Assembly (NCBI RefSeq): GCF_014131695.1
Contig: NZ_CP036346.1
Coordinates: forward strand, 2,728,001-2,792,000
Origin: Thomasclavelia ramosa DSM 1402
GTDB taxonomy: Bacteria; Bacillota_I; Bacilli_A; Erysipelotrichales; Coprobacillaceae
Direction: 5' to 3'
Length of the DNA stretch: 64,000 nucleotides
The notes beneath the pieces are model-generated. The model had not been told where the DNA came from and did not search any database. It worked only from the letters and a program-made list of their open reading frames with translations. Position numbers and translations under genes: made by a program. This document shows positions 1-64,000 of this stretch, piece by piece. The number at the start of each line of letters is the position of its first letter. Within the stretch, counting starts at the first letter, position 1.

Positions 1-155
1 TCTGTTTCATAATTTACATAACCATATGTATTACTTGTGTTCGTATTTTGAACAAACGAGCTATTTACCTCTAATGCACTTAGATTAGAAGTAACCATTG
101 TTGCAACTATCATTATTGCAATTAGCGATGATAAAAACTTTTTAATCTTTTTCAT
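1..155 (-). CDS. Secreted protein, N-terminal part only (runs off window)
   Basis: The first 51 codons of a minus-strand gene that continues beyond the left edge. The start is the ATG at 155, preceded by a strong GAGGAGG ribosome binding site; an ATG at 160 hits a stop at once. The product opens with two lysine pairs and about 18 hydrophobic residues, then Ala-Leu-Glu, which is a typical Sec signal peptide. The rest is Asn/Ser/Thr-rich, as in many exported Gram-positive proteins. Too little is present to name a function. Confidence 0.75.
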   Translation of the reverse strand, partial: MKKIKKFLSSLIAIMIVATMVTSNLSALEVNSSFVQNTNTSNTYGYVNYET

Positions 156-237
156 AACATCCTCCTCTTTGACACTTATCTTAGCATGGCGGATTTTATT
201 ATTATTGTTGTTTATTTGTTTTAATCTTCATTAATCT

Positions 238-1068
238 TTACTTCTTATTCTTTTCACGATACTGCTTTGGTGTCATTTGATAAACTTCTTTAAATACACG
301 ATTAAATATTTGAATATTTGCAAATCCGTTATTTAAAGCAATACTTACAATCGTATCATCAGAATGTTTTAGTTCATATAAACAATGCTGCATTCTGACA
401 TTACGTAAATACTCAAAAATAGTAATACCTGTCTTTTTCTTAAAAATATTTGATAAATAAGTCTTGTTATAGCATGTCATTCTTGCTAAATCATCTAAAC
501 TAATTTTTTGAGCATAATGATAATCAATATATTCAGTAATCGAAATAACTAATTCATAACTTTCATCATCATGCTTTTCTTTAATATAATGCCCCTCTAA
601 CATTAACTGTTCAGCCAAAACACTAATAATTTCTAAAACAATAATATTAGCTTTAACTTTATTATTATTTTCATAGGCTTCTACTAATTTGAATAAATAA
701 TCCACAATTTTCTTTTTAGCTAATGGTTCTTTTTCCAAGCTAAAGCCACGTTCAATACATTGTGGACAAACATGGTCAATATAATTACGGTCAATCAATA
801 AGACAATCCCCTCTAATCCCTTCTTTACATCAACATCATGAATTACTCCCGAATTCACTAATAACAAAGTTCCTGCTGGTGCAATAACTTCTTTATTCTC
901 CATCTGTTGAACCTTTAAGCCCTTTACTACATAAGTGATTTCAATACTATTATGCCAATGATTTTCCATATAATAATCTTTATCATAATGTGTATGGGCA
1001 AGTGTAAAGAAAGTACTGCGCTGATAATCAATTTTTTCGTGTTTGCGCACCACTATACGATGTGACAT
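238..1068 (-). CDS. AraC-family transcriptional regulator
   Basis: A 276-residue regulator with a cupin-like sensor half (about residues 1-130, including the HWHNSIEITYVVKG stretch typical of AraC sensor barrels) and two helix-turn-helix motifs at the C-terminus (about 175-275, with the AraC signature GFANIQIFNRVFK and a PKQYR ending). The open frame extends 46 codons upstream, but the ATG at 1068 is chosen because AAGGAAGG lies just before it and the upstream residues resemble translated non-coding DNA. It is divergent from queT. AraC proteins with this layout usually sense a sugar or small metabolite; the ligand cannot be read from sequence. Confidence 0.85.
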   Translation of the reverse strand: MSHRIVVRKHEKIDYQRSTFFTLAHTHYDKDYYMENHWHNSIEITYVVKGLKVQQMENKEVIAPAGTLLLVNSGVIHDVDVKKGLEGIVLLIDRNYIDHVCPQCIERGFSLEKEPLAKKKIVDYLFKLVEAYENNNKVKANIIVLEIISVLAEQLMLEGHYIKEKHDDESYELVISITEYIDYHYAQKISLDDLARMTCYNKTYLSNIFKKKTGITIFEYLRNVRMQHCLYELKHSDDTIVSIALNNGFANIQIFNRVFKEVYQMTPKQYREKNKK

Positions 1069-1218
1069 GTTAACCTTCCTTTCGTAATTATACATCATTA
1101 TTATCGTATCACATATTTTATTAATTAGGATTAATCTTTTTGATAAAAAGAGCAAGTATTTAATTTTAAATATTGTTTTATTTATATAAAATATTTTAAT
1201 TCTCATATTCCTATACAG

Positions 1219-1253
1219 AAAGACTAGTCTTTTTACTTAAAATAGTATATAAT
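1219..1253 (+). promoter_or_regulatory. 14-bp perfect palindrome and candidate -10 box upstream of queT
   Basis: AAAGACTAGTCTTT (1219-1232) is a perfect dyad followed 15 bases later by TATAAT (1248-1253). The palindrome sits where the -35 box would be, so it could be an operator. No good -35 hexamer is visible, and no preQ1 riboswitch consensus is present in the leader. Confidence 0.3.
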
Positions 1254-1313
1254 ATCCATGTTTTCAATGAGGTGACATTTAAGTGAAAATAATACTATGA
1301 AAGGATATAATAT

Positions 1314-1796
1314 ATGAACAAAGGTATTTCAGTAAAACTGGTTGTAATCAATGCGATGATTGCGGGGGTTTATGCTGTACTCACTTTAGCAATCTCACCC
1401 ATCGCATATTCAGAAATCCAATTTAGGCTATCAGAAATAATTGTTTTTTTAGCATTTTATAATCGACGCTATATTCCTGGCTTAACGATTGGTTGCATTA
1501 TTGCTAATCTATTTTCACCAATGGGAATGTTAGATATTGTCTTTGGAACTTTAAGTACGATTATAGTATGTATTGCTATGTACTTGATTAAAAATCGCTA
1601 TTTAGCTGCTGGAGCAGGAGCAATTATAACAGGAATGATTATTGGGGCTGAATTATGGTATGCTTTCAATATTCCATATGTAATAAACGCAATCTATGTT
1701 GCTGTTGGAGAATTAATTGTTTTAATTATCGGAGCACTTGTCTTTAAATCATTAGAAAAAAATGACCGTTTAATGAACTTATTAGATTTAAAATAA
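1314..1796 (+). CDS. queT: QueT-family queuosine-precursor ECF transporter S component
   Basis: A 160-residue integral membrane protein with about five to six hydrophobic segments and the QueT-family pattern near the start (SEIQFRLSEI, then IANLFSPMGMLDIVFGTLST). S components of this family bind a queuosine precursor and dock with a shared ECF energising module (two ATPases plus EcfT) encoded elsewhere. The start ATG at 1314 follows AAAGGA. QueT genes are often under preQ1 riboswitches; none is recognisable here. Confidence 0.85.
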   Translation: MNKGISVKLVVINAMIAGVYAVLTLAISPIAYSEIQFRLSEIIVFLAFYNRRYIPGLTIGCIIANLFSPMGMLDIVFGTLSTIIVCIAMYLIKNRYLAAGAGAIITGMIIGAELWYAFNIPYVINAIYVAVGELIVLIIGALVFKSLEKNDRLMNLLDLK

Positions 1797-1814
1797 GATC
1801 ATTGACGGTCTTTT
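1764..1814 (+). terminator. Possible intrinsic terminator after queT
   Basis: GACCGT (1764-1769) can pair with ACGGTC (1805-1810), which is followed by TTTT. The loop is long (35 bases) and the first arm lies inside the end of queT, so this is a weak call. Confidence 0.3.
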
Positions 1815-1832
1815 ATTACTTTAATATTCTTT

Positions 1833-2297
1833 TTAATCATTAAGCAGTTTTTTAAGATCAGCAACTGACACATCCATTTTTTTTGAAATCTGCTCCGTTG
1901 TCATCCCACGATCAATAAAACGGTTAATTACCATCTTCATCGACTCACCTACTTCAATAATATGTTTATCCAAGTCATAAAAACGGACTACTCGTTGACC
2001 CCAGCTATGCTCTATAACATCATCAAGATACTCTATTTGTGGGTACACAGATAATCTTTTTAAAAATGCATCAAAATTTTCTTCTTCAAAACAAATTTCA
2101 TGATTATTTGCTTTTTCAATAATCTTCTCTTTCTCTATATTAATAAGCCAGTCAAAATCTTGCTGCAATGATAACCCACAATCAAACGTAATATTTATTC
2201 CATAATCCTGATAAACTTCTAAATCAAATAGTTCTTCATAAAATTTTTTTGATGCATTAATGTCTTTTACTGATATTACAAATCCTGTATATCTCAT
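1833..2297 (-). CDS. Glyoxalase/VOC-fold protein with C-terminal helical tail
   Basis: A 154-residue protein. Residues 1-115 match the vicinal-oxygen-chelate fold: an opening beta strand, then DINASKKFYEELFDLEV, and a final FYDLDKHIIEVGE strand of the kind that carries the last metal-ligand Glu. Residues about 120-152 form a short helical tail (TTEQISKKMDVSVADLKKLL) that resembles a small helix-turn-helix. The family includes lyases, dioxygenases and resistance proteins; the substrate is not predictable. It starts at 2297 after AAGGAG and lies 10 bases downstream of the diguanylate cyclase start side, probably a separate short transcript. Confidence 0.7.
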   Translation of the reverse strand: MRYTGFVISVKDINASKKFYEELFDLEVYQDYGINITFDCGLSLQQDFDWLINIEKEKIIEKANNHEICFEEENFDAFLKRLSVYPQIEYLDDVIEHSWGQRVVRFYDLDKHIIEVGESMKMVINRFIDRGMTTEQISKKMDVSVADLKKLLND

Positions 2298-2307
2298 CTT
2301 CTTCTCC

Positions 2308-3741
2308 TTAAAATTTTGCCAATTTATTTTTTCCTAATGATTTAGCAATATATAAGGCACTGTCTGCAGCCTTATATAGTTCCGCTACGGTTTCTCCATC
2401 CTTTGGTGCAACTGCTAACCCACAACTACATGTGACAACAATATCTGGATGTTCTTCTATTTTTATTTTAGCAATTTGGTTACAAGTCAGTTCAAGTTTT
2501 TGAATAACAATATTAATAATTTGAACATTTTCAATTAAGATAACAAACTCGTCACCGCCTAAACGTCCGACCAAATATTCACCAAGATTATCTCTTAAAA
2601 TTTGTCCAATTTCTTTCAAAATAATATCACCAATAGGATGACCATATGTATCATTGATTTTCTTAAAATCATCAATATCTAAAATCGCTAATCCAAATTC
2701 ACTTTGAGCTTTTAAATACCTCTTAATTTCCTCTGTTAATTTCCGACGATTATATAAACCTGTCAAACTATCATAATCAGCTCTTTTTAACAAAACACGA
2801 CGCTCTTTTTTATTTACAATAAAAATATAAAGAACCGTAACTGTTAGAACCATTGCAACAGCTCCCAGCAAATATGTCTCATATTTCATAATAAACTGAT
2901 AATCTTGAAATGCATCAGAGACTAATACAGAATAACAAATTACCCACTCACTTGACTCTAAAGGAACATATACTAAATAACGTGTTTCTTTACCTCCTTT
3001 AGTCAAAACACATCCTGAAACATAATTACTAATGTCTGTTTTTATCTGCTGCAGCTGCTGATTACTTAAAATATTACTTTCCTGACAATAGTCATAAAAA
3101 TTTCCTTGATAATTATGAAGCTTCTGATCATTAATCAAAAAATTACCAGAATAATCAATTAAATAAGTATAACCCTTGTTATTATATAAATTAGAAAACT
3201 CAATTTCACTAATTGCCCGTACATCATAAGATCCCATTACCATACCGATTATTTGACCATGTTGACTATAAATTGGAACAGATAAAGCCATCCTACGCTC
3301 ACCATCAATAACTGAATCTACTGGTTCACTATTTCTAGCTCCTCCATTCATCGTATCTTGATAATATCCTCTAGTACTTATATCATAACTACTACCATCA
3401 CTTAGATATCCAATTCCATCTTCAAACGCCACAACAATTCGATCAAATCCATTTTTAGAAACAAATGCTTTAGTAAAATTTATCAATTGTGACATATCAC
3501 GTGTGTTTAAGCTAGTGATATACCCAGATATCCCTTCTAATTCTTGATATTGTATAGAGATCGTCGCTTCCAAACTTTTGCGATGAGAAATTACTTCGTT
3601 AAGTAAAATTTCTTGAACTTTTTCATTAATCCCACTATTGATATTAGTTAAAAAAATAGTTACACATATAATTGACATTATAATAAAAAACAAGATGGCG
3701 AATAGGTACTTCTTTGTGTATTTAGACTCTACTTTTAGCAT
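2308..3741 (-). CDS. Membrane diguanylate cyclase with extracellular dCACHE sensor
   Basis: A 477-residue protein. A transmembrane helix (about 12-35) is followed by a roughly 250-residue extracellular CACHE-type sensor, a second membrane helix (about 290-310) and a GGDEF domain. The active loop reads GRLGGDEF, so it should make cyclic di-GMP from GTP. The four positions five residues before GGDEF read LGEY, not RxxD, so the usual product-inhibition I-site is missing. The start is set at the ATG at 3741 because AAGGGGTG is well spaced from it, rather than the GTG at 3750. Two further c-di-GMP proteins lie at 23.2-25.7 and 27.7-30.0 kb. Confidence 0.88.
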   Translation of the reverse strand: MLKVESKYTKKYLFAILFFIIMSIICVTIFLTNINSGINEKVQEILLNEVISHRKSLEATISIQYQELEGISGYITSLNTRDMSQLINFTKAFVSKNGFDRIVVAFEDGIGYLSDGSSYDISTRGYYQDTMNGGARNSEPVDSVIDGERRMALSVPIYSQHGQIIGMVMGSYDVRAISEIEFSNLYNNKGYTYLIDYSGNFLINDQKLHNYQGNFYDYCQESNILSNQQLQQIKTDISNYVSGCVLTKGGKETRYLVYVPLESSEWVICYSVLVSDAFQDYQFIMKYETYLLGAVAMVLTVTVLYIFIVNKKERRVLLKRADYDSLTGLYNRRKLTEEIKRYLKAQSEFGLAILDIDDFKKINDTYGHPIGDIILKEIGQILRDNLGEYLVGRLGGDEFVILIENVQIINIVIQKLELTCNQIAKIKIEEHPDIVVTCSCGLAVAPKDGETVAELYKAADSALYIAKSLGKNKLAKF

Positions 3742-3768
3742 CTTTTTCACCCCTTGTTTTATTTACTA

Positions 3769-4038
3769 TTATTCACGTTCTTGAATCGTTACGTGAACAA
3801 TATCTCCTGGTTGTTTATTAATTATTTTTCGAATATCTTTTCTCAACCCAATAATATGATTAGGGGTTTTCATTTTTACTAAACTTCCTAAATATTCGAT
3901 TCCATCAAATGTAGCAATGACTTTTACACGTCCTTTATTAAATTCCTTTTTTACATCGTATGGAAAATCAACATAAGCACCATCTATATTCGGTACTTTT
4001 TTAATTACAGCATCAAATTCATATCTTTTCATATTCAT
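3769..4038 (-). CDS. DUF1905-domain protein
   Basis: An 89-residue protein, almost entirely a DUF1905 domain: YEFDAVIKK, then AYVDFPYDV, GRVKVIATFDG and a closing PGDIVHVTIQE strand, which is the small barrel of that family. The family's function is not established. The ATG at 4038 is preferred over the longer frame because GGAAGTG sits eight bases before it. It lies just upstream of the diguanylate cyclase on the same strand, 27 bases from the latter's start, so the two may be co-transcribed. Confidence 0.7.
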   Translation of the reverse strand: MNMKRYEFDAVIKKVPNIDGAYVDFPYDVKKEFNKGRVKVIATFDGIEYLGSLVKMKTPNHIIGLRKDIRKIINKQPGDIVHVTIQERE

Positions 4039-4135
4039 TTTATCACTTCCATATGTAATTGTAACCCATATCAAGAAAATAATCTAATTTCATTACTTTT
4101 AACTAGATATAATCTTATTATAAGAAACTCTAAGA

Positions 4136-4576
4136 TTATAAAAATTTAAATATCGATCCCATGATTAAATAAATAAAAACTAAGTCTTTTAAAACATGAT
4201 ATCTCCCATGAATTACCATAAAAAACAACTCGTTTAGCTTTTTTATTGTCTTTATTAGAATTCTAATTTGGTGATCTTCAAACTCAGTTTCTAGAGCACT
4301 CCAAGCCATATTGGAACGATACTGTTGATAATCAATATTAAACATTTTTTTCTGTTTTACTTCTTCATCTAATATAGTAATTAAATCTTTAAAACTCTCA
4401 TAGCCATCCTTACTAAAAAAACGATGTAAAGAAGCCTTAGAGATCCCTACATCATCAATAACTTTCTTAATCGTCAACTGTTCCAATGAATTTAAATGCA
4501 TTAATAAATAGTGTGCAATCACACTATCACTAGATTCTTAGCTACACAACCGATATAGCATTTCATATGTATACAT
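4136..4576 (-). pseudogene. Broken RpiR/MurR-type regulator
   Basis: An RpiR-type N-terminal helix-turn-helix (LTIKKVIDDVGISKASLHRFF) followed by only part of the linker. A good start (ATG at 4576 after GAAAGAGG) opens the same frame but meets an in-frame TAA at 4538-4540 after 12 codons; the frame then continues through the whole domain. The gene also stops at 4136, before any complete SIS sugar-binding domain (total about 146 codons against about 250-280 for the family). A shorter product from GTG at 4522 is possible. It most resembles the two divergent regulators at 45.5-47.0 kb. Confidence 0.65.
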
Positions 4577-4711
4577 ATTATCTACCTCTTTCAATAATTA
4601 TACTTCAATATAAAAAAACATAAAGTTAATTATCTTCATTAACAACTCAAAATAATAATGTTATTGGCCATAATTTTATCAAGAAACTACTTATCAAAGT
4701 TTATATTTTAC

Positions 4712-4752
4712 AAAAAACAGACTTAATGATGCAATCTCACTAAGTCTGTTTT
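4712..4752 (-). terminator. Intrinsic terminator of the carA-carB operon
   Basis: AAAACAGACTTA (4714-4725) pairs perfectly with TAAGTCTGTTTT (4741-4752); on the minus strand the hairpin ends in a run of T, directly after the carB stop codon. Confidence 0.9.
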
Positions 4753-4755
4753 AAA

Positions 4756-7700
4756 CTATTTTAGTTTAGTAATATCTACTAAAGAAGTATCCCCTTTATG
4801 ACGTTTTTCTAAACTAGTAATCAATGCTTGAGCAGTATCTAATGAAGTAAAGATTGGAATTCCTGCTTCTACAGCAAATCTTCTAATTAAGAAACCATCT
4901 TTTAAGTTATCATTGCGAGTGGGAATATCAATGATTAAATCAACAGTATCTGTTAACATTAAATCAAACAATGTGTTACTTTTAGCACTAATGCGATTCA
5001 CTAAACTAACTGGTACATCATTTTCTTTTAAGAAATTATAAGTTCCTTCGGTTGCATATAAATCATAACCAAACATATAATATTGTTTTGCAATTGGTAA
5101 AAATTCATCTTTTGCAGAATCTTTAATCGTACAAATAATATTCTTTTTCTTTGGTAAATTGATTCCTGAACCAATAAATGCTTTATAAATTGCCTCATCA
5201 TAATCAGTTGAAATTCCAAGCACTTCTCCTGTTGATTTCATTTCTGGACCAAGACTAATCTCAGCTCCCTTAATTTTTTCAAAAGAGAAAACCGGCATTT
5301 TAATCGCAATTGTTTCTTTTTCTGGTGCTAAGCCATATTCATATCCCTGTTCTTTAATTGTTTTTCCCATAATAACATGAGTTGCCACATCTACCACCGG
5401 AATATCTGTTACTTTAGAAATATATGGAATTGTTCTACTTGAACGAGGATTTACTTCAATTACATATACTTGGTCTTCATATACAATAAATTGAATATTA
5501 ATTAAACCGATGACATTTAAAGCTTTAGCTAAACGACCTGTGTATTCAACAATCGTATCTTTAATATGCTGTTTGATCTTTTGAGTTGGATAAACTGATA
5601 TACTATCACCTGAATGGACTCCCGCACGTTCAACATGTTCCATAATTCCCGGAATCAGTATTCCATTTTCATCACAAATAGCATCAACTTCTACTTCTTT
5701 ACCAGCTAAATATTTATCAATTAAAATTGGGTGTTCTTGATATTGACGATTAATGATTTTCATAAATTTCTTTACATCACCATCATTTAAACAGATCTCC
5801 ATTCCTGCTCCCCCTAAAACATATGAAGGACGAACTAAAACTGGATATTTTAATCGATTAGCAACTTCTAAAGCCTCCTCAATTGTAAAGACTGTTGAAC
5901 CACGAGGACGATCAATTTCACATTTTTCTAAAATCTCATCAAATCTTTCACGGTCTTCAGCTGCATCAACATCGTCAGCTGATGTTCCTAAAATTTTAAC
6001 CCCCATCTCCATTAATGCCTTTGTTAGTTTGATTGCAGTTTGACCACCAAATTGAACAATTGCTCCATCAGGATGTTCGATATTAACAATATTCTCAACA
6101 TCCTCTGGTGTTAATGGTTCAAAATATAAGCGATCTGCAATATCAAAGTCAGTACTTACTGTTTCAGGATTATTATTTACAATAATTGTATCATAACCAG
6201 CTTCTTTTAAAGCCCAAACGCAATGAACTGAGCAATAATCAAATTCAATTCCTTGTCCAATTCTGATTGGTCCTGAACCTAAAACCATTATTTTTTTCTT
6301 ATCATCAGCTGGATTTACTTCATTTACTCCACCATAGACTGAATAATAATATGGAGTTGTTGCATCAAATTCAGCCGCACATGTATCAACCACTTTATAC
6401 ACTGCGTTAATTTTATTTTCTTGGCACATATTTTTTACTTCATCACTAGTTTTACCTGTTAACTTAGCAATTACTTGATTTGGGAATTCTAAACGTTTAG
6501 CTTTTTTCAATAACTCTCCACTTAATTCTTTATTTTGTAATTCCTTTTCTACTTCTACTAAATGTTTGATTTTATCGATAAACCATAAATCAATTTTTGT
6601 GATATCATGAATTTCTTTTTCACTAATTCCTTGGCGTAATGCTTCTGCTACCGCAAAAATTCTTTGATCGTCAACATCTTTTAATTTCTTTTGGAGAAAT
6701 TCAACATCTTTTCCATCAAGTTCATCTAGATGCAAATAGTAAAGATTTTGCTCCAGTGAACGTAATGCTTTCATTAGCGCACCTTCAAAATTATTGCAAA
6801 TGCTCATAACTTCTCCAGTTGCTTTCATTTGAGTCCCTAATTCCCTTGAAGCATCAACAAATTTATCAAATGGCCATTTAGGAATTTTACATACGACATA
6901 ATCTAATGTTGGTTCATATGAAGCATAAGTTTTCCCTGTTACTGCATTGATGATTTCATCTAATGTGTACCCTAAAGCAATCTTTGCTGCTAGTTTTGCA
7001 ATTGGATAACCAGTAGCTTTACTAGCTAAAGCTGAAGAACGACTAACTCGTGGATTTACTTCAATTACACAGTATTCAAAACTATCGGGATTTAGCGCAT
7101 ATTGAACATTACACCCACCTTGAATATCTAATGCTGTAATAATATTTAAAGCAGAGGTTCTTAACATTTGATATTCTTTATCTGATAAAGTTTGGCTTGG
7201 CGCTACAACAATACTGTCACCAGTATGAACTCCTACAGGATCTAAATTTTCCATGTTGCATACAGTGATGCAGTTTCCAGCACCATCACGCATTACTTCA
7301 TACTCAATTTCTTTCCATCCGGCAATACACCTTTCAATTAAACATTGACTAACTCGTGATAACCTTAATCCATTTGAACAGATATCATGTAATTCTGTTT
7401 CATCATAAGCGATTCCGCCTCCCGTTCCACCTAAAGTATAAGCAGGACGTACTACAACTGGATAACCAATCTTTTTAGCAAACTCTAAAGCATCATCAAC
7501 ATGATTAACAACTAATGAGGCTGCACATGGTTCATTAATATTTTCCATTAGGGTTTTAAACTCTAAGCGATCTTCGGCTAATTTAATCGTATTAGTTGAA
7601 GTCCCAATCGTTTGAACATTATGTTCTTCTAAAAAACCTTCATCAGCTAATGCCATCGCAATATTCAAAGCATTTTGACCACCCAGGGTTGGCAAAATAC

Positions 7701-7953
7701 TGTCTGGTTGTTCTTTAATTATTAAACTTTTAACAACCGGTACGGTTAAGGGCTCAATATAAACCTTATCAGCAATATCCTTATCAGTCATGATTGTTGC
7801 AGGGTTAGAGTTGATTAAAACTACTTCAATCCCTTCTTCTTTTAATGCCCGACAAGCTTGAGTTCCAGCATAATCAAATTCTGCTGCTTGACCAATAATA
7901 ATTGGTCCCGAACCAATTACTAATACTTTTTTTATTCTACTATCTTTTGGCAT
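4756..7953 (-). CDS. carB: Carbamoyl-phosphate synthase large subunit, Bacillota-type copy
   Basis: A 1065-residue large subunit that makes carbamoyl phosphate from ammonia (supplied by CarA), bicarbonate and two ATP, for pyrimidine and arginine synthesis. It shows the duplicated carboxyphosphate and carbamate synthetase halves (VLVIGSGPIIIGQAAEFDY near the start, VLGSGPIRIGQGIEFDY near residue 555), two ATP-grasp domains and a C-terminal MGS-like allosteric domain. It follows carA by one base, with its ribosome site (GGAGGG) inside the end of carA, so translation is coupled. The allosteric domain (EGTYNFLKENDVPV, then ISAKSNTLFDLM) differs markedly from that of the second carB at 9.4-12.6 kb. 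Confidence 0.97.
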   Translation of the reverse strand: MPKDSRIKKVLVIGSGPIIIGQAAEFDYAGTQACRALKEEGIEVVLINSNPATIMTDKDIADKVYIEPLTVPVVKSLIIKEQPDSILPTLGGQNALNIAMALADEGFLEEHNVQTIGTSTNTIKLAEDRLEFKTLMENINEPCAASLVVNHVDDALEFAKKIGYPVVVRPAYTLGGTGGGIAYDETELHDICSNGLRLSRVSQCLIERCIAGWKEIEYEVMRDGAGNCITVCNMENLDPVGVHTGDSIVVAPSQTLSDKEYQMLRTSALNIITALDIQGGCNVQYALNPDSFEYCVIEVNPRVSRSSALASKATGYPIAKLAAKIALGYTLDEIINAVTGKTYASYEPTLDYVVCKIPKWPFDKFVDASRELGTQMKATGEVMSICNNFEGALMKALRSLEQNLYYLHLDELDGKDVEFLQKKLKDVDDQRIFAVAEALRQGISEKEIHDITKIDLWFIDKIKHLVEVEKELQNKELSGELLKKAKRLEFPNQVIAKLTGKTSDEVKNMCQENKINAVYKVVDTCAAEFDATTPYYYSVYGGVNEVNPADDKKKIMVLGSGPIRIGQGIEFDYCSVHCVWALKEAGYDTIIVNNNPETVSTDFDIADRLYFEPLTPEDVENIVNIEHPDGAIVQFGGQTAIKLTKALMEMGVKILGTSADDVDAAEDRERFDEILEKCEIDRPRGSTVFTIEEALEVANRLKYPVLVRPSYVLGGAGMEICLNDGDVKKFMKIINRQYQEHPILIDKYLAGKEVEVDAICDENGILIPGIMEHVERAGVHSGDSISVYPTQKIKQHIKDTIVEYTGRLAKALNVIGLINIQFIVYEDQVYVIEVNPRSSRTIPYISKVTDIPVVDVATHVIMGKTIKEQGYEYGLAPEKETIAIKMPVFSFEKIKGAEISLGPEMKSTGEVLGISTDYDEAIYKAFIGSGINLPKKKNIICTIKDSAKDEFLPIAKQYYMFGYDLYATEGTYNFLKENDVPVSLVNRISAKSNTLFDLMLTDTVDLIIDIPTRNDNLKDGFLIRRFAVEAGIPIFTSLDTAQALITSLEKRHKGDTSLVDITKLK

Positions 7954-7954
7954 T

Positions 7955-9025
7955 CTATTTTCCCTCCATCATCTTTATAAATTCTTCAAATAAAGCATCA
8001 GTATCCAATGGACCAGCACATGCTTCAGGGTGAAATTGTACTGTTTTAATATTTTCTTTAAGATAAGTAACACCTTCGATTGTCTTATCATTTACATTGA
8101 TAAACCATGGTTTTGCTACTGCTGAATCAATTGAATCTTCTTTAATCACAAAATTATGATTCTGAGTAGAAATATATACTCGACCAGTTTCTAAATCTTT
8201 AACCGGATGATTAGCACCATGATGGCCATACTTCATCTTTTCAGTTTTGAAACCATGGGCTAAAGCCATTAACTGATGTCCTAAACAAATCGCAAAAATC
8301 GGTGTTTGACTACTTGCAAGCAGCTTGATTTCTTCAATAATTTGAACATTTTCCTCAGGATCTCCAGGACCATTTGAAAGCATGATTCCATCATACTTTT
8401 CTTTTAGAATAACTGACGCTGGCGTACTGGCAGGATAGACTGTAACTTGACATCCACGTTTCACTAAACTTTTAGCAATGTTAGCTTTTGCTCCATAATC
8501 TAATAAAGCAACTCTTTTATCTCCAGTACCAATTGTATAAGACTCTTTACATGTAGTTTGTTCCACAACTCCAGTTACTTTGAAAGCATGAATCCGTTTC
8601 ATTACTTCATCAAGATTTTCATATTTAGTTGTTGTTATCATTCCATTCATACATCCAATATTACGAATAATTTTCGTTAGATTTCGAGTATCAATTCCTT
8701 GAATCCCAGGAATATCATGTTGGATTAGGTATTCCTCTAAATCAATATTTTTTCTAAAATTACTTCCCAATCTAGCTAGTTCATTTACAATAAATCCCTC
8801 TACATGTGGTTTACTTGACTCTTGGTCTTCTAAACAAACCCCATAATTCCCAATTAATGGATAAGTCATTACGACTGACTGACCAGCATAAGAAGGATCT
8901 GTTAACACTTCTAAATATCCTGTCATCGAAGTATTAAATACAAACTCACTAACTACTTCTTTAACTGCACCAATACTTGTTCCTTCAAATACACTGCCAT
9001 CTTCTAAAATTAAGTATGCTTTCAT
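7955..9025 (-). CDS. carA: Carbamoyl-phosphate synthase small (glutaminase) subunit
   Basis: A 356-residue class I glutamine amidotransferase that releases ammonia from glutamine and channels it to CarB. The N-terminal CPS small-chain domain is followed by the GATase domain with the nucleophile loop FAICLGHQLM and the His/Glu pair in VQFHPEA. Two adjacent ATGs exist (9028, 9025); the second is chosen because its spacing from GGAGG is seven bases and MKAYLILEDG is the usual family start. It is the only carA in the window and lies between two carB genes. Its leader carries a peptide-coupled attenuator. Confidence 0.96.
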   Translation of the reverse strand: MKAYLILEDGSVFEGTSIGAVKEVVSEFVFNTSMTGYLEVLTDPSYAGQSVVMTYPLIGNYGVCLEDQESSKPHVEGFIVNELARLGSNFRKNIDLEEYLIQHDIPGIQGIDTRNLTKIIRNIGCMNGMITTTKYENLDEVMKRIHAFKVTGVVEQTTCKESYTIGTGDKRVALLDYGAKANIAKSLVKRGCQVTVYPASTPASVILKEKYDGIMLSNGPGDPEENVQIIEEIKLLASSQTPIFAICLGHQLMALAHGFKTEKMKYGHHGANHPVKDLETGRVYISTQNHNFVIKEDSIDSAVAKPWFINVNDKTIEGVTYLKENIKTVQFHPEACAGPLDTDALFEEFIKMMEGK

Positions 9026-9048
9026 CATTCATCCTCCTTAATTACTAT

Positions 9049-9078
9049 AAAAAAACATATCAATATAACTGATATGTT
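9049..9078 (-). terminator. Leader terminator (attenuator) of carA-carB
   Basis: A nine-base-pair hairpin, TGATATGTT (9070-9078) with AACATATCA (9054-9062), 7-base loop, then seven T on the minus strand. It lies between the promoter and carA, 21 bases before the carA start, and its first arm overlaps the stop codon of the leader peptide. The stem is identical to that in front of the second carB. Confidence 0.85.
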
Positions 9079-9155
9079 TAATAACAATAAAAATATAAAA
9101 ATGAGTTCATAATATCAAATTTTTCACTTACTAATTCTTTAAAAAACACCAACAT
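9078..9155 (-). CDS. carA leader peptide, 25 residues
   Basis: A short frame that starts at ATG 9155, preceded by AAAGGA at nine bases (an in-frame ATG nine bases further up is too close to that site). It reads MLVFFKELVSEKFDIMNSFL and then YFYCY. The last seven codons contain 16 T in 21 bases. The TAA stop at 9078-9080 overlaps the first arm of the attenuator, so a ribosome reaching the stop would block hairpin formation. This is the layout of the E. coli pyrBI leader (PyrL); UTP sensing is inferred. Confidence 0.65.
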   Translation of the reverse strand: MLVFFKELVSEKFDIMNSFLYFYCY

Positions 9156-9183
9156 ATGCCTCATTCCTTTCTTATTCTTGTAT

Positions 9184-9212
9184 AGTATAGTAGAAATCAT
9201 TTGAATATTCAA
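9184..9212 (-). promoter_or_regulatory. carA-carB promoter
   Basis: On the minus strand TTGAAT (9207-9212), a 17-base spacer and TATACT (9184-9189). The hexamers and spacing are identical to those of the promoter at 12780-12808. The -10 box ends 28 bases before the leader-peptide start. Confidence 0.75.
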
Positions 9213-9308
9213 GATATTTTTATACTTTTTTATTATCACGAGTCAAATTTATTGATATAGATTAATATTTTCAAGCCTAATAATAAAAAATCATTGATAC
9301 AAACACAA

Positions 9309-9365
9309 TAAAATCCCACCTCCATAGATTTAGTGAAATTATCTCATTTATCTACTTTGGTGGGA
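9309..9365 (-). terminator. Intrinsic terminator of the second carB
   Basis: TCCCACC (minus strand, 9365-9359) pairs with GGTGGGA (9320-9314), with an inner TAGAT/ATCTA helix, followed by TTTT. It separates the upstream carB from the carA promoter, so the two car units are transcribed separately. Between it and the promoter box (9213-9308) I see nothing else. Confidence 0.75.
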
Positions 9366-9383
9366 ATAGCTTAAATTTAAATT

Positions 9384-12300
9384 TTATTTAATTGCTAAAT
9401 GATACTCTTGTAAAGATTTAACTTCATGACTACCATGAATTTTCATTTCCATAATTCCTTCTAATGATGCTTTAGCAGCAGCAATATTAGTCATATATGG
9501 AATTCTCATTTTAATTGCAGCTTTACGAATATAACTATCATCATGAGCACTTTGTTTACCATGAGGTGTATTAATGATCATTGCTAATTCACCATTAGTT
9601 AAAGCATCACTAATATTTGGACGACCTTCATGAATTTTTTTGATTTTTTCTACTGGAATACCACTTTCTTTGATCAAGTTATAAGTATTCCCTGTTGCTA
9701 CAATAGTAAATCCAGCATCATAATATCCTTGTGCAAGCTCAACAACTTCTGGTTTGTCTAAGTCACTAACACTGATCAAAACTTTTCCTTCAGTTGGTAA
9801 AATTGTTTTCGCCCCTTCTTCAGCTTTATATAAAGCTGCTCCATATGAACTGGCAATTCCTAATACCTCTCCAGTTGAACGCATTTCAGGTCCTAAAACA
9901 GGATCTACTTCCGGGAACATATTGAATGGGAAAACTGCTTGTTTAACTCCAATATGAGGAATTTTCTTTTCTGTTAAAGTTGGTACTGGTGAAGGACGCC
10001 CAGTCAATTCACGAGTAACAATATCTGTCGCAATTTTTACCATATTAATATTACATACCTTTGAAACTAGTGGTACTGTTCTTGAAGCTCTTGGATTGGC
10101 TTCTAATACATATACTTTATCATCAGCAATTGCATATTGCATATTCATTAAACCACGAACATTCATTTCTTTAGCAATTTTCTTTGTATATTCTTTAATT
10201 GTTTCTAAATGACGGATAGGAATATGTTTAGAGGGTAAGATACATGCTGAATCACCTGAGTGGATACCAGCTAATTCGATATGTTCCATAACCGCAGGAA
10301 CAAAAACAGTTTCACCGTCACTGATTGCATCAGCTTCACATTCCATAGCATTATTTAAGAAACGGTCGATTAAGATTGGGCGATCAGGAGTTACCCCAAC
10401 AGCTGCTTTCATATATTGTTCAAGACTTTCATCATCATAAACAACTTCCATTCCACGACCACCTAAAACATAAGAAGGTCTTACCATTAATGGATAGCCG
10501 ATTCTTTTAGCAATTTCTAATGCTTCTTCAACATTTACTGCCATTCCAGATTCAGGCATTGGAATTTCTAATTTTTCCATCATTGCATTAAATAAGTCAC
10601 GATCTTCTGCCATATCAATAGTTTCTGGTGTTGTTCCTAAAATATTCACACCATTTTTCTTTAATTGAGCAGCTAAGTTAAGTGGTGTCTGTCCACCAAA
10701 TTGTGCAATTACACCTACTGGTTTTTCTTTTTCATGAATACTTAAAACATCTTCTAATGTTAGTGGTTCAAAGTATAATTTATCAGATGTATCATAGTCA
10801 GTTGATACAGTTTCAGGGTTACAGTTAACAATAATTGTTTCAAATCCTAATTTCTTTAATGCTAAAGCAGCATGAACACAGCAATAGTCAAATTCAATTC
10901 CTTGTCCAATACGATTAGGTCCACCACCTAAAATCATAATTTTCTTTTTATCGTGATGAATGTCGCTATTATCTTCAGCATTATATGTTGAATAATAATA
11001 AGCACTATCCTTTGTTCCACTTACGTGTACTGGTTCCCATGCTTGATTAATATTATTAGCTAATCTTTCTTCTCTAATTACATTTTCCTCAACATTCAAA
11101 ATTTGACTTAAATATTTATCTGAGAATCCATCTTGTTTTGCTTGTTTTAGTACTTCAGCCGGTAATTCTTTACCTTCGTATGATTTTATATTTTCTTCTT
11201 CTTCAACTAATTCTTTCATTTGTTCAATGAAGTAATGTTTGATTTGTGTTAGTTCAAATAATTCTTCAACTGTTGCTCCCTTTCTTAACGCTTCATACAT
11301 AATGAATTGTCTTTCGCTAGTTGGAACAGTTAACATATGTAATAATTCTTCTTTAGATAACTTATTGAAGTTTTTAGCATACCCTAAGCCATAACGTCCA
11401 ATTTCCAATGAACGAATTGCTTTTTGGAAAGCTTCTTTATAAGTTTTGCCGATACTCATAACTTCCCCAACAGCTTTCATTTGAGTACCAAGTTTATCTT
11501 CAGCCCCTTTGAATTTTTCAAATGCCCAACGTGCAAACTTGATTACAACATAATCACCATCAGGTACATATTTATCTAAAGTTCCATATTTACCACAAGG
11601 AATATCTTCCATAGTCAAACCAGCCGCTAACATTGCTGAAACTAAAGCAATTGGGAATCCTGTTGCTTTTGATGCTAAAGCTGATGAACGAGATGTTCTT
11701 GGATTAATTTCAATAACAACGATTCGATCAGTTTCTGGATCATGAGCAAATTGAACATTTGTCCCTCCAATTACACCAATTGATTCAACAATTCTAAATG
11801 CTTGGTCTTTTAAACGATCTTGCACTTCTTGGCTAATTGTTAACATTGGAGCGCTACAGAATGAATCTCCAGTATGAACTCCTAATGGATCAATATTTTC
11901 AATGAAACATACTGTGATCATGTTGTTGTTAGCATCACGAACAACTTCAACTTCTAATTCTTCCCAACCTAAAATAGATTCTTCGATTAAACATTGACCA
12001 ACTAAACTAGCTTGTAACCCCCGAGATACAACTGTTTTTAATTCTTCAACGTTATATACCAGTCCACCACCGGCACCACCCATAGTATAAGCAGGGCGCA
12101 CAACTACTGGATAACCTAACCGTTCAGCAATTGCTAAGGCTTCTTCAACAGTTGTTGAAACCTCACTACGAGCCATTTCAATGCCTAATTTATCCATTTC
12201 TTTTTTAAATTCTAAACGGTCTTCACCACGTTCAATCGCATCAACTTGAACTCCTAATACTTGAACGTTATATTTTTCTAAAACACCAGCCTCATTTAAT

Positions 12301-12602
12301 TCAGAACATAAGTTTAATGCTGATTGCCCACCTAAGTTAGGAAGTAACGCATCTGGTCTTTCTTTTTCAATGATCTGTGTTAATCGTTCTACATTTAATG
12401 GTTCAATATAAGTAACATCAGCAGTTTCCGGATCTGTCATGATCGTTGCAGGATTTGAGTTCACTAACACGATCTTATAACCTAACCCTCTTAAAGCTTT
12501 ACACGCTTGAGTTCCTGAATAATCAAATTCACAAGCTTGACCAATAATAATTGGACCTGAACCAATTACTAATACTGTATTAATATCTTCTCTTTTTGGC
12601 AT
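9384..12602 (-). CDS. carB: Carbamoyl-phosphate synthase large subunit, second and divergent copy
   Basis: A complete 1072-residue large subunit with both synthetase halves, two ATP-grasp domains and the MGS-like allosteric domain. It is clearly not a recent copy of the gene at 4.8-8.0 kb: it begins MPKREDINTVLVIGSGPIII, has GGGPNRIGQGIEFDYCCVHA at the second-half start and LQEYHLAIK at the end, all closer to what I recall of Gram-negative CarB, and its allosteric domain carries an EGRPNISD stretch like the EGRPHIQD of E. coli CarB. It is transcribed alone from its own promoter and attenuator, and presumably uses the single nearby CarA. It starts at 12602 after GGAGGA. Confidence 0.95.
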   Translation of the reverse strand: MPKREDINTVLVIGSGPIIIGQACEFDYSGTQACKALRGLGYKIVLVNSNPATIMTDPETADVTYIEPLNVERLTQIIEKERPDALLPNLGGQSALNLCSELNEAGVLEKYNVQVLGVQVDAIERGEDRLEFKKEMDKLGIEMARSEVSTTVEEALAIAERLGYPVVVRPAYTMGGAGGGLVYNVEELKTVVSRGLQASLVGQCLIEESILGWEELEVEVVRDANNNMITVCFIENIDPLGVHTGDSFCSAPMLTISQEVQDRLKDQAFRIVESIGVIGGTNVQFAHDPETDRIVVIEINPRTSRSSALASKATGFPIALVSAMLAAGLTMEDIPCGKYGTLDKYVPDGDYVVIKFARWAFEKFKGAEDKLGTQMKAVGEVMSIGKTYKEAFQKAIRSLEIGRYGLGYAKNFNKLSKEELLHMLTVPTSERQFIMYEALRKGATVEELFELTQIKHYFIEQMKELVEEEENIKSYEGKELPAEVLKQAKQDGFSDKYLSQILNVEENVIREERLANNINQAWEPVHVSGTKDSAYYYSTYNAEDNSDIHHDKKKIMILGGGPNRIGQGIEFDYCCVHAALALKKLGFETIIVNCNPETVSTDYDTSDKLYFEPLTLEDVLSIHEKEKPVGVIAQFGGQTPLNLAAQLKKNGVNILGTTPETIDMAEDRDLFNAMMEKLEIPMPESGMAVNVEEALEIAKRIGYPLMVRPSYVLGGRGMEVVYDDESLEQYMKAAVGVTPDRPILIDRFLNNAMECEADAISDGETVFVPAVMEHIELAGIHSGDSACILPSKHIPIRHLETIKEYTKKIAKEMNVRGLMNMQYAIADDKVYVLEANPRASRTVPLVSKVCNINMVKIATDIVTRELTGRPSPVPTLTEKKIPHIGVKQAVFPFNMFPEVDPVLGPEMRSTGEVLGIASSYGAALYKAEEGAKTILPTEGKVLISVSDLDKPEVVELAQGYYDAGFTIVATGNTYNLIKESGIPVEKIKKIHEGRPNISDALTNGELAMIINTPHGKQSAHDDSYIRKAAIKMRIPYMTNIAAAKASLEGIMEMKIHGSHEVKSLQEYHLAIK

Positions 12603-12636
12603 TTTTGTTCCTCCGTATAATCTTGATTAATTTCAC

Positions 12637-12665
12637 AAAAAAACATATCAAGTAAATGATATGTT
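12637..12665 (-). terminator. Leader terminator (attenuator) of the second carB
   Basis: TGATATGTT (12657-12665) pairs with AACATATCA (12642-12650) across a 6-base loop and is followed by seven T on the minus strand. It ends 34 bases before carB and has the same stem sequence as the carA attenuator. Confidence 0.85.
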
Positions 12666-12750
12666 AATTATAAAAAATAGAAATATAAAAGAATTGAAAA
12701 TGATCAGTAATAGTCTTAACAATGCGTTCACCAAATACTTTAAACATCAT
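12664..12750 (-). CDS. carB leader peptide, 28 residues
   Basis: A short frame from ATG 12750, with AAGGAG five bases upstream, ending at TAA 12664-12666, where it overlaps the attenuator's first arm. The second half reads HFQFFYISIFYN; its last 11 codons hold 22 T in 33 bases. Position, U-richness, and stop-to-hairpin overlap match the carA leader peptide, although the peptide sequences differ, which argues that the architecture and not the amino acid sequence is conserved. Confidence 0.7.
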   Translation of the reverse strand: MMFKVFGERIVKTITDHFQFFYISIFYN

Positions 12751-12779
12751 AATCACTCCTTCATAACTTTATCCATATT

Positions 12780-12808
12780 AGTATACAAAACTAAATGACA
12801 CTATTCAA
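12780..12808 (-). promoter_or_regulatory. Promoter of the second carB
   Basis: TTGAAT (12803-12808), a 17-base spacer and TATACT (12780-12785) on the minus strand, 29 bases before the leader-peptide start. The rest of the gap to the divergent DUF1003 gene (12809-12929) shows only an AT-rich region and that gene's ribosome site. Confidence 0.75.
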
Positions 12809-12929
12809 CAAATTTATAATTAGTTATCATTGTAAGAAACCTTCTTCAAAATCCATATTTTTATTTAAAATCTAGTTATTGCGTTTAAAACAAAACAAGC
12901 TGTAAATACTATATAAAAGGATGGTTTTA

Positions 12930-13400
12930 ATGAAAAATTTAACACACACTAAAATAATAAATGAAATCATTGAAAATGTTCGTGATGATATGCAGGATGA
13001 AGAAATAATTCATCTTGTTCTTGAAAAAACAGTTGCTTTACCTGATGGTAAGGATGAAACACTAGGACAAAAAATTGCTGATAAAATTGCTCATCTTGGT
13101 GGTAGTTGGACTTTTATCATTATTTTTATTATATTACTAATTTCCTGGATGATTTATAATATCCTTGCTAAAGATAGCCTCGATCCTTATCCCTTTATTC
13201 TTTTAAATCTGATTTTGTCATGTATTGCTGCGATTCAAGCACCTATTATTATGATGTCGCAAAATCGTCAAGAGCAAAAAGATCGTCAAAGAAACGAAAA
13301 TGATTATAAAGTAAATTTGAAAACTGAAATCATTATTCAGGATCTTCATAATAAATTAGATCAAATTCTTGAAGAACTTGAAAAACAAAATCATCAATAA
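12930..13400 (+). CDS. DUF1003 membrane protein
   Basis: A 156-residue protein with two membrane helices around residues 53-103 flanked by the DUF1003 pattern: GQKIADKIAHLGGSWTFI, then DPYPFILLNLILSC, QAPIIMMSQNRQ and a charged coiled tail. The family is widespread and its role is unknown. The ATG at 12930 is preferred to 12921 because AAAAGGATGG then lies at a usable distance. It is followed 55 bases later by the GH25 gene on the same strand. Confidence 0.8.
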   Translation: MKNLTHTKIINEIIENVRDDMQDEEIIHLVLEKTVALPDGKDETLGQKIADKIAHLGGSWTFIIIFIILLISWMIYNILAKDSLDPYPFILLNLILSCIAAIQAPIIMMSQNRQEQKDRQRNENDYKVNLKTEIIIQDLHNKLDQILEELEKQNHQ

Positions 13401-13455
13401 GCATCAATCGACAACTATTTTTAATTATGTTAGAATTAGTTGTCGAGGTGATATC

Positions 13456-14340
13456 ATGAAAAAGAAAACTAAAAATAAAATTTTTAGTCAAAAAAATATT
13501 ATTTTTCTTTTTATTGCTGGTACCCTTCTTTTTTCATGTTCATTATATTATAAACAATATTTACCAAAGTATCTGACCCATAGTATCGTTATTTTACTAA
13601 TTATGATATTTTGTTTACTGCCATTTTTATTTAAGCGATTTAAAAAGCAACGTAATCTAATCAAAATCATCGTATCTGCTTTATCATTTAGTTTAATTGT
13701 TACTGGTATATTAGTCTTTAATCATAATGATCGATTAGCTAAAGACGGCCAATATATTGGTATTGATATTTCTAAATGGAATAATAATGTGAATTTGCAG
13801 TTAGCTCGTCAAGAAATTGATTTTGTGATTATCCGTTGCGGCTATACTTCTCTAACTGATGGTACCAAAACCAAAGTTGATCCGCTTTTTGAACAAAATA
13901 TCAAGCAATGTCAAAATTTAAATATTCCTTACGGTGTATATTATTATTCTTTAGCCACTGAAGCTACTCAAGCAAAAAAAGAGGCTGAATATGTTAATCA
14001 TTTACTAGATGGAAGAGTTCCCGAACTTGGGGTTTTTATTGATTTAGAAGATGAAACTTTTCAAGGGGCTTTAACAAATGATCAATTAACAATCGTAGCT
14101 ACAACTTTTTTAGATAACATTCAAAATCAAAATAAAAAAGGAATCTATGCTAATCATCACTGGTGGACAACTAAATTAACTGATAAAAAACTAGATTCTT
14201 ACATTAAATGGAAAGCACGTTATAATGATACTCCAGTATTAGAAGAAGAATATCATATTTTACAATATAGTGAAACTGGTCAAATTAGAGGAATCAATGG
14301 TAACGTTGATTTAAATATGACTATCAATAAATATTGGTAA
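13456..14340 (+). CDS. Membrane-anchored GH25 lysozyme-like muramidase
   Basis: A 294-residue protein: three hydrophobic segments within the first 90 residues, then a GH25 domain (about 98-294). Catalytic motifs are GIDISKWN (Asp about 104) and FIDLEDE, and the barrel ends in HILQYSETG and VDLNM. GH25 enzymes cleave the MurNAc-GlcNAc bond of peptidoglycan, so this probably acts on the cell wall from the outer face of the membrane. The start at 13456 follows GAGGTG; the longer frame overlaps DUF1003. Confidence 0.88.
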   Translation: MKKKTKNKIFSQKNIIFLFIAGTLLFSCSLYYKQYLPKYLTHSIVILLIMIFCLLPFLFKRFKKQRNLIKIIVSALSFSLIVTGILVFNHNDRLAKDGQYIGIDISKWNNNVNLQLARQEIDFVIIRCGYTSLTDGTKTKVDPLFEQNIKQCQNLNIPYGVYYYSLATEATQAKKEAEYVNHLLDGRVPELGVFIDLEDETFQGALTNDQLTIVATTFLDNIQNQNKKGIYANHHWWTTKLTDKKLDSYIKWKARYNDTPVLEEEYHILQYSETGQIRGINGNVDLNMTINKYW

Positions 14341-14365
14341 TAATTTCATTTTAATAGCTTAATTA

Positions 14366-14388
14366 AAAGCCCCATTAACTGGGGCTTT
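14366..14388. terminator. Bidirectional terminator between GH25 and Cna-B genes
   Basis: AAAGCCCC (14366-14373) pairs with GGGGCTTT (14381-14388), 7-base loop, between two converging genes. The T-tract is short on either strand, slightly better on the minus strand. Confidence 0.7.
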
Positions 14389-14396
14389 CGTCATAT

Positions 14397-16259
14397 TTAT
14401 AATATTCTACGTTTCTGTTTTGTAAAAATTAAAAAGAATATAAAGCTTATTAATGCAATTCCAGCATAACCACTATAATCGCTTATATCACCAGTTGGTA
14501 CCACAGGAATATGCTGATTTTCAAATACTATTTCTTTTATACTCTCACTGTTCTCAACTTTAAACGTAAGTTCCGGCGCAAGTGTATAACCGGCTGGAGC
14601 CTTGACCTCTTTTAAAACATATTCACAATCAACTAACAGCCCCTTGATTAAATGTGCATCATCAGTTGATACCCATTGTTCAATCAAACTCAATGATTCT
14701 CCATCCTTTAAATATAGTTCTAATGTTGCTCCTGGTAATAATTGCTTAGTTAGAGCGTCAATTTTAGAAATTGTTGTTTGTGTTAATTTATTTTCTACAT
14801 TTAAAGTATACTGGTATTCTTTGGTAACCCTATCTTCTTTATTAAAAGCTACTTCATAAACAGTATCATCAAATACATATCCCGGTAAAGTCTTTACCTC
14901 ACTAATAAGATAACTTCCCATCGGTAACTTATCAATAATAATTTGTCCATTTTGATCTGTAATATAAATTCCTTGATTTTGACCAATTGGCATACCAGCT
15001 CGATAAAGAACTGTCCCTGTAATTATATCTTTAATGTCCTCCTTAGCAGTTATCTTAAATTCAATTCCAGATAAATCATCTAAATGTCCTTCTAGTTTCT
15101 TATTGATTATTAATTTACCGACTGGTATCAATTCATTGACAATTGTTTTTGTAGTCACTTCATTACTTTTAATCGTAACAGTGTATTCCTTATTAAGACT
15201 ATCATGATCGGCTGGTGTCTTAATTTCCGTTAAGATATAATCTCCAACTAATAAATTATCTATTTGTAATACGCCATTTTTAACCACATGATCTTGATTA
15301 TAATCATTATTTTTCCCCTTCAAATTAAATACCGCCCCATCTAGCATCTGTTTATCCTCATTTGTTTTGATTAATTTCAAACTCCCCACTGGTAAATATT
15401 CTACTTGCAAACTAGTTGGTTTGGTTTCTCCATTCCCTAAAACCATTGTTCCAATCGTTTGGGTTTCATCGTCAATCGTTAAAACTAAAGGTCGATAATA
15501 ACTATTCGTTGTTCCCATCAAAGAACCACTCGACCAGTTATAATTGTCTCGTTTGGTTAATGGAGACGATAAATAGAATTTTTGACCACTACTTAATTGT
15601 ACCGTCCCAGTAACTGTTTGATTTGTCGTTAAATTATGTAATTCCATGTCTTTGTCTAAAACCATCGTTAAAGTAGCATCAGCATCACCAATTACCGTAA
15701 TTTCTTCACTCCGCTGCCTACCATCTTTTTGATACATTTTCAAACTATTTTTTGAAAATCCAATCTCTCCTTTAGGAATTGCAGGACGATTAGGGATTGC
15801 TTCGATCCATTCTGCCCAGCCCCAGCCACGTAGTTTTTCCAAGTCAACACCATGAAGATCTCCAGCATAATAATAGCTTGCGGCAATATGAGTTAACAGA
15901 TATGCCATTTCAACACTAGTTACACCATCTGTTGATAGTGTATCAGCAGGACCCCCATAGCCATAATAAAGTACTTTTTGAAGATTTTCATTATCTACAT
16001 AACTTCCTTCTCCTACAGTTCCATTACCTGGTGAATGTTTGCTTGCTTCTAAACAATATGCTATTTTTCCATCTACAGTATACATTCGTGTTGACCAGGT
16101 TCCACTACTGTCAAACCAGCTAGGATATTTAATTTTCTCACCTGCACTAATTTGATATTGCTGTCCATTGACATAAGTTACAGCATTACAAAACACCAAA
16201 ATAAAAGTCACTGCAACTAACAGTGACTTTCGAATATATTGATTTAATTTTCTTTTCAT
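14397..16259 (-). CDS. Wall-anchored surface protein: thioester-like domain plus Cna-B repeats
   Basis: A 620-residue surface protein: signal peptide (about 1-33), a thioester-adhesin-like domain (about 40-165), three or more Cna-B/SpaA-like beta domains (about 290-590; recurring ILTEIKTPA, LISEVKTLPGY and VLKEVKAPAGY strands), then PVVPTGD, a hydrophobic helix and a KQKRRIL tail. Such proteins are pilin-like adhesins stabilised by intramolecular bonds. Cys69 (AYCLEAS) is in place, but where thioester domains have the TQxA Gln this protein has THIA (His about 124), so a Cys-Gln thioester should not form. The start at 16259 follows AAAGGAG. Confidence 0.82.
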   Translation of the reverse strand: MKRKLNQYIRKSLLVAVTFILVFCNAVTYVNGQQYQISAGEKIKYPSWFDSSGTWSTRMYTVDGKIAYCLEASKHSPGNGTVGEGSYVDNENLQKVLYYGYGGPADTLSTDGVTSVEMAYLLTHIAASYYYAGDLHGVDLEKLRGWGWAEWIEAIPNRPAIPKGEIGFSKNSLKMYQKDGRQRSEEITVIGDADATLTMVLDKDMELHNLTTNQTVTGTVQLSSGQKFYLSSPLTKRDNYNWSSGSLMGTTNSYYRPLVLTIDDETQTIGTMVLGNGETKPTSLQVEYLPVGSLKLIKTNEDKQMLDGAVFNLKGKNNDYNQDHVVKNGVLQIDNLLVGDYILTEIKTPADHDSLNKEYTVTIKSNEVTTKTIVNELIPVGKLIINKKLEGHLDDLSGIEFKITAKEDIKDIITGTVLYRAGMPIGQNQGIYITDQNGQIIIDKLPMGSYLISEVKTLPGYVFDDTVYEVAFNKEDRVTKEYQYTLNVENKLTQTTISKIDALTKQLLPGATLELYLKDGESLSLIEQWVSTDDAHLIKGLLVDCEYVLKEVKAPAGYTLAPELTFKVENSESIKEIVFENQHIPVVPTGDISDYSGYAGIALISFIFFLIFTKQKRRIL

Positions 16260-16348
16260 CTTTCTGCTCCTTTGTTGATTTATATCACTAATATAATGAC
16301 ACTCTGACAAGGAGAACGACAATAATATCTCACATTTCCCTCCAACAA

Positions 16349-16379
16349 AAAAGAGATCTCATTGAATGAAATCTCTTTT
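16349..16379 (-). terminator. Intrinsic terminator of the GH13 gene
   Basis: AAAAGAGAT (16349-16357) pairs with ATCTCTTTT (16371-16379); the minus strand continues in T. It lies directly after the GH13 stop codon. Confidence 0.85.
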
Positions 16380-16387
16380 ATCATATT

Positions 16388-18043
16388 TTATTTATTTTCT
16401 TCAAGATACATAATCGTTTGATATGGTTTCAATACTTTACCATCATATTCTTTATAATTATTTAAAATAAGCTCTTTAGCACAAATAAATGGCTGCTCTT
16501 GATTCGAAAAATTACATACATTGACAATAAGTTGTCCTTGATAACTTCTCTGGTAGACAATCAAATTATCATTTTCACATTCATCGGGAATAAAGCTTCC
16601 AAAAGTTAAAGTATTACTATAAACACTTTGTTGTCTTAAATAGATCATTTTCTTATAAAAACTATAAACTGAATCCGGATCATTAAACTGTGCCTTAACA
16701 TTTATAACTGGATAACTTTCATTTAACGCTAACCACGGTTCAACATCAGAAAACCCAGCATATTGACTGTCATCAAACGGCATTGGAGTTCTAGAATTAT
16801 CACGACTGCGTTTATTAACTAGAGCCAATGCCTCACTTTCACTAAATCCTTCTTCAAGCATTCTTTGATATTGGCCATGTGAACTAATATCATCAAAATC
16901 ATCAATAGATCGCCGAACACAATTTGCCATTCCTAATTCTTCTCCTTGATAAATATAGGGAACCCCTCTTAAAAAGAAATACATTGAAGCAATCATTGTA
17001 GCACTATAATAACCATGATCTGCTTTATTTACAATCAACTTATCTAAAGAACGCGGCTGATCATGATTTTCTAGGAAAGTTCCTACCCAGCCTACTTTAT
17101 TTACTTCGACTTGTGAAGTAAATAGTAAATCTCTAAATTGTTTTGCAGTCCAGTCTTTACGAATAAACCATTCCTCATTATCTCCAATATCAAAATTAGA
17201 GTAATTAAAGTCGAACATACTGTCAAAACATCCATTTTCACCAATATAGATACCTAATTTATCATATGATACCCCATAAGCCTCAGAAATTGTCATACAG
17301 TCATGTTTAGCAAACGTATTCTCCTTTAATTCCTTAAAGAAAACTTCAATTCCTGGCTGATTACGCGCAAAAGGGATACAAGACACTAATCCATCTTCAC
17401 CATCAGGCTCACCATCTTGATAACGTTGATCCTTTTTAATAAAATTAATGGCATCCACCCTAAATCCTGCAATTCCTTTATCTAACCACCAGTTGATCAT
17501 TTGATAAATTTCTTGCCGTAATACAGGGTTTTCCCAATTTAAGCATGGTTGCTTTTTTGAAAAAGCATGAAAATAATATTCATCTTCAGTAACTTTTTGC
17601 CATACTGAGCCACCGAAAATACTCCGCCAATTAGTTGGCGCACGACCATCTTTTCCATGTTTAAATATATAATAATTCCGATACTTACTCGTCGGATCAG
17701 CGATTGCTGCTTTAAACCATGGGTGTTCATCAGAGGTGTGATTTACAACTAAATCCATAATTATCTTAATTCCTCGTGCTTTTCCTTTTTTAATTAACTC
17801 ATCCAAATCTTCCATTGTTCCAAACATAGGATTAATTGCATAATAATCACTAATATCATAACCATTATCATCCATTGGTGAAGCATAAATTGGACATAAC
17901 CATAGGCTCGTTACCCCTAAATCACTAAAATAATCTAATTTCTCAATAATTCCTTGTAAATCACCAATTCCATCACCATTGCTATCTTTAAAGCTTTTAG
18001 GATAAATCTGATAAACTACTTCCTTTTGCCACCATTTCTCCAT
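16388..18043 (-). CDS. malL: GH13 alpha-glucosidase (oligo-1,6-glucosidase/maltase group)
   Basis: A 551-residue cytoplasmic enzyme of the GH13 alpha-glucosidase group, opening WWQKEVVYQIYPKSFKDSNG. Conserved regions: DLVVNHTSDEH, GFRVDAINFI (nucleophile Asp), TISEAYGV (acid/base Glu) and FLENHDQPRS (transition-state Asp). The residue after the nucleophile is Ala; isomaltase-type members usually have Val there, so a preference for alpha-1,4 linkages is a reasonable inference, not a certainty. It stands alone without transporter genes. The start at 18043 follows GGAGAG. Confidence 0.9.
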   Translation of the reverse strand: MEKWWQKEVVYQIYPKSFKDSNGDGIGDLQGIIEKLDYFSDLGVTSLWLCPIYASPMDDNGYDISDYYAINPMFGTMEDLDELIKKGKARGIKIIMDLVVNHTSDEHPWFKAAIADPTSKYRNYYIFKHGKDGRAPTNWRSIFGGSVWQKVTEDEYYFHAFSKKQPCLNWENPVLRQEIYQMINWWLDKGIAGFRVDAINFIKKDQRYQDGEPDGEDGLVSCIPFARNQPGIEVFFKELKENTFAKHDCMTISEAYGVSYDKLGIYIGENGCFDSMFDFNYSNFDIGDNEEWFIRKDWTAKQFRDLLFTSQVEVNKVGWVGTFLENHDQPRSLDKLIVNKADHGYYSATMIASMYFFLRGVPYIYQGEELGMANCVRRSIDDFDDISSHGQYQRMLEEGFSESEALALVNKRSRDNSRTPMPFDDSQYAGFSDVEPWLALNESYPVINVKAQFNDPDSVYSFYKKMIYLRQQSVYSNTLTFGSFIPDECENDNLIVYQRSYQGQLIVNVCNFSNQEQPFICAKELILNNYKEYDGKVLKPYQTIMYLEENK

Positions 18044-18150
18044 TATTAAATCACTCTCCTTTTATTCATATAAATAAATCATATATCTTCATTATAAAAG
18101 CCTAATCCCTTCAATATTTCTAATTTTCATATTATAAAAATAAATATGAT

Positions 18151-18178
18151 AAAAAGGATAAGCTGCTGCCTACCCTTA
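18151..18178 (-). terminator. Intrinsic terminator of ilvA
   Basis: Minus-strand AAGGGTA pairs imperfectly with TATCCTT and runs into five T, 11 bases after the ilvA stop. Confidence 0.6.
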
Positions 18179-18188
18179 TGTAAAAATA

Positions 18189-19391
18189 TTAATTTATTTT
18201 AGTAATTGTATACCCAAGTTTATTAAACTCATCAATAATCATTTGAATGTGCGCATTACCATTAGTCTCAACTGTTACTCTTAATTCTACTTCAGAAAAA
18301 CGAGCAAAATTTTTAAACTGATTATGGTCAACACCAATTACATTGGCATTACATTGATTTAAAACCTTCGATACTAATTCCAACTGCCCTGGTTTATCAG
18401 GTAATTGAACAGAGAAAGTAAAAATTCGTCCTCTTGAAATAAGTCCTTTATTAATCATAGACGAAATAGTTAACACATCAATATTTCCACCACTGATCAA
18501 TGATACAACTTTCTTCCCTTTAGTTTTTAGCTTCTTTAATCCTGCTAAAGCTAAAATCCCAGAACCTTCAGCTACCAGCTTATGTTTTTCAACTAATAAC
18601 AAGAATGCTTCCATCAATTCATAGTCATTGACCAAAACAATATCATCAACATATTCTTTAATATATTTAAACGTTTTAGAGCCAATTTGTTGCACAGCTG
18701 TACCATCGGCAATCGTATTAACCTCACTCAATAAAACTACCTGATCCTCTTGAATAGCTGCAGAAGCACTTGCCGCTCCTTCAGGTTCAACCCCAATGAT
18801 TTGAATATCGGGTTTAATTAATTTAGCAGCTGCAGCAATCCCCGAAATTAAGCCACCGCCACCAATTGGTACTAAAATCATATCAGCATCTGGTAATTCT
18901 TCAAGAATCTCCAATGCGATCGTCCCTTGTCCTTCCATAACATCTTCATCATCAAACGGATGGACAAAAGTATACCCTTCACTTTCTTGTAGTTCAACTG
19001 CCTTAGCGTAAGCATCATCATAAACCTCGCCAGCTAAAACCACATCAGCACCATGGGCCTTTGTTGCCTCAACCTTGATCAATGGTGTATGACTAGGCAT
19101 TACAATAGTTGCCTTAACTCCTAGTTTATTAGCTGCATAAGCAACCCCTTGAGCATGATTTCCCGCTGAAGATGCAATTAATCCATGCTTTTTAGCTTCA
19201 TCATCTAATTTCACGATCTTATTATAGGCACCTCTAATCTTGAAAGCACCAGTTTTTTGTAAATTTTCTGGTTTGATATAAACATCATTACCACATTCAG
19301 CTGAAAAAGCATCGCTATGAATTAAATGTGTCTCTAAAATTACTTCATCAACTCTTTGCTTTGCGGCTTTAAAATCTTCTAACTTCAACAT
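18189..19391 (-). CDS. ilvA: Threonine ammonia-lyase with C-terminal ACT domain
   Basis: A 400-residue PLP enzyme that deaminates threonine to 2-oxobutanoate, feeding isoleucine synthesis or threonine breakdown. The PLP lysine is in KTGAFKIRGAYNKI (about residue 52), with SAGNHAQGVAYAA and the glycine loop VPIGGGGLISG. A single ACT-like domain occupies about 325-400 (FTFSVQLPDKPGQLELV). One short ACT domain is more like the catabolic/clostridial enzymes than the two-ACT E. coli IlvA, so the physiological role could be either. No other branched-chain gene is nearby. Confidence 0.9.
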   Translation of the reverse strand: MLKLEDFKAAKQRVDEVILETHLIHSDAFSAECGNDVYIKPENLQKTGAFKIRGAYNKIVKLDDEAKKHGLIASSAGNHAQGVAYAANKLGVKATIVMPSHTPLIKVEATKAHGADVVLAGEVYDDAYAKAVELQESEGYTFVHPFDDEDVMEGQGTIALEILEELPDADMILVPIGGGGLISGIAAAAKLIKPDIQIIGVEPEGAASASAAIQEDQVVLLSEVNTIADGTAVQQIGSKTFKYIKEYVDDIVLVNDYELMEAFLLLVEKHKLVAEGSGILALAGLKKLKTKGKKVVSLISGGNIDVLTISSMINKGLISRGRIFTFSVQLPDKPGQLELVSKVLNQCNANVIGVDHNQFKNFARFSEVELRVTVETNGNAHIQMIIDEFNKLGYTITKIN

Positions 19392-19418
19392 TTGACATGT
19401 CCCCCTTAATTAAATTAC

Positions 19419-19446
19419 ATTATAGCATTTATCATTAAAAAGTAAA
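19419..19446 (-). promoter_or_regulatory. ilvA promoter
   Basis: Minus-strand TTTACT (19441-19446), 16-base spacer, TATAAT (19419-19424), 28 bases before the ilvA start. Confidence 0.55.
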
Positions 19447-19487
19447 AGATTGTCTTTAATAATATCAGATGATTAAAAATATAATCA

Positions 19488-19517
19488 TAAAAAAAGACAA
19501 ATCATATTGATCTGCCT
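19488..19517 (-). terminator. Terminator after the HAD-DUF4250 pair
   Basis: AGGCAGATC pairs with GATTTGTCT on the minus strand (two G-U pairs, 5-base loop) and is followed by seven T. It starts at the DUF4250 stop codon. Confidence 0.75.
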
Positions 19518-19696
19518 TATTTAATTTTTATTTGGTTAATTTTTTCATCAAAATAATATCCATTCACATCCAATAATTCCATGATTTCAATTTCATTAGC
19601 ATCATTAATTTCTAATATTTGTGCCAATGACATATCATCATCACGTAATTTAGTATTTAAAAAACTCACTAGCATATTAATATCATTTGGTAACAT
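19517..19696 (-). CDS. DUF4250 small protein, 59 residues
   Basis: A small gene whose ATG (19696-19694) overlaps the stop of the HAD phosphatase gene as TAATG, so it is translationally coupled. The protein reads MLPNDINMLVSFLNTKLRDD, then MSLAQILEINDANEIEIMEL and a YYFDEKINQ stretch near the end. This matches the DUF4250 family (start MLPxDPxMLxSxxNxxLRD and a C-terminal Y-D-x-x-x-NQ pattern). The function of the family is not known. The frame ends exactly at an intrinsic terminator, supporting it as the last gene of a two-gene unit. Confidence 0.75.
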   Translation of the reverse strand: MLPNDINMLVSFLNTKLRDDDMSLAQILEINDANEIEIMELLDVNGYYFDEKINQIKIK

Positions 19697-20514
19697 TAAA
19701 TTTCACCCTTTTCACTTAACATCTTTAAGCACTCATAAATTCCTTCTTCATCATTTGATAAAGTGATATAAGCCGCTCTCTTTTTTACTTCATCAACTGC
19801 ATTGGCCATTGCTACACCGAATTTTGCAAACTCAATCATACTCAAATCATTATAACCATCACCAAAGCTAATTACTTCATCTCGTTTAATTCCTAAACGC
19901 TCAATTAAAGCCTGCAATGAAGCCGCTTTATCAATTCCTTGCGCCATCACTTCAATGAAAAATGGTGCTGAACGATAAATACTTAAAGAATCACCATATG
20001 GTGCCTTAAACTCATCAAGTATTGTCTCAGCATATTCAGGCTTTGCCGTTAATAAGACTTTATTTACAGAAAAATTCACTGCATCTTTAAAATTATCAAT
20101 ATGTTTGATTGGCATATGATTAATATCGCCTTCAATACAAACATACTCATCGGTTTCATCTTCTGTAAGAATCAATTCATCAGTATAAGTCATTACCGCC
20201 AAATTATACTGTTTCGCTCGCTCATAAACCTGATGTGCCGTTTTAGCATCGTACACTTTTTGATATATGATTTCTTTTGTTTTATAATCAACAACCTTAG
20301 CACCATTAAATGATAGTAAATAGCCACCTGTTTTATCTAATTCCAGCTCATTAGCTTCTGCATACAATCCAGCAGTTGGACGACCTGAAGCCAAAACAAT
20401 CACTACACCTCTTTTTGCCAGCTCCTGCAAGATGGCTTTTGTCTTTGGTAAGATTTGTTTATCAGTACTCTTCAAAGTACCATCTAAATCTAATGCAATT
20501 AATTTATACGTCAT
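19696..20514 (-). CDS. Cof-type HAD-superfamily phosphatase
   Basis: A 272-residue HAD hydrolase of the Cof/YidA class (type IIB cap). Motif I is ALDLDGTLKST, motif II lies in VIVLASGRP, and motif IV is ISFGDGYNDLSMI. These enzymes remove phosphate from sugar phosphates or similar small molecules; the substrate cannot be told. The ATG at 20514 is chosen because GAGGTAG precedes it. Its stop overlaps the DUF4250 start. A second member of the family lies at 56.8-57.6 kb. Confidence 0.88.
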   Translation of the reverse strand: MTYKLIALDLDGTLKSTDKQILPKTKAILQELAKRGVVIVLASGRPTAGLYAEANELELDKTGGYLLSFNGAKVVDYKTKEIIYQKVYDAKTAHQVYERAKQYNLAVMTYTDELILTEDETDEYVCIEGDINHMPIKHIDNFKDAVNFSVNKVLLTAKPEYAETILDEFKAPYGDSLSIYRSAPFFIEVMAQGIDKAASLQALIERLGIKRDEVISFGDGYNDLSMIEFAKFGVAMANAVDEVKKRAAYITLSNDEEGIYECLKMLSEKGEI

Positions 20515-20673
20515 TTTTCTACCTCTCAATATAATCAAAGTTTATTAAAAGATAGTTATTTTGTCAAATATATTTAAAGATAATATTTGATACTAGTATT
20601 ATAACCCTAAAATAACCTATTTTAGTCTCAAATCAATAATAAATTAGTCTTATTATCATCTCAATATTTTTGC

Positions 20674-20701
20674 TTGAAAATATTAATAATTATGGTAGAA
20701 T
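20674..20701 (+). promoter_or_regulatory. ybaK promoter
   Basis: TTGAAA (20674-20679), 16-base spacer, TAGAAT (20696-20701), 27 bases before ybaK. Confidence 0.6.
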
Positions 20702-20728
20702 TGCTTTAATTTATAAGGAGGTTGCATC

Positions 20729-21193
20729 ATGTCACTACAACAAGCTAAAAATTATTTGAAACAATTCAACCGGGAACAAGATATTATCGAATTCGATGTT
20801 TCTAGTGCTACTGTTGAACTTGCTGCTAAAGCTTTAAACTGTGCGCCTGAACGTATTGCTAAGACATTATCTTTTAAAATCAACGAACGCGCGATTTTGA
20901 TTGTTACTGCTGGTGATGTTAAAATCGATAATCGCAAATACAAAGAAACCTTTAAAACCAAAGCAAAAATGCTCGCACGCGATGAAGTATTGCCAATCAT
21001 CGGTCATGATATTGGGGGAGTATGCCCTTTTGGCGTTAATCCTGATGTTACTATCTATCTTGATGAATCACTTAAGCGATTTCAAACAGTTTTTCCTGCC
21101 TGCGGCAATTCTAACAGTGCTATTGAATTAACGATTGATGAACTTTCTAGCTATATTAAAGCAGAATGGATTGATGTTTGTAAAACCATCTGA
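20729..21193 (+). CDS. ybaK: YbaK/EbsC-family aminoacyl-tRNA deacylase
   Basis: A 154-residue protein of the YbaK/ProXp family, whose members hydrolyse misacylated tRNA such as Cys-tRNA(Pro) in the cytoplasm. Visible features are AKTLSFKI, the DVKIDNRKYKETF helix and the GGVCPFGV loop typical of the family pocket. Length matches the family. The start at 20729 follows AAGGAGG at good spacing. It is a single-gene unit with its own promoter and terminator. The exact tRNA specificity is not predictable. Confidence 0.85.
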   Translation: MSLQQAKNYLKQFNREQDIIEFDVSSATVELAAKALNCAPERIAKTLSFKINERAILIVTAGDVKIDNRKYKETFKTKAKMLARDEVLPIIGHDIGGVCPFGVNPDVTIYLDESLKRFQTVFPACGNSNSAIELTIDELSSYIKAEWIDVCKTI

Positions 21194-21206
21194 TGATGGT
21201 TTTTTA
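21182..21206 (+). terminator. ybaK terminator
   Basis: AAAACCATC (21182-21190) pairs with GATGGTTTT (21195-21203), 4-base loop, then T. It overlaps the last codons of ybaK. Confidence 0.85.
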
Positions 21207-21245
21207 TTATTTTGCAATTTTTTCTATCGTATTGAAGCTTTTTTA

Positions 21246-21274
21246 TTGCATTTAATAAAAAAATAATATATACT
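21246..21274 (+). promoter_or_regulatory. asnB promoter
   Basis: TTGCAT (21246-21251), 17-base spacer, TATACT (21269-21274), directly before the T-box leader. Confidence 0.7.
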
Positions 21275-21297
21275 ATTTTCAATTACTATAAAGTAAT

Positions 21298-21552
21298 TAA
21301 AAGCAATGACGAGGAGAGTAGTAATCTACAGAAGCTTTAGCGAATCAGGGAACGGTGCAAGCCTGATAGTGAAGTAGTTTATGAAGAACACCTAAGAGCT
21401 GTCTACCGAAAGCATTATGCAAGTAGGCTAGAACGTTACCAGTAACGTTACTATTGGCGGGTATCGAGTACTCTATGAAGTATTTTCCGTACCATGTAAC
21501 TATAAATTCCTTTTCTAGTTATACGGTACTCGCTTCTTTAGGCGAGTTTTTA
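21298..21552 (+). promoter_or_regulatory. Asn-specific T-box riboswitch
   Basis: A tRNA-sensing leader upstream of asnB. Stem I landmarks are present: GAGAGTAGTA (AGTA bulge), GGTGCAAGCC (apical loop motif) and GAAGAACACC, which holds the specifier codon AAC (21387-21389) for asparagine. A stem III-like hairpin AACGTTAC/GTAACGTT follows. The tRNA-end binding bulge is TGGC (21455-21458), fitting the GCCA end of tRNA-Asn, but the usual downstream ACCGCG is replaced by GGGTATCGAG. CGAGTAC (21465-21471) can pair with GTACTCG, which otherwise forms the terminator ACTCGC (21528-21533)/GCGAGT (21542-21547) plus five T. Uncharged tRNA-Asn should allow read-through. Confidence 0.88.
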
Positions 21553-21589
21553 TATTCTCGCAACAATAATTTTAAGGGGGAAACAAATT

Positions 21590-23176
21590 ATGTGCGGTTT
21601 TTTAGTAGTAGGAAGTAGTGAATTAGAATTACAAGTATTCAATGATGCATTAAATCAGGCTGCTTATCGTGGTCCTGATCATCAACATGTAAGCATTAAC
21701 AACGGTATAACCTGGGGATTTAACCGTCTTTCAATTATGGATTTGTCATCAAAAGGTAATCAGCCTTTTGTCTATAAGGATTGTGTTCTTGTCTGCAATG
21801 GTGAAGTTTATAACTATCATAGCTTAAAAGCTATGTTAGAAACGGACTATACTTTTAAGTCAGGAAGTGACTGTGAAGTACTGATTCCGCTATATCACAA
21901 ATACGGGATAGAGATATTATGTAAATTTTTAGATGCCGAATTTGCAATGGTAATCTATGATGCCAAAAAGGATAAAATTTTAGCTGCACGTGATCCAATG
22001 GGAATTCGCCCTATGTTCTATGGATATCATAAAGAAGACGGTAAGATCTGCTTTGCTTCAGAAGCAAAAGGATTATTTCCTTTATGCCAAGAAATAATGC
22101 CATTTCCACCAGGGCATTATTATGAAGATGGCAAATTTATTTGTTATAATGATTTAAGTAATCCTAAAACGATCAATAACGATGATTTAGAAACAATTGC
22201 AACAAATTTACGCCTCAAATTAGAAAAAGCAGTGAAAAAAAGATTGCAAAGCGATGCTCCAATCGGATATTTATTAAGCGGTGGTTTAGATTCATCCTTG
22301 GTTTGTGCGATTGCCGCACGTTTAAATGATCAACCAATCAAAACCTTTGCAATCGGTATGGATACTGATCCTATTGATTTAAAGTATGCTAAACAAGTTG
22401 CTGATTACTTAGGAACTGATCATACAGAAGTAATTATGACCAAGGAAGATCTATTAGAAAATTTAAGAGATGTTATTTTTCATTTAGAAACTTATGATAT
22501 CACAACGATCAGAGCCAGTATGGCAATGTATTTATTATGTAAATATATTCATGAAAAAACTGATTTAAAAGTTATTCTAACCGGTGAAGTAAGCGATGAG
22601 TTATTTGGCTACAAATATACTGATTTTGCACCAGATCCATCACAATTTCAAAAAGAAGCACAAAAGCGAATTAAAGAATTATATATGTATGATGTTCTAA
22701 GAGCTGATCGTTGTATCTCTGCTCACGCTTTAGAGGGACGGGTTCCATTTGCAGATATTGATTTTGTTGATTATTCAATGAGTATTGATCCAGCTAAGAA
22801 AATGAATATCTATAATAAAGGAAAATATTTATTAAGACATGCTTTTGAAAATCAGGATTATTTACCTGATGAAATTTTATTTAGGGAAAAGGCCGCATTT
22901 TCAGACGCTGTTGGTCATTCAATGGTTGATTATTTAAAAGAATATGCAGCTACTTTATATACTGATGAAGATGTTATTAAAGCTAAAGAAAAATATGCTT
23001 TTGCAACACCTTTTACTAAAGAATCTCTCTTATACCGTGATATTTTTGAATCGTTTTATCCGGGGCAAGCAAAATGGGTCAAAGACTTTTGGATGCCAAA
23101 TAAAGATTGGGAAAACTGTAATGTTGATGATCCCAGTGCTCGAGTTTTAAAAAACTATGGTGACAGCGGTAAATAA
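21590..23176 (+). CDS. asnB: Asparagine synthase, glutamine-hydrolysing
   Basis: A 528-residue class II amidotransferase that converts aspartate, glutamine and ATP to asparagine. Cys2 directly after the start Met (MCGFLVVG) is the glutaminase nucleophile; residues about 1-200 are the GATase domain, and about 205-450 the ATP-pyrophosphatase synthetase domain with the PP-loop LLSGGLDSSLV. The start follows AAGGGGGA. The Asn T-box upstream confirms asparagine as the product and means it is made when charged tRNA-Asn runs low. Confidence 0.95.
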   Translation: MCGFLVVGSSELELQVFNDALNQAAYRGPDHQHVSINNGITWGFNRLSIMDLSSKGNQPFVYKDCVLVCNGEVYNYHSLKAMLETDYTFKSGSDCEVLIPLYHKYGIEILCKFLDAEFAMVIYDAKKDKILAARDPMGIRPMFYGYHKEDGKICFASEAKGLFPLCQEIMPFPPGHYYEDGKFICYNDLSNPKTINNDDLETIATNLRLKLEKAVKKRLQSDAPIGYLLSGGLDSSLVCAIAARLNDQPIKTFAIGMDTDPIDLKYAKQVADYLGTDHTEVIMTKEDLLENLRDVIFHLETYDITTIRASMAMYLLCKYIHEKTDLKVILTGEVSDELFGYKYTDFAPDPSQFQKEAQKRIKELYMYDVLRADRCISAHALEGRVPFADIDFVDYSMSIDPAKKMNIYNKGKYLLRHAFENQDYLPDEILFREKAAFSDAVGHSMVDYLKEYAATLYTDEDVIKAKEKYAFATPFTKESLLYRDIFESFYPGQAKWVKDFWMPNKDWENCNVDDPSARVLKNYGDSGK

Positions 23177-23207
23177 AAATACCAGTTCTTTTACGAACTG
23201 GTATTTT
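23176..23207. terminator. Bidirectional terminator between asnB and the cyclase gene
   Basis: AAAATACCAGTTC (23176-23188) pairs perfectly with GAACTGGTATTTT (23195-23207) between two converging genes, with T-tracts on both strands. Confidence 0.9.
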
Positions 23208-25668
23208 CTTTATCATAATCAATAATACAATAATTATTGCGACCATTGTTTTTCACACGATAAAGAGCATCATCTGCCAATCTATATAATTCATCATAAG
23301 ACAACGAAACACTCGAAACTACGGCACCAACACTAATACTTGTAATAATATGGGTCCCCTGGTATTCTACTTTTGAAGTTGATTTAATCATATTTTGACA
23401 ATACTCAGCTACTTTTTCAATACTCTTAGGATATTTTATTAATGTTAAAAATTCATCTCCACCAACCCGTCCAAAGATATCTAAAGGATGGCTCACTTCC
23501 AATAATGCCTGAGCTATTTTTTGAAGGACAATATCACCACATAAATGTCCATAAGTATCATTAATATATTTAAAGTTATCAATATCAATAATTATCAAAG
23601 CAACTTGGGCTGCTGTATTATTTTGTAAAAACTCTTCTGCCTTTTCACGACAAGCTGCAGAATTATAAATTTTTGTTAAACTATCTTTTTGAGCCAGCTC
23701 CCGCCATAATAACTGTTCTTCTTTTTCAGAATGGATATCAATAACCTTTCCAATAATATGTGTCGGTTTATTATTCAAATCAAAAATCGGACGCAAATTA
23801 ATCTTTAACCAACGTTTTTTCCCATCAATAAATTTAACAAACTCCTCACTCTCACATTCCGTCAAATTACGTAGACTCATTTCTAAAGTATCTTTATTAG
23901 AAATTGGTCTCTTTAAAAAATCTTTAATAATCGTTTCCTTTGAAAGCAGTTTGGCTCCACCTCCCATTAAAACAAGGGTATCAGTTGCAATGTTATATTC
24001 AACAAAGCAATCATGAGAAAATTCACTAATTTGTTGATAACGCTTATACTCACTTAAAATCTTTTCATTATTACGTTTATTTATATAATTACGCCAAATC
24101 AAGAAAAACAGCACAATAATGGCAACTGCCATAAGCGTAAAAGTAGCTACTTGAAGTTGATTATTTTCAACATAGTCAAAGAAAGTAACATCATTTTCAC
24201 TGGTACTGGCATTAGTAAATATAATTTCTTCAATCTTACTGTAAGATACGACATCAATTCCTTTATTGATAATATCTAAAAGCTCATCCGCAACACCTGT
24301 ATTAATTGCAAAATAACTGCCTTGATTTCTTAAATTCCCTTGAGGAATAATATTAATATTCTTGAAATCATAATTACTATTATAAAACAAGGCAACATGA
24401 TTATTTATATACGTATAGTCAGCTGTGCCGTTTTCTACCGCTTTGATACATTCTAACTGAGTTCCATAATAATTAACTTTGTTACTACTATCTCCAACTG
24501 CGGCACTATCAACTTCAGAATCATAAATCATTGCTGCCTGTTTACCGTCTAGCTCATTAGCATTAATATTTTTATTAGTTACTAGCGTCATCGCTGAATC
24601 TAAATAAGCTTTCGTCGTAATATATTTTTCTGGATTGCTATTATACACCCCACCAATAATCATTGGTTTCTTCGTCTCAATCTGCTTATTATATTCATCA
24701 ATATCATTGGCATAAATATAATTAAACTTCAAACCGCTCAGTTTTCCAATATAATTAAGCACATCAACGGTAATTCCTACAACCTTGCCTTTTTTTTCAT
24801 CATAATACTGGATTGGGGCTTTCCCACCCAATATAAGAACATCAATTTTTGAATTATTTGCAACAAAACCTTTCTCAGCTTCGGTAAGAATGAAATTACG
24901 GTTCGCTAAAGAAAAGTAACGTTCATGAAGATTGCTCATATAATTAGGCTGTTCTTTATTTAACTGTGTCATCGCTTCATTTAGCTCTGACATCAGTTCT
25001 TGATTTCCTTTTGTCATTACAAAATAAAATGGACGAGGCGAAAAACGTGCTACGACCCGATAATTACCTTCTTCAATTGATAAATCTGATAATACCATAG
25101 CATCTATTTCATTTCTCTCTAATGATGTTAATAAATCTGGGGTATTATCAAAAAATATTTGATTAATATTAATTCCATTAATATCTCCAAAATCTTTTAA
25201 ATTAACATTAGTTTCCTTTTTAGTTGAAACAACTCCAACATTTAAATTCTTAAGAGAATATATACTAGTATCATTGATTTCAGCATTATTAGAATTAACA
25301 TAGATAGCCATATTTCCCATGCCATAATTGGTTGCCGAATAATCATAATCATTGATTAAGGTATCAATATAGAGCATCCCACCCATTAAATCAATCTCGC
25401 CTGTTTTGACCTTTTCCATAGCGCTTGACAGCTGCTCATTTACTGTGCCTTCTAAGCGTACAAATTCTAAGTTCCAATTCGTAAATCGAGAGATTTCTTT
25501 TAAATATTCATAAGTATAGCCGGAATATAATCCATCTTCATCTATCTCTGTTAATCCAGATTGAATTGGATAAGCAACTTTAACAGTTCGGGAGGCTGCT
25601 TTAATTGGGATGATATTGATCAGCATTGACATAATTAACAATACTAAAATTGTTTTTAGTGTTTTCAT
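23191..25668 (-). CDS. Diguanylate cyclase with two extracellular solute-binding domains and PAS
   Basis: An 825-residue protein: signal peptide (about 1-25), two tandem family-3 solute-binding-protein domains outside the cell (about 28-255 and 270-490), one membrane helix (about 508-530), a PAS-like domain (about 545-650) and a GGDEF domain (GRVGGDEFLTL). It probably senses an extracellular amino-acid-like ligand and makes cyclic di-GMP. The I-site position reads HPLD, so the Arg of RxxD is absent. The ATG at 25668 follows AAGGGGTGG. This layout is reminiscent of BvgS/EvgS-type sensor input joined to a cyclase output. Confidence 0.88.
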   Translation of the reverse strand: MKTLKTILVLLIMSMLINIIPIKAASRTVKVAYPIQSGLTEIDEDGLYSGYTYEYLKEISRFTNWNLEFVRLEGTVNEQLSSAMEKVKTGEIDLMGGMLYIDTLINDYDYSATNYGMGNMAIYVNSNNAEINDTSIYSLKNLNVGVVSTKKETNVNLKDFGDINGININQIFFDNTPDLLTSLERNEIDAMVLSDLSIEEGNYRVVARFSPRPFYFVMTKGNQELMSELNEAMTQLNKEQPNYMSNLHERYFSLANRNFILTEAEKGFVANNSKIDVLILGGKAPIQYYDEKKGKVVGITVDVLNYIGKLSGLKFNYIYANDIDEYNKQIETKKPMIIGGVYNSNPEKYITTKAYLDSAMTLVTNKNINANELDGKQAAMIYDSEVDSAAVGDSSNKVNYYGTQLECIKAVENGTADYTYINNHVALFYNSNYDFKNINIIPQGNLRNQGSYFAINTGVADELLDIINKGIDVVSYSKIEEIIFTNASTSENDVTFFDYVENNQLQVATFTLMAVAIIVLFFLIWRNYINKRNNEKILSEYKRYQQISEFSHDCFVEYNIATDTLVLMGGGAKLLSKETIIKDFLKRPISNKDTLEMSLRNLTECESEEFVKFIDGKKRWLKINLRPIFDLNNKPTHIIGKVIDIHSEKEEQLLWRELAQKDSLTKIYNSAACREKAEEFLQNNTAAQVALIIIDIDNFKYINDTYGHLCGDIVLQKIAQALLEVSHPLDIFGRVGGDEFLTLIKYPKSIEKVAEYCQNMIKSTSKVEYQGTHIITSISVGAVVSSVSLSYDELYRLADDALYRVKNNGRNNYCIIDYDKENTSS

Positions 25669-25735
25669 CAAACCACCCCTTTTTACATCACAATATTATC
25701 ATATTAATTATACATTAAATTGATGAACATTAAAA

Positions 25736-25770
25736 TAAAAAGGCACAAATCATCAGAATAATTCATGCCT
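25736..25770 (-). terminator. Terminator of the three-gene unit ending in yaiI
   Basis: AGGCATGAAT pairs with ATTTGTGCCT (two G-U pairs) on the minus strand, followed by TTTTT; it overlaps the stop codon of the DUF188 gene. Confidence 0.75.
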
Positions 25771-26197
25771 GTATCAATATTTTATCTAATTGTTTTAAAA
25801 ACTGATTTCTTACTTCATCAGTTCTTTTAGCTGGTCCACGTGTCCGCCTACCACTTTTTCGTTGTTTAGCTGATACATAACGACTCATTAATAATTCTTC
25901 AATATTATTATCATCAATTACTTTTCCTGAAATATGCAAAACTTTAGCCCCTTTTGATAACACTAAACTTGCTAGACCATAGTCCTGAGTAATAACAAGA
26001 TCATTTGCTTGAACCTGTTTCAATAAAACTAGATCAACACTGTCACTTCCCACTTCACATAGAATAGTTCTAAAATAATCATCCTGTATAAAATGAGCAT
26101 AATCAACAAAAACCGTCATTTCAACCTGATATTTCCAAGCTAAATCTTTAATTGCTGGTAAATCAGGACAAGCATCACCATCAACTAAAAGTGCCAT
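25763..26197 (-). CDS. YaiI/YqxD-family protein (UPF0178, DUF188)
   Basis: A 144-residue protein with the family start ALLVDGDACPD, a central ANDLVITQDYGLASLVLSKG and a basic KQRKSGRRTRGPAKRT segment. The fold is PIN-like, with conserved acidic residues suggesting a nucleic-acid role, but no activity is established. The start is the ATG at 26197, which lies inside the end of the rhomboid gene (overlap of 13 bases), so the two are translationally coupled. Confidence 0.85.
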   Translation of the reverse strand: MALLVDGDACPDLPAIKDLAWKYQVEMTVFVDYAHFIQDDYFRTILCEVGSDSVDLVLLKQVQANDLVITQDYGLASLVLSKGAKVLHISGKVIDDNNIEELLMSRYVSAKQRKSGRRTRGPAKRTDEVRNQFLKQLDKILIQA

Positions 26198-26766
26198 ACA
26201 CCACAACCAATCAACATTGCAGTTGCTAAAAAGCCACCTGCCAGACCTCCAAAATGTCCCGCCTTTGATACCTGACGATTGAAAAATGTAAAAGCTACAT
26301 TAATTAAAATCACATATATATATTGTTGCAACATATAATCAAAATAACCGCCTACAAGTATTCCTAAAGCAATCATTGCACCTAAATAACCATAAAAAAT
26401 CCCACTAGCTCCTAAAGTCACAGTATTATATGCATAAGCATATTTTTTACCATGATAATAACAAGCTCCGCTAGTAGCAAGACAGCTTATGAAGATTAGA
26501 TATAAATATGCGCCCGTTCCTAATAAGTATTCAAAAAAATGGCCAAGATTATAAATACAATATACATTCATAAAAATATGCATAATATCGATATGAACGA
26601 AATTAGCGGTAATAAAACGCCAATATTCTTTTTTTACTTCAATTCGCGGCATATAAAAAGCCCCGTATTTAATCGCTAAAGAGGTTTTATCATAATTACT
26701 CTTATCAATAAAATTAATTAAAATAAAGATTATAATCGATATGATAATAATAGCATTGGTTATCAT
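26185..26766 (-). CDS. Rhomboid-family intramembrane serine protease
   Basis: A 193-residue membrane protein with about six hydrophobic helices. The catalytic serine is in GASGIFYGYLG and the partner histidine in AGHFGGLAGGFLA, both within membrane segments; HIDIMHIFMN matches the conserved His-x-x-x-x-x-N region. It should cleave membrane-protein substrates in the lipid bilayer; the substrate is unknown. It starts one base after the stop of the Ig-like gene, with GGAGAA as ribosome site, in a three-gene unit. Confidence 0.88.
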   Translation of the reverse strand: MITNAIIIISIIIFILINFIDKSNYDKTSLAIKYGAFYMPRIEVKKEYWRFITANFVHIDIMHIFMNVYCIYNLGHFFEYLLGTGAYLYLIFISCLATSGACYYHGKKYAYAYNTVTLGASGIFYGYLGAMIALGILVGGYFDYMLQQYIYVILINVAFTFFNRQVSKAGHFGGLAGGFLATAMLIGCGVWHF

Positions 26767-27567
26767 CTATTCTCCTGCCTTTTCTGTTTTAATGACACTA
26801 ACGCGTCTTGTTCTTTGGAGATTATGTCCCTTATCATTTGTAATTGAATAAATTACTTCATAATCACCAACTTTATCTGTATTAACATTATTTTTTAAAA
26901 TTTTTATATTCTTAGTAATATCATTCCCACTACCATCAGTAGCTTTCACTCCATCAAGAGGATTAAATTTACTATTTTTTAATACCTCAATATCATCAAT
27001 TCCTGTAAGAGTAGGATTATTACCATTTTGTCCAGCTACTATTTTAACTCGTAAACTGGCAGATTGATTTCCTGCCTGATCTTCAACAATTATCCTTTCA
27101 ACATAAGAACCTTTTTCAGTGAACACTTTATGTGTTGACTTCTCACCATTTTCATCAATAAAATATGCAGCTATATCTGAATTATCCTCAACCTTTTCAA
27201 TTAAATCAATTGCATATACTTCAGTATTTAAATGAACATTAAACGTAGATGCTTTTAATGTTACAACTGGTTTAGTTGTATCAACTATCTTTATATAAAA
27301 AGGATATTCAACACCTAAATATGTAGCAGATACTTTATATTCACCAATTTCATTTTTTAAATTCGAAAAATTCAAAATAACTTGTGATAAAATTGCCTCA
27401 TTAGCATTAATATAATCTTGCGGCTTAGTCGATATTTCACTACCATATTCATAAACAAATGTATCTCTTTTGATCGTTAGGGGGGTAACATTGAAGGCAC
27501 AAGCAATTAAAATTATATTTACTATGACAAAGAAGCTTAAAACAACTGATATAATTCGATTTTTCAT
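26767..27567 (-). CDS. Extracellular Ig-like (DUF5011-type) domain protein, possible lipoprotein
   Basis: A 266-residue protein: basic N-terminus, hydrophobic segment with a lipobox-like LIAC (about residue 20-23), then beta-rich Ig-like modules. The module ends GVKATDGSGNDITKNIKI and YEVIYSITNDKGH resemble the DUF5011/HYR repeats of bacterial surface proteins, also seen in the NlpC/P60 protein at 58.2-59.6 kb. The start at 27567 follows GAGGGTG; an upstream in-frame extension lacks a ribosome site. First gene of a unit with rhomboid and DUF188. No enzymatic domain is visible. Confidence 0.72.
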   Translation of the reverse strand: MKNRIISVVLSFFVIVNIILIACAFNVTPLTIKRDTFVYEYGSEISTKPQDYINANEAILSQVILNFSNLKNEIGEYKVSATYLGVEYPFYIKIVDTTKPVVTLKASTFNVHLNTEVYAIDLIEKVEDNSDIAAYFIDENGEKSTHKVFTEKGSYVERIIVEDQAGNQSASLRVKIVAGQNGNNPTLTGIDDIEVLKNSKFNPLDGVKATDGSGNDITKNIKILKNNVNTDKVGDYEVIYSITNDKGHNLQRTRRVSVIKTEKAGE

Positions 27568-27704
27568 GCTATCACCCTCTCCCATCTTTAAATCCATTTT
27601 TCTATATTCACGAACTATCTTATGCTTTTTCCAGCTAAAAATCAATGAGATTTTATGATTATTAAGACTTTTTAAGTTTCAATAATCATAACTTAGAAAT
27701 TTCT

Positions 27705-27740
27705 AAAAAAATTCAAAAAATTACGTTAAAATAATTGAAT
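27705..27740 (-). terminator. Possible terminator after the EAL gene
   Basis: ATTCAA and TTGAAT can pair across an 18-base loop on the minus strand and are followed by a T-run, directly after the stop. The rest of the gap to 27567 is AT-rich with an AATAATCA dyad and nothing else seen. Confidence 0.4.
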
Positions 27741-27744
27741 CTTT

Positions 27745-29976
27745 TTACTTTTTTAATTTTAAAATTTTCTCATACTCATCTAATGGCAGCGGTCGAGCAC
27801 AATAATATCCCTGAATATAATCTACCTTCATTCTAATTAATTCCTCATACTGTCCAGCCTGTTCTACACCTTCAGCTACAACGACTAGCCCTAAAGATTG
27901 AGCTAAACTAATAATCGATTTCAAAATTTCTTTAGCCTTTGAATTGACCTCCAAATCATCAATCATTGTTTTATCAATTTTTAAACAATCGATTGGCATT
28001 GATTCGAGCATCATGATTGAAGAATAACCTGAACCAAAATCATCCATAGATACTGTAATCTTTAATTTCCTAAATTTATTGAGAATATCTTTTAAAATAT
28101 CACGATTATCAAACAGACTTGTTTCCGTCATCTCTAATTCAATTAAATTATAGGGTATCTGATAAGCATCAATTACTTTTAGATAACTTTCAACAAAATC
28201 TTGACGATATAAATGTAATTGCGAAACATTTACCGCTATAGGAGCAACCTCAAGACCATCATCAAGCCATTTACGAATCTGCTTACACGTAATTACAAAA
28301 ACATACTCATCCAATTCAATAATATTACTGCTGCGTTCTAAAACCGGTATAAATTCTCCAGGACTTATCGATCCTAGTTTACTGCTTTTCCACCTAACCA
28401 GCGCCTCAGCTCCATAAAGTCTTTTTTTCTTTGTACTATATTTTGGCTGAAAATAAACTTCAAATTCATGATTATGCAAGGCTTCCTCAAACAAGTCTTC
28501 CAACTCTTTATTTTTATACATTCTTTGACGAATGTTATCATTGTAAAAATTACAATTCTCTAGTTCATGGCGATTTTCATCACGAATCACAGTTGCGGCT
28601 CGATCAACCATTGATTCAATTCGATCATTATAATTTTCAATTAAATAAATCCCAACAATCATTTTAATTCGATAAGCTGCTTCATCATTACTGTTAATTG
28701 CATTTTCCATATTTTTAATCATATACTCTGCCCGCTTTTTCAACTGTGTAACAGAGTCATATTGTAATAAAGCAACAAAGTGATCAGCTTGAATTCGTGC
28801 ACAAAACTCTTTTTCCTGCAACAAATTATTTAAAATTTTAGCTATTTTCACTAAAATAAGATTACCCTCATCATAGCCATATAAATCATTAATATACTGA
28901 AACTTCAAAATATTGAAATAAACCATTGTATATTTAGATTTGGTAGATTTTAAAATATCACCACCAGCCAGTCTAAAGCGTGTATATGAACCGCATCCCG
29001 TTACCTCATCAACTAGTGCCACTTCTTCTAAACGTTTTTGATTATTACGATACATCAATACAATTCGAGTAATTAAATATAAAATTCCTAATAAACAGCA
29101 GCCTAGCATCATATAACCTAAAAAAAGCATTCCATTAATATTATTATCAACCACCGAAGCAGGAATAACACTCAACAAATACCAATCATTAACATCAAGC
29201 TTTTGGTAATACAAATATCTAGCTTCATCTGTCCGATCATACTCTAAAAATCCACTTTTTTCATTTTTAATATTATGTTTTAAATTTTCCAGCTTTTCTT
29301 TATTTTCTTTTGAAATTGCCCCAATATCATCAAAAAAGTTAGAAAATTTAATGCTTGTCTTGTTAGAAGAATCTACAATTTTATCACCATTTTCCTTAAT
29401 AATAAAACTATACCCTAAACCATCAAATGTAGAAACCGATAAAGTCTCTTTATAATACCGTGATGCATAAGCTCCAAAAAGTACACAATGTTGATCATTA
29501 TCAAAGGTTATGGGTAACGTATAAACACTAACTTCTTCACCATCAATCAAATCCGGCAATGTATCAGTAATTGATACTTCACCATTCATCGCTTTATTAA
29601 AACGGGTCATTTGCTGTTCATTTAATAAAATATTATTATCATCTGTCGTATAGGACTGTCCTCTCTCATCAATTATTCCAATTCGTTTAAAATTATTAAT
29701 TTCATTCACTTTTTTTATTTTGTTAATAATTTTGACGGGATCAAAAGCATCCTCTTGGCTAATATAAATTGATAAATTTGCTAAAACTGCAACATTTTTT
29801 TGAATCTCTTTATCAATCACATTTACACTTTGACTAGAAATTTCTGATAACGTATTTAGAACCTGTTCTTGTGAAATTGTTTGAGATTTAAAAGCAAAAA
29901 AAGTTGCGACAACAGCAATGATCAAACATGATATCACGATGTCGACATAGATTCTTTTAAAGTTTTTAATTTTCAT
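27745..29976 (-). CDS. Cyclic-di-GMP phosphodiesterase: dCACHE, degenerate GGDEF, EAL
   Basis: A 743-residue protein: membrane helix (about 8-28), extracellular CACHE-type sensor (about 30-280), membrane helix (about 285-310), a GGDEF domain whose active loop reads QADHF and so should be inactive as a cyclase, and a full EAL domain (about 490-740). EAL motifs are intact: AEALVRW, DDFGSGYSS, LKIDKTMI, VAEGVE and QGYYCARPLP. It should hydrolyse cyclic di-GMP, opposing the two cyclases in this window. The start is ATG 29976, six bases after GGGGTG. Confidence 0.9.
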   Translation of the reverse strand: MKIKNFKRIYVDIVISCLIIAVVATFFAFKSQTISQEQVLNTLSEISSQSVNVIDKEIQKNVAVLANLSIYISQEDAFDPVKIINKIKKVNEINNFKRIGIIDERGQSYTTDDNNILLNEQQMTRFNKAMNGEVSITDTLPDLIDGEEVSVYTLPITFDNDQHCVLFGAYASRYYKETLSVSTFDGLGYSFIIKENGDKIVDSSNKTSIKFSNFFDDIGAISKENKEKLENLKHNIKNEKSGFLEYDRTDEARYLYYQKLDVNDWYLLSVIPASVVDNNINGMLFLGYMMLGCCLLGILYLITRIVLMYRNNQKRLEEVALVDEVTGCGSYTRFRLAGGDILKSTKSKYTMVYFNILKFQYINDLYGYDEGNLILVKIAKILNNLLQEKEFCARIQADHFVALLQYDSVTQLKKRAEYMIKNMENAINSNDEAAYRIKMIVGIYLIENYNDRIESMVDRAATVIRDENRHELENCNFYNDNIRQRMYKNKELEDLFEEALHNHEFEVYFQPKYSTKKKRLYGAEALVRWKSSKLGSISPGEFIPVLERSSNIIELDEYVFVITCKQIRKWLDDGLEVAPIAVNVSQLHLYRQDFVESYLKVIDAYQIPYNLIELEMTETSLFDNRDILKDILNKFRKLKITVSMDDFGSGYSSIMMLESMPIDCLKIDKTMIDDLEVNSKAKEILKSIISLAQSLGLVVVAEGVEQAGQYEELIRMKVDYIQGYYCARPLPLDEYEKILKLKK

Positions 29977-30044
29977 CTCATACACCCCACATTTATCTCT
30001 ACAATATTATATCATTATCGATTAATAAAATCGATTAATTGTAT

Positions 30045-30082
30045 AATTAAGGGTCATATTCGCTTTTGAACATGACCCTTTA
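30045..30082 (-). terminator. Terminator-like hairpin after the first GH20 gene
   Basis: AAGGGTCAT pairs with ATGACCCTT (30049-30057 with 30072-30080); the minus-strand tail is TTAATTAT, a poor T-run. It separates the GH20 gene from the EAL gene. Confidence 0.6.
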
Positions 30083-30087
30083 ACTAA

Positions 30088-33000
30088 TTAACTCTTCTTT
30101 CTTAATCTAACCACAGCTAAAAGTGCAACTAATGATATCATTGCAAATTCAAAGAGCATTGTTTCATCACCTGTTTTAGCATTTTTCTTTGTTTTGTCTG
30201 ATACCTCAGTCCCTGGCTGTTCCTCAACCTTCGGTTCCTCTTTTTGACTAGCTTTAACAGCTTCGATTTTTGTTAATAGAGCATCACTCATTTTATTAAC
30301 ATCTTCACTGCTAACATCATTAGCAATCAGTGCAACTGCCTGACTTAATAATTCTTCTAATTCCTTGACTAACTCAATATCATATTTATCTTTGTTAGCA
30401 AGAACTTGTTTTGCCAATTCAATTTGGAGTAATAAATTATCTTTATTAACAACTTGCTTTAATTCATTGAAAGCTCTTAGTAATTCATCGTAGGCATTTT
30501 GAATAGCACCTTCATTAGCGTCAAGATCCTGATTAACTGTGACGGCCCTTTCATAACCATTTTTAAACGTTTTCCATGATTCTTCAGTATAATCTTCTTC
30601 TTTTAAATCTTTAACCTGTTCAATCAATTTATCTAAATCCTTGCGCTCTACTATTTCTAAAAGTCCTTCAATCGCTTCATTGATTTCTTGTTTTGCATTT
30701 TGTAAAACTATAAGTTCCTTACTGTTATCATCTATTAGTTTTCTTCCTGCTTCATAAGCATCTTGCAATACTTTCAAAGTAGCTGGTCGAAGATTTACTG
30801 CTTCTTTATCCAAAATCTCTTTTGCAACTTCAACGCTTACCTTTAATTCCCGGTAACTAATCAGAATGGCTTTTTCATTTGCAAGATTTGTTAGATTGGC
30901 TTGAACATCTTTTTCAACTACTTCTCCTGCTCCTAGTGCAACTAAGGCATTTGCTTGATCAAGATATCCTTTCATAACCTTAAACATTTCTGCAGAATAA
31001 TCAGTTTCCATCTTAGTAACTTCATCAATCAGTACAACCAGTTCATTAAATGATGATTCCAATGCCCTAAATGTTAAATTATCTAATGCTGTTTGCAGTT
31101 CAGATACCATCTTATCAACATCGCTTTGAGTAATATCCATTCTATCAGCCATTGCTTCAGCTGCTTCTTTGTTTTGTATGAAACTTTGCCAGCTTGAAAC
31201 TGTACTATTTGCTTCACTGTACCCTTCTGCCAGTTTACTCTCCGCCACTTCAAGCACTGTTTCTAAAGCACTTTTATCAACTCTTACAACCTGTTTCTTT
31301 AAATTTGTGTATTTTTTAGACAATTCTTCTTTGAACTTAAGCATTTCTTCTTCACTGATACTTTCTTTTCCTACCACTTCATTTTCAAGATTGGTTAAAT
31401 AAGCCGTGAAAGTTTGATAAGTTTCTTCTTTGATTTGACCGTGGAAATTACCCACATTCATTTCACTTAATTTATCTTTAACTTGACTAATTGTTCTAAG
31501 TAAATCATTTTTAGGATTTTCATATACTTCAATTTCATAAATAGAATATCCATACTTAGCGTTATTAGCAGCTTTTGTACCAATTAATTTAATATAACGT
31601 GCTTCAATATCACCTAATCCAGTATGATTATTTTCCTTAGCTACATTACCAGTTACATTTTTGATCGTAAACCAGTCTTTACCGTTAACTGAGCCTTTTA
31701 ATTCATAGTCCACTCCATAAGCATCTTCCCAGGTAATCTTGATTTGATCAACTTTATAAACTTTATTTAAATCTACCTGGATCCACTGATCATGCGTACG
31801 TGCTGACGCCCAGCGTGATTGCTCAGGACCACTAGCACTTTGATTAATGATTCCATCAAATGCTTTATTTGGTGTTTGATAATCAGTATAGCTGCTTGAA
31901 GCTGTTGCTTTTTTATTCAAAGCAACATTTTCATGAATAACATCTATTCCTGTATCATAAAGATTTTTAATTTCTTCATTATTCAATAAACGATTATAAA
32001 CTTTAATATTATCTAATGTTCCTACTAAATTTTGTCCAATCTTTTGTAGTGGTAAATTGATTGAAGCTGAATCATACCACTTATTCCCCGAATTGGTAAG
32101 AATTGGTCCATTGATTGTTGATTTAACTACTCCATCTAGATAAACATTAGTATATTTTTTATCAGAAGTAAAAGCTAATTGATATAATTTTCCCTTTTCA
32201 AGTTCTATATTATGCTCATAATGATAACTATCACGATCGTACATCAGCTTGTATTTACCATCAATTTCTTTTAAATAGATTTTTCTTGTTTGATACTTTG
32301 TATCAATCCACTGATTACATTCTTCTATTGGCATTGTTTCTTCAAATAATACAATATCGCCTGTTTGTGATTCATCGATTTTTAAATCAAAAGCTAAAGT
32401 ATACGGCCATTTCAATGCACTATGCTGCATTTGTAGATTACCATCACCATTTAATTTCAATGCCTGACCTTCATCAGTTGTTTCAACTGTTGCTTTGATT
32501 GCAGTAGCATCATAACCATTTCCAGAATTATCTTTAATGACTAAATTATCCCCTTGTTTTGAAGTATTTTCCATATCAAAGTCATATACTTTTTCTGTTT
32601 TACTGCTAATTTCTTTATCCATCTCAACATTTGGACCAGTACCTAAAGTATTGACCTCAGCTTTAAATTGGTCATATGACTTGTCATTATCTTTACCGTA
32701 CCAAAAGGTTTGAGCATATATTGGTAAGATACTTTGTGTTCTTGCAAAAACATCATAAACAGAAATCCCATTAAAGATTCCTCGGTCATTCCATAATGAA
32801 ATCGAACCCCCAACAATTTTTGGATGTCCTTCAGCAACATCAACTCCAGCGCCCATTTTATCTCTAAATTTTCCAGCACTTAAGTTATTGTACATTTCTT
32901 CTTCTTTCGCAAAATCTGGATAACCATTATTCCCGCCAGGAACAATATAACCATACTTATTAGTTGCGTTAATTAATTTATAATCCTGATTAAATAATGA

Positions 33001-35274
33001 TTTTAAACTGATTGCATAATTTGCCCAAGCATCCATAATTGGATAATCTGGTATTTTTGTTTTATCAGAATCTACACATCCCATAGAAGCCCATGCCATT
33101 GGCGTTTTACCATATTTATTATAAACAAGATCCATTACGTATTGAGTATACTGGGTCATATCTTCCTTGTATGCACTATTGTACTCATCAAGCCCTACAT
33201 TAAATGCATCGGTTACAAAAACCGGATTATCTCCCCCCATATATTCTTCATATAGATCAGCAATAAATTTATACACTGTTTCTTTTTTATCAGAATTTAA
33301 GCGTATATCTAAATGTGTTCCATCAAATCCTAATTCAGAATTATTGTCAATAAACACTGCTGAATGTGCTGGAGTATCGAACTCAGAAACAATTCTAATT
33401 CCATAATCCTCAGCATAATATTGGAAATCACGATACTCACCTTTTGTATAATAACCATCTGTTGCCGTTAATCCTGGAATATCTGACTCCAATCTAAAAC
33501 GCGAATGACCGTTGTATGAAGTATCATTTAAATGTACTTGAATATCTGTGAACTTGTACCAAGATGCATATTTAACAAAATCTTTTAAATACCACATTGG
33601 CATATATTTACGGGCAACATCCAACATGAATTTACGATATTCATATTTAGCATAATCTCGTGCTTCACCTTTATTAATTGTCAGTGCATCCCCACTTGCA
33701 ACTAATGCTTGTAAAACACTGCGTGTTCCAAAGAAAATACCTTGATAAGTTGTTGACTTAATTGTAATACTATCCCCAATTTCTAATGTATATCCCTGAT
33801 CACCAATAGTGGTATCCGCATTTTCTTTAGTTAATAAAATATCTCCTTTTTTTACTGTTGTATTACTAATTTCTAATTCTAATCCAAATAAATCCTTAAT
33901 ATCATCTTTAGTAATTTGAGCTGCTTTATATAAACTTTCATCTTGAACAATAATTCTAGAATTATTAGTTAATTGATAAGTTCCTGTTGCTCCATTCCAT
34001 TCTTGAATCGTTGGAACTGTAGTAGGGACAGGATTACTATCTAAAGCAACTGAATTTTGCCCTGGAATTATAACTGGAATATTTTTCATTTCCTTAGTTG
34101 CATTAGTTCTTTTATCTTTAATAATATAAGTAACTAACACTTCCTTATCTACCAATGGCTTATGAATCATTCCATTATCTTCAACTACAAAGTCAGTATC
34201 ACTACAAAAAATTTCTGCTACAATATTATCATTATCATAATGATATACTGGCATCTTATCCATATTTGAAGTAATTGTTCCGATTGTAAAATCTTTGGCA
34301 ATATCATCAACTGTAAGACTATTATTTACTTCTTCATAAATTTCCATTTCCCAAATAGAAATCGGTTTAGCACTACCAACACCATTACTTGCTGTAGCAT
34401 ATAAACGAACAAACCGAGCTGTAATTGGATCAAAATCAAATTTTTCCCAACTTCCCTTACCATCATCTACATTTACAAATGTTATCCAATTTTTATCAGT
34501 TCCAACATCATTAGAATATTGCAATACATATTTTGTCGCAAAAGCATTTTCCCAAAAAATATGTATTGATGAAAATGTCATTTCTGCTTCTAAATCAACA
34601 TAGATCCATTGGGGACTCTTAGTAATATTTCCACTTGACCAGCGTTCATTATAATCATTACTGTATTTACCATCAAAGGCTCCACCTGGTCCAAGACGAT
34701 CCAAATTAGCTTCATTGCCAGAAGCATATGCTGGTTTATTTAAAGCAATATTAACTGGATCATTACTAGTATCCTTCTTAACTCTTAAAACTTCTAATTC
34801 TTTTAAACCAATCGTACTTTCTCCGCTCTTAGCTTCAATCAGTTCAATTTTCACATAGCGGGCAATTGTATTTTCTTCCATTTCCCATTCTTCATCGCCA
34901 CCAGTACCCTCTTCGTGGAATAGGACTTGTCCATATTTTTGGTCGGTCTTAGCCACATATAGTTTATAACGAAATGCAAAATTACTAGCCCACTTTAATG
35001 TAATTTTTTCAAAACTTTCCTCTTTCCCTAAATCAACTATAATACTTGGGTTTGTACTAATATTACCTACTTCCCATTTAGTATCCATCTTACCATCAAC
35101 TGCATTGCTCCCCTCATTGCCGGCAATAGCACTACTCGCCACAACCACTTTATCCAATGCGATATTTTCATACTCTTGTTCAGCAGCTACATTTGTAATA
35201 AGTTGGTTAAATGTAGTAAATACCATCAAGAGTGATAATAATGAAATAAAACCTTTCCTTAATATCTTTTCCAT
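30088..35274 (-). CDS. Giant wall-anchored GH20 hexosaminidase with CBM32, LamG and FIVAR modules
   Basis: A 1728-residue secreted protein: signal peptide (about 1-31), two CBM32/F5-8C galactose-binding-like domains (about 34-320), a GH20 accessory domain, a GH20 catalytic barrel (about 545-890; catalytic Asp-Glu in NVGLDEY), a LamG-like domain, a third CBM32, several FIVAR helical repeats, then NAKTGDE, a membrane helix and RLRKKS. GH20 enzymes remove terminal beta-GlcNAc or GalNAc, or lacto-N-biose, from glycans; mucin or milk-type glycans are a plausible target. The ATG at 35274 follows AAAGGGAAG; the longer frame overlaps the leader terminator. Controlled by a RAT/terminator and a dyad pair upstream. 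Confidence 0.9.
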   Translation of the reverse strand: MEKILRKGFISLLSLLMVFTTFNQLITNVAAEQEYENIALDKVVVASSAIAGNEGSNAVDGKMDTKWEVGNISTNPSIIVDLGKEESFEKITLKWASNFAFRYKLYVAKTDQKYGQVLFHEEGTGGDEEWEMEENTIARYVKIELIEAKSGESTIGLKELEVLRVKKDTSNDPVNIALNKPAYASGNEANLDRLGPGGAFDGKYSNDYNERWSSGNITKSPQWIYVDLEAEMTFSSIHIFWENAFATKYVLQYSNDVGTDKNWITFVNVDDGKGSWEKFDFDPITARFVRLYATASNGVGSAKPISIWEMEIYEEVNNSLTVDDIAKDFTIGTITSNMDKMPVYHYDNDNIVAEIFCSDTDFVVEDNGMIHKPLVDKEVLVTYIIKDKRTNATKEMKNIPVIIPGQNSVALDSNPVPTTVPTIQEWNGATGTYQLTNNSRIIVQDESLYKAAQITKDDIKDLFGLELEISNTTVKKGDILLTKENADTTIGDQGYTLEIGDSITIKSTTYQGIFFGTRSVLQALVASGDALTINKGEARDYAKYEYRKFMLDVARKYMPMWYLKDFVKYASWYKFTDIQVHLNDTSYNGHSRFRLESDIPGLTATDGYYTKGEYRDFQYYAEDYGIRIVSEFDTPAHSAVFIDNNSELGFDGTHLDIRLNSDKKETVYKFIADLYEEYMGGDNPVFVTDAFNVGLDEYNSAYKEDMTQYTQYVMDLVYNKYGKTPMAWASMGCVDSDKTKIPDYPIMDAWANYAISLKSLFNQDYKLINATNKYGYIVPGGNNGYPDFAKEEEMYNNLSAGKFRDKMGAGVDVAEGHPKIVGGSISLWNDRGIFNGISVYDVFARTQSILPIYAQTFWYGKDNDKSYDQFKAEVNTLGTGPNVEMDKEISSKTEKVYDFDMENTSKQGDNLVIKDNSGNGYDATAIKATVETTDEGQALKLNGDGNLQMQHSALKWPYTLAFDLKIDESQTGDIVLFEETMPIEECNQWIDTKYQTRKIYLKEIDGKYKLMYDRDSYHYEHNIELEKGKLYQLAFTSDKKYTNVYLDGVVKSTINGPILTNSGNKWYDSASINLPLQKIGQNLVGTLDNIKVYNRLLNNEEIKNLYDTGIDVIHENVALNKKATASSSYTDYQTPNKAFDGIINQSASGPEQSRWASARTHDQWIQVDLNKVYKVDQIKITWEDAYGVDYELKGSVNGKDWFTIKNVTGNVAKENNHTGLGDIEARYIKLIGTKAANNAKYGYSIYEIEVYENPKNDLLRTISQVKDKLSEMNVGNFHGQIKEETYQTFTAYLTNLENEVVGKESISEEEMLKFKEELSKKYTNLKKQVVRVDKSALETVLEVAESKLAEGYSEANSTVSSWQSFIQNKEAAEAMADRMDITQSDVDKMVSELQTALDNLTFRALESSFNELVVLIDEVTKMETDYSAEMFKVMKGYLDQANALVALGAGEVVEKDVQANLTNLANEKAILISYRELKVSVEVAKEILDKEAVNLRPATLKVLQDAYEAGRKLIDDNSKELIVLQNAKQEINEAIEGLLEIVERKDLDKLIEQVKDLKEEDYTEESWKTFKNGYERAVTVNQDLDANEGAIQNAYDELLRAFNELKQVVNKDNLLLQIELAKQVLANKDKYDIELVKELEELLSQAVALIANDVSSEDVNKMSDALLTKIEAVKASQKEEPKVEEQPGTEVSDKTKKNAKTGDETMLFEFAMISLVALLAVVRLRKKS

Positions 35275-35361
35275 AATTCTTCCCTTTCTTTGATTAATAA
35301 AAATCTTACTTATTTTCCCTCTGTGCATGTCCCTCCTTTTTTGAAGCCAGATGTTTTTAGT

Positions 35362-35404
35362 AAAAAAAGACAAGACTAAAAAGCATCTCGCTTTTTCGGT
35401 CTTG
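35362..35404 (-). terminator. Leader terminator of the first GH20 gene
   Basis: CAAGAC/GTCTTG plus inner AAAAAGC/GCTTTTT helix with a 5-base loop, then TC and seven T on the minus strand. Its first arm is the 3' end of the RAT element (35398-35404), so the two structures exclude each other. It lies 87 bases before the gene. Confidence 0.88.
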
Positions 35405-35424
35405 CCTACTGAAAGTAACAATCC
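35398..35424 (-). promoter_or_regulatory. BglG/LicT-type ribonucleic antiterminator (RAT)
   Basis: The minus strand reads GGATTGTTACT, then TTC, AGT and AGGCAAGACC with overlap. This matches the bgl/sac RAT consensus at both conserved ends (GGATTGTTACT and AGGCAARACC). A PRD-containing antiterminator protein would bind the folded RAT and prevent the overlapping terminator. The 27 bases are identical to those at 41561-41587. No such protein is encoded in this window. Confidence 0.85.
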
Positions 35425-35450
35425 TTTGCTATATTTTTAATATAGCACTA

Positions 35451-35480
35451 TTTATACATAAAAGAAATGTGTCTATACAA
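35451..35480 (-). promoter_or_regulatory. Candidate promoter of the first GH20 gene
   Basis: Minus-strand TTGTAT (35475-35480), 18-base spacer, TATAAA (35451-35456), between the operator pair and the RAT. Confidence 0.4.
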
Positions 35481-35484
35481 TTAC

Positions 35485-35529
35485 GGTACAATGTTTCGTA
35501 TAAAAGATATAAACATGGCACAATGTTCC
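35485..35529 (-). promoter_or_regulatory. Pair of dyad operator sites (candidate RpiR sites)
   Basis: GGTACAATGTTTC (35485-35497) and GGCACAATGTTCC (35517-35529) share the dyad pattern GGNACAWTGTNYC, centres 32 bases apart (three helical turns), just upstream of the promoter. The same pattern occurs twice before the next GH20 gene. Binding by the RpiR protein at 41.7-42.6 kb is inferred. Confidence 0.6.
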
Positions 35530-35533
35530 ATAT

Positions 35534-35592
35534 AAAAACCCCCTAAAGTGATAGATATCTAGAATTCTGGACACATATCACTTTATAGAGGG
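35534..35592 (-). terminator. Terminator of the EEP-GH20 gene
   Basis: TAAAGTGATA and TATCACTTTA, extended by CCCTC/GGGGG, form a long stem followed by TTTTT on the minus strand, 25 bases after the stop codon. Confidence 0.85.
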
Positions 35593-35616
35593 TCACCACA
35601 AAAATACTGTTTTTAA

Positions 35617-38600
35617 TTAATCAAATTTTTTACGACAAATTAATCCCATTAGAGCTATTCCTAATAATCCTGCATAACCAAATAAATTAACATCATCACC
35701 TGTTTTTACAGATTTATCACTTGTATCAGTTACTGGTTTGTTAGTTGGTGTTTCCGTTTCCTCACCAGGTTTTACTTCTATTGGTTTTAAAGCATCATAA
35801 ACTTGATTTAATGAATCTAACATAGCATCTAATTCCGCCTGAGATACATCTTTACTATCTAATAATTCTTTTGCTGCCTTAATCATTGTTTGAAGTTTAT
35901 TCCATGAATCTTGATTATAATTAGCTTGATCTAGATCTTTTATCGCTTCAGTTATTTTATTGATAACTTTTTCAAGGTCTTTTGAATTACCTAATTCTAG
36001 AAGTTTCATCGCAGCCTCTCGAACTAATGCAACCATTGCATCTACTTGTTCTTGGTTAACATCACTATTATCGACTACCATTGCATTTGCTGCCTGATAT
36101 ACTCCTGCAAATTCTGCCCATGTACTTATTGTATAATCAGCCTCATCGTATTCTTTTAATAATTTCGCTAATTCTTTAGTATTTCCTCGTTTTTCTAAAT
36201 TAATTTCATTAAGAGCAGCTATCGCATTATCTACATCCACTTGATTTAAACTTACATTTTCATAAACAAGCTTAGCAGCATCAACAATTGTTTTCATCGT
36301 TTGCCATGAACTCGTTGTATAATCAGTTTCTTGAAAATTATCATAACTTTCAATAGCTGTTTTTAATTTACTTCGATCCAATTTAACTAAACTACTATCT
36401 AAAGTTTGTAATTGTCCCATTGCTTCATTTACTTTAATATAATCATCAGCATTATCAATTAATCCTTTAATAGCAGTTAATTTTGTATTAAAATCAACAA
36501 AGCTATCCTTTGTGAAATCTTTTTCTTGATATAAACTAACTTTTTGATATAGTTCATTTAATTCGTTTTTTGAATAAATCACACTATCTTCTATTGAGTT
36601 GATTATCGCAGTCACTTCTTTTAATAGCTTGCCAATTTCCTCAGTAGAAATTTCTGTACCGTCTGCAAGTGCTAAATAATCCTCAAATTTTTGTTCAAAT
36701 ACTTCATAATCATCTTTAGCAATATTTCCATTTTTATTACCAGCATCAAATTTTGCTAGCTCAGCTTGACCTTCTTTAACTAATGCTCTTAATCCCTCAT
36801 TAGTACTTTGATATACTTCTAATTCATAAATTGAATATCCCCAATTACGATTTTTAGCATCATGACAAGCAATTCTTACATAACGTGTTTCAACATCACC
36901 TAAGTCTTTATGAGTTATTTCTCCTCCAGTACCATTAGTAATATCTTTAATGTCAAAGAAGTTTACACCATCCAATGAGCCTTGAATCGTGTATTTAGTT
37001 GCATAAGCACCTTCCCAAGAAATAAATACTTTATCAACTTTATAGTTTGCCCCTAAATCTACCGTAAGATCTTGTTCAACTGTTCCATATTCAGTATCGC
37101 CTTCATTAGTTCCTGCACCTGTTGCCCGTTTGCTTGACCAGCGATTAGTTGTAACTTTAGTATTGTCTCCATCAACTGCTAAATTTGGTGTCAAATTAGG
37201 AGTAAGTGGATTTACGGAAGATGCAGTTGCATTTTTGTTTAAAGCTAAATTTTCTAATTGAATATAACCTAATTCATCAGAAATTTCTGTCGCACTAAAG
37301 GTTTTATTATAAATCTTAATGTTATCAACACTACCTTTTGCATTATTTAAGATTTTTTCAACTGGTAAAACAAATGTACTAGAATCTTTACGGTTATTAA
37401 TTGCAGTGCCCATATTAATTCCCGTTGTTATCGCTTTTCCATTAATGTATAAAGTCGTATTCTTTTGATCACAAGTCAAAGCTAAATTTACCCAAGTATC
37501 TTTGGGAAGTTCATAATCAAAAGTAAAGTTATATCCACTACGTGAGTATCCTATTTTTCCAGTTCCATCGATATTAGCATACATAACACCATCATCACCA
37601 CTAAATATTTCGGTATTTTCAGATGTATTGCTGTCTAATTTAATATCCATCATTACTGTATAAGGATAACCAATTGATTTATATGGCAATGCCACATACC
37701 CATCTCCATTTACAGTAGCAATATTATTACCATTAGCTTTTTCAATAATTGCGTTATTCAATGTAGCATTATAATTATTTCCTGAAGTATCTACTGCTTT
37801 TCCATTTTTAATTGTTTCAAAATCAATTGCTGTAATATTTTCTCCTTTTGATTCGACTACCCTTCCCGGATTTGCCCCAGGTACAACACTATTTAATTTA
37901 TTAGCCCGTTCAACAAACTCAGCAGCAGTTTGACCATCCGTCTTTTCTCCATACCAAGTTTTTTCACTAGTAATCATAACTGCATCAATAAAACGATCGT
38001 AAATATCAAACCATGTAAATCCTCCACCATATGAAGTCATATCATTCCATACACAGAATTGACCACCTTTAGTTTGAGGATGAGCAATTGGCATGATTGC
38101 AGTACCTTGTCCGGCATTTCGACTTGGTGAGAAATTATTAACATCGAACTTATCATATAATGAAGCAATATCCAAACGATCTGGATAACCAGCATTAGCT
38201 CCAGGAACAATATATAACCATCCCCCACAAGTATTGATGATATCATAACCGGCATTATAAGTTTCTTTAACATCTGCCCAATATGGTGCCCATAAGTTAA
38301 CCGTAGCATCATTTGATACTGGTGTTGTTCCGTTAAATCCTCGACTACCTAAAGACCCCCATAACCTTGTATCATATCCTTTATCATTAACATAATTAAT
38401 AAAATGATCAGTCCATTTACGCATTTGCTCTGAATATGATTTATCATATTCATCTGTTCCAATATGGAATTTATCACTTTGAATAACAGGATTTGGCCCA
38501 TCTAAATATTCATCCAGAACAGCTTCAATAACATCATAAGAGGATTGTTCTCTAATATCCAACGCCCCTGCTTTAAGCATTTTTACTCCAGGAACATTTC

Positions 38601-41457
38601 TAAAACATTCAGCATGATATGGCGTATCAATTTCCGTAATTACATTGATTCCATAGTTTTTCATGTCAATCTGATATTGACGATACTCCTCTTTAGTGTA
38701 GCTGCCATCAGTAGCTGTAATCATTGGATAAGTATCGCACTCTAATCTAAAAGCTGAATACCCTGTAGCTCCCCAATAATCATTTACATGAACTTGAACT
38801 TCATTAAGTTTATAGTATGCCATATAAATCGTCATTTCTTGTAAATACTCCATTGGAATATAAGTACGAGCTACATCTAGCATACCTGCCCGAACCTCAT
38901 ATTTAGGGTAGTCCCGCGCTAATCCTTTAGCTACATTATTCATCCCATCATTCTGCGAAAACATTTGGGTAATTGAAATACCACCATATAAAATTCCTGT
39001 TTCATAGTTAGATTTAATTTCAATCATATCATCGATGGCAAGCGTATATCCTTCTTTCCCTAAGTTGTCAACACTACCATCTTTTACTAAAACAATATCA
39101 CCACTCTTTTCACCACTAGTAACAATTTCAAGTTCATGTTTGATCATCTCTTTTAAATAAAACTGAATTTGTTTAGCAGTAGCTTCCAAACTGGCATCTT
39201 TAACAACAATTTTTGAATTCTTTGATAATGTGAATTCTCCTTCATTACCTTTCCATTCCCGTAATCCCGGCATTACATTAGGCTTAGCATTAATACTTTC
39301 TTCCTTGTTATAAGCTCCAGGTACAATAAAGTTAATATCGGCTTCACTATAAGCAATATCAGTTTCATCATTCAAGTTTTTAACTTGATATAATACATTA
39401 ATATCCATATCTTCCAATGGCCGAGTAATTGTTCCATCCATTGCTACAACCTGTTTATTATCGCAACCGTATAAACTAATTTCAAAGCCATCAGGTACCG
39501 CTGGTAAAACAATTTTATTACCATTGATTTGTGGCGCTTCCTTATTCAATGACTTTAAAACTTCATCAGCAGTTGTAACTGTATGATCTCTTTCTTTATA
39601 TACTTCAAATTCATAAATACTGCCACTATATTTATTTTTATTAGTATGGGTCCAGCGTTTTAATTGAACATACTTAACATATCTTGCTTTTGTTGCTTCA
39701 ATTTGAATCTCTTTAATTTCACTAGGTCCTCCATCTGGAAGATCAGCAGCTTCATAAACATCTTGATAGTTTACACCGTCAGTAGATACTTGAATTTTAA
39801 ATGCTGGTGGGCATGATTCATAATTGATTACAAATTCAGATACTGTCTTACGACTTCCTAAATCTACTAATAACCATTGATTATCTGCAGTTTTACCAAA
39901 AGATACCCGACTGTCCTTAGAAACCACTCCATCTACTGCCATTGGTGCAGTAAAGCGGCCATCACCTACTTCTAATGATGAAGCGCTAACAGGCCGATTC
40001 AATGCAATATTACTGTAATCTTTGGCATCTGGATCTTGTTCATATACCTCAAATTCATAAATACTGCCACTGTATTGTTTCCCATTACCACTATGTGTCC
40101 AGCGTTTTAATTGGACATATTTAACATATCGTGCTTCAGTAGGATCAATTGAAATCTTTTGAATATTGCTAATTTGCCCCTCTAAATTACTAACCTCATA
40201 AATATCACGGTACACTTTATCTTCACCAGCAACTTGAATCTTGAAAGCAGGTACTTGTGATTCATAATTAATCACAAAATTAGAAATAGTTTCTGTTTTA
40301 CCTAGGTCAACTTCTAACCATTGCTCATCTTTATCTTTAGCCAAAGATACACGACTATCACTAGAAACAATACCATCTACTGCCATTGGTGCAGTCCATC
40401 TTCCATCATTCACCTCTAGTCCTGATACACTAACGTCTTTATTTAGAGCTAAATTAGGATATCTTGTTTTAAGATTATCCTGTGCTGTTTGAATATCTTT
40501 AACAGCCTTATTGATTTGCTCTTGAGTAGCATTTTGATCAAGCAGTTCCCCTGCAACCAATTTTTCATCTAAAGTGTTGTAAGAAGCGTTACTATATTTA
40601 CCTTCATCTAAAGCATTAGCATCGCTAATCACAAGATCTAAATAATCTCTAGAAGCAACTGGTTGATCTAATAACTTAGCATCGGCATAAAATAAATTAT
40701 GATCAGATAAATCTGTTTCAACCATTGTAATATTACTAATTTCTAAATTTCTAGAAGTAATAATATTATCGACTGCACTAGTCTTCATACTTGCATCAGT
40801 ACCATTAAAGGTATCGTACCACTTTCCACCTTTACCATTTGCAATGTTGTAATCTTCTAAAAATGGATAAATTTCATTGTGATTTTGATCTACATTAAAA
40901 TCCCCAAAAGCAACTTTATATTCTGCCGGATCTTGATCCATAGTTGCTTTTAACTCTAATAACTGTTTCGCACGAGCTTCTACTGACTCATATGTCAAAT
41001 GAGTATTATAAACTGCAATAACTTTACCGTTTACTTCAATTTCTCCTTTTTGCCATGCTCGAGCTTCTTTAATTCCCTCACTATTCAAAGCTCCACCATT
41101 TGTATTGATTAATTCTAAGTTTGACAGTAGTGCAACACCATAATCACCACCACCAGTTTCAATTGCTTTTTGAAATGAACTGTAAGCATAATCACCTTGC
41201 TCTACAAACTTCTCTAACATATTGTATGGATTACGACTTGTATTAATATCCACTTCCTGCAATCCTACGATATCAACATTATTTGTCTTCAATAATTCAT
41301 TTAGCTTGGTTATATCAGGTTTTTTATTAGCCGCAATATTAAATGTTGCTAATCTGACATTATCGGTTGCTGCAGTAACTTTCATCATTGGCATAACTTG
41401 CGATATAACTGTTACTGCTGCAACTAAAGAAGCTATAATTCTTTTTGTTCTTCTCAT
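35617..41457 (-). CDS. Giant wall-anchored EEP-phosphoesterase/GH20 fusion protein
   Basis: A 1946-residue secreted protein. After the signal peptide (about 1-30) comes an endonuclease/exonuclease/phosphatase domain (about 33-267) with its catalytic set: TFNIA, GLQEVD, NTHL, GDFN and SDHN. Then a short helical stretch, two CBM32 domains (about 335-620), a GH20 accessory domain, a GH20 barrel (about 865-1190; Asp-Glu in FHIGTDEYD), a LamG-like domain, a third CBM32, about six FIVAR repeats, SVKTGDD, a membrane helix and CRKKFD. It should combine phosphodiester or phosphomonoester cleavage with hexosamine release at the cell surface. The EEP substrate (nucleic acid, sphingomyelin or phospho-glycan) cannot be told. 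The start follows AAAGGGAAA. Confidence 0.9.
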   Translation of the reverse strand: MRRTKRIIASLVAAVTVISQVMPMMKVTAATDNVRLATFNIAANKKPDITKLNELLKTNNVDIVGLQEVDINTSRNPYNMLEKFVEQGDYAYSSFQKAIETGGGDYGVALLSNLELINTNGGALNSEGIKEARAWQKGEIEVNGKVIAVYNTHLTYESVEARAKQLLELKATMDQDPAEYKVAFGDFNVDQNHNEIYPFLEDYNIANGKGGKWYDTFNGTDASMKTSAVDNIITSRNLEISNITMVETDLSDHNLFYADAKLLDQPVASRDYLDLVISDANALDEGKYSNASYNTLDEKLVAGELLDQNATQEQINKAVKDIQTAQDNLKTRYPNLALNKDVSVSGLEVNDGRWTAPMAVDGIVSSDSRVSLAKDKDEQWLEVDLGKTETISNFVINYESQVPAFKIQVAGEDKVYRDIYEVSNLEGQISNIQKISIDPTEARYVKYVQLKRWTHSGNGKQYSGSIYEFEVYEQDPDAKDYSNIALNRPVSASSLEVGDGRFTAPMAVDGVVSKDSRVSFGKTADNQWLLVDLGSRKTVSEFVINYESCPPAFKIQVSTDGVNYQDVYEAADLPDGGPSEIKEIQIEATKARYVKYVQLKRWTHTNKNKYSGSIYEFEVYKERDHTVTTADEVLKSLNKEAPQINGNKIVLPAVPDGFEISLYGCDNKQVVAMDGTITRPLEDMDINVLYQVKNLNDETDIAYSEADINFIVPGAYNKEESINAKPNVMPGLREWKGNEGEFTLSKNSKIVVKDASLEATAKQIQFYLKEMIKHELEIVTSGEKSGDIVLVKDGSVDNLGKEGYTLAIDDMIEIKSNYETGILYGGISITQMFSQNDGMNNVAKGLARDYPKYEVRAGMLDVARTYIPMEYLQEMTIYMAYYKLNEVQVHVNDYWGATGYSAFRLECDTYPMITATDGSYTKEEYRQYQIDMKNYGINVITEIDTPYHAECFRNVPGVKMLKAGALDIREQSSYDVIEAVLDEYLDGPNPVIQSDKFHIGTDEYDKSYSEQMRKWTDHFINYVNDKGYDTRLWGSLGSRGFNGTTPVSNDATVNLWAPYWADVKETYNAGYDIINTCGGWLYIVPGANAGYPDRLDIASLYDKFDVNNFSPSRNAGQGTAIMPIAHPQTKGGQFCVWNDMTSYGGGFTWFDIYDRFIDAVMITSEKTWYGEKTDGQTAAEFVERANKLNSVVPGANPGRVVESKGENITAIDFETIKNGKAVDTSGNNYNATLNNAIIEKANGNNIATVNGDGYVALPYKSIGYPYTVMMDIKLDSNTSENTEIFSGDDGVMYANIDGTGKIGYSRSGYNFTFDYELPKDTWVNLALTCDQKNTTLYINGKAITTGINMGTAINNRKDSSTFVLPVEKILNNAKGSVDNIKIYNKTFSATEISDELGYIQLENLALNKNATASSVNPLTPNLTPNLAVDGDNTKVTTNRWSSKRATGAGTNEGDTEYGTVEQDLTVDLGANYKVDKVFISWEGAYATKYTIQGSLDGVNFFDIKDITNGTGGEITHKDLGDVETRYVRIACHDAKNRNWGYSIYELEVYQSTNEGLRALVKEGQAELAKFDAGNKNGNIAKDDYEVFEQKFEDYLALADGTEISTEEIGKLLKEVTAIINSIEDSVIYSKNELNELYQKVSLYQEKDFTKDSFVDFNTKLTAIKGLIDNADDYIKVNEAMGQLQTLDSSLVKLDRSKLKTAIESYDNFQETDYTTSSWQTMKTIVDAAKLVYENVSLNQVDVDNAIAALNEINLEKRGNTKELAKLLKEYDEADYTISTWAEFAGVYQAANAMVVDNSDVNQEQVDAMVALVREAAMKLLELGNSKDLEKVINKITEAIKDLDQANYNQDSWNKLQTMIKAAKELLDSKDVSQAELDAMLDSLNQVYDALKPIEVKPGEETETPTNKPVTDTSDKSVKTGDDVNLFGYAGLLGIALMGLICRKKFD

Positions 41458-41521
41458 TTTTCCCTTTCCTTTCTTAAAAAATAGTCTACTTTATACTTAA
41501 TGTTCCCTCCTTTAAAACACT

Positions 41522-41569
41522 AAAAAAGGCACGACTAAAAAGCTTTAATTAGTGCTCTTTGGTCTTGCC
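41522..41569 (-). terminator. Leader terminator of the EEP-GH20 gene
   Basis: GGCAAGAC pairs with GTCGTGCC (one mismatch) and AAAGAGC with GCTTTTT on the minus strand, then six T. The first arm is the 3' end of the RAT. It lies 64 bases before the gene. Confidence 0.85.
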
Positions 41570-41587
41570 TACTGAAAGTAACAATCC
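41561..41587 (-). promoter_or_regulatory. Second BglG/LicT-type RAT element
   Basis: Identical over 27 bases to the element at 35398-35424 (GGATTGTTACT ... GGCAAGACC on the minus strand), although the terminator that follows differs in sequence. Conservation of only the RAT part indicates selection for protein binding. Confidence 0.85.
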
Positions 41588-41656
41588 ATTAATATTTATT
41601 ATCTATCCATATTATTAACATAAATACGTTATTTTTTAAACATATGCATTTCTTTT

Positions 41657-41712
41657 GGAACAATGTTTCTAAATAAAAGCTCACAAATAAAAAAAAGCTG
41701 GCACATTGTACC
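41657..41712 (-). promoter_or_regulatory. Second pair of dyad operator sites
   Basis: GGAACAATGTTTC (41657-41669) and GGCACATTGTACC (41700-41712) fit GGNACAWTGTNYC, centres 43 bases apart (about four turns). They lie between the RpiR gene and the EEP-GH20 gene, upstream of a weak TTTAAA-N17-TAATAA promoter (41612-41640). Confidence 0.6.
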
Positions 41713-41726
41713 AACTCAAAGTAAAA

Positions 41727-42572
41727 CTATTTCACTGTCTGTGATAATTCAGTATAGTCAATCAATTTATCCATACTCAATTCATGATTTGAAGCAATCA
41801 CACAGCCCACGAGCGTATTTAAAACATAACGTATTGCAGTTGTATAAATAACAGGAGCTAGATCTGAATAACTAACTCCAGTAGGAATAGTAATCACTTC
41901 TTTACAACAAGTTTCAAAAGTGGAATTAATATATCCCGTAACAGCAATCCCAGGAATTGCAATTTTATGATTTAATCTTATCTTCTCTAATAATTGAACA
42001 TTATGTTCACGATGATTAACATAGATTGCCAATGGATTAGCCGATTCACTTAAACAATTTAATGCTACCCAAAAGTTATCGGTTGCAATCTCTACAGCTT
42101 TTCCAATCCGAGCCATCATATACTTAAATTCGTGTCCAATCTGCTCATTAATTCCATCTGCAAAAATATAGATTATTGTAGCCTTGTTGATCAACTTAGT
42201 TATACGTTCAATTTGTTGATAATTCAATAACAATTTTGTTCGATCGATTGTATCTTTTTCAACACTTGCAATTTTTTCCATAACAGAAAAAGCTGTTTCT
42301 TGTTTTTTTATTTGAAATAAGATTTTATTATTTCCTTTACTCATCATATTTTGTAATTCATAAGCTAAATCGACCTTAAAATCAGAAAAACTACCATCAT
42401 AAATTTTTTTTATGACTCGCATTACAGTCGATGCCCCAGTATATGTTGTTTTAGCTAATTCTCTAATTGTAAGATGTAATATCTCCTCCTTATTTTCAAT
42501 AATATAATCTGCGATTTTAGATTCCGACGCTGAAAAATCTTTCTTTTCGGTCAGTTTTGCTATTATACTCAT
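41727..42572 (-). CDS. RpiR/MurR-family transcriptional regulator with SIS domain
   Basis: A 281-residue regulator: N-terminal RpiR helix-turn-helix (about 1-75; TIRELAKTTYTGASTVMRVIKK) and C-terminal SIS domain (about 115-270) for a phosphosugar ligand. RpiR proteins commonly control amino-sugar and sialic-acid use. It lies directly upstream of the EEP-GH20 gene on the same strand, and the four GGNACAWTGTNYC dyads before the two GH20 genes are the best candidates for its sites. The start at 42572 follows GGGGAAAG. It may sense a hexosamine phosphate released by GH20 action; that is inference. Confidence 0.88.
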   Translation of the reverse strand: MSIIAKLTEKKDFSASESKIADYIIENKEEILHLTIRELAKTTYTGASTVMRVIKKIYDGSFSDFKVDLAYELQNMMSKGNNKILFQIKKQETAFSVMEKIASVEKDTIDRTKLLLNYQQIERITKLINKATIIYIFADGINEQIGHEFKYMMARIGKAVEIATDNFWVALNCLSESANPLAIYVNHREHNVQLLEKIRLNHKIAIPGIAVTGYINSTFETCCKEVITIPTGVSYSDLAPVIYTTAIRYVLNTLVGCVIASNHELSMDKLIDYTELSQTVK

Positions 42573-42623
42573 ACTCTTTCCCCTTGCTTATAATAGTAAC
42601 TTGACCCCTCCTCCGTGTATTCC

Positions 42624-42662
42624 ATTGTATATACAATATAACACAAACAATGAATATATCAA
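42624..42662 (-). promoter_or_regulatory. rpiR promoter with overlapping palindrome
   Basis: Minus-strand TTGATA (42657-42662), 16-base spacer, TATATT (42635-42640). The perfect 14-base palindrome ATTGTATATACAAT (42624-42637) overlaps the -10 box and start region and could be an operator distinct from the GGNACAWTGTNYC sites. Confidence 0.5.
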
Positions 42663-42681
42663 TCCTTTTTCTTTTACAGAA

Positions 42682-42708
42682 AAAAGAAGAGCGTTAAATT
42701 AAACGCTC
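42682..42708 (-). terminator. gltX terminator
   Basis: GAGCGTT (42689-42695) pairs with AACGCTC (42702-42708); the minus strand continues TTCTTTTTT, just after the gltX stop. Confidence 0.85.
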
Positions 42709-42720
42709 CTTAATCGATAT

Positions 42721-44154
42721 TTACCCTAATCTAGATAATACCTTTTCTTTTCCTAATAAGCAAATTGAACTCGCAAGATCAGGTCCATGCATGATTCCTG
42801 TTGTTGCAATTCTAAGTGGCATATATAACATTTTTCCCTTAGCTTTAGCCTCTTTTTGAGTTGCTTTAATACAAGCTTGAATATTTTCTTTAGTAAATTC
42901 TTCTAAATTCTCTAATTGCGCTTTAAATACTTTTAACGTATTAGGAATAGTCTCATCTTTCATAAATTCTTTAGCTTCTTCATCTAAATTCAATTCATCT
43001 GTAAAGAATAAATCGACTAAACTAACAATTTCTTTACCATAAGATAATTGATCATGATACGTTGCAACTAAATCATTGATCCATTGTTCTGATTTACTTG
43101 ATAGATCATAAGCCTCTTCTAAAAATGGTCGACATAATGCAACAACATCTTCTAATGATCTTTCTTTAATATAACGATTATTGACCCATGTTAACTTATC
43201 TTTATCAAACATTGAAGGTGATTTAGATAATCTCGTTTCACTAAATTCTTTAATTAATTCTTCTTTTGTGAAAATTTCTTGTTCTCCTTCTGGTGACCAC
43301 CCTAATAGAGCCATAAAGTTAAACATTGCATCTGGTAAATATCCTTCTTCTTTGTATTGTGAAACAAATTGCATGATACTTTCATCACGTTTTGATAATT
43401 TCTTTCTTTGTTCATTTACAATTAAAGTCATATGTCCATAAGTCGGTGCTTTCCATCCTAACATTTCAAAAACCATCATTTGTTTTGGCGTATTACTTAA
43501 ATGTTCTTCACCTCTAAAAACATGTGTTATTTCCATGGTATGATCATCAATTACAACTGCATAGTTATAAGTTGGAATCCCATTGGCTTTAACAATTACC
43601 CAATCACCAATATCATTCGATTCAAATGATACATGTCCACGGATCATATCATCAAACTCATATGTCTTATTTGCAGGCACTCGAAGTCTAATTGTATAAG
43701 GAATTCCTGCTGCTTCTTTAGCTGCTACTTCTTCAGCTGTTAAATCACGACATTTACGATTATACATTGGTGCAACACCAGCTTCAACTTGGCGTTCATG
43801 TTCAGCATCTAATTCCTCTGGGGTGCAGAAGCATTTATATGCTAAACCTCGATCTAATAACTCTTGAGTATATTTACGATAAATATCCAAACGTTCCATT
43901 TGACGATATGGCGCATACTCTGGTTTTGGATTTAATGGTGATTCATCTGGAATAATTCCTAACCACGCTAGATTTTCTAATTGGCTAGCCTCACCACCTT
44001 CAATATTTCTTTCAATATCAGTATCCTCTAACCTAAAAATAAAATCTCCACCATGATGTTTTGCAAATAGATAATTAAATAAAGCGGTTCTTGCTCCCCC
44101 AATATGTAGATGTCCAGTTGGACTAGGAGCATATCTTACTCTTACTTTTTCCAT
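42721..44154 (-). CDS. gltX: Glutamyl-tRNA synthetase
   Basis: A 477-residue class I synthetase that charges tRNA-Glu (and in many Bacillota also tRNA-Gln, for later amidation). It shows the HIGH-type motif HLHIGG near residue 16 and the KMSKS-type motif KLSKRDES. The ATG at 44154 follows GAAAGGGA; the frame extends further, but into ispF. It starts two bases after the ispF stop codon, so ispF and gltX form one unit, a common arrangement in Bacillota. Confidence 0.95.
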
Positions 44155-44156
44155 TC

Positions 44157-44639
44157 TTAAATCCCTTTCTTCTTTAACATAACCACACATTGAGAAACAG
44201 CACCTTCTTCATGACCAACAAAGCCAAGCTTCTCACCACGGGTTGCTTTAATATTAACATCAGCAATATCACATTTTAAGATCCTGCTAATATTTTCCTT
44301 CATTTTTTGGATATGAGGTGCCATCTTTGGTTTTTCAATCAAAATGATTGCATCAAGATTACTTATTTCGTAACCGCGATCATCCATCATTTCATAAGTT
44401 TTTTCTAATAGCACTAAAGAACTAATCCCTTTATACTGAGCATCAGTGTCACTAAAATGTTTCCCAATATCACCTAATCCTAAAGCCCCAATAATACTTT
44501 CAATAACGGCATGACATAAAACATCAGCATCACTATGTCCTAACAAACCACGCTCATGTTCGATTTCAACACCACCCAAAATCAACTTTCGTCCTGCTAC
44601 TAGCTGATGAATATCAATTGATTGTCCAATTCGATACAT
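44157..44639 (-). CDS. ispF: 2-C-methyl-D-erythritol 2,4-cyclodiphosphate synthase
   Basis: A 160-residue enzyme of the MEP isoprenoid pathway; it cyclises CDP-methylerythritol phosphate, releasing CMP. The metal-binding D-x-H is in SIDIHQL, with the third ligand in [10 protein letters not shown], and the signature [12 protein letters not shown] is complete. The start at 44639 follows GGAGGAG. First gene of the ispF-gltX unit. Its presence implies the MEP route rather than mevalonate. Confidence 0.95.
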
Positions 44640-44670
44640 ACTCTCACTCCTCCACGCCATATTCTAACAC

Positions 44671-44695
44671 AAAAACGCCCTATATTCTAGGGCAT
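44671..44695 (-). terminator. Terminator between DUF2238 gene and ispF
   Basis: ATGCCCTA pairs with TAGGGCGT on the minus strand, 5-base loop, then TTTT. Confidence 0.75.
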
Positions 44696-44711
44696 TTTCA
44701 ATGCTCAAAGT

Positions 44712-45413
44712 TTACTTATCTTCTTTCTTAGCTTTCTTTTTGCGATAATCCTCTTTACAGTATTCTATTGTTACAATAGCTGTTGCTCCAGCTAAGTCTA
44801 ACATTAAATCTTTCATCGTATCGCCTAAAGCTGCATGTCCTTCTAAAGGCACATCTTTTTGGCCATATAAAGTTCCTCGCGTAGACTTCATATACTGCTG
44901 ATTATTAGTCCCAAAAATATCATCAACCAAATACTCTCCAATTTCCCATAAAGCACCCAATGCTAACGAAAACAATACTACACTAGTGCAAATAAACATA
45001 TGTCCCATCGATATATTTACACTTTCACGTTTAACAAAATAATCAATTAAAACAAAACCTGCATAAGCTAAGATCACACCTGAAAAAGCATGTAGTATTG
45101 AGTCCCAAATAGGTATTTTTTTATAAAAATCAAACACATCACCAAGTACAAATCCACAAAAAGCAAATACAGTTAGTGAGGTTTCTAACATAATCGGAAT
45201 TTTTAAATCAAGTCGTTCCTTTAACTGTTCTGGTAAAATTATAATTCCTATCATTAACAATAATTGAACAATTGAAAAAATCAGACGTCGCTTCTTTTTC
45301 ATATCATCAACAATGAATAAAAAAATCACTGCTGCCACTAGCATTGCTAAAGTAAGAATACAAATTATTCCTTTAATTATCTTAAATTTCTTAGTTGATT
45401 TAGTTTCAAGCAT
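44712..45413 (-). CDS. DUF2238/YjdF-like membrane protein
   Basis: A 233-residue membrane protein with about six hydrophobic helices and the family pattern WDSILHAFSGVILAYAGF, ALGALWEIGEYLVDDIF and DTMKDLMLDLAGA, then a lysine-rich tail. The role of the family is unknown. The start is the ATG at 45413, preceded by GGAGGCGG. It is transcribed alone between a terminator and the RpiR-like pair. Confidence 0.75.
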   Translation of the reverse strand: MLETKSTKKFKIIKGIICILTLAMLVAAVIFLFIVDDMKKKRRLIFSIVQLLLMIGIIILPEQLKERLDLKIPIMLETSLTVFAFCGFVLGDVFDFYKKIPIWDSILHAFSGVILAYAGFVLIDYFVKRESVNISMGHMFICTSVVLFSLALGALWEIGEYLVDDIFGTNNQQYMKSTRGTLYGQKDVPLEGHAALGDTMKDLMLDLAGATAIVTIEYCKEDYRKKKAKKEDK

Positions 45414-45484
45414 ATTACCGCCTCCATAATATACTGTATTATAACAAAAACAAACAAAAATTCCCATCAATAAAAACTTAAGAA

Positions 45485-46225
45485 TTAATAAACAAATTCA
45501 TAACTAAGACATAAATAACTCATTGCCTCTTCAAATAACTTATCTAAACGCATTTTACGTTCATATATAAGCCCATCAATATCTACGATAAACTGGTATT
45601 CACTTAGTGGTTCTTGTCCTAAATCTACTTCTCCCACAAATGCAACTCGACACGGACAATTGAATTGAAAATATCTAACATCCTTATAAAACATCGTTCG
45701 ATGATCTAAAAAACTTCTAAACGTTTCATGAAGACTGATAAAAATTACCAGATCATCTTTAGATAATGCATATTCATCAAAAATATCCTCCTCCTTACCT
45801 AAATAAATAGGAATTTCAAAATCTATCCCTAGATGAATAAAGGCTTTCATATAAATCATCAAACTAAAACAATTACCATCCCCCAAAACAATAACACGTT
45901 TAGCCTCTTTAATTATTTTTCCTAATTTAACAGCCTGTTTGTCTAGCTGTTCTTCCTTATAGTTATATTTTATTGTTTCCAAGGCTGTGATGCCTTTAAT
46001 ACTCTCTAATGTGATTATTTCCCTAAAAGAAGTAAAGGTATTAACCCCCAGGCTATTTAAATACCGCATCAATGATGTTTTTGATACCCCAGCTTCTTTA
46101 ATAAACATTTCTAATGAATAATCTTTGATTCGATTTCCGAGCATCAATGTTTTTTTACTGATCTGATATTCTACACTCCCACGCTTATTAGCACTTTGAG
46201 CCATCATAACCTTCCCCAAAATCAT
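45485..46225 (-). CDS. Divergent RpiR-like regulator
   Basis: A 246-residue protein with an N-terminal helix-turn-helix (LEMFIKEAGVSKTSLMRYL) and a C-terminal half that looks like a reduced SIS domain (AKRVIVLGDGNCFSLMIYMK, then KDDLVIFISLHETF). The glycine and serine spacing of a standard phosphosugar pocket is not clearly kept. It starts four bases after the stop of the next regulator, whose last codons supply AAAGGAG, so the two are co-translated. An alternative start is the ATG at 46204. Confidence 0.7.
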   Translation of the reverse strand: MILGKVMMAQSANKRGSVEYQISKKTLMLGNRIKDYSLEMFIKEAGVSKTSLMRYLNSLGVNTFTSFREIITLESIKGITALETIKYNYKEEQLDKQAVKLGKIIKEAKRVIVLGDGNCFSLMIYMKAFIHLGIDFEIPIYLGKEEDIFDEYALSKDDLVIFISLHETFRSFLDHRTMFYKDVRYFQFNCPCRVAFVGEVDLGQEPLSEYQFIVDIDGLIYERKMRLDKLFEEAMSYLCLSYEFVY

Positions 46226-46229
46226 CTGC

Positions 46230-47003
46230 CTAGTTCTCCTTTATATATAATTCATAATATCTTGTTTTAATCATATCTAGATAAAACATAAAAACATACT
46301 GCCCCTCATAATAATCATTATCAGTATTTAATGAAATTAAAAAATCACTCTCTAATAATGCCCCGTGTTGAGTAATTAATAACTTCTTACAAGGACCATT
46401 AAAGATTTTTAAACGCATTGTTGTCCCTACCATATTCATCGTTCTTCCCATCATTGAAAAAAGCCATACAAAATCATCTTTTTGAGGAACTAGAGCCTTA
46501 TCTTCATACATCGAACTACGAATAAAATCCTTTCCAAACAGTTTCATATCTATTTGAAAATCATGTGTTAAATTCAACAATCCCATCGCCCCATACATGA
46601 TAATACGCTTACTTTGATAGATTTGCTTGCAAATCCGATCAATTAACTCAACATTAAAAAAATCATTAAAATCATTATAATTAGTTAAGTTAAAAATAAC
46701 TCTTGCAAGCGGTTCTTGTTTTTGCCACTGACACTGTTTTACTACTTGCTCTTTACGAATATCACACCACAAGCCAATCCGTTCTTTCAAGATTGAAAAA
46801 TTGTTGCAGTCATACAATTTATAAAATCGTTTAAACTGACTCCCATTAATATTAGTTGTTTCTAAGAAATCCTCTAAACTCATATCCTTTAACCAAACAC
46901 AATTCTCTATCACTTTCCGAGCAATATAGGTATTATTATCATTAATATCGACACAGTTAGCAACATCCAAAATACTATCTAATAAAGTTATATTTTTTAT
47001 CAT
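46230..47003 (-). CDS. Divergent RpiR-like regulator
   Basis: A 257-residue protein with an RpiR-type N-terminal DNA-binding region (MSLEDFLETTNINGSQFKRF) and a reduced SIS-like half (SKRIIMYGAMGLLNLTHDFQ). It pairs with the following gene and resembles the broken regulator at 4.1-4.6 kb. The start at 47003 is set by GAGGTG. The pair lies directly downstream of the surface esterase gene, but a strong terminator separates them. Confidence 0.7.
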   Translation of the reverse strand: MIKNITLLDSILDVANCVDINDNNTYIARKVIENCVWLKDMSLEDFLETTNINGSQFKRFYKLYDCNNFSILKERIGLWCDIRKEQVVKQCQWQKQEPLARVIFNLTNYNDFNDFFNVELIDRICKQIYQSKRIIMYGAMGLLNLTHDFQIDMKLFGKDFIRSSMYEDKALVPQKDDFVWLFSMMGRTMNMVGTTMRLKIFNGPCKKLLITQHGALLESDFLISLNTDNDYYEGQYVFMFYLDMIKTRYYELYIKEN

Positions 47004-47075
47004 AGCGCTTTCACCTCTGGGTATTAGTATACTATATTTCATTAATTTTTTGGTGAAATTACTCGAATTTTAAAT

Positions 47076-47154
47076 AAAAAATCCTCATTTGAAATAATCT
47101 TCCATTATTTGAATGTTCAAATAATGAGGTTCATTTCAGTTAGAGGATTTTTAT
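47076..47154 (-). terminator. Long nested terminator after the esterase gene
   Basis: Outer AAAATCCTC/GAGGATTTT and inner perfect CATTATTTGAA/TTCAAATAATG helices on the minus strand, ending in TTTTTT, three bases after the esterase stop. Confidence 0.85.
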
Positions 47155-47156
47155 TA

Positions 47157-48644
47157 TTAATAATATTTTTTACTTAATACTACTGTTCCCGCTAACAATG
47201 ATAATCCAGTCATCATAGCCATCAATTCAACTGTACTATCATCACCTGTTTTAACTGCTTTCTTTGCTTCCTCAGAAGCAGTTGTTTCAGTTTTAGAATT
47301 ATTCGACTCTTCTTTTTCTACTGGAATATTTTCTGAAGCATTTGTCTGTTTAAATAACCAATTCATTGGTGAACCTTCTTCATTATGGTTAAGTACTTTT
47401 ACCCACGACCAATGTAATAAACCTTCAGCAATTCCTTCGTCAGCCATTTCTTGATTTGACCAGATTGTTAAGTGATTATTTTTAGCACCTAGATTATTTA
47501 AAGCTTCATACATAGCTTTTGAACTATTAACATTGCATGTAGTATCATTTTGAGCATGTGTAAAATAAATTGGTAACTCTACTAAAGAAGCAGTATCAAC
47601 TTGTTTGCTTACCATCATTTCTTTTGTTTCATCCCAAGTGTATACTTGTCCTTGGAAAGCAGTTTCAAAATTTTCAACAATTTGTTCATAAGAATCTTGA
47701 TAATTATAATGTACCCACACAATCGGATCCATTGAACAACAAGCTATCGCACCCGCAAAAAGTTCTGGGTATTGCATAATAAAGCGCATCGTTGCGCCAC
47801 CACCACTTGATGCTCCTGTAACATAAACACGATTTTGATCAACTGTTCCTTCTGCAATTAATTTTTTTATTAACGCTGCTTGTAAAGCGTTATTTTGATC
47901 GATCAAAGATTTCTTATCTTCATCAAAAGCTGTCCCGTAGCTATAGTTTGGATTAGAAACTTGAATTTGTAATACCGCTGTATTATATCCTGCCTCTACC
48001 CATGCAGTTAAACCTCTATTAGCAACAAGTGTATTTTCTAATTGCCCTGCATATTCTCCACCACCATGATTCCATACTACTAATGGAACATTTTTCATGT
48101 TAGTTCCATCACTATTTTTAGGCAAATATAAAGCATACTCACGAGTTAATCCCGCATATGTAAACGTTCCTCTGATTGCATCATCCAAAGTTTTTGTTTT
48201 CAATGTAGTCACATTATCTTTATTGAAACTTAACACACCATATTTGTTGCAGGTAACCTGCCAAGGATTTTTACTAAAATCAGGATTGTATCGTCCAGTA
48301 TAATCAAAGGCTTTTACATTAAGAATAATTGTATTTCCTTTAATTTCTAAACTAATTCCATCATCTAAATAATCATCTGCTAAAGCATTTGTCGCAACGT
48401 CGTAGGGTACTGAGCTAACGTTATTAGTAATATCAAAATCTTCAGCCTTTAAATCATTTACTAAATTAATATCATTGACAGTGATTTCAAATGAACTCAC
48501 TTCTCTTTGTCCATCCCCAACATATGTATTAGCAACAATTGAAGTAACTTTTAATTCCTCGATTGCACTAATATTTGTTGTAATAATGCCTAGGGTCATT
48601 ACTAATGTCATCATCATTGCAAATAGTTTTTTTATTTTTCTCAT
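47157..48644 (-). CDS. Wall-anchored alpha/beta-hydrolase esterase (PHB-depolymerase-like)
   Basis: A 495-residue secreted protein: signal peptide (about 1-28), an N-terminal beta domain (about 30-145), an alpha/beta-hydrolase domain (about 150-435) and AVKTGDD, a hydrophobic helix and SKKYY. The nucleophile is in GASSGGG (GxSxG type), the oxyanion loop in WNHGGGEYAG; HAQNDTTCN and LLHWSW are candidates for the Asp and His. The fold is that of polyhydroxybutyrate depolymerase/feruloyl-esterase-type enzymes; on this cell a plant- or host-glycan ester is more likely than PHB. The start at 48644 follows AGGAGG. Confidence 0.8.
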   Translation of the reverse strand: MRKIKKLFAMMMTLVMTLGIITTNISAIEELKVTSIVANTYVGDGQREVSSFEITVNDINLVNDLKAEDFDITNNVSSVPYDVATNALADDYLDDGISLEIKGNTIILNVKAFDYTGRYNPDFSKNPWQVTCNKYGVLSFNKDNVTTLKTKTLDDAIRGTFTYAGLTREYALYLPKNSDGTNMKNVPLVVWNHGGGEYAGQLENTLVANRGLTAWVEAGYNTAVLQIQVSNPNYSYGTAFDEDKKSLIDQNNALQAALIKKLIAEGTVDQNRVYVTGASSGGGATMRFIMQYPELFAGAIACCSMDPIVWVHYNYQDSYEQIVENFETAFQGQVYTWDETKEMMVSKQVDTASLVELPIYFTHAQNDTTCNVNSSKAMYEALNNLGAKNNHLTIWSNQEMADEGIAEGLLHWSWVKVLNHNEEGSPMNWLFKQTNASENIPVEKEESNNSKTETTASEEAKKAVKTGDDSTVELMAMMTGLSLLAGTVVLSKKYY

Positions 48645-48666
48645 TTTACTTCCTCCTATATCAATT

Positions 48667-48695
48667 ATTATAGTTATAAGCGAATACAATGATAA
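48667..48695 (-). promoter_or_regulatory. Esterase promoter with embedded cre-like site
   Basis: Minus-strand TTATCA (48690-48695), 17-base spacer, TATAAT (48667-48672). TATAAGCGAATACA (48675-48688, plus strand) matches the CcpA cre pattern at 12 of 14 positions and fills the spacer, so carbon-catabolite repression is plausible. Confidence 0.5.
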
Positions 48696-48775
48696 TGACT
48701 AATTAGGGGAGTTTGTATCTTGATTTAGGACTAAAGTTACTATTTATTCACTAAGTATCATATTACGGTACTATA

Positions 48776-50404
<1,629 letters not shown>

Positions 50405-50431
50405 CTATTCTCCTTTTTGTTTTATATCAAA

Positions 50432-50457
50432 ATAAAAATGTCTTCCTCTGGAAGACA
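50432..50457 (-). terminator. pyrG leader terminator (CTP-sensing attenuator)
   Basis: TGTCTTCC (minus strand) pairs with GGAAGACA across AGA, then TTTTT. The first arm contains UCUUCC, which could pair with a run of G added at the transcript's 5' end, blocking the terminator as described for B. subtilis pyrG. Confidence 0.8.
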
Positions 50458-50465
50458 CACTGTTG

Positions 50466-50503
50466 CCCTTTTACATTCTAGCAAATTTTTATTATCTAGG
50501 CAA
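50466..50503 (-). promoter_or_regulatory. pyrG promoter and GGG transcription start
   Basis: Minus-strand TTGCCT (50498-50503), 17-base spacer, TAGAAT (50475-50480). Six bases further the transcript would begin at GGGC (50468-50465). GGG followed by C is exactly the start at which B. subtilis polymerase slips and adds extra G when CTP is low. Confidence 0.8.
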
Positions 50504-50525
50504 GAATTTTTTTGCACTAACAAAT

Positions 50526-50605
50526 AAAAAAAAGGAAGCATTGGGGAATACTTCCTTTAATGTATAGGTCGTTCTTGGGGAAGAAGGGGGTGACCTATAC
50601 TTATA
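50526..50605 (-). ncRNA. Candidate small RNA B: C-rich-loop hairpin plus terminator
   Basis: A minus-strand unit: GTATAGGTC (50600-50592) pairs with GACCTATAC (50570-50562) around a loop with CCCCCTTCTTCCCC, followed by an intrinsic terminator AAAGGAAG/CTTCCTTT and eight T (50526-50533). About 75-80 bases. It has the same plan as the unit at 50683-50755. No coding frame with a ribosome site was found. C-rich exposed loops are a hallmark of Gram-positive sRNAs that bind Shine-Dalgarno sequences (for example RsaE/RoxS). Confidence 0.6.
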
Positions 50606-50682
50606 TATTATCTTGTCTTGACGACATTTGTAATAATATCGGAGAAATGTGAACACTTTATGAACTTTTAAAAAAAATGTAT

Positions 50683-50755
50683 AAAAAAAGGAACAATTTC
50701 TTGTTCCTTTTCTGCATAGGTGATTATATGGGAGAGGGGTCACCTATGCAAAGTA
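50683..50755 (-). ncRNA. Candidate small RNA A: C-rich-loop hairpin plus terminator
   Basis: A minus-strand unit: GCATAGGTGA (50749-50740) pairs perfectly with TCACCTATGC (50723-50714) around a 16-base loop starting CCCCTCTCCC. Next comes a perfect 10-base-pair terminator, AAAGGAACAA/TTGTTCCTTT, with seven T. The 5' end is estimated; an AATACT box lies close upstream but no convincing promoter. The stem core (ATAGGT/ACCTAT) is shared with RNA B, while terminators differ. The remaining bases from 50606 to 50682 are AT-rich and show no further feature. Confidence 0.6.
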
Positions 50756-50800
50756 TTATTGTCTTTCTTTGACATAACCATAATACTCCATTATTATGTC

Positions 50801-52060
50801 TCATTTATGGTCAATTGTCAATTGGTTATAAACATTTTTTGAAATAATAACACCATTTGCCCTTTGATATTCCTTCTCTAAATAGTTTTGATAAGTACCC
50901 GGAGAAATAATTCCATTTAAATCAATAATATCCATTCCTGCTTTTCCCATAATTGCTTCAGCTAACTTAACACAATTAGACCCTAAAACAAAATATGTTT
51001 TATAGCGTCCTCTTTTAAATTTAAAAAAGCTAGCTCCCGTTCGTAAATAAAGACGGCTGGCATAGTCATTACAATCATTCCTATCTTTATATGAACGCGG
51101 ATACCAAGGGTAGGTATTTTCTTTTAACTTTTCAATTTCTCGTTTTACACTCGCTAACTGTTTAACTGTTAAACGAACCCCATAACTAAAAATCGTTTTA
51201 TGATCAGTTTCGATGCAAAATGGAATATAACTTTCTCGTGGAGCAATAAACAAAACACCATCCCCAATGGTTTCAAATAATCTAATAGAATCGTAATCAT
51301 AGTTTCCATAAGATATTACTTGATTATCGATACATATATCGCAATGTCCAATTGTCCCAAATCCATCTGGGCTAACATGAATAAAAATTTCTACATTTGC
51401 GTGATTCTGATCGTCTAAAAACTTCTCTGTTGGCTCAACTGCTAACCGTTCATTTATATAATCCATCATCACTTTTGGTACAAGGGCAGAAATAAAGATT
51501 GGTACGGGTATTCTGATCCGTCTCTTTAAACTGTCTTTATGCTGCTGGGGAATAGCGGTAAAGATTCCATCAATAATGTAATTTATTCCTAATAATAAGC
51601 CATAACCGCCAATGAAGATCATCATTGCATTAGCATCAGCATATCTCCCTAATAACAGTGCCAAGCCATAGATGATCAAAAACAGAGCCCCACACAAAAC
51701 TGGAAATCGTTTACTCACTTTATCTTTTTTATAGTTTAAATAAGAAATAAATTTTATAATTCCATTTAATGTTATATAGATTGCAAAAATAGCAAATAAT
51801 AATCTAATTGGAATCGCTGTATAAGACAAAATAAATATTCCTACTCCAATATTTCCAATTATATTAATTAAATCTCCTCTAAAGCGACGTCTTAAAAATA
51901 CACTTAATTCATGAAGACCATTAATAATCAAAATCCATGCCAATACGTCAAATACACGCATTAAAAAATCTTCTCGCTGAATAATTGCCATTGATGAAAT
52001 AACAATTAAAATCAACCCTAAAACACAATAATATATTGAATTATAAATATTACGTCGCAT
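50801..52060 (-). CDS. DUF308 membrane protein with C-terminal permuted-papain-like domain
   Basis: A 419-residue protein. Residues about 8-175 hold six or so membrane helices in the HdeD/DUF308 pattern. The soluble C-terminal part (about 220-400) has FGTIGHCDICID with a candidate catalytic His and, later, FVLGSNCVKLAEAIMG with a candidate Cys at the start of a helix. This His-then-Cys order is typical of circularly permuted NlpC/P60-like (YiiX/LRAT-type) folds. The fusion suggests a membrane-tethered hydrolase or acyl-transferase; this is inference. The start follows GGGGTG. Confidence 0.65.
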   Translation of the reverse strand: MRRNIYNSIYYCVLGLILIVISSMAIIQREDFLMRVFDVLAWILIINGLHELSVFLRRRFRGDLINIIGNIGVGIFILSYTAIPIRLLFAIFAIYITLNGIIKFISYLNYKKDKVSKRFPVLCGALFLIIYGLALLLGRYADANAMMIFIGGYGLLLGINYIIDGIFTAIPQQHKDSLKRRIRIPVPIFISALVPKVMMDYINERLAVEPTEKFLDDQNHANVEIFIHVSPDGFGTIGHCDICIDNQVISYGNYDYDSIRLFETIGDGVLFIAPRESYIPFCIETDHKTIFSYGVRLTVKQLASVKREIEKLKENTYPWYPRSYKDRNDCNDYASRLYLRTGASFFKFKRGRYKTYFVLGSNCVKLAEAIMGKAGMDIIDLNGIISPGTYQNYLEKEYQRANGVIISKNVYNQLTIDHK

Positions 52061-52114
52061 TAAATCACACCCCGATACTTTAATATATGCCCATTATAAC
52101 ACAAAGTGTCTAAT

Positions 52115-52143
52115 AAAAAAGAGGCAACACTTGGTGTTGCCTC
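52115..52143 (-). terminator. adhE terminator
   Basis: GAGGCAACAC pairs perfectly with GTGTTGCCTC across TTG/CAA, followed by six T on the minus strand. Confidence 0.92.
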
Positions 52144-52157
52144 AAAGATAAACATTA

Positions 52158-54806
52158 TTATTTATCGAATTTATTTTTATAATCCCAAATAGTTCTTAAG
52201 ATTGCTTCCATATCATGTACCATAGGCATTCTTGGATTTGCTGGAGTACATTGATCTTCATAAGCATTCATAGCCATTCTGTGAATTGCTTCATCCCAAT
52301 CTTTTTTATCGATTCCTTGAGATTCGATGTTAGATGCTAAATTAACTTTGTGACATAATTCTTCACAAGCGTCAGCAAACATTTGAACACCTTCTGCAGG
52401 AGTTTTAGGATTTAATCCGATTAATTGAGCTAATTCCATATATTTAACATCAGCTTTGAAGTTTTCAATTTTTGGCCAGATGTTTAATTTAGTTGGCATA
52501 CTTCCGTTATATCTGATAACGTGTGGTAATAAGATACCATTAGTACGTCCATGAGGTACGTGGAATTCCCCACCAATTTTATGAGCTAATGAGTGGTTCA
52601 TACCTAAGAATGCATTAGCGAAAGCCATACCTGCGATTGTTGCAGCATTGTGCATTTTTTCTCTAGATAAAGGAGTTCCTTCTTTAACTGATTCTTCTAA
52701 GTAATCAAATACTAATTTAACGGCTTGTTTAGCCCATCCATCAGTAAAGTCAGAAGCTAAGATAGATACGTAAGCTTCAACTGCATGAGTTAATACGTCG
52801 ATACCTGTATCAGCAGCAATTGCAGCTGGTAAAGACATAACGAATTCAGGGTCAACGATAGCTACTGTTGGAGTTAAAGCATAGTCAGTTAATGGATATT
52901 TCTTGTTACAAGATTTATCTGTAATAACTGAGAATGGAGTAACTTCTGAACCTGTTCCTGAAGTTGTAGGAATACAGATTAAGTTAGCTTTTTTACCTAA
53001 TTCAGGGAATTTGAATGCACGTTTTCTGATATCCATGAATTTTTGTTTGATATCATCGAAACATACTTCTGGATTTTCATATAATAACCACATTACTTTA
53101 GCAGCATCCATTGAAGAACCCCCACCTAATGCGATAATTGTATCAGGTTGGAATTTGTTCATTAATTCAAGACCAGCTTGAACTGTATCGAAACTTGGAT
53201 CTGGTTCTACGTCAAAGAATAATTCTAAATCAACTTGATTTCTTCTTCTTCTAATAACATCTTCGATTTTTTCTACATAACCAAGATTGTACATACCTCT
53301 ATCTGTAACGATCATGGCTTTTTCCATTTTTTTCATGTCTCTTAAATATTTAATCGAATTTCTTTCGAAATAAATTTTTGGAGGAAGTTTAACCCATTGC
53401 ATATTGTTATTACGTCTCCCGATTCTCTTAATATTGATTAAGTTAACAGCACTTACGTTGTTTGATACAGAGTTATGTCCGTAAGAACCACAACCTAATG
53501 TTAATGATGGAATAAATGCATTATAAACAGAACCAATACCACCGAATGTAGATGGAGCGTTTTCGATAATACGGATTGCTTTACATGCATGTCCGAATTT
53601 CTTAGAAATTTCATGATCTTCTGTATGAATTGCAGCAGAGTGACCCAAACCATTGAATTCAACCATTTGAGTTGCTTTTAAGATACCATCATCAGTATTT
53701 TTAGCTTTTAATACAGCTAATACTGGAGATAATTTTTCTCTTGTTAATGGTTCATTTGGACCAACTTCTTTACATTCTGCACAGATAATTTGAGTATCTT
53801 CTGGTACTTTGAATCCAGCTTGTTCAGCGATCCAAGTAGCAGGTTTACCAACTACGTTTGGATTTAACTTAGCAGCGTTTACGTTATCACTGTATGCTAC
53901 AGCACCAAACATAAATGTTTCTAATTTTGCTTTTTCTTCTTTATTTACAAAGTAAACTTTGAATCTTTTGATTTCTTTCATGAATGCATCATAGATTTCA
54001 GTATCAACGATAGCAGCTTGTTCAGAAGCACAGATCATACCGTTATCGAAAGATTTTGATAATACGATGTCATTTACAGCTCTAGGTAATACACAAGTTT
54101 TTTCTACATAAGCAGGAACGTTACCAGCTCCTACACCTAATGCAGGTTTACCACAAGAGTAAGCAGCAGCTACCATTGCGTTACCACCAGTTGCTAAGAT
54201 TGTAGCAACACCTGGGTGTTTCATTAATGCAGTAGTTGCATACATTGATTTAAGATCTAACCATTGGATACAATCTTCTGGAGCCCCAGCAGCGATTGCA
54301 GCATCTCTAATTACTACAGCAGCCATTACTGAACATGCATGAGCACTTGGATGGAATGAGAAGATAATTGGGTTTCTTGTTTTTAAACAAATTAATGATT
54401 TGAAAATTACTGTAGAAGTTGGGTTAGTTGTTGGAACGATACCACAAACAACACCTACTGGTTCAGCAATTTCAGTGATTCCTAAAAGTGGATCTTCATT
54501 GATGATACCAACAGTTTTTAAGTGACGTAAGTTACTTGTTACATATTCACAAGCAAATAAGTTTTTAACTGCTTTATCTTCAAATACACCACGTCCAGTT
54601 TCATTAACTGCAGCTTCAGCTAATGTACCATGAGCATCAAGTCCAGCAACTGAACATTTAGCTACGATGTAATCTACTTGTTCTTGAGTGAATTCTTCAA
54701 ATTTTGATAAAGCTACTTGAGCTTTTGCAACTAGTTGATCAACATGAGCATCGATTTCTTCATTAGTTGGTTCAACTACTTTGTTAACAGCTTTTTTTTC
54801 TGCCAT
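52158..54806 (-). CDS. adhE: Bifunctional acetaldehyde-CoA/alcohol dehydrogenase
   Basis: An 882-residue fermentative enzyme that reduces acetyl-CoA to acetaldehyde and then ethanol, reoxidising two NADH. The N-terminal aldehyde dehydrogenase half (about 1-440) has its Cys in GMICASEQAAIV; the C-terminal iron alcohol dehydrogenase half (about 455-880) has GGGSSMDAAKVMW, PTTSGTGSEVTPF and the metal-binding His in NHSLAHKIGGEFHVPHG. Codon use is more biased than in its neighbours, as expected for a highly expressed gene. Upstream lie a Rex-like operator and a CcpA-like cre site. The start follows GGAGGAA. Confidence 0.96.
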   Translation of the reverse strand: MAEKKAVNKVVEPTNEEIDAHVDQLVAKAQVALSKFEEFTQEQVDYIVAKCSVAGLDAHGTLAEAAVNETGRGVFEDKAVKNLFACEYVTSNLRHLKTVGIINEDPLLGITEIAEPVGVVCGIVPTTNPTSTVIFKSLICLKTRNPIIFSFHPSAHACSVMAAVVIRDAAIAAGAPEDCIQWLDLKSMYATTALMKHPGVATILATGGNAMVAAAYSCGKPALGVGAGNVPAYVEKTCVLPRAVNDIVLSKSFDNGMICASEQAAIVDTEIYDAFMKEIKRFKVYFVNKEEKAKLETFMFGAVAYSDNVNAAKLNPNVVGKPATWIAEQAGFKVPEDTQIICAECKEVGPNEPLTREKLSPVLAVLKAKNTDDGILKATQMVEFNGLGHSAAIHTEDHEISKKFGHACKAIRIIENAPSTFGGIGSVYNAFIPSLTLGCGSYGHNSVSNNVSAVNLINIKRIGRRNNNMQWVKLPPKIYFERNSIKYLRDMKKMEKAMIVTDRGMYNLGYVEKIEDVIRRRRNQVDLELFFDVEPDPSFDTVQAGLELMNKFQPDTIIALGGGSSMDAAKVMWLLYENPEVCFDDIKQKFMDIRKRAFKFPELGKKANLICIPTTSGTGSEVTPFSVITDKSCNKKYPLTDYALTPTVAIVDPEFVMSLPAAIAADTGIDVLTHAVEAYVSILASDFTDGWAKQAVKLVFDYLEESVKEGTPLSREKMHNAATIAGMAFANAFLGMNHSLAHKIGGEFHVPHGRTNGILLPHVIRYNGSMPTKLNIWPKIENFKADVKYMELAQLIGLNPKTPAEGVQMFADACEELCHKVNLASNIESQGIDKKDWDEAIHRMAMNAYEDQCTPANPRMPMVHDMEAILRTIWDYKNKFDK

Positions 54807-54855
54807 TATTTCTTCCTCCGATTCATTGTGAAATATTTAATTTGTTTCCACCGAT

Positions 54856-54884
54856 AGTGTACCCCAAATTTGCAAAAAACACAA
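54856..54884 (-). promoter_or_regulatory. Candidate adhE promoter
   Basis: Minus-strand TTGTGT (54879-54884), 17-base spacer, TACACT (54856-54861), 50 bases before adhE. A half-site TTGTGAAATATT (54826-54837) downstream may be a second Rex contact. Confidence 0.45.
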
Positions 54885-54890
54885 GTAATA

Positions 54891-54908
54891 TTGTGCATTT
54901 TTTCACAA
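54891..54908. promoter_or_regulatory. Rex-type redox operator upstream of adhE
   Basis: TTGTGCATTTTTTCACAA matches the Rex dyad TTGTG-N8-CACAA at full 18-base length, six bases upstream of the candidate -35 box. Rex represses fermentation genes until NADH rises. Confidence 0.7.
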
Positions 54909-54928
54909 CAAAAACACTAACTTCACAA

Positions 54929-54942
54929 TGAAAACGCTAACA
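54929..54942. promoter_or_regulatory. CcpA cre site upstream of adhE
   Basis: TGAAAACGCTAACA is a full match to the cre pattern TGWAANCGNTNWCA, about 45 bases upstream of the -35 box. An upstream position fits activation or roadblock-free modulation; direction of effect is not predictable. Confidence 0.6.
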
Positions 54943-54972
54943 CTTGTATCACTGCTTAATTTACTGGATGAG

Positions 54973-54999
54973 AAAAAATCTAGGGTCTTTTTACCCTAG
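54973..54999 (-). terminator. GDPD terminator
   Basis: CTAGGGT pairs with ACCCTAG across a 6-base loop, then six T on the minus strand; overlaps the stop codon. Confidence 0.88.
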
Positions 55000-55685
55000 A
55001 TATCTTTATTCGTAATTATTGTTTTAACACCCTCATCAACTAAAAAATCTTTAATATCATCACTATCTACTGTCCAAGTATTTACATCTATACCCCGACG
55101 CAAATAATCATTGATTTCCTTTTCATTTAAAAAAGTATATTTAGGATGTGCTCCATTAAAACGATATTCAAATACTTTAGCTTTATTGACTTGATAATTA
55201 TCTTCATACAAATAGCCAAGATAAATACTATCATCAAGTTCTCTAAGATTAAGCAAACTCTCTAAATGAAACGATGAAAACATTACTCGATCTAATAAGC
55301 CCTTTTCTTTGATCATCATATAAGTCATTCTTTCAATATTCGGATACTGAATCTTATCAGTTTTTATTTCAATATTTAAGATTACATCTTTACCAATACA
55401 ATAATCTAACAATTCCTCTAACAACGGAATTTTTGCCTCGATTCCATCAAAACGATAGTTAAAATTAAATTGGCACAATTGATCATAGGTATAATCTTTT
55501 ACATACCCTTTACCATTAGAAGTCCGATCAATCTTTTCATCATGAATCAAGACTAGCCTATTATCTTTCGTTAGTTGTACATCTGTTTCAACACCATCAA
55601 AATTACCATCAATTGCAGCTTTAAAAGCTAACATTGTATTTTCTGGATATTTAGAACTATATCCCCGATGACCTAATTTAATCAT
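54996..55685 (-). CDS. Glycerophosphodiester phosphodiesterase
   Basis: A 229-residue cytoplasmic enzyme (no signal peptide) that splits glycerophosphodiesters into glycerol 3-phosphate and an alcohol. The signature is complete: LGHRGYSSKYPENT, GVETDVQLTKDNRLVLIHD, ILNIEIKTD and NTWTVD. Length fits the short UgpQ-like group. It starts 10 bases after the stop of the cation exchanger, with AGGAGA as ribosome site, so the two are co-transcribed. Confidence 0.92.
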   Translation of the reverse strand: MIKLGHRGYSSKYPENTMLAFKAAIDGNFDGVETDVQLTKDNRLVLIHDEKIDRTSNGKGYVKDYTYDQLCQFNFNYRFDGIEAKIPLLEELLDYCIGKDVILNIEIKTDKIQYPNIERMTYMMIKEKGLLDRVMFSSFHLESLLNLRELDDSIYLGYLYEDNYQVNKAKVFEYRFNGAHPKYTFLNEKEINDYLRRGIDVNTWTVDSDDIKDFLVDEGVKTIITNKDI

Positions 55686-55694
55686 ATATTTCTC

Positions 55695-56645
55695 CTATAA
55701 AATGCTTACAAAATATGCCAAATAGCCAATCAGCATAATAATTGCCCCACTCTTTTTTAAATACCCATCGCTACCAATAAAAGTATATAATAGAAACAAT
55801 GCCCCAATTGCAACGATTCCATCAATAATAAAACCACTTTCAAAAGCAACTGCTTTTGGGGAAATTAAAGCTGTTGTTCCTAAAACAAACAAGATATTAA
55901 AAATATTACTTCCGACGATATTACCAATTGCCAGATCACTCTTACCTTTCCAAGCTGCTGTCATTGAAGTCACTAACTCCGGCAACGATGTTCCAAAAGC
56001 AATAATCGTCAATCCAATCAAACGTTGACTAACCCCTAATTCTTCAGCAATATATGTAGCTGCATCAATCGTTAGATTACTACCAATTACAATTGCCGCC
56101 ATTCCTAAAACAATCATGATGATTAGTCGGAGCAGCGTATCTTTTTCATCTAATTCTTCAACTTCATCCAATGGCACTTCTTCACCCTTTTTAACCAAAC
56201 GATATAAATAGTATAAAAACAGTAAAAATAATCCCCATAAAAGCACTCCATCAAATCGATCAATCGAGCTGCCAAACTTTCCTAACATTAATAAAACTAG
56301 AGTTATTACCATTACAAAAGGAATTTCATATCGATATGTATTATTATTAACCTTCAGTTTAGCGATACACCCGGTAATTCCTAGAATCAACAAAACATTC
56401 ATTATATTACTGCCAATAATATTTCCAACTGCTAAATCAACATTACCGCCTAACGCCGAAGTAATAGAAATAGCAGCTTCCGGAGCGCTTGTACCAAAAG
56501 CAACGATCGTCAAACCTATTACAATTGGGGGAATATTTAGCTTTGAAGCCAGCTTAGAAGCTCCCTCAACAAAAATATCAGCTCCTTTAATCAATAAGAC
56601 AAAACCAGCTATTAAACAAAATAATTGTAAGATCATATCTAACAA
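55695..56645 (-). CDS. CaCA-family sodium/calcium (YrbG-like) antiporter
   Basis: A 316-residue membrane protein with ten or so helices and the two alpha repeats of the family: GLTIVAFGTSAPEAAIS with GNIIGSNIMN, and GLTIIAFGTSLPELVTS with GNIVGSNIFN. It exchanges calcium or another divalent cation for sodium or protons. No ATG fits the ribosome site; the TTG at 56645, eight bases after AGGTG, is the likeliest start, with ATG 56636 as alternative. It heads a two-gene unit with the phosphodiesterase. Confidence 0.9.
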   Translation of the reverse strand: MLDMILQLFCLIAGFVLLIKGADIFVEGASKLASKLNIPPIVIGLTIVAFGTSAPEAAISITSALGGNVDLAVGNIIGSNIMNVLLILGITGCIAKLKVNNNTYRYEIPFVMVITLVLLMLGKFGSSIDRFDGVLLWGLFLLFLYYLYRLVKKGEEVPLDEVEELDEKDTLLRLIIMIVLGMAAIVIGSNLTIDAATYIAEELGVSQRLIGLTIIAFGTSLPELVTSMTAAWKGKSDLAIGNIVGSNIFNILFVLGTTALISPKAVAFESGFIIDGIVAIGALFLLYTFIGSDGYLKKSGAIIMLIGYLAYFVSIL

Positions 56646-56693
56646 GGCACTAACACCTATCTCCTTTCTCAAATCTAAAAACACTATGGTTAA

Positions 56694-56721
56694 AGTATAG
56701 CACAATCATCCCTTCTTTCAA
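56694..56721 (-). promoter_or_regulatory. Promoter of the antiporter-GDPD unit
   Basis: Minus-strand TTGAAA (56716-56721), 16-base spacer, TATACT (56694-56699). It overlaps the longer antiporter frame, which is why a downstream start is preferred. Confidence 0.65.
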
Positions 56722-56772
56722 GCGAATGTTGTAGACATCTTTAAGTATACCCGTTTAATAAAGAACTAACTG

Positions 56773-56792
56773 AAAAACAGCCCTAAGGCTGT
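56773..56792 (-). terminator. Terminator of the second HAD gene
   Basis: ACAGCC pairs with GGCTGT, 4-base loop, then TTTT on the minus strand, starting at the stop codon. Confidence 0.8.
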
Positions 56793-57583
56793 CAAATTAA
56801 TTCAAAATGTTTTAAAGCTTTAACAATGCCATCATTTTCGATTCGATCAGTTTCATAGTTAGCAACAGCCTTCGCCTCATCAACAGCATTTCCCATTGCT
56901 ACACCAATCTTAACTGTTTCCAACATCTCAATATCATTTCGTCCATCACCAAAAGCAATAGTGTCATCAATATTTCGATTAATTCGTTCTACCAGTTTTT
57001 CAATTCCAACTGCTTTTGAGACACCCTTTAAAGTTAAATCAAAAGAATAATCACTTTGATGTCTTTGGACATCAAAATATTTACTCAATGCATTAACCAT
57101 TGGCGAAATATCTTTTTTGTCATTAACAACAATCATCCCAATGTAAGTTTCTATCGTTTCTGGATCAAAATCATCAATAACTGTCTCCGGTTTCATGCCC
57201 CAATTTTTTGCAAACCACTGATGACGTTCATCATTTTGATCACGGACATAGATATAATCACTACTTTCAAAATAATAGTTAAAATCGTATTGTTCTGATA
57301 ACGCCATCGTTGCTTTAATTGCCTCACTAGGAATTATTGCTTTATATACTGGCTCACCATGATATTCTACATAAGCTCCGTTACAAGTCACATACCCACT
57401 AAAAGGATAATTCATAACCCCTTCAGTAATAAAACATTTACACCGTCCTGTAGCTAAGAAAACATCATGTCCATTTTCTTTTAATCTATCTAATGCATTT
57501 CTAGTATTTTCAGTAATTGAATAGATATCTAAATTACACTCAATCAGTGTTCCATCGATATCAAAAAATAATAATTTACTCAT
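56792..57583 (-). CDS. Cof-type HAD-superfamily phosphatase
   Basis: A 263-residue HAD hydrolase of the Cof class: LLFFDIDGTLIE (motif I), VFLATGRCK (motif II), a KAVGIEKLVERIN lysine helix and TIAFGDGRNDIEML (motif IV). It probably removes phosphate from a small metabolite such as a sugar phosphate or flavin nucleotide. The ATG at 57583 is chosen because GGAGG lies seven bases upstream; other in-frame ATGs are too close. It is only distantly similar to the HAD protein at 19.7-20.5 kb. Confidence 0.88.
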   Translation of the reverse strand: MSKLLFFDIDGTLIECNLDIYSITENTRNALDRLKENGHDVFLATGRCKCFITEGVMNYPFSGYVTCNGAYVEYHGEPVYKAIIPSEAIKATMALSEQYDFNYYFESSDYIYVRDQNDERHQWFAKNWGMKPETVIDDFDPETIETYIGMIVVNDKKDISPMVNALSKYFDVQRHQSDYSFDLTLKGVSKAVGIEKLVERINRNIDDTIAFGDGRNDIEMLETVKIGVAMGNAVDEAKAVANYETDRIENDGIVKALKHFELI

Positions 57584-57648
57584 CTTCATACCTCCGCCAC
57601 TACATTGTACCATAGTTAGATTGTTTTTTAACTTAAGAAAAGTAAATA

Positions 57649-58122
57649 TTATTGATATAATTCCCTAATCACACCACAAGCAATCATCGGCCCAGAATTT
57701 CCCGATGGCTGAGTAGTAAAATCATCAACATTTCCATGAATTATAATAGTCCGCCCAACAATTTGCTCTGGTGTAAATTTAGAAATATATACCGCCATCC
57801 AAGCTTGTCCGTCCTCAGAAAATAAAGGTGGCAGATCCCCAGTATGATATGGATGTGGACAATTTGTCGTACTATAATGTCCTCCAGCATTACCAAAAGG
57901 ATTTTCCGGTGTCCCACTACAGCTAGAACCTTCATGAATATGCAAACCATGTATCCCTAAACCACAACCGGTAGCCGGTAACCCTTGAGCCTCAACCACA
58001 ACGATCGTTCCTTCTTCAAAACTATATGCTAGCATTGTTCCCGTAACTGTTGCTCCTGTAATTAAAGCATAAGCTTTAGGACTAGTATTACATAATACCC
58101 TAATAAGATCAAAACTATTCAT
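57649..58122 (-). CDS. Cytoplasmic Cu/Zn superoxide dismutase-like protein
   Basis: A 157-residue SodC-fold protein without a signal peptide. Metal-site residues are visible: HIH in LHIHEG, His in GGHYS, the zinc-loop HPYHTGD and IIHGNVDDF. The conserved disulfide Cys positions (SSCSG and ACGVI) are present. In classical enzymes the active-site Arg lies just before ACGVI (GSRxACGVI); here that stretch reads GPMIACGVI, so Met replaces Arg and catalytic rate may be low. Similar proteins occur in anaerobic Bacillota and may serve copper or zinc binding. The start follows GGGGAGG. Confidence 0.82.
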   Translation of the reverse strand: MNSFDLIRVLCNTSPKAYALITGATVTGTMLAYSFEEGTIVVVEAQGLPATGCGLGIHGLHIHEGSSCSGTPENPFGNAGGHYSTTNCPHPYHTGDLPPLFSEDGQAWMAVYISKFTPEQIVGRTIIIHGNVDDFTTQPSGNSGPMIACGVIRELYQ

Positions 58123-58157
58123 TATATACCTCCCCTATATTCTTATGCCTAAATATA

Positions 58158-58187
58158 AAAAAAAGAAAAGGACAAACGCCCTTTTCT
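58158..58187 (-). terminator. Terminator of the NlpC/P60 gene
   Basis: AGAAAAGG pairs with CCTTTTCT on the minus strand, then a run of T; overlaps the stop codon. Confidence 0.85.
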
Positions 58188-59616
58188 ATAAATATCTTCT
58201 TGCACACACGTAATTACGATTTAAACTAGACACTTTTACAACATCTCCAGTTTGTGGTGAATGAACCATTTGTCCATTTCCAACATAAATTCCAACGTGA
58301 GTAATTCTACTTGTACTTGAACCAAAGAAGACTAAATCTCCTGGTTGTAAATCTGCACGATCAACTGCTTTACCACCTTGAGATTGAGCTTGCGCAGTTC
58401 TTGAAAGGGAAATTCCATGCTGACGATATACCCAAGATGTAAATCCTGAACAGTCAAATGAATTTGGTCCCGTGGCTCCCCATACGTATGGGCTACCTAG
58501 TTTTGTATAAGCAGTTTCTAAAATTTTACTTCCCGGTGTATAAACCTTTACATTTAAAGTTGCAACTGTTTGATTACCAGAACTATCACTTACTGTATAA
58601 GTAACAGCTTTATCTCCTGTGCTGCCAGTATCAATATTACCGATTACAACATTACCAGTCACATCACCATCTTTATTATCAATAGCTGAGACTAAATATT
58701 GTCTTGGATCAAAAGCATCACCTTTAATTACCTCAACTGCATTTGTTGACAAATTAACTTGTGGTCCACTTATATCTTTTACTGTAAAATTCAAAGTTGT
58801 TAAAACTTCATTTTTAGCTTCATCTTGCGTACTAACAGTAATTGTTTGTACTTCATTTTCTTTCTTAGTGTCTACTTCACCAGTAACAGTGTTGGTAACA
58901 GCACTTTGATCATCAGTAGCTGTTAAAAAGTTCTCTAATTTAAATTCGCTACCATAATCAATTACAATATCATTTCCTTGTGATAAAGTAACTACTGGAG
59001 CAGTCAAATCAGATACTGCAAAAGTAAACGTCTTTTCATTTACATTCCCAGAAGAATCGGTAACTGATAATTTAATATCTTGAATTCCCGCTTTAGTCGT
59101 ATCTAATTCCTGATTCGATTCAATGAATGGCGAAACATCACCATCAACATTATCTGAAGCAGTTACATAACTGGAAATATCTTGACTTCCATTGATCGGT
59201 ACTTGTACGACATACCCTGTCTCGACTCCAGCAACCTTAAATTTTGGTGCCTCATCATCAACAACATCTACTTTAATAACTTTAGATGCTGTGTTTGAAA
59301 AACTATCTGTTGCCGTGACTGATAAATCATATGTACCTAACTGATTAACATTCACGCTGCTAAGATCATTTGCAGTAACTTCGATTTCCGGACGACTATC
59401 TTGATTATCTGTAATATCAATAGCATCTAAATCTACTTTGTCACCATATGAAACCTCGATTCGATTAGAAACAATTTTTGGTGCTTCTTTATCGACCGCG
59501 GCATAACCTACTAACATAAATACTGATACCCCTAAGATTGGGATAAACATAGCTTTCCGTTTGATAATATTTTCATTAATAAAATTATTCAATTGTTTAA
59601 CACGCTGTTCTTTCAT
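58186..59616 (-). CDS. Membrane-anchored NlpC/P60 peptidoglycan hydrolase with Ig-like repeats
   Basis: A 476-residue protein: a membrane or signal helix (about 23-41), four DUF5011/HYR-type Ig-like repeats (about 45-350; recurring GTYDLSVTATDSFSN and TYTVSDSSGNQTV ends), and a C-terminal NlpC/P60 domain (about 365-476). The catalytic Cys is in NSFDCSGFTSW, the His in THVGIYVG, and the third polar residue in MVHSP. It should cleave stem peptides in the cell wall, for growth or separation. The start follows GGAAGTGAG. Confidence 0.9.
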   Translation of the reverse strand: MKEQRVKQLNNFINENIIKRKAMFIPILGVSVFMLVGYAAVDKEAPKIVSNRIEVSYGDKVDLDAIDITDNQDSRPEIEVTANDLSSVNVNQLGTYDLSVTATDSFSNTASKVIKVDVVDDEAPKFKVAGVETGYVVQVPINGSQDISSYVTASDNVDGDVSPFIESNQELDTTKAGIQDIKLSVTDSSGNVNEKTFTFAVSDLTAPVVTLSQGNDIVIDYGSEFKLENFLTATDDQSAVTNTVTGEVDTKKENEVQTITVSTQDEAKNEVLTTLNFTVKDISGPQVNLSTNAVEVIKGDAFDPRQYLVSAIDNKDGDVTGNVVIGNIDTGSTGDKAVTYTVSDSSGNQTVATLNVKVYTPGSKILETAYTKLGSPYVWGATGPNSFDCSGFTSWVYRQHGISLSRTAQAQSQGGKAVDRADLQPGDLVFFGSSTSRITHVGIYVGNGQMVHSPQTGDVVKVSSLNRNYVCARRYL

Positions 59617-59648
59617 TAACTCACTTCCTATCTAAAACGTACCATTGC

Positions 59649-59677
59649 ATAATAACATATCTGAATTAAAAATGCAA
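59649..59677 (-). promoter_or_regulatory. Promoter of the NlpC/P60 gene
   Basis: Minus-strand TTGCAT (59672-59677), 17-base spacer, TATTAT (59649-59654). The remaining gap to 59885 is AT-rich and shows nothing further. Confidence 0.65.
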
Positions 59678-59885
59678 ATTTTCTTGATTCCATCATACAA
59701 ATTCTAATTATTAAAGAAGAAGTTTAATATATGAAACCATCTAAAATCCCCATGATTCCTTAATTTTTTCAATTTTTTTGCCCCTAATCAATTAATCAAA
59801 CTCCTTTTTTTCATATTTTGAAATATTTTAAAGAACGGGATCAAACTGCTATATTATCAAACCTAATTTTCTAAATCATACACAA

Positions 59886-59911
59886 AGAGGGACAGCGTTA
59901 GCTCTCCCCCT
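59886..59911 (-). terminator. Terminator of the third GH20 gene
   Basis: AGGGGGA pairs with TCCCTCT, with an inner AGC/GCT helix and 4-base loop; the T-run is only three, so termination may be partial. Confidence 0.6.
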
Positions 59912-59925
59912 ATCTTTAATTATTT

Positions 59926-62900
59926 TTAATTAGATCTTTTTCTTTTTTTACTGAAATAAAACACAATTGATGCCAATGCTAATCCTGACGCAGAATAAAG
60001 CACATTTATATTATCTCCCGTTTCAACTTTATTGTCAATAGGTTTATCTTGACCATTTTTGTCAGGATCAGTTGGAGTTACTTCAATTTCCTTTAAATTC
60101 TTTTTAGCTTCCAACAGCCTATTCATTGCATCCCTAATTTCTTGTTCTGTAGCATCAGCTTCATTAAAGATCGATAAAGCATACTCGTAAGCCGCCTTAA
60201 ATTCAGCTTTACCATTTTCTTGGTAATTATTCAAATCAATTGTACCACAAATATTTAATAAAGCTTCTAAATCTGTTTTATCAACTGATACATCTGTTTT
60301 TAGTTCTAATTCATCAATTGCATTAGTTAATGCTGTAATTGCTGCATTTACTTCTTCTTGAGTAGCATTTTCATTACCATTGATACTAATTGCATTTACT
60401 AATGCTGTTTTTAAAACATCTACTGTTTTATCGGTATATTTTGTAGTATCGATAGATTGTGCTTCAGCAATAACTCTTTCAAGCTCTGTTTTAACCACAT
60501 CACCAATTTCAACCAGACTATCAATCGCTGTTTTTAAAGCACTCGCAGCGTCATCAATCTCTGTTGATGAAGCATCTGCTTTATCGAGAATCATTTGAGC
60601 ATTAGTTAATGCTGTTTCAAAATCATTCCATGAAGCAGTTGTATAATATTCCTTTTCATAATTAGCTGCTAAGTTGACTACTTTTCTTAATTCTGCCTTA
60701 GAGTCAATTTGACGTACAGTAAATTCCGAAGCACAAGCAAATGATTTTCCGCCATTTCCAGTACCTTCTAACGCTACAAATTTAATATATCGAGCATTCG
60801 CTGCATCAAAAGTAATTTTCTTTAACGAAGCATTGGCAGCCAATTCTCCTTCAGAAACCTTTTGATATTCATCTGCCGCATTTTCTTTAATATATAATTC
60901 ATATTTAGTAATTTGCCCATTGGTATTACCATCTTGTCGTGGTAGATAATCAAATTGATTAATAGTATGAACTTCTTTCATATCAATCTCTACAGTTGCT
61001 GGTAAAGCTTGATATGGGGAATAATTACTATGCCAGAAAGTAACCTCATTGTTATCAAATGCATAAGTAATCGGTCCTTCATTACCTGCTTGAGGATTTT
61101 CATTATCTGTAGATACAGTAAAGTTACTGCTATCTACCTTTGTATAATCAGTGTCATCACTTTGACTACCAGTAGTTGAAATCTCTAAATTATCAATAAT
61201 CCCCTTGAATGATGTTGTCTTACTTCCAATTCTTTCTAATGGTAAAGTTAACGTTGCGTATTTACCACCAGTTGCATTTTTAGCTAAAGTATCTACTAAT
61301 TCACCATTAACATACAATTCGGCCTTATTAGCATATCCCTTTATTTCTAATTTTACCCATTCGTCTTTAGGTAATTCATAATTAAATGAATAATCATAAC
61401 CGATTCTTGAGAAGCCTACTTTTCCAGTATCTTTTTGTGACATTTTAATTGAACCCTTATCTGATTCAAATAAAACTTGTTCACCAGTTGCGTCTTTATC
61501 CATTTTCACCCAGAAAGATACACTGTTATTCGGTCCCATATCTGCTAATGGTGTTTCAATATAACTTTCACCACCACTTAATTCTAGGCCTTTAGAAAAT
61601 TTTCCTGCTACAGTTGCAACATTCTTTTTATTAACGACATTATACTCGTTTCCTGATTTATCAACGATTTCACTCTTATTAAAATCATAGTTTAATACTG
61701 TATCGCTTTTGCTCGTTACAACATCACGCGGATTTGAATTTGGGGCAGTTCCTAATGAATTAACTACTTCATTTAATTCATTATATTTTAAATCTTGACC
61801 ATCGCCCCATAATTTAGATGACATTGCCGGTAAAGCTTTTTCAAAACGATCATAAATATCATATTCACTTATACCATTCGCCTTTTTATCAACCATATCA
61901 TTCCAAATTGCATATGCAGAACCTAACATTTGCTCATCTCCGGCCGGAATGATCGTTCCACCCATATTATTAGGCTGCCAGTTATTATAAATATTTTGAC
62001 TATTTAAATAATCGTTATAATAACCTGCCCCCGGCACCATATATAAAGTTCCATCAACCATATTAATTAAATCAAAACCTTGTTTATACATTTCATTGGG
62101 GTTAGCCCAACTTGTATTCCAAATGTTCATTTGCACATTTTCAGAACGAACTGGTGTAGAACCTTTGCGCATTGATAAACTTCCCCACAAACGAACATCG
62201 CGTCCTGTATCTTGAATAAATTTTAACATATCATCAGTATATTGACGGAAGTTTTCTGCGTACTTACCATCATATTCATCAGTACCTACATTAACTGTTG
62301 TATTTTGATCAAAAACCGGATCATCACCATTCATATATTCATTAAAAATTGATTGAGTAAAAGCTAAACTCTCATCATACATACTATCTAGATCCAAATG
62401 ATCCCAGTGACGTGCTACAGATTTATCTTTCATCGCTAAGTCTGGACGAACCTTCGTTAAAGCTAGAGAATGAGCTGGCGTATCAAATTCAGGAACAACC
62501 GCTACCCCCATATCCCGACATTCTTGGATAAATGTCCGGAACTGATCTTTTGTATAAAAAACATCTTTGCTAGTTAGATCAGCTTGATTTAATCCACCAT
62601 TACCACCCGCTTTTATATCTGATTCTAGTCTAAACCCAGAATAAGCATCAAAAGCATTATCACCATAATCTTCAACCCAAATATAGTTATCATTTAAATG
62701 TACTTGGAAATCATTCATTTTATAATAAGCCATATTTTTTGCAATATCTTTTAATATATCTAATGAATATGGCATTCTTCCAACATCCAGCATGAATCCC
62801 CGAACTTCATATTTAGGGTAATCACGAGTTTGCCCATTAGGGATCGTATTACTATTTTGCTTTAAAATTTGTAAAATTGATTGTGTTGCCCAGAAAGCCC

Positions 62901-64000
62901 CTGTTTTGTCGACTGCTTCAACTTTAACACTATCTCCAACAGTCATTAAATAACCTTCTTCTTTTAACCCGGTATCACTACTTCCTAATGTAAAATAGAA
63001 ATCATGCGCCCCTGGTGTATTGGCATATACTACTTCAATTTCTTTACCAGTTTGTGCTTGATAATCAGCCTTAAATGTTTTAGCTAAATATGCTAAATCA
63101 TCTTTATAAGCTGGATTGATCACAATCCGAGAATCATCGCTAATTGTAAAGCTTCCTTCTGTTCCTACCCATTCAGCTAATTCTGGAACTACTTTAGGCT
63201 TAGCATTAATGCTGACATCAGGACTATTTTTTCCTGGAATCGTGACATTATATGCACCTGTGATCTTTTCTTGATCACCTTTTTTTACTTTATAATTTAC
63301 AGATACTATTGTATCCACAATTGGCTGATGAATCGTTAAATCACGATCTAAGATTTGTTCATAATCAGCACCAATAAACTCAATTTCAAATCCCTCGGGA
63401 ACTTGGGGCAAAGCCATCTTTGTATCTCCTTTAGCTACCGCTGGAATTACTAGATTATTAATTACATCATCAATCGTTACAATCTGTTCGCTATCTACCT
63501 GTTGTTTAACTGCATATGCTTCGAATTCATATAATGATACTGTAGGCCAATTAACACTCTTACCATCTCGATCTTCCGCTAGATTTTCAAAATCTGAAAC
63601 AACAACTCTTAAATAACGAGTATTAATCGTATTGTCAAAATTAATAATATCATCAAATTCTCTAGGTGCTTTAGTAAGTGTTTTTACATCTTCCCAGCTT
63701 GTCCCATTTTTTGACGATTGAATTTTGTACTTTGTTGCATTACGGCGTTCCCATTTCAAAGTGACTGAAGCAATATCTTTAGCAGTTCCAAAATCTAAAC
63801 TAATCCATTTATCATCATCATGATTAGCCGTACTTGCCCAACGTGTTTTCATATTTTCATCAACAACGTTAGCTGGGCCAAAACTAGTTGTTTCAGAACC
63901 ACTAGCTACAGCCGTTGCCCCAACAGCTAAATTTTCATAAGATTCCTCACCTAAAACTTCAAATTCATATAGCGATACAGAAGCCCAGCCAGCTGCCTCA
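59926..64000 (-). CDS. Third wall-anchored GH20 protein, 5' part beyond the window
   Basis: An open frame that runs to the right edge; the in-frame ATG at 63852 is internal because the preceding 49 codons encode the end of one CBM32 domain (SVSLYEFEVLGEE) and the start of the next. About 1358 residues are visible: CBM32 (about 20-165), GH20 accessory domain, GH20 barrel (Asp-Glu in VNVGTDEYDGKY), LamG-like domain, another CBM32, about three FIVAR repeats, then KVETGDN, a membrane helix and KKRKRSN. It is a paralogue of the proteins at 30.1-41.5 kb with the same role in surface glycan cleavage. Its leader lies outside the window. Confidence 0.9.
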   Translation of the reverse strand, partial: EAAGWASVSLYEFEVLGEESYENLAVGATAVASGSETTSFGPANVVDENMKTRWASTANHDDDKWISLDFGTAKDIASVTLKWERRNATKYKIQSSKNGTSWEDVKTLTKAPREFDDIINFDNTINTRYLRVVVSDFENLAEDRDGKSVNWPTVSLYEFEAYAVKQQVDSEQIVTIDDVINNLVIPAVAKGDTKMALPQVPEGFEIEFIGADYEQILDRDLTIHQPIVDTIVSVNYKVKKGDQEKITGAYNVTIPGKNSPDVSINAKPKVVPELAEWVGTEGSFTISDDSRIVINPAYKDDLAYLAKTFKADYQAQTGKEIEVVYANTPGAHDFYFTLGSSDTGLKEEGYLMTVGDSVKVEAVDKTGAFWATQSILQILKQNSNTIPNGQTRDYPKYEVRGFMLDVGRMPYSLDILKDIAKNMAYYKMNDFQVHLNDNYIWVEDYGDNAFDAYSGFRLESDIKAGGNGGLNQADLTSKDVFYTKDQFRTFIQECRDMGVAVVPEFDTPAHSLALTKVRPDLAMKDKSVARHWDHLDLDSMYDESLAFTQSIFNEYMNGDDPVFDQNTTVNVGTDEYDGKYAENFRQYTDDMLKFIQDTGRDVRLWGSLSMRKGSTPVRSENVQMNIWNTSWANPNEMYKQGFDLINMVDGTLYMVPGAGYYNDYLNSQNIYNNWQPNNMGGTIIPAGDEQMLGSAYAIWNDMVDKKANGISEYDIYDRFEKALPAMSSKLWGDGQDLKYNELNEVVNSLGTAPNSNPRDVVTSKSDTVLNYDFNKSEIVDKSGNEYNVVNKKNVATVAGKFSKGLELSGGESYIETPLADMGPNNSVSFWVKMDKDATGEQVLFESDKGSIKMSQKDTGKVGFSRIGYDYSFNYELPKDEWVKLEIKGYANKAELYVNGELVDTLAKNATGGKYATLTLPLERIGSKTTSFKGIIDNLEISTTGSQSDDTDYTKVDSSNFTVSTDNENPQAGNEGPITYAFDNNEVTFWHSNYSPYQALPATVEIDMKEVHTINQFDYLPRQDGNTNGQITKYELYIKENAADEYQKVSEGELAANASLKKITFDAANARYIKFVALEGTGNGGKSFACASEFTVRQIDSKAELRKVVNLAANYEKEYYTTASWNDFETALTNAQMILDKADASSTEIDDAASALKTAIDSLVEIGDVVKTELERVIAEAQSIDTTKYTDKTVDVLKTALVNAISINGNENATQEEVNAAITALTNAIDELELKTDVSVDKTDLEALLNICGTIDLNNYQENGKAEFKAAYEYALSIFNEADATEQEIRDAMNRLLEAKKNLKEIEVTPTDPDKNGQDKPIDNKVETGDNINVLYSASGLALASIVFYFSKKRKRSN

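Follow-up and report, generated by a model that had tools for sequence, protein, structure and literature searches.

Leaders before the carbamoyl-phosphate synthase genes of Coprobacillaceae are probable ribosome-mediated transcription attenuators, with UTP as the inferred signal

Introduction

What controls transcription of carA in Thomasclavelia ramosa DSM 1402, where a promoter, a short U-rich reading frame and a terminator lie in front of the gene? The locus is part of a 64,000-nucleotide stretch of DNA that was analysed as a whole (the window); elsewhere in it, at 30088-41457 on the minus strand, are two neighbouring, very long frames (1777 and 1946 codons). An earlier note on this DNA likened the arrangement before carA to that of Escherichia coli pyrBI. 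UTP-sensing leader-peptide attenuation is known from enteric bacteria. In the open-access literature, a limited scope that leaves subscription papers outside, neither a description of this car leader nor a Bacillota case of UTP-sensing leader-peptide attenuation was found.

Results

The carA leader occupies 9212-9049 on the minus strand, between carB1 (12602-9384) and carA (9028-7955), which encodes the carbamoyl-phosphate synthase small subunit (NF009475, 533 bits) and is followed on its 3′ side by carB2, encoding a large subunit (4756-7953, minus strand; profile match). The parts named in the earlier note were found in place. The promoter TTGAAT-N17-TATACT is present on the minus strand (9184-9212, hexamers at 9212-9207 and 9189-9184), and its -10 region, ACTATACTATACAAG, has the same letters in six congeneric genomes. 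The leader peptide frame (9155-9078; 25 codons, MLVFFKELVSEKFDIMNSFLYFYCY) is preceded at 3-10 nt by the Shine-Dalgarno (SD) sequence AAGGA/GAGG, written AAGGAATGAGG, in the SD region GAAAGGAATGAGG (9159-9171), and the count of 16 T in the 21 letters of its final seven codons was borne out. The U-rich tract, the proposed UTP-sensing stretch, extends over 9081-9103. The claimed overlap between the stop codon and the first terminator arm amounts to two A's, as TAA (9080-9078) abuts the hairpin ACATATCAGTTATATTGATATGT, which precedes a T run, and shares these two letters with the extended stem of the intrinsic terminator (AAACATATCAGTTATATTGATATGTTTTTTT, 9049-9079).

Single-sequence scans gave weak support for the promoter, which as a bare consensus match is not significant (8 sites found against 9.0 expected in this A+T-rich DNA), and for the hairpin, which was not picked up by a fixed-rule terminator scan because it has few G-C pairs; the weight of both therefore comes from genome comparison. 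A genus terminator pattern (CATATCA-N4..9-TGATATG-TTTTT) had two matches in the window against none in 100 shuffles, and a search of nine congeneric genomes gave 15 matches, nine before carB1 and six before carA, with none for the reversed control. The whole carA leader folds with z = -2.6, and its best 20-nt window contains 15 U, a value equalled by 0.6% of random window segments. These analyses confirmed the carA leader as real and far outside what chance would give.

A second leader of the same design, absent from the earlier note, lies before the tandem gene carB1 (12808-12637, minus strand). It has a TTGAAT-N17-TATACT promoter with the same hexamers (12780-12808), an SD AAGGAG at 12761-12756, a 28-codon frame (MMFKVFGERIVKTITDHFQFFYISIFYN, 12664-12750) and an intrinsic terminator (ACATATCATTTACTTGATATGTTTTTTT, 12637-12664), and is proposed to control carB1 (9384-12602). 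Both carB genes, which flank one carA, encode full-length large subunits. The nearest named relatives of carB1 are in Thomasclavelia cocleata (96%), Longibaculum, Massilimicrobiota and Beduini. Sequence identity suggests that carB1, though it carries its own copy of the leader, was acquired horizontally, because it is 77-80% identical to many Lachnospiraceae CarB proteins and just 45.8% identical to carB2. No such leader was seen at the inspected loci of Lachnospiraceae carB, the closest outside relative of carB1 (L100, L101, L103, L108 and L142), and the leader is absent from the carB1 homologues in L096 and L098.

Each of the 43 Coprobacillaceae genomes sampled has at least one such leader, before carA, carB1 or both. 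The collection comprised 52 distinct family leaders (25 carA, 27 carB1), and family genomes beyond these were covered by a covariance model and inspection. The family anatomy consists of an SD, a frame of 18-31 codons, a tract of 24-30 nt with 68% U and a terminator, the stop codon lying mostly at the terminator base. An SD-preceded ATG frame ending between -16 and +14 nt from the terminator stem is present in 50 of the 52 leaders, and dinucleotide shuffles reach such a frame end in 15% per leader, with the caveat that the leaders are not independent. The covariance model matched 36 of 295 genomes of the order, all 36 within Coprobacillaceae, and none of 252 further genomes of the order outside the family. 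All leader-model matches that were inspected are at carA or carB, and no leader of this kind was seen in the region before pyrFE. The earlier note had proposed that leader peptides not conserved in relatives would refute its reading; the comparison did not refute it, the layout being kept in 43/43 genomes at carA and/or carB1 and the peptide sequence not.

Two family genomes have the leader with unrelated terminator sequences: in G033 the layout is kept (ACACGTTACC...), and in G038 (L251) the frame passes through the terminator to a stop that overlaps the carA start codon. In G009 (L191) the frame is open through the terminator and in frame into carA. The frames of G009 and G038, in running through the terminator, recall E. 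coli pyrL. No such leader stands before carA in the congeners G001 and G008, where the carB1 leader is present; their carA genes either lost the leader or never had one. In G008 (L009) carA is in an operon after a purF-like gene, and its product is 46% identical to the window CarA; in G001 (L014) carA follows a gene resembling gltD.

The leader peptides vary widely, with no residue common across the family (MVGKRVMDTTIVRTSFSHFLYF, MCKSSGVKLNNLKYLFTISLKHI and MFIVTNKKLDMISNDSLGSLFFKFQILL alongside that of the window carA leader). Constant across the leaders are the open frame, the point at which it ends and a sharply bounded U tract: in 31 representatives, U accounts for 63-69% of positions -30 to -6 from the terminator stem compared with 18-41% further upstream, and maximal U content is near constant among leaders at 13-16 per 20 nt. 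Constancy of frame, end point and tract is expected if the frame brings a ribosome to a place and polymerase reads the tract, and is not expected of an arrest peptide.

A feature missed by the earlier note is that the SD and start region is complementary to the first part of the leader's own U tract in nearly every leader read closely. In the carA leader, the predicted 5′ arm of this SD-sequestering hairpin is the SD region, as supported by pairing, arm swaps and partial-transcript folding, and the predicted anti-SD arm is the start of the tract (the ACTCATTTTTA region, 9096-9106). The paired sequences differ by lineage (AUGAGGC/GUCUCAU, AUGAGAC/GUCUCAU, AGGCUA/UAGCCU, GAGGUC/GGCCUC and AAGCUAU/AUAGCUU). 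An arm-swap test on 31 representatives (<85% alike) was used in place of column counts, as one multi-genus alignment had misplaced the 3′ arm. The summed energy of the native SD:tract duplexes was -452.6 kcal/mol, compared with -365.7 (sd 13.2) when arms were swapped, and none of 20,000 swaps was as low; at the level of sequence comparison, this test showed that SD and U tract coevolve. A few leaders (L173, L181 and L185) pair only weakly, and covariation within one close subset is modest, being reached by 10 of 500 shuffles.

Folding of partial transcripts, with 12 nt assumed to be hidden in the polymerase, gave an SD that is unpaired at 0.70 or more up to the point where polymerase stands 18 nt short of the terminator, and at 0.19 once it is 2 nt short; in this computation the open SD would close only as polymerase approaches the end of the tract. 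The final unpaired value is 0.13 for native leaders, 0.20 for swapped tracts, 0.27 for shuffled tracts and 0.63 for ordinary genes. As modelled, SD closure is in part compositional, because any pyrimidine-rich tract pairs somewhat with an SD, and in significant part specific. A pyrBI-type attenuator would have a pause-favouring hairpin just upstream of the tract; what is seen here is a predicted, coevolving SD:tract hairpin, and pausing itself is inferred.

The earlier note had seen no PyrR-binding consensus at this locus, and its point on PyrR proved stronger than claimed. Nothing over the cut-off for PyrR was found in the nine congeneric genomes, and PyrR is present in 1/43 Coprobacillaceae genomes compared with about 145/252 other genomes of the order; the single family member with PyrR (G026) also has the leader. 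The pyrimidine pathway has not been lost, because pyrB is present in all nine congeners. On this phylogenetic pattern, the simplest reading would be that the family exchanged PyrR for other attenuators. No Rfam family matches the carA leader, even at E <= 1, and on this ground, together with the lack of a PyrR gene over the cut-off, control by PyrR, a riboswitch or a T-box was rejected. A search for RNA elements able to break the terminator, other than the terminator's own arms, found none. An antiterminator from the start-codon region (ATGTT pairing with AACAT), seen by eye in some leaders, was rejected as it is not kept in L072 and L162.

A car-type leader does not account for pyrB, which in this genus has a different, highly conserved attenuator without a leader peptide (L049, about 1430-1490; G000:C1:1164836-1164910; AACTGGGTATAAT..ATATTATTTCCCAATTATACCTCGTTAGAGGTATTTTTT). 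Its first hairpin (GGG/CCC) competes with GGTATAAT/ATTATACC, which itself competes with the terminator. The element was found in 9/9 genomes of the genus and in no other family genome in that search, with two weak matches elsewhere in the order. It has no credible Rfam match and is possibly a new riboswitch-like element.

Discussion

We consider it probable that each leader is a ribosome-mediated transcription attenuator, most likely one that senses UTP by how fast RNA polymerase passes through the U tract. Sequence comparison shows the parts, their spacing, the coevolution of SD and tract and the confinement to car genes in a family mostly without PyrR, and the timing of SD closure to the end of the tract is a computed result. 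UTP as the signal, pausing, leader translation and the sign of regulation are inferred in the absence of expression, UTP-response or ribosome data.

In the proposed mechanism, polymerase would first make the leader SD and start codon, leaving the SD open, and would then enter the U-rich tract of 24-30 nt. With plentiful UTP the tract would be crossed quickly, and its start would emerge and pair with the SD, leaving ribosomes unable to load and the terminator free to form, which would end car transcription. When UTP is low, polymerase would dwell in the tract before the anti-SD arm emerges, allowing a ribosome to load, translate to the stop codon at the terminator base and cover the 5′ arm, with read-through into carA-carB2 or carB1. 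The ribosome is the natural antiterminator because no other RNA element that breaks the terminator was found and the leader frame ends exactly at it. That UTP is the signal is an inference to which the U tract and the pathway point. The possibility that car serves pyrimidines only, arginine synthesis being missing, was ruled out by the presence of argG; as arginine synthesis also draws on carbamoyl phosphate, a further signal is possible. Attenuation by arginine codons was ruled out as well, as 31 leaders contain only nine Arg codons and 23 of the 31 contain none.

The same anatomy could instead sense charged tRNA (Phe, Tyr or Cys) or general translation capacity, in which case slow decoding or loading rather than slow U incorporation would decide the outcome. 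The final ten leader codons are indeed rich in Phe (28%), Ser (16%) and Tyr (11%), and a U-run leader before aroF of Acholeplasma has been read by others as phenylalanine sensing (PMC8632094). U content and amino acids are confounded, because Phe and Tyr codons are U-rich. However, no amino acid is fixed in position and some leaders (e.g. L183 and L092) have only one Phe near the end, while the near-constant quantity is the U maximum; control of carbamoyl-phosphate synthase by Phe or Tyr has no evident logic, and the leaders are at car genes only in the sampled genomes. We regard sensing of this kind as unlikely.

Also improbable, and slightly more so, is a functional stand-in for PyrR in the form of an unidentified RNA-binding protein or small RNA that acts on the SD:tract hairpin or on the terminator, the U tract being merely its binding site. 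The lack of PyrR in 42/43 family genomes would leave room for such a factor, and a protein could plausibly recognise a conserved hairpin, but the hairpin sequence changes freely with only pairing kept, the conserved open frame is left unexplained and, no antiterminator that breaks the terminator having been found, a ribosome is the simplest blocker.

Very little supports a leader peptide that arrests the ribosome on a small molecule such as arginine or ornithine. The fungal CPA1/arg-2 arginine attenuator peptide is a short leader peptide before the carbamoyl-phosphate synthase small subunit, which the present leaders resemble in length (18-31 codons) and in their place before a small-subunit gene, and carB1 leaders of the genus have HFQFFYISIF or close variants in common. 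Against this, the family-wide peptides share no residue, and the conservation of HFQFF is explained at the RNA level because this stretch pairs with the SD. The R/K-X-R/K arrest motif at the C terminus (tlrB type) was not met in the peptide list. Just as improbable is a leader that has no part in metabolic regulation and serves as a passive insulator or for reinitiation. A short leader frame can enhance translation of the gene after it through reinitiation (PMC4833913), but here the stop codon is placed at the terminator, about 50-60 nt ahead of the car start codon, and the terminator is always present.

The preferred reading, attenuation by a ribosome with UTP as the likely signal, has its closest known counterpart in E. 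coli pyrBI, where termination is avoided only when ribosomes translate across pyrL (Roland, Liu and Turnbough 1988, as cited in PMC5021804). The likeness drawn in the earlier note stood in that promoter, short SD-preceded frame, U-rich tract inside the frame, intrinsic terminator and downstream pyrimidine gene are all shared; it did not extend to identity, since here the U tract pairs with the SD and sequesters it, and the stop codon is usually at the terminator base. The controlled genes are carA and carB instead of pyrBI, the sequence is unrelated and the host is a member of the Bacillota. The 44-codon pyrL frame runs through the terminator to just before pyrB, whereas the frames of 18-31 codons usually end at its base, and a separate GC-rich hairpin precedes the tract in E. 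coli where here the hairpin is formed by the SD paired with the tract. In E. coli, computed pairing of the pyrL SD (CGGGAGGA) with the U tract of the same leader (UCUUCCCG) likewise reaches -19.8 kcal/mol, with 66 of 2000 shuffles as good (MG1655 4472380-4472700, L212), and the SD is predicted to become less accessible, from about 0.5 to 0, while the tract is emerging. An SD gate may thus exist in this model of pyrBI too, a result that is merely suggestive because it concerns one species only.

In Bacillus subtilis tlrB (yxjB), a polymerase pause at U residues lets the ribosome initiate before an SD-sequestering hairpin is complete (PMC6851288). This is likewise a Bacillota leader peptide at which a ribosome can block the terminator (PMC6851288), but the signal is tylosin acting through ribosome arrest at an RYR motif, the sequestered SD is that of the downstream gene, and the nine-codon peptide has a conserved C terminus. 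By analogy, the car leaders may combine the pyrBI idea that translation prevents termination with the tlrB idea of a pause before an SD hairpin. PyrR-dependent attenuation in B. subtilis and Lactococcus also involves premature termination before pyrimidine genes in Bacillota, but requires PyrR and its binding loop, and this genus is without PyrR. The carA motif of Polynucleobacter (SRC-12-1) is an RNA element directly upstream of carA (PMC8632094); it is a betaproteobacterial extended hairpin beside the carA ribosome-binding site and a proposed riboswitch, with no leader peptide or U tract described. At E. coli carAB P1, UTP control is exerted by UTP-dependent reiterative transcription (PMC6245113), that is, by U slippage at transcription initiation and not by a leader peptide and terminator.

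What is new here is the complementarity between the leader's own SD and the beginning of the U tract, and the coevolution of the two. The U tract could be sensor and gate in one, as it encodes the anti-SD of its own leader and the time spent in it would be the time for ribosome loading. Only tentatively, at somewhat less than even confidence, we suggest that such a gate belongs to UTP-sensitive attenuation in general, having arisen in Bacillota once PyrR was lost, and that it also exists, so far unnoticed, in E. coli pyrBI. A common gut Bacillota family appears to have evolved UTP-sensing attenuation independently while losing PyrR, on both carbamoyl-phosphate synthase genes, and the coevolving SD:tract pairing adds to such attenuation a kinetic ribosome gate, a step that can be tested and may hold for E. 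coli pyrBI too.

Follow-up and report, generated by a model that had tools for sequence, protein, structure and literature searches.

The window is the whole stretch of DNA that was analysed, 64,000 nucleotides of the forward strand of Thomasclavelia ramosa DSM 1402 (contig NZ_CP036346.1, positions 2,728,001 to 2,792,000), and it contains two giant surface GH20 genes, P0001 and, upstream of it, P0002, together with most of a third one which runs across the window edge (Table 1). The P0001 protein shows a signal peptide, three F5/8C domains, a GH20b and a GH20 domain, a Laminin_G_3 domain, a weak FIVAR match and a KTGD-type anchor tail, with AKTGDE, a hydrophobic stretch and RLRKKS at the C-terminus. 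Its GH20 catalytic domain scores 75.8 bits, above the cut-off of 22.3, a DE pair is readable in the sequence (NVGLDE), and the nearest solved relatives are beta-N-acetylhexosaminidases (7ezt and 6jqf). P0002 is a fusion of an N-terminal Exo_endo_phos (endonuclease/exonuclease/phosphatase) domain with a GH20 surface protein. Furthermore, a gene encoding a GGDEF-EAL protein (window 27745-29985) lies on the same strand about 100 bp downstream of P0001, and two carbamoyl-phosphate synthase large-subunit genes are found near each other (window 4756-7953 and 9384-12602).

Table 1. Features of the window and of the rest of the genome, in window positions unless marked as genome positions.
Feature	Position	Strand	Remark
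P0001, surface GH20 (1728 aa)	30088-35274	-	ORF start 35274
Intrinsic terminator of the P0001 leader	35362-35406	-	RAT 3' half serves as 5' arm
RAT of P0001 (27 nt)	35398-35424	-	same class at 8 further genome sites
Operator-like palindrome pair (13 bp each)	35485-35529 (35485-35497, 35517-35529)	.	upstream of P0001 RAT
P0002, surface GH20 (1946 aa)	35617-41457	-	KTGD-type anchor tail
RAT no. 2	41561-41587	-	27-mer identical to that of P0001; precedes P0002
Operator-like palindrome pair	41657-41712 (41657-41669, 41700-41712)	.	upstream of P0002 RAT
RpiR-family regulator gene	41727-42572	-	directly upstream of P0002 operators
Third RAT-led surface GH20	59926-64000, on to 64509	-	genome 2787926-2792509
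RAT of the third GH20 gene	64593-64619		outside the window
RAT-led GH84	genome 817214
LicT-like PRD gene, best candidate regulator	genome 824912-825757		after nagE, 53 bp before a RAT-led GH84
RAT-led GH84	genome, after 825836
RAT-led GH2 surface protein	genome 2610360-2615159
RAT-led lectin-like/DUF4082 surface protein	genome 2622893-2626372
Operator-like palindrome pair, third copy	genome 2626577-2626617		before the lectin-like gene
RAT-led GH16 surface protein	genome 2684204-2686825
RAT-led GH20	genome 2821171-2822862

The P0001 leader and the RAT-led genes of the genome

The minus strand from 35424 to 35398 reads GGATTGTTACTTTCAGTAGGCAAGACC, a canonical ribonucleic antiterminator (RAT), which shares its 3' half with an intrinsic terminator whose arms are GGCAAGAC and GTCTTGTC, with an inner stem AAAAAGC/GCTTTTT and a TTTTTTT run directly after the GTCTTGTC arm. 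Since the last bases of the RAT, GGCAAGAC, pair with GTCTTGTC, RAT and terminator are mutually exclusive. Predicted folding energies of this leader were -17.9 kcal/mol for the terminator compared with -3.9 kcal/mol for the isolated RAT, and the minimum-energy fold of the latter is weak and not exactly the canonical form. An earlier note on this DNA, made from the sequence alone, had claimed a 27-base RAT of the BglG/SacY type overlapping an intrinsic terminator at 35362-35424. Sequence and folding bear out the overlap, the span agrees with RAT and terminator taken together, and the class is that of a 27-30 nt hairpin with two internal loops and a conserved core. No match was obtained within the window with Rfam at gathering thresholds, and a simple terminator scan (loop of 3-8) missed the terminator of this leader. 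A terminator-like repeat 3' of the upstream gene P0002 suggests, as far as the sequence can be read, that P0001 has its own promoter; the promoter scan for P0001 gave no matches above shuffle level.

The earlier note had also proposed a search for more RAT copies. Across the 3.25 Mb of the genome, a loose pattern recovered nine strict RATs, eight of them new, versus none for a reversed-pattern control. This ruled out P0001 as a lone RAT gene, and its treatment in the earlier note as a single-gene oddity was abandoned: the nine RATs define a set of surface genes. Four of the RAT-led genes encode GH20, two GH84, and one each GH2, GH16 and a lectin-like protein; all nine products carry a C-terminal TGD-type anchor tail, and a terminator folds at each of the nine RATs (-14.9 to -33.1 kcal/mol for the whole segments). 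A RAT leads six out of seven GH20/GH84 genes in the genome; the seventh is one of the five GH20 genes. The RAT is not a mark of every surface enzyme, as the PL8, GH3, GH63-like and M60-type genes and this one GH20 gene show no RAT-like site upstream. None was found upstream of the phosphoesterase gene either, nor in the mere 5 bases scanned 5' of the ORF of the F5/8C-Big_2 protein gene. In addition, a decayed tenth RAT at genome 836084 (L020:10084-10600, genome about 836084-836600) precedes apparent gene debris with a very weak GH20 match (E 0.005). The GH2 (L026:4361-9160) and GH16 (L028:8205-10826) surface proteins show a YSIREKE stretch near the N-terminus, which we take to resemble the YSIRK signal motif.

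A candidate antiterminator and its distribution with the RATs

The earlier reading depended on the presence of a PRD antiterminator, and seven CAT/PRD (CAT_RBD) antiterminator genes were found in the genome. One of them follows immediately after nagE, which encodes the N-acetylglucosamine (GlcNAc)-specific PTS IIBC according to the NCBIfam equivalog TIGR01998 (608 bits, cut-off 553), which makes an antiterminator gene the direct neighbour of a gene for GlcNAc PTS transport. Its product shows the Pfam CAT_RBD domain and two PRD stretches, and the four PRD histidines align with those of LicT: H104, H163, H211 and H274 are kept in 14, 14, 14 and 15 of 15 aligned sequences, respectively. With 264.6 bits against the NCBIfam LicT equivalog, under the cut-off of 300, the protein is LicT-like and not LicT, and it was named NagY-like from its gene neighbourhood. 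On these sequence grounds, it is the best candidate for the regulator of the nine RATs. No RAT within two substitutions was found in the region upstream of nagE in this genome, where classical autoregulation was not seen; the RAT that follows nagY would control the downstream glycosidase alone. Upstream of nagE and divergent from it lies a gene for a separate PTS EIIA (genome 822502-822984, L019), and L098, L150 and L151 show a divergent gene that looks similar by eye. Elsewhere, a long RAT-like element, GGCTTGTTACCCGGGAAAAACAAGGGGCAATACC (genome 555443-555475, L025), precedes a gene of 482 aa and a PRD gene at 557018.

A real switch could also be served by a different member of the seven PRD antiterminators, such as a LicT-type one for beta-glucosides, either alone or by cross-talk. 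Seven CAT_RBD genes are available in the genome, the PRD gene at 972561 exceeds the NCBIfam LicT cut-off (331.8 vs 300) which the NagY-like protein does not reach, and the RAT core of the LicT/SacY type resembles that of the GGCRAGACC class to which the nine RATs belong. However, RAT-like sites next to four of the other PRD genes have different 3' halves (e.g., GGCTAAACT, AAGCTAAACC, GGCATGACC and GGCCAAACC), and the GGCRAGACC class goes with the presence of the NagY-like ortholog, not with PRD genes generally; in several genomes it lies a short distance downstream of this ortholog. We consider service by another antiterminator improbable, and the NagY-like protein is retained as the candidate regulator; cross-talk of the other six CAT/PRD proteins at the RATs may occur.

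Comparison of 43 family genomes found strict RATs in 12 of the 14 with an ortholog of this PRD gene versus none of the 29 without it (Fisher p 6e-9, a value not corrected for relatedness among the genomes). Orthologs share at least 59% identity, matches of 41% or less were treated as paralogs, and the two fragments of the broken antiterminator gene of G038 were counted as one ortholog. The class requires GGCRAGACC; matches without it were left out (those of G002, G006, G017, G020 and G030, and two of three in G028). The two ortholog-bearing genomes where strict RATs are absent, G029 and G032, show a degenerate RAT before nagE and a one-mismatch RAT after nagY, respectively. Within the genus, RATs are present in all seven genomes with the ortholog, one of them with a broken frame, and in neither of the two without it, which show one GH20 each. 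Four RATs are still present in G038, where the antiterminator frame is broken.

In total, 50 RATs were read: nine from this genome and 41 from other family genomes, 49 being strict and one, that of G032, having a single mismatch. Among the genes they lead, 44 encode GH20 (25, one of which, in L093, is merely a fragment) or GH84 (19), and the others encode GH2, GH16, a lectin-like protein, a GH141-type beta-helix protein and an arabinofuranosidase-like protein, or are a broken beta-helix gene. Anchor tails match the pattern in 32 of the 50 products, 14 run off the contig or the fetched stretch, and four show no match. Many GH20/GH84 genes of the relatives have no strict RAT. In L093 (3698), the RAT that precedes the broken GH20 gene has a broken basal pair.

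Terminator overlap, covariation and a second family

Under a strict rule, a terminator overlaps 46 of the 50 RATs, compared with an average of 0.205 once the downstream sequence had been shuffled; by reading, the four failures are the terminator of P0002, with an internal mismatch, and those of L116, L119 and L124, which fall short of the T-tail threshold. RATs with GGCGAG are paired with CTCG (3/3), and, by reading, those with GGCAAG whose reported stem spans that base are paired with CTTG. Of 53 RATs, 52 or all 53 show standard pairing at each of the seven canonical pairs, a figure in which the search pattern fixed several columns for 50 of them, and compensatory changes are found at both basal pairs.

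The basal stem forms a series which extends into a second family, from GG/CC through GA/TC to AA/TT, and the terminators change along with it. Relatives of this second family had been regarded as RAT-free, which was wrong: they carry RATs that differ in the basal stem. Their gene order is nagE-nagY followed directly by RAT-led homologs of P0002 and next P0001. In G130 (family f2), a P0002-like GH20 gene comes after nagE and nagY and has the RAT GATTTG...AAGATC, and a P0001 ortholog of 64% identity with the RAT AACTTG...AAGATT is found in L017 (CANSQL010000049.1) and L018, records labelled Erysipelotrichaceae and Erysipelotrichales. By reading, a TTGCAT/TATAAT promoter lies just before the RAT of L017, as does what is presumably a CcpA cre-like site. 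Synteny and covariation in the second family thus tie P0001 to the NagY-like protein. Contrary to this, G128, also of the second family, has the ortholog, and the stretch read shows no RAT-like site beside it.

A chance motif or a simple terminator of no regulatory role is what the shortness of the element and the lack of an Rfam match at gathering threshold could suggest; however, nine copies versus zero in the control, the strict gene context, the conservation and the covariation all speak against it. The control, the terminator rule in 46 of 50 and the covariation rule it out, and we give it practically no weight. The RAT could instead chiefly guide RNA processing by RNase III and the antiterminator, as has been proposed for nagY of Enterococcus faecalis, where RNase III co-regulation has been reported (PMC12502629). 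Nearly all RATs, however, overlap a strong intrinsic terminator in which compensatory changes are seen, and a main role in processing appears very improbable next to transcription antitermination.

A possible second control layer and the proposed switch

Palindromes resembling GRNACAWTGTNCC are common to P0001, P0002 and the lectin-like gene, upstream of the RAT in each case. The operator-like pair is found in exactly three places of the genome, all of them before RAT-led genes, the pattern having been derived from those three. One might guess that the RpiR-family protein is a second regulator acting on these pairs, and the RAT may not be the sole control of P0001, P0002 and the lectin-like gene, given this extra operator pair. 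Should P0001 and P0002 be controlled chiefly by the RpiR-type regulator acting at the palindrome pair, the RAT would only fine-tune their expression. The restriction of the pair to three RAT-led genes, the position of the RpiR gene adjoining P0002 and the P0001 promoter scan, no better than shuffles, are in line with such control, but the RAT is kept with the P0001 ortholog of another family, and six other RAT-led genes have no operator pair. We regard it as unlikely, although less so than the other alternatives, that the RAT has this subordinate role.

The reading we consider likely is a transcription antitermination switch, opened on GlcNAc uptake by the PRD protein encoded beside NagE and controlling all nine RATs. 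RNA polymerase would start upstream of the RAT and stop by default at the terminator that uses the RAT 3' half. During GlcNAc import through the NagE-type PTS, phosphate would pass to the sugar and the LicT-like PRD protein would lose its inhibitory PRD1 phosphate, dimerise, and bind and stabilise the RAT; the terminator could then not fold and the GH20 gene would be transcribed. The same protein would open the other eight RAT/terminators of the genome, with the result that one GlcNAc-uptake signal would induce surface glycosidases of the families GH20, GH84, GH2 and GH16, which could free more GlcNAc or galactose from their presumed substrates in a positive feedback loop. The earlier note had stated that surface glycan digestion is wired directly to PTS flux: a coupling through a PRD antiterminator is indeed expected here, and control by the flux itself is predicted from the mechanism above.

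The succession of PRD1 dephosphorylation, dimerisation, RAT binding and read-through is established for LicT and SacY. In Bacillus subtilis, LicT (bglPH, bglS) and SacY (sacB) are PRD antiterminators acting on RAT/terminator switches, with extracellular polysaccharide enzymes among their targets; unlike the set described here, they have few targets, which include secreted and not anchored enzymes, and respond to other sugars. BglG and the bgl operon of E. coli provided the founding RAT mechanism, in which the RAT 3' half is common to the terminator, but bgl is an intracellular beta-glucoside operon and autoregulated.

The closest parallel is NagY of E. faecalis. NagY binds a RAT upstream of hylA, which encodes a cell-wall-anchored lyase (PMC9981650); the lack of precedent implied by the earlier note thus does not hold. 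Furthermore, 26 direct targets of NagY were proposed by RIP-seq and RNA-seq, 23 of them with putative RATs by FIMO at P < 0.01 (PMC12502629). There, as in T. ramosa, the genes of a PRD antiterminator and of a GlcNAc PTS transporter are neighbours, a terminator-overlapping RAT precedes the gene of a cell-wall-anchored host-glycan enzyme, and GH20 is included in the RIP-seq targets. Both systems differ in gene order, which is described there as nagY-nagE with the RAT upstream (autoregulation), whereas T. ramosa has nagE first, then nagY and then the RAT. The RAT described for E. faecalis fits the classical consensus poorly, with the 3' consensus GCRUGGA, whereas it is canonical here; the genome-wide covariance search reported there gave two RAT/terminators, compared with nine strict RATs; and hylA is RAT-led, whereas the PL8 lyase gene of T. 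ramosa has no RAT. The open-access literature yielded these two E. faecalis NagY papers and no surface-glycosidase RAT regulon of such size in these bacteria. NagY-hylA is a known example of an anchored enzyme controlled by a GlcNAc-PTS antiterminator; what appears to be new is how large and coherent the strict RAT/terminator set for surface glycosidases is.

More broadly, and with somewhat less assurance than for the switch itself, we think it probable that the GlcNAc-PTS antiterminator is the master switch for dispersed giant surface glycosidases throughout the genus, with up to 10 strict RAT/terminators per genome, and that the unit of RAT, terminator and anchored glycosidase is a portable cassette carried by new glycosidase genes and decaying with a lost gene. 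To our knowledge, it is poorly understood how scattered host-glycan enzymes are coordinated in Gram-positive gut bacteria in the absence of clustered loci of the Bacteroides style. If the reading is true, one RNA-binding sensor is predicted for the whole hexosaminidase set, and the RAT class would be a short searchable tag from which the response of a surface enzyme to GlcNAc uptake could be predicted. These results suggest that one GlcNAc-uptake sensor turns on much of the host-glycan-digesting toolkit together.
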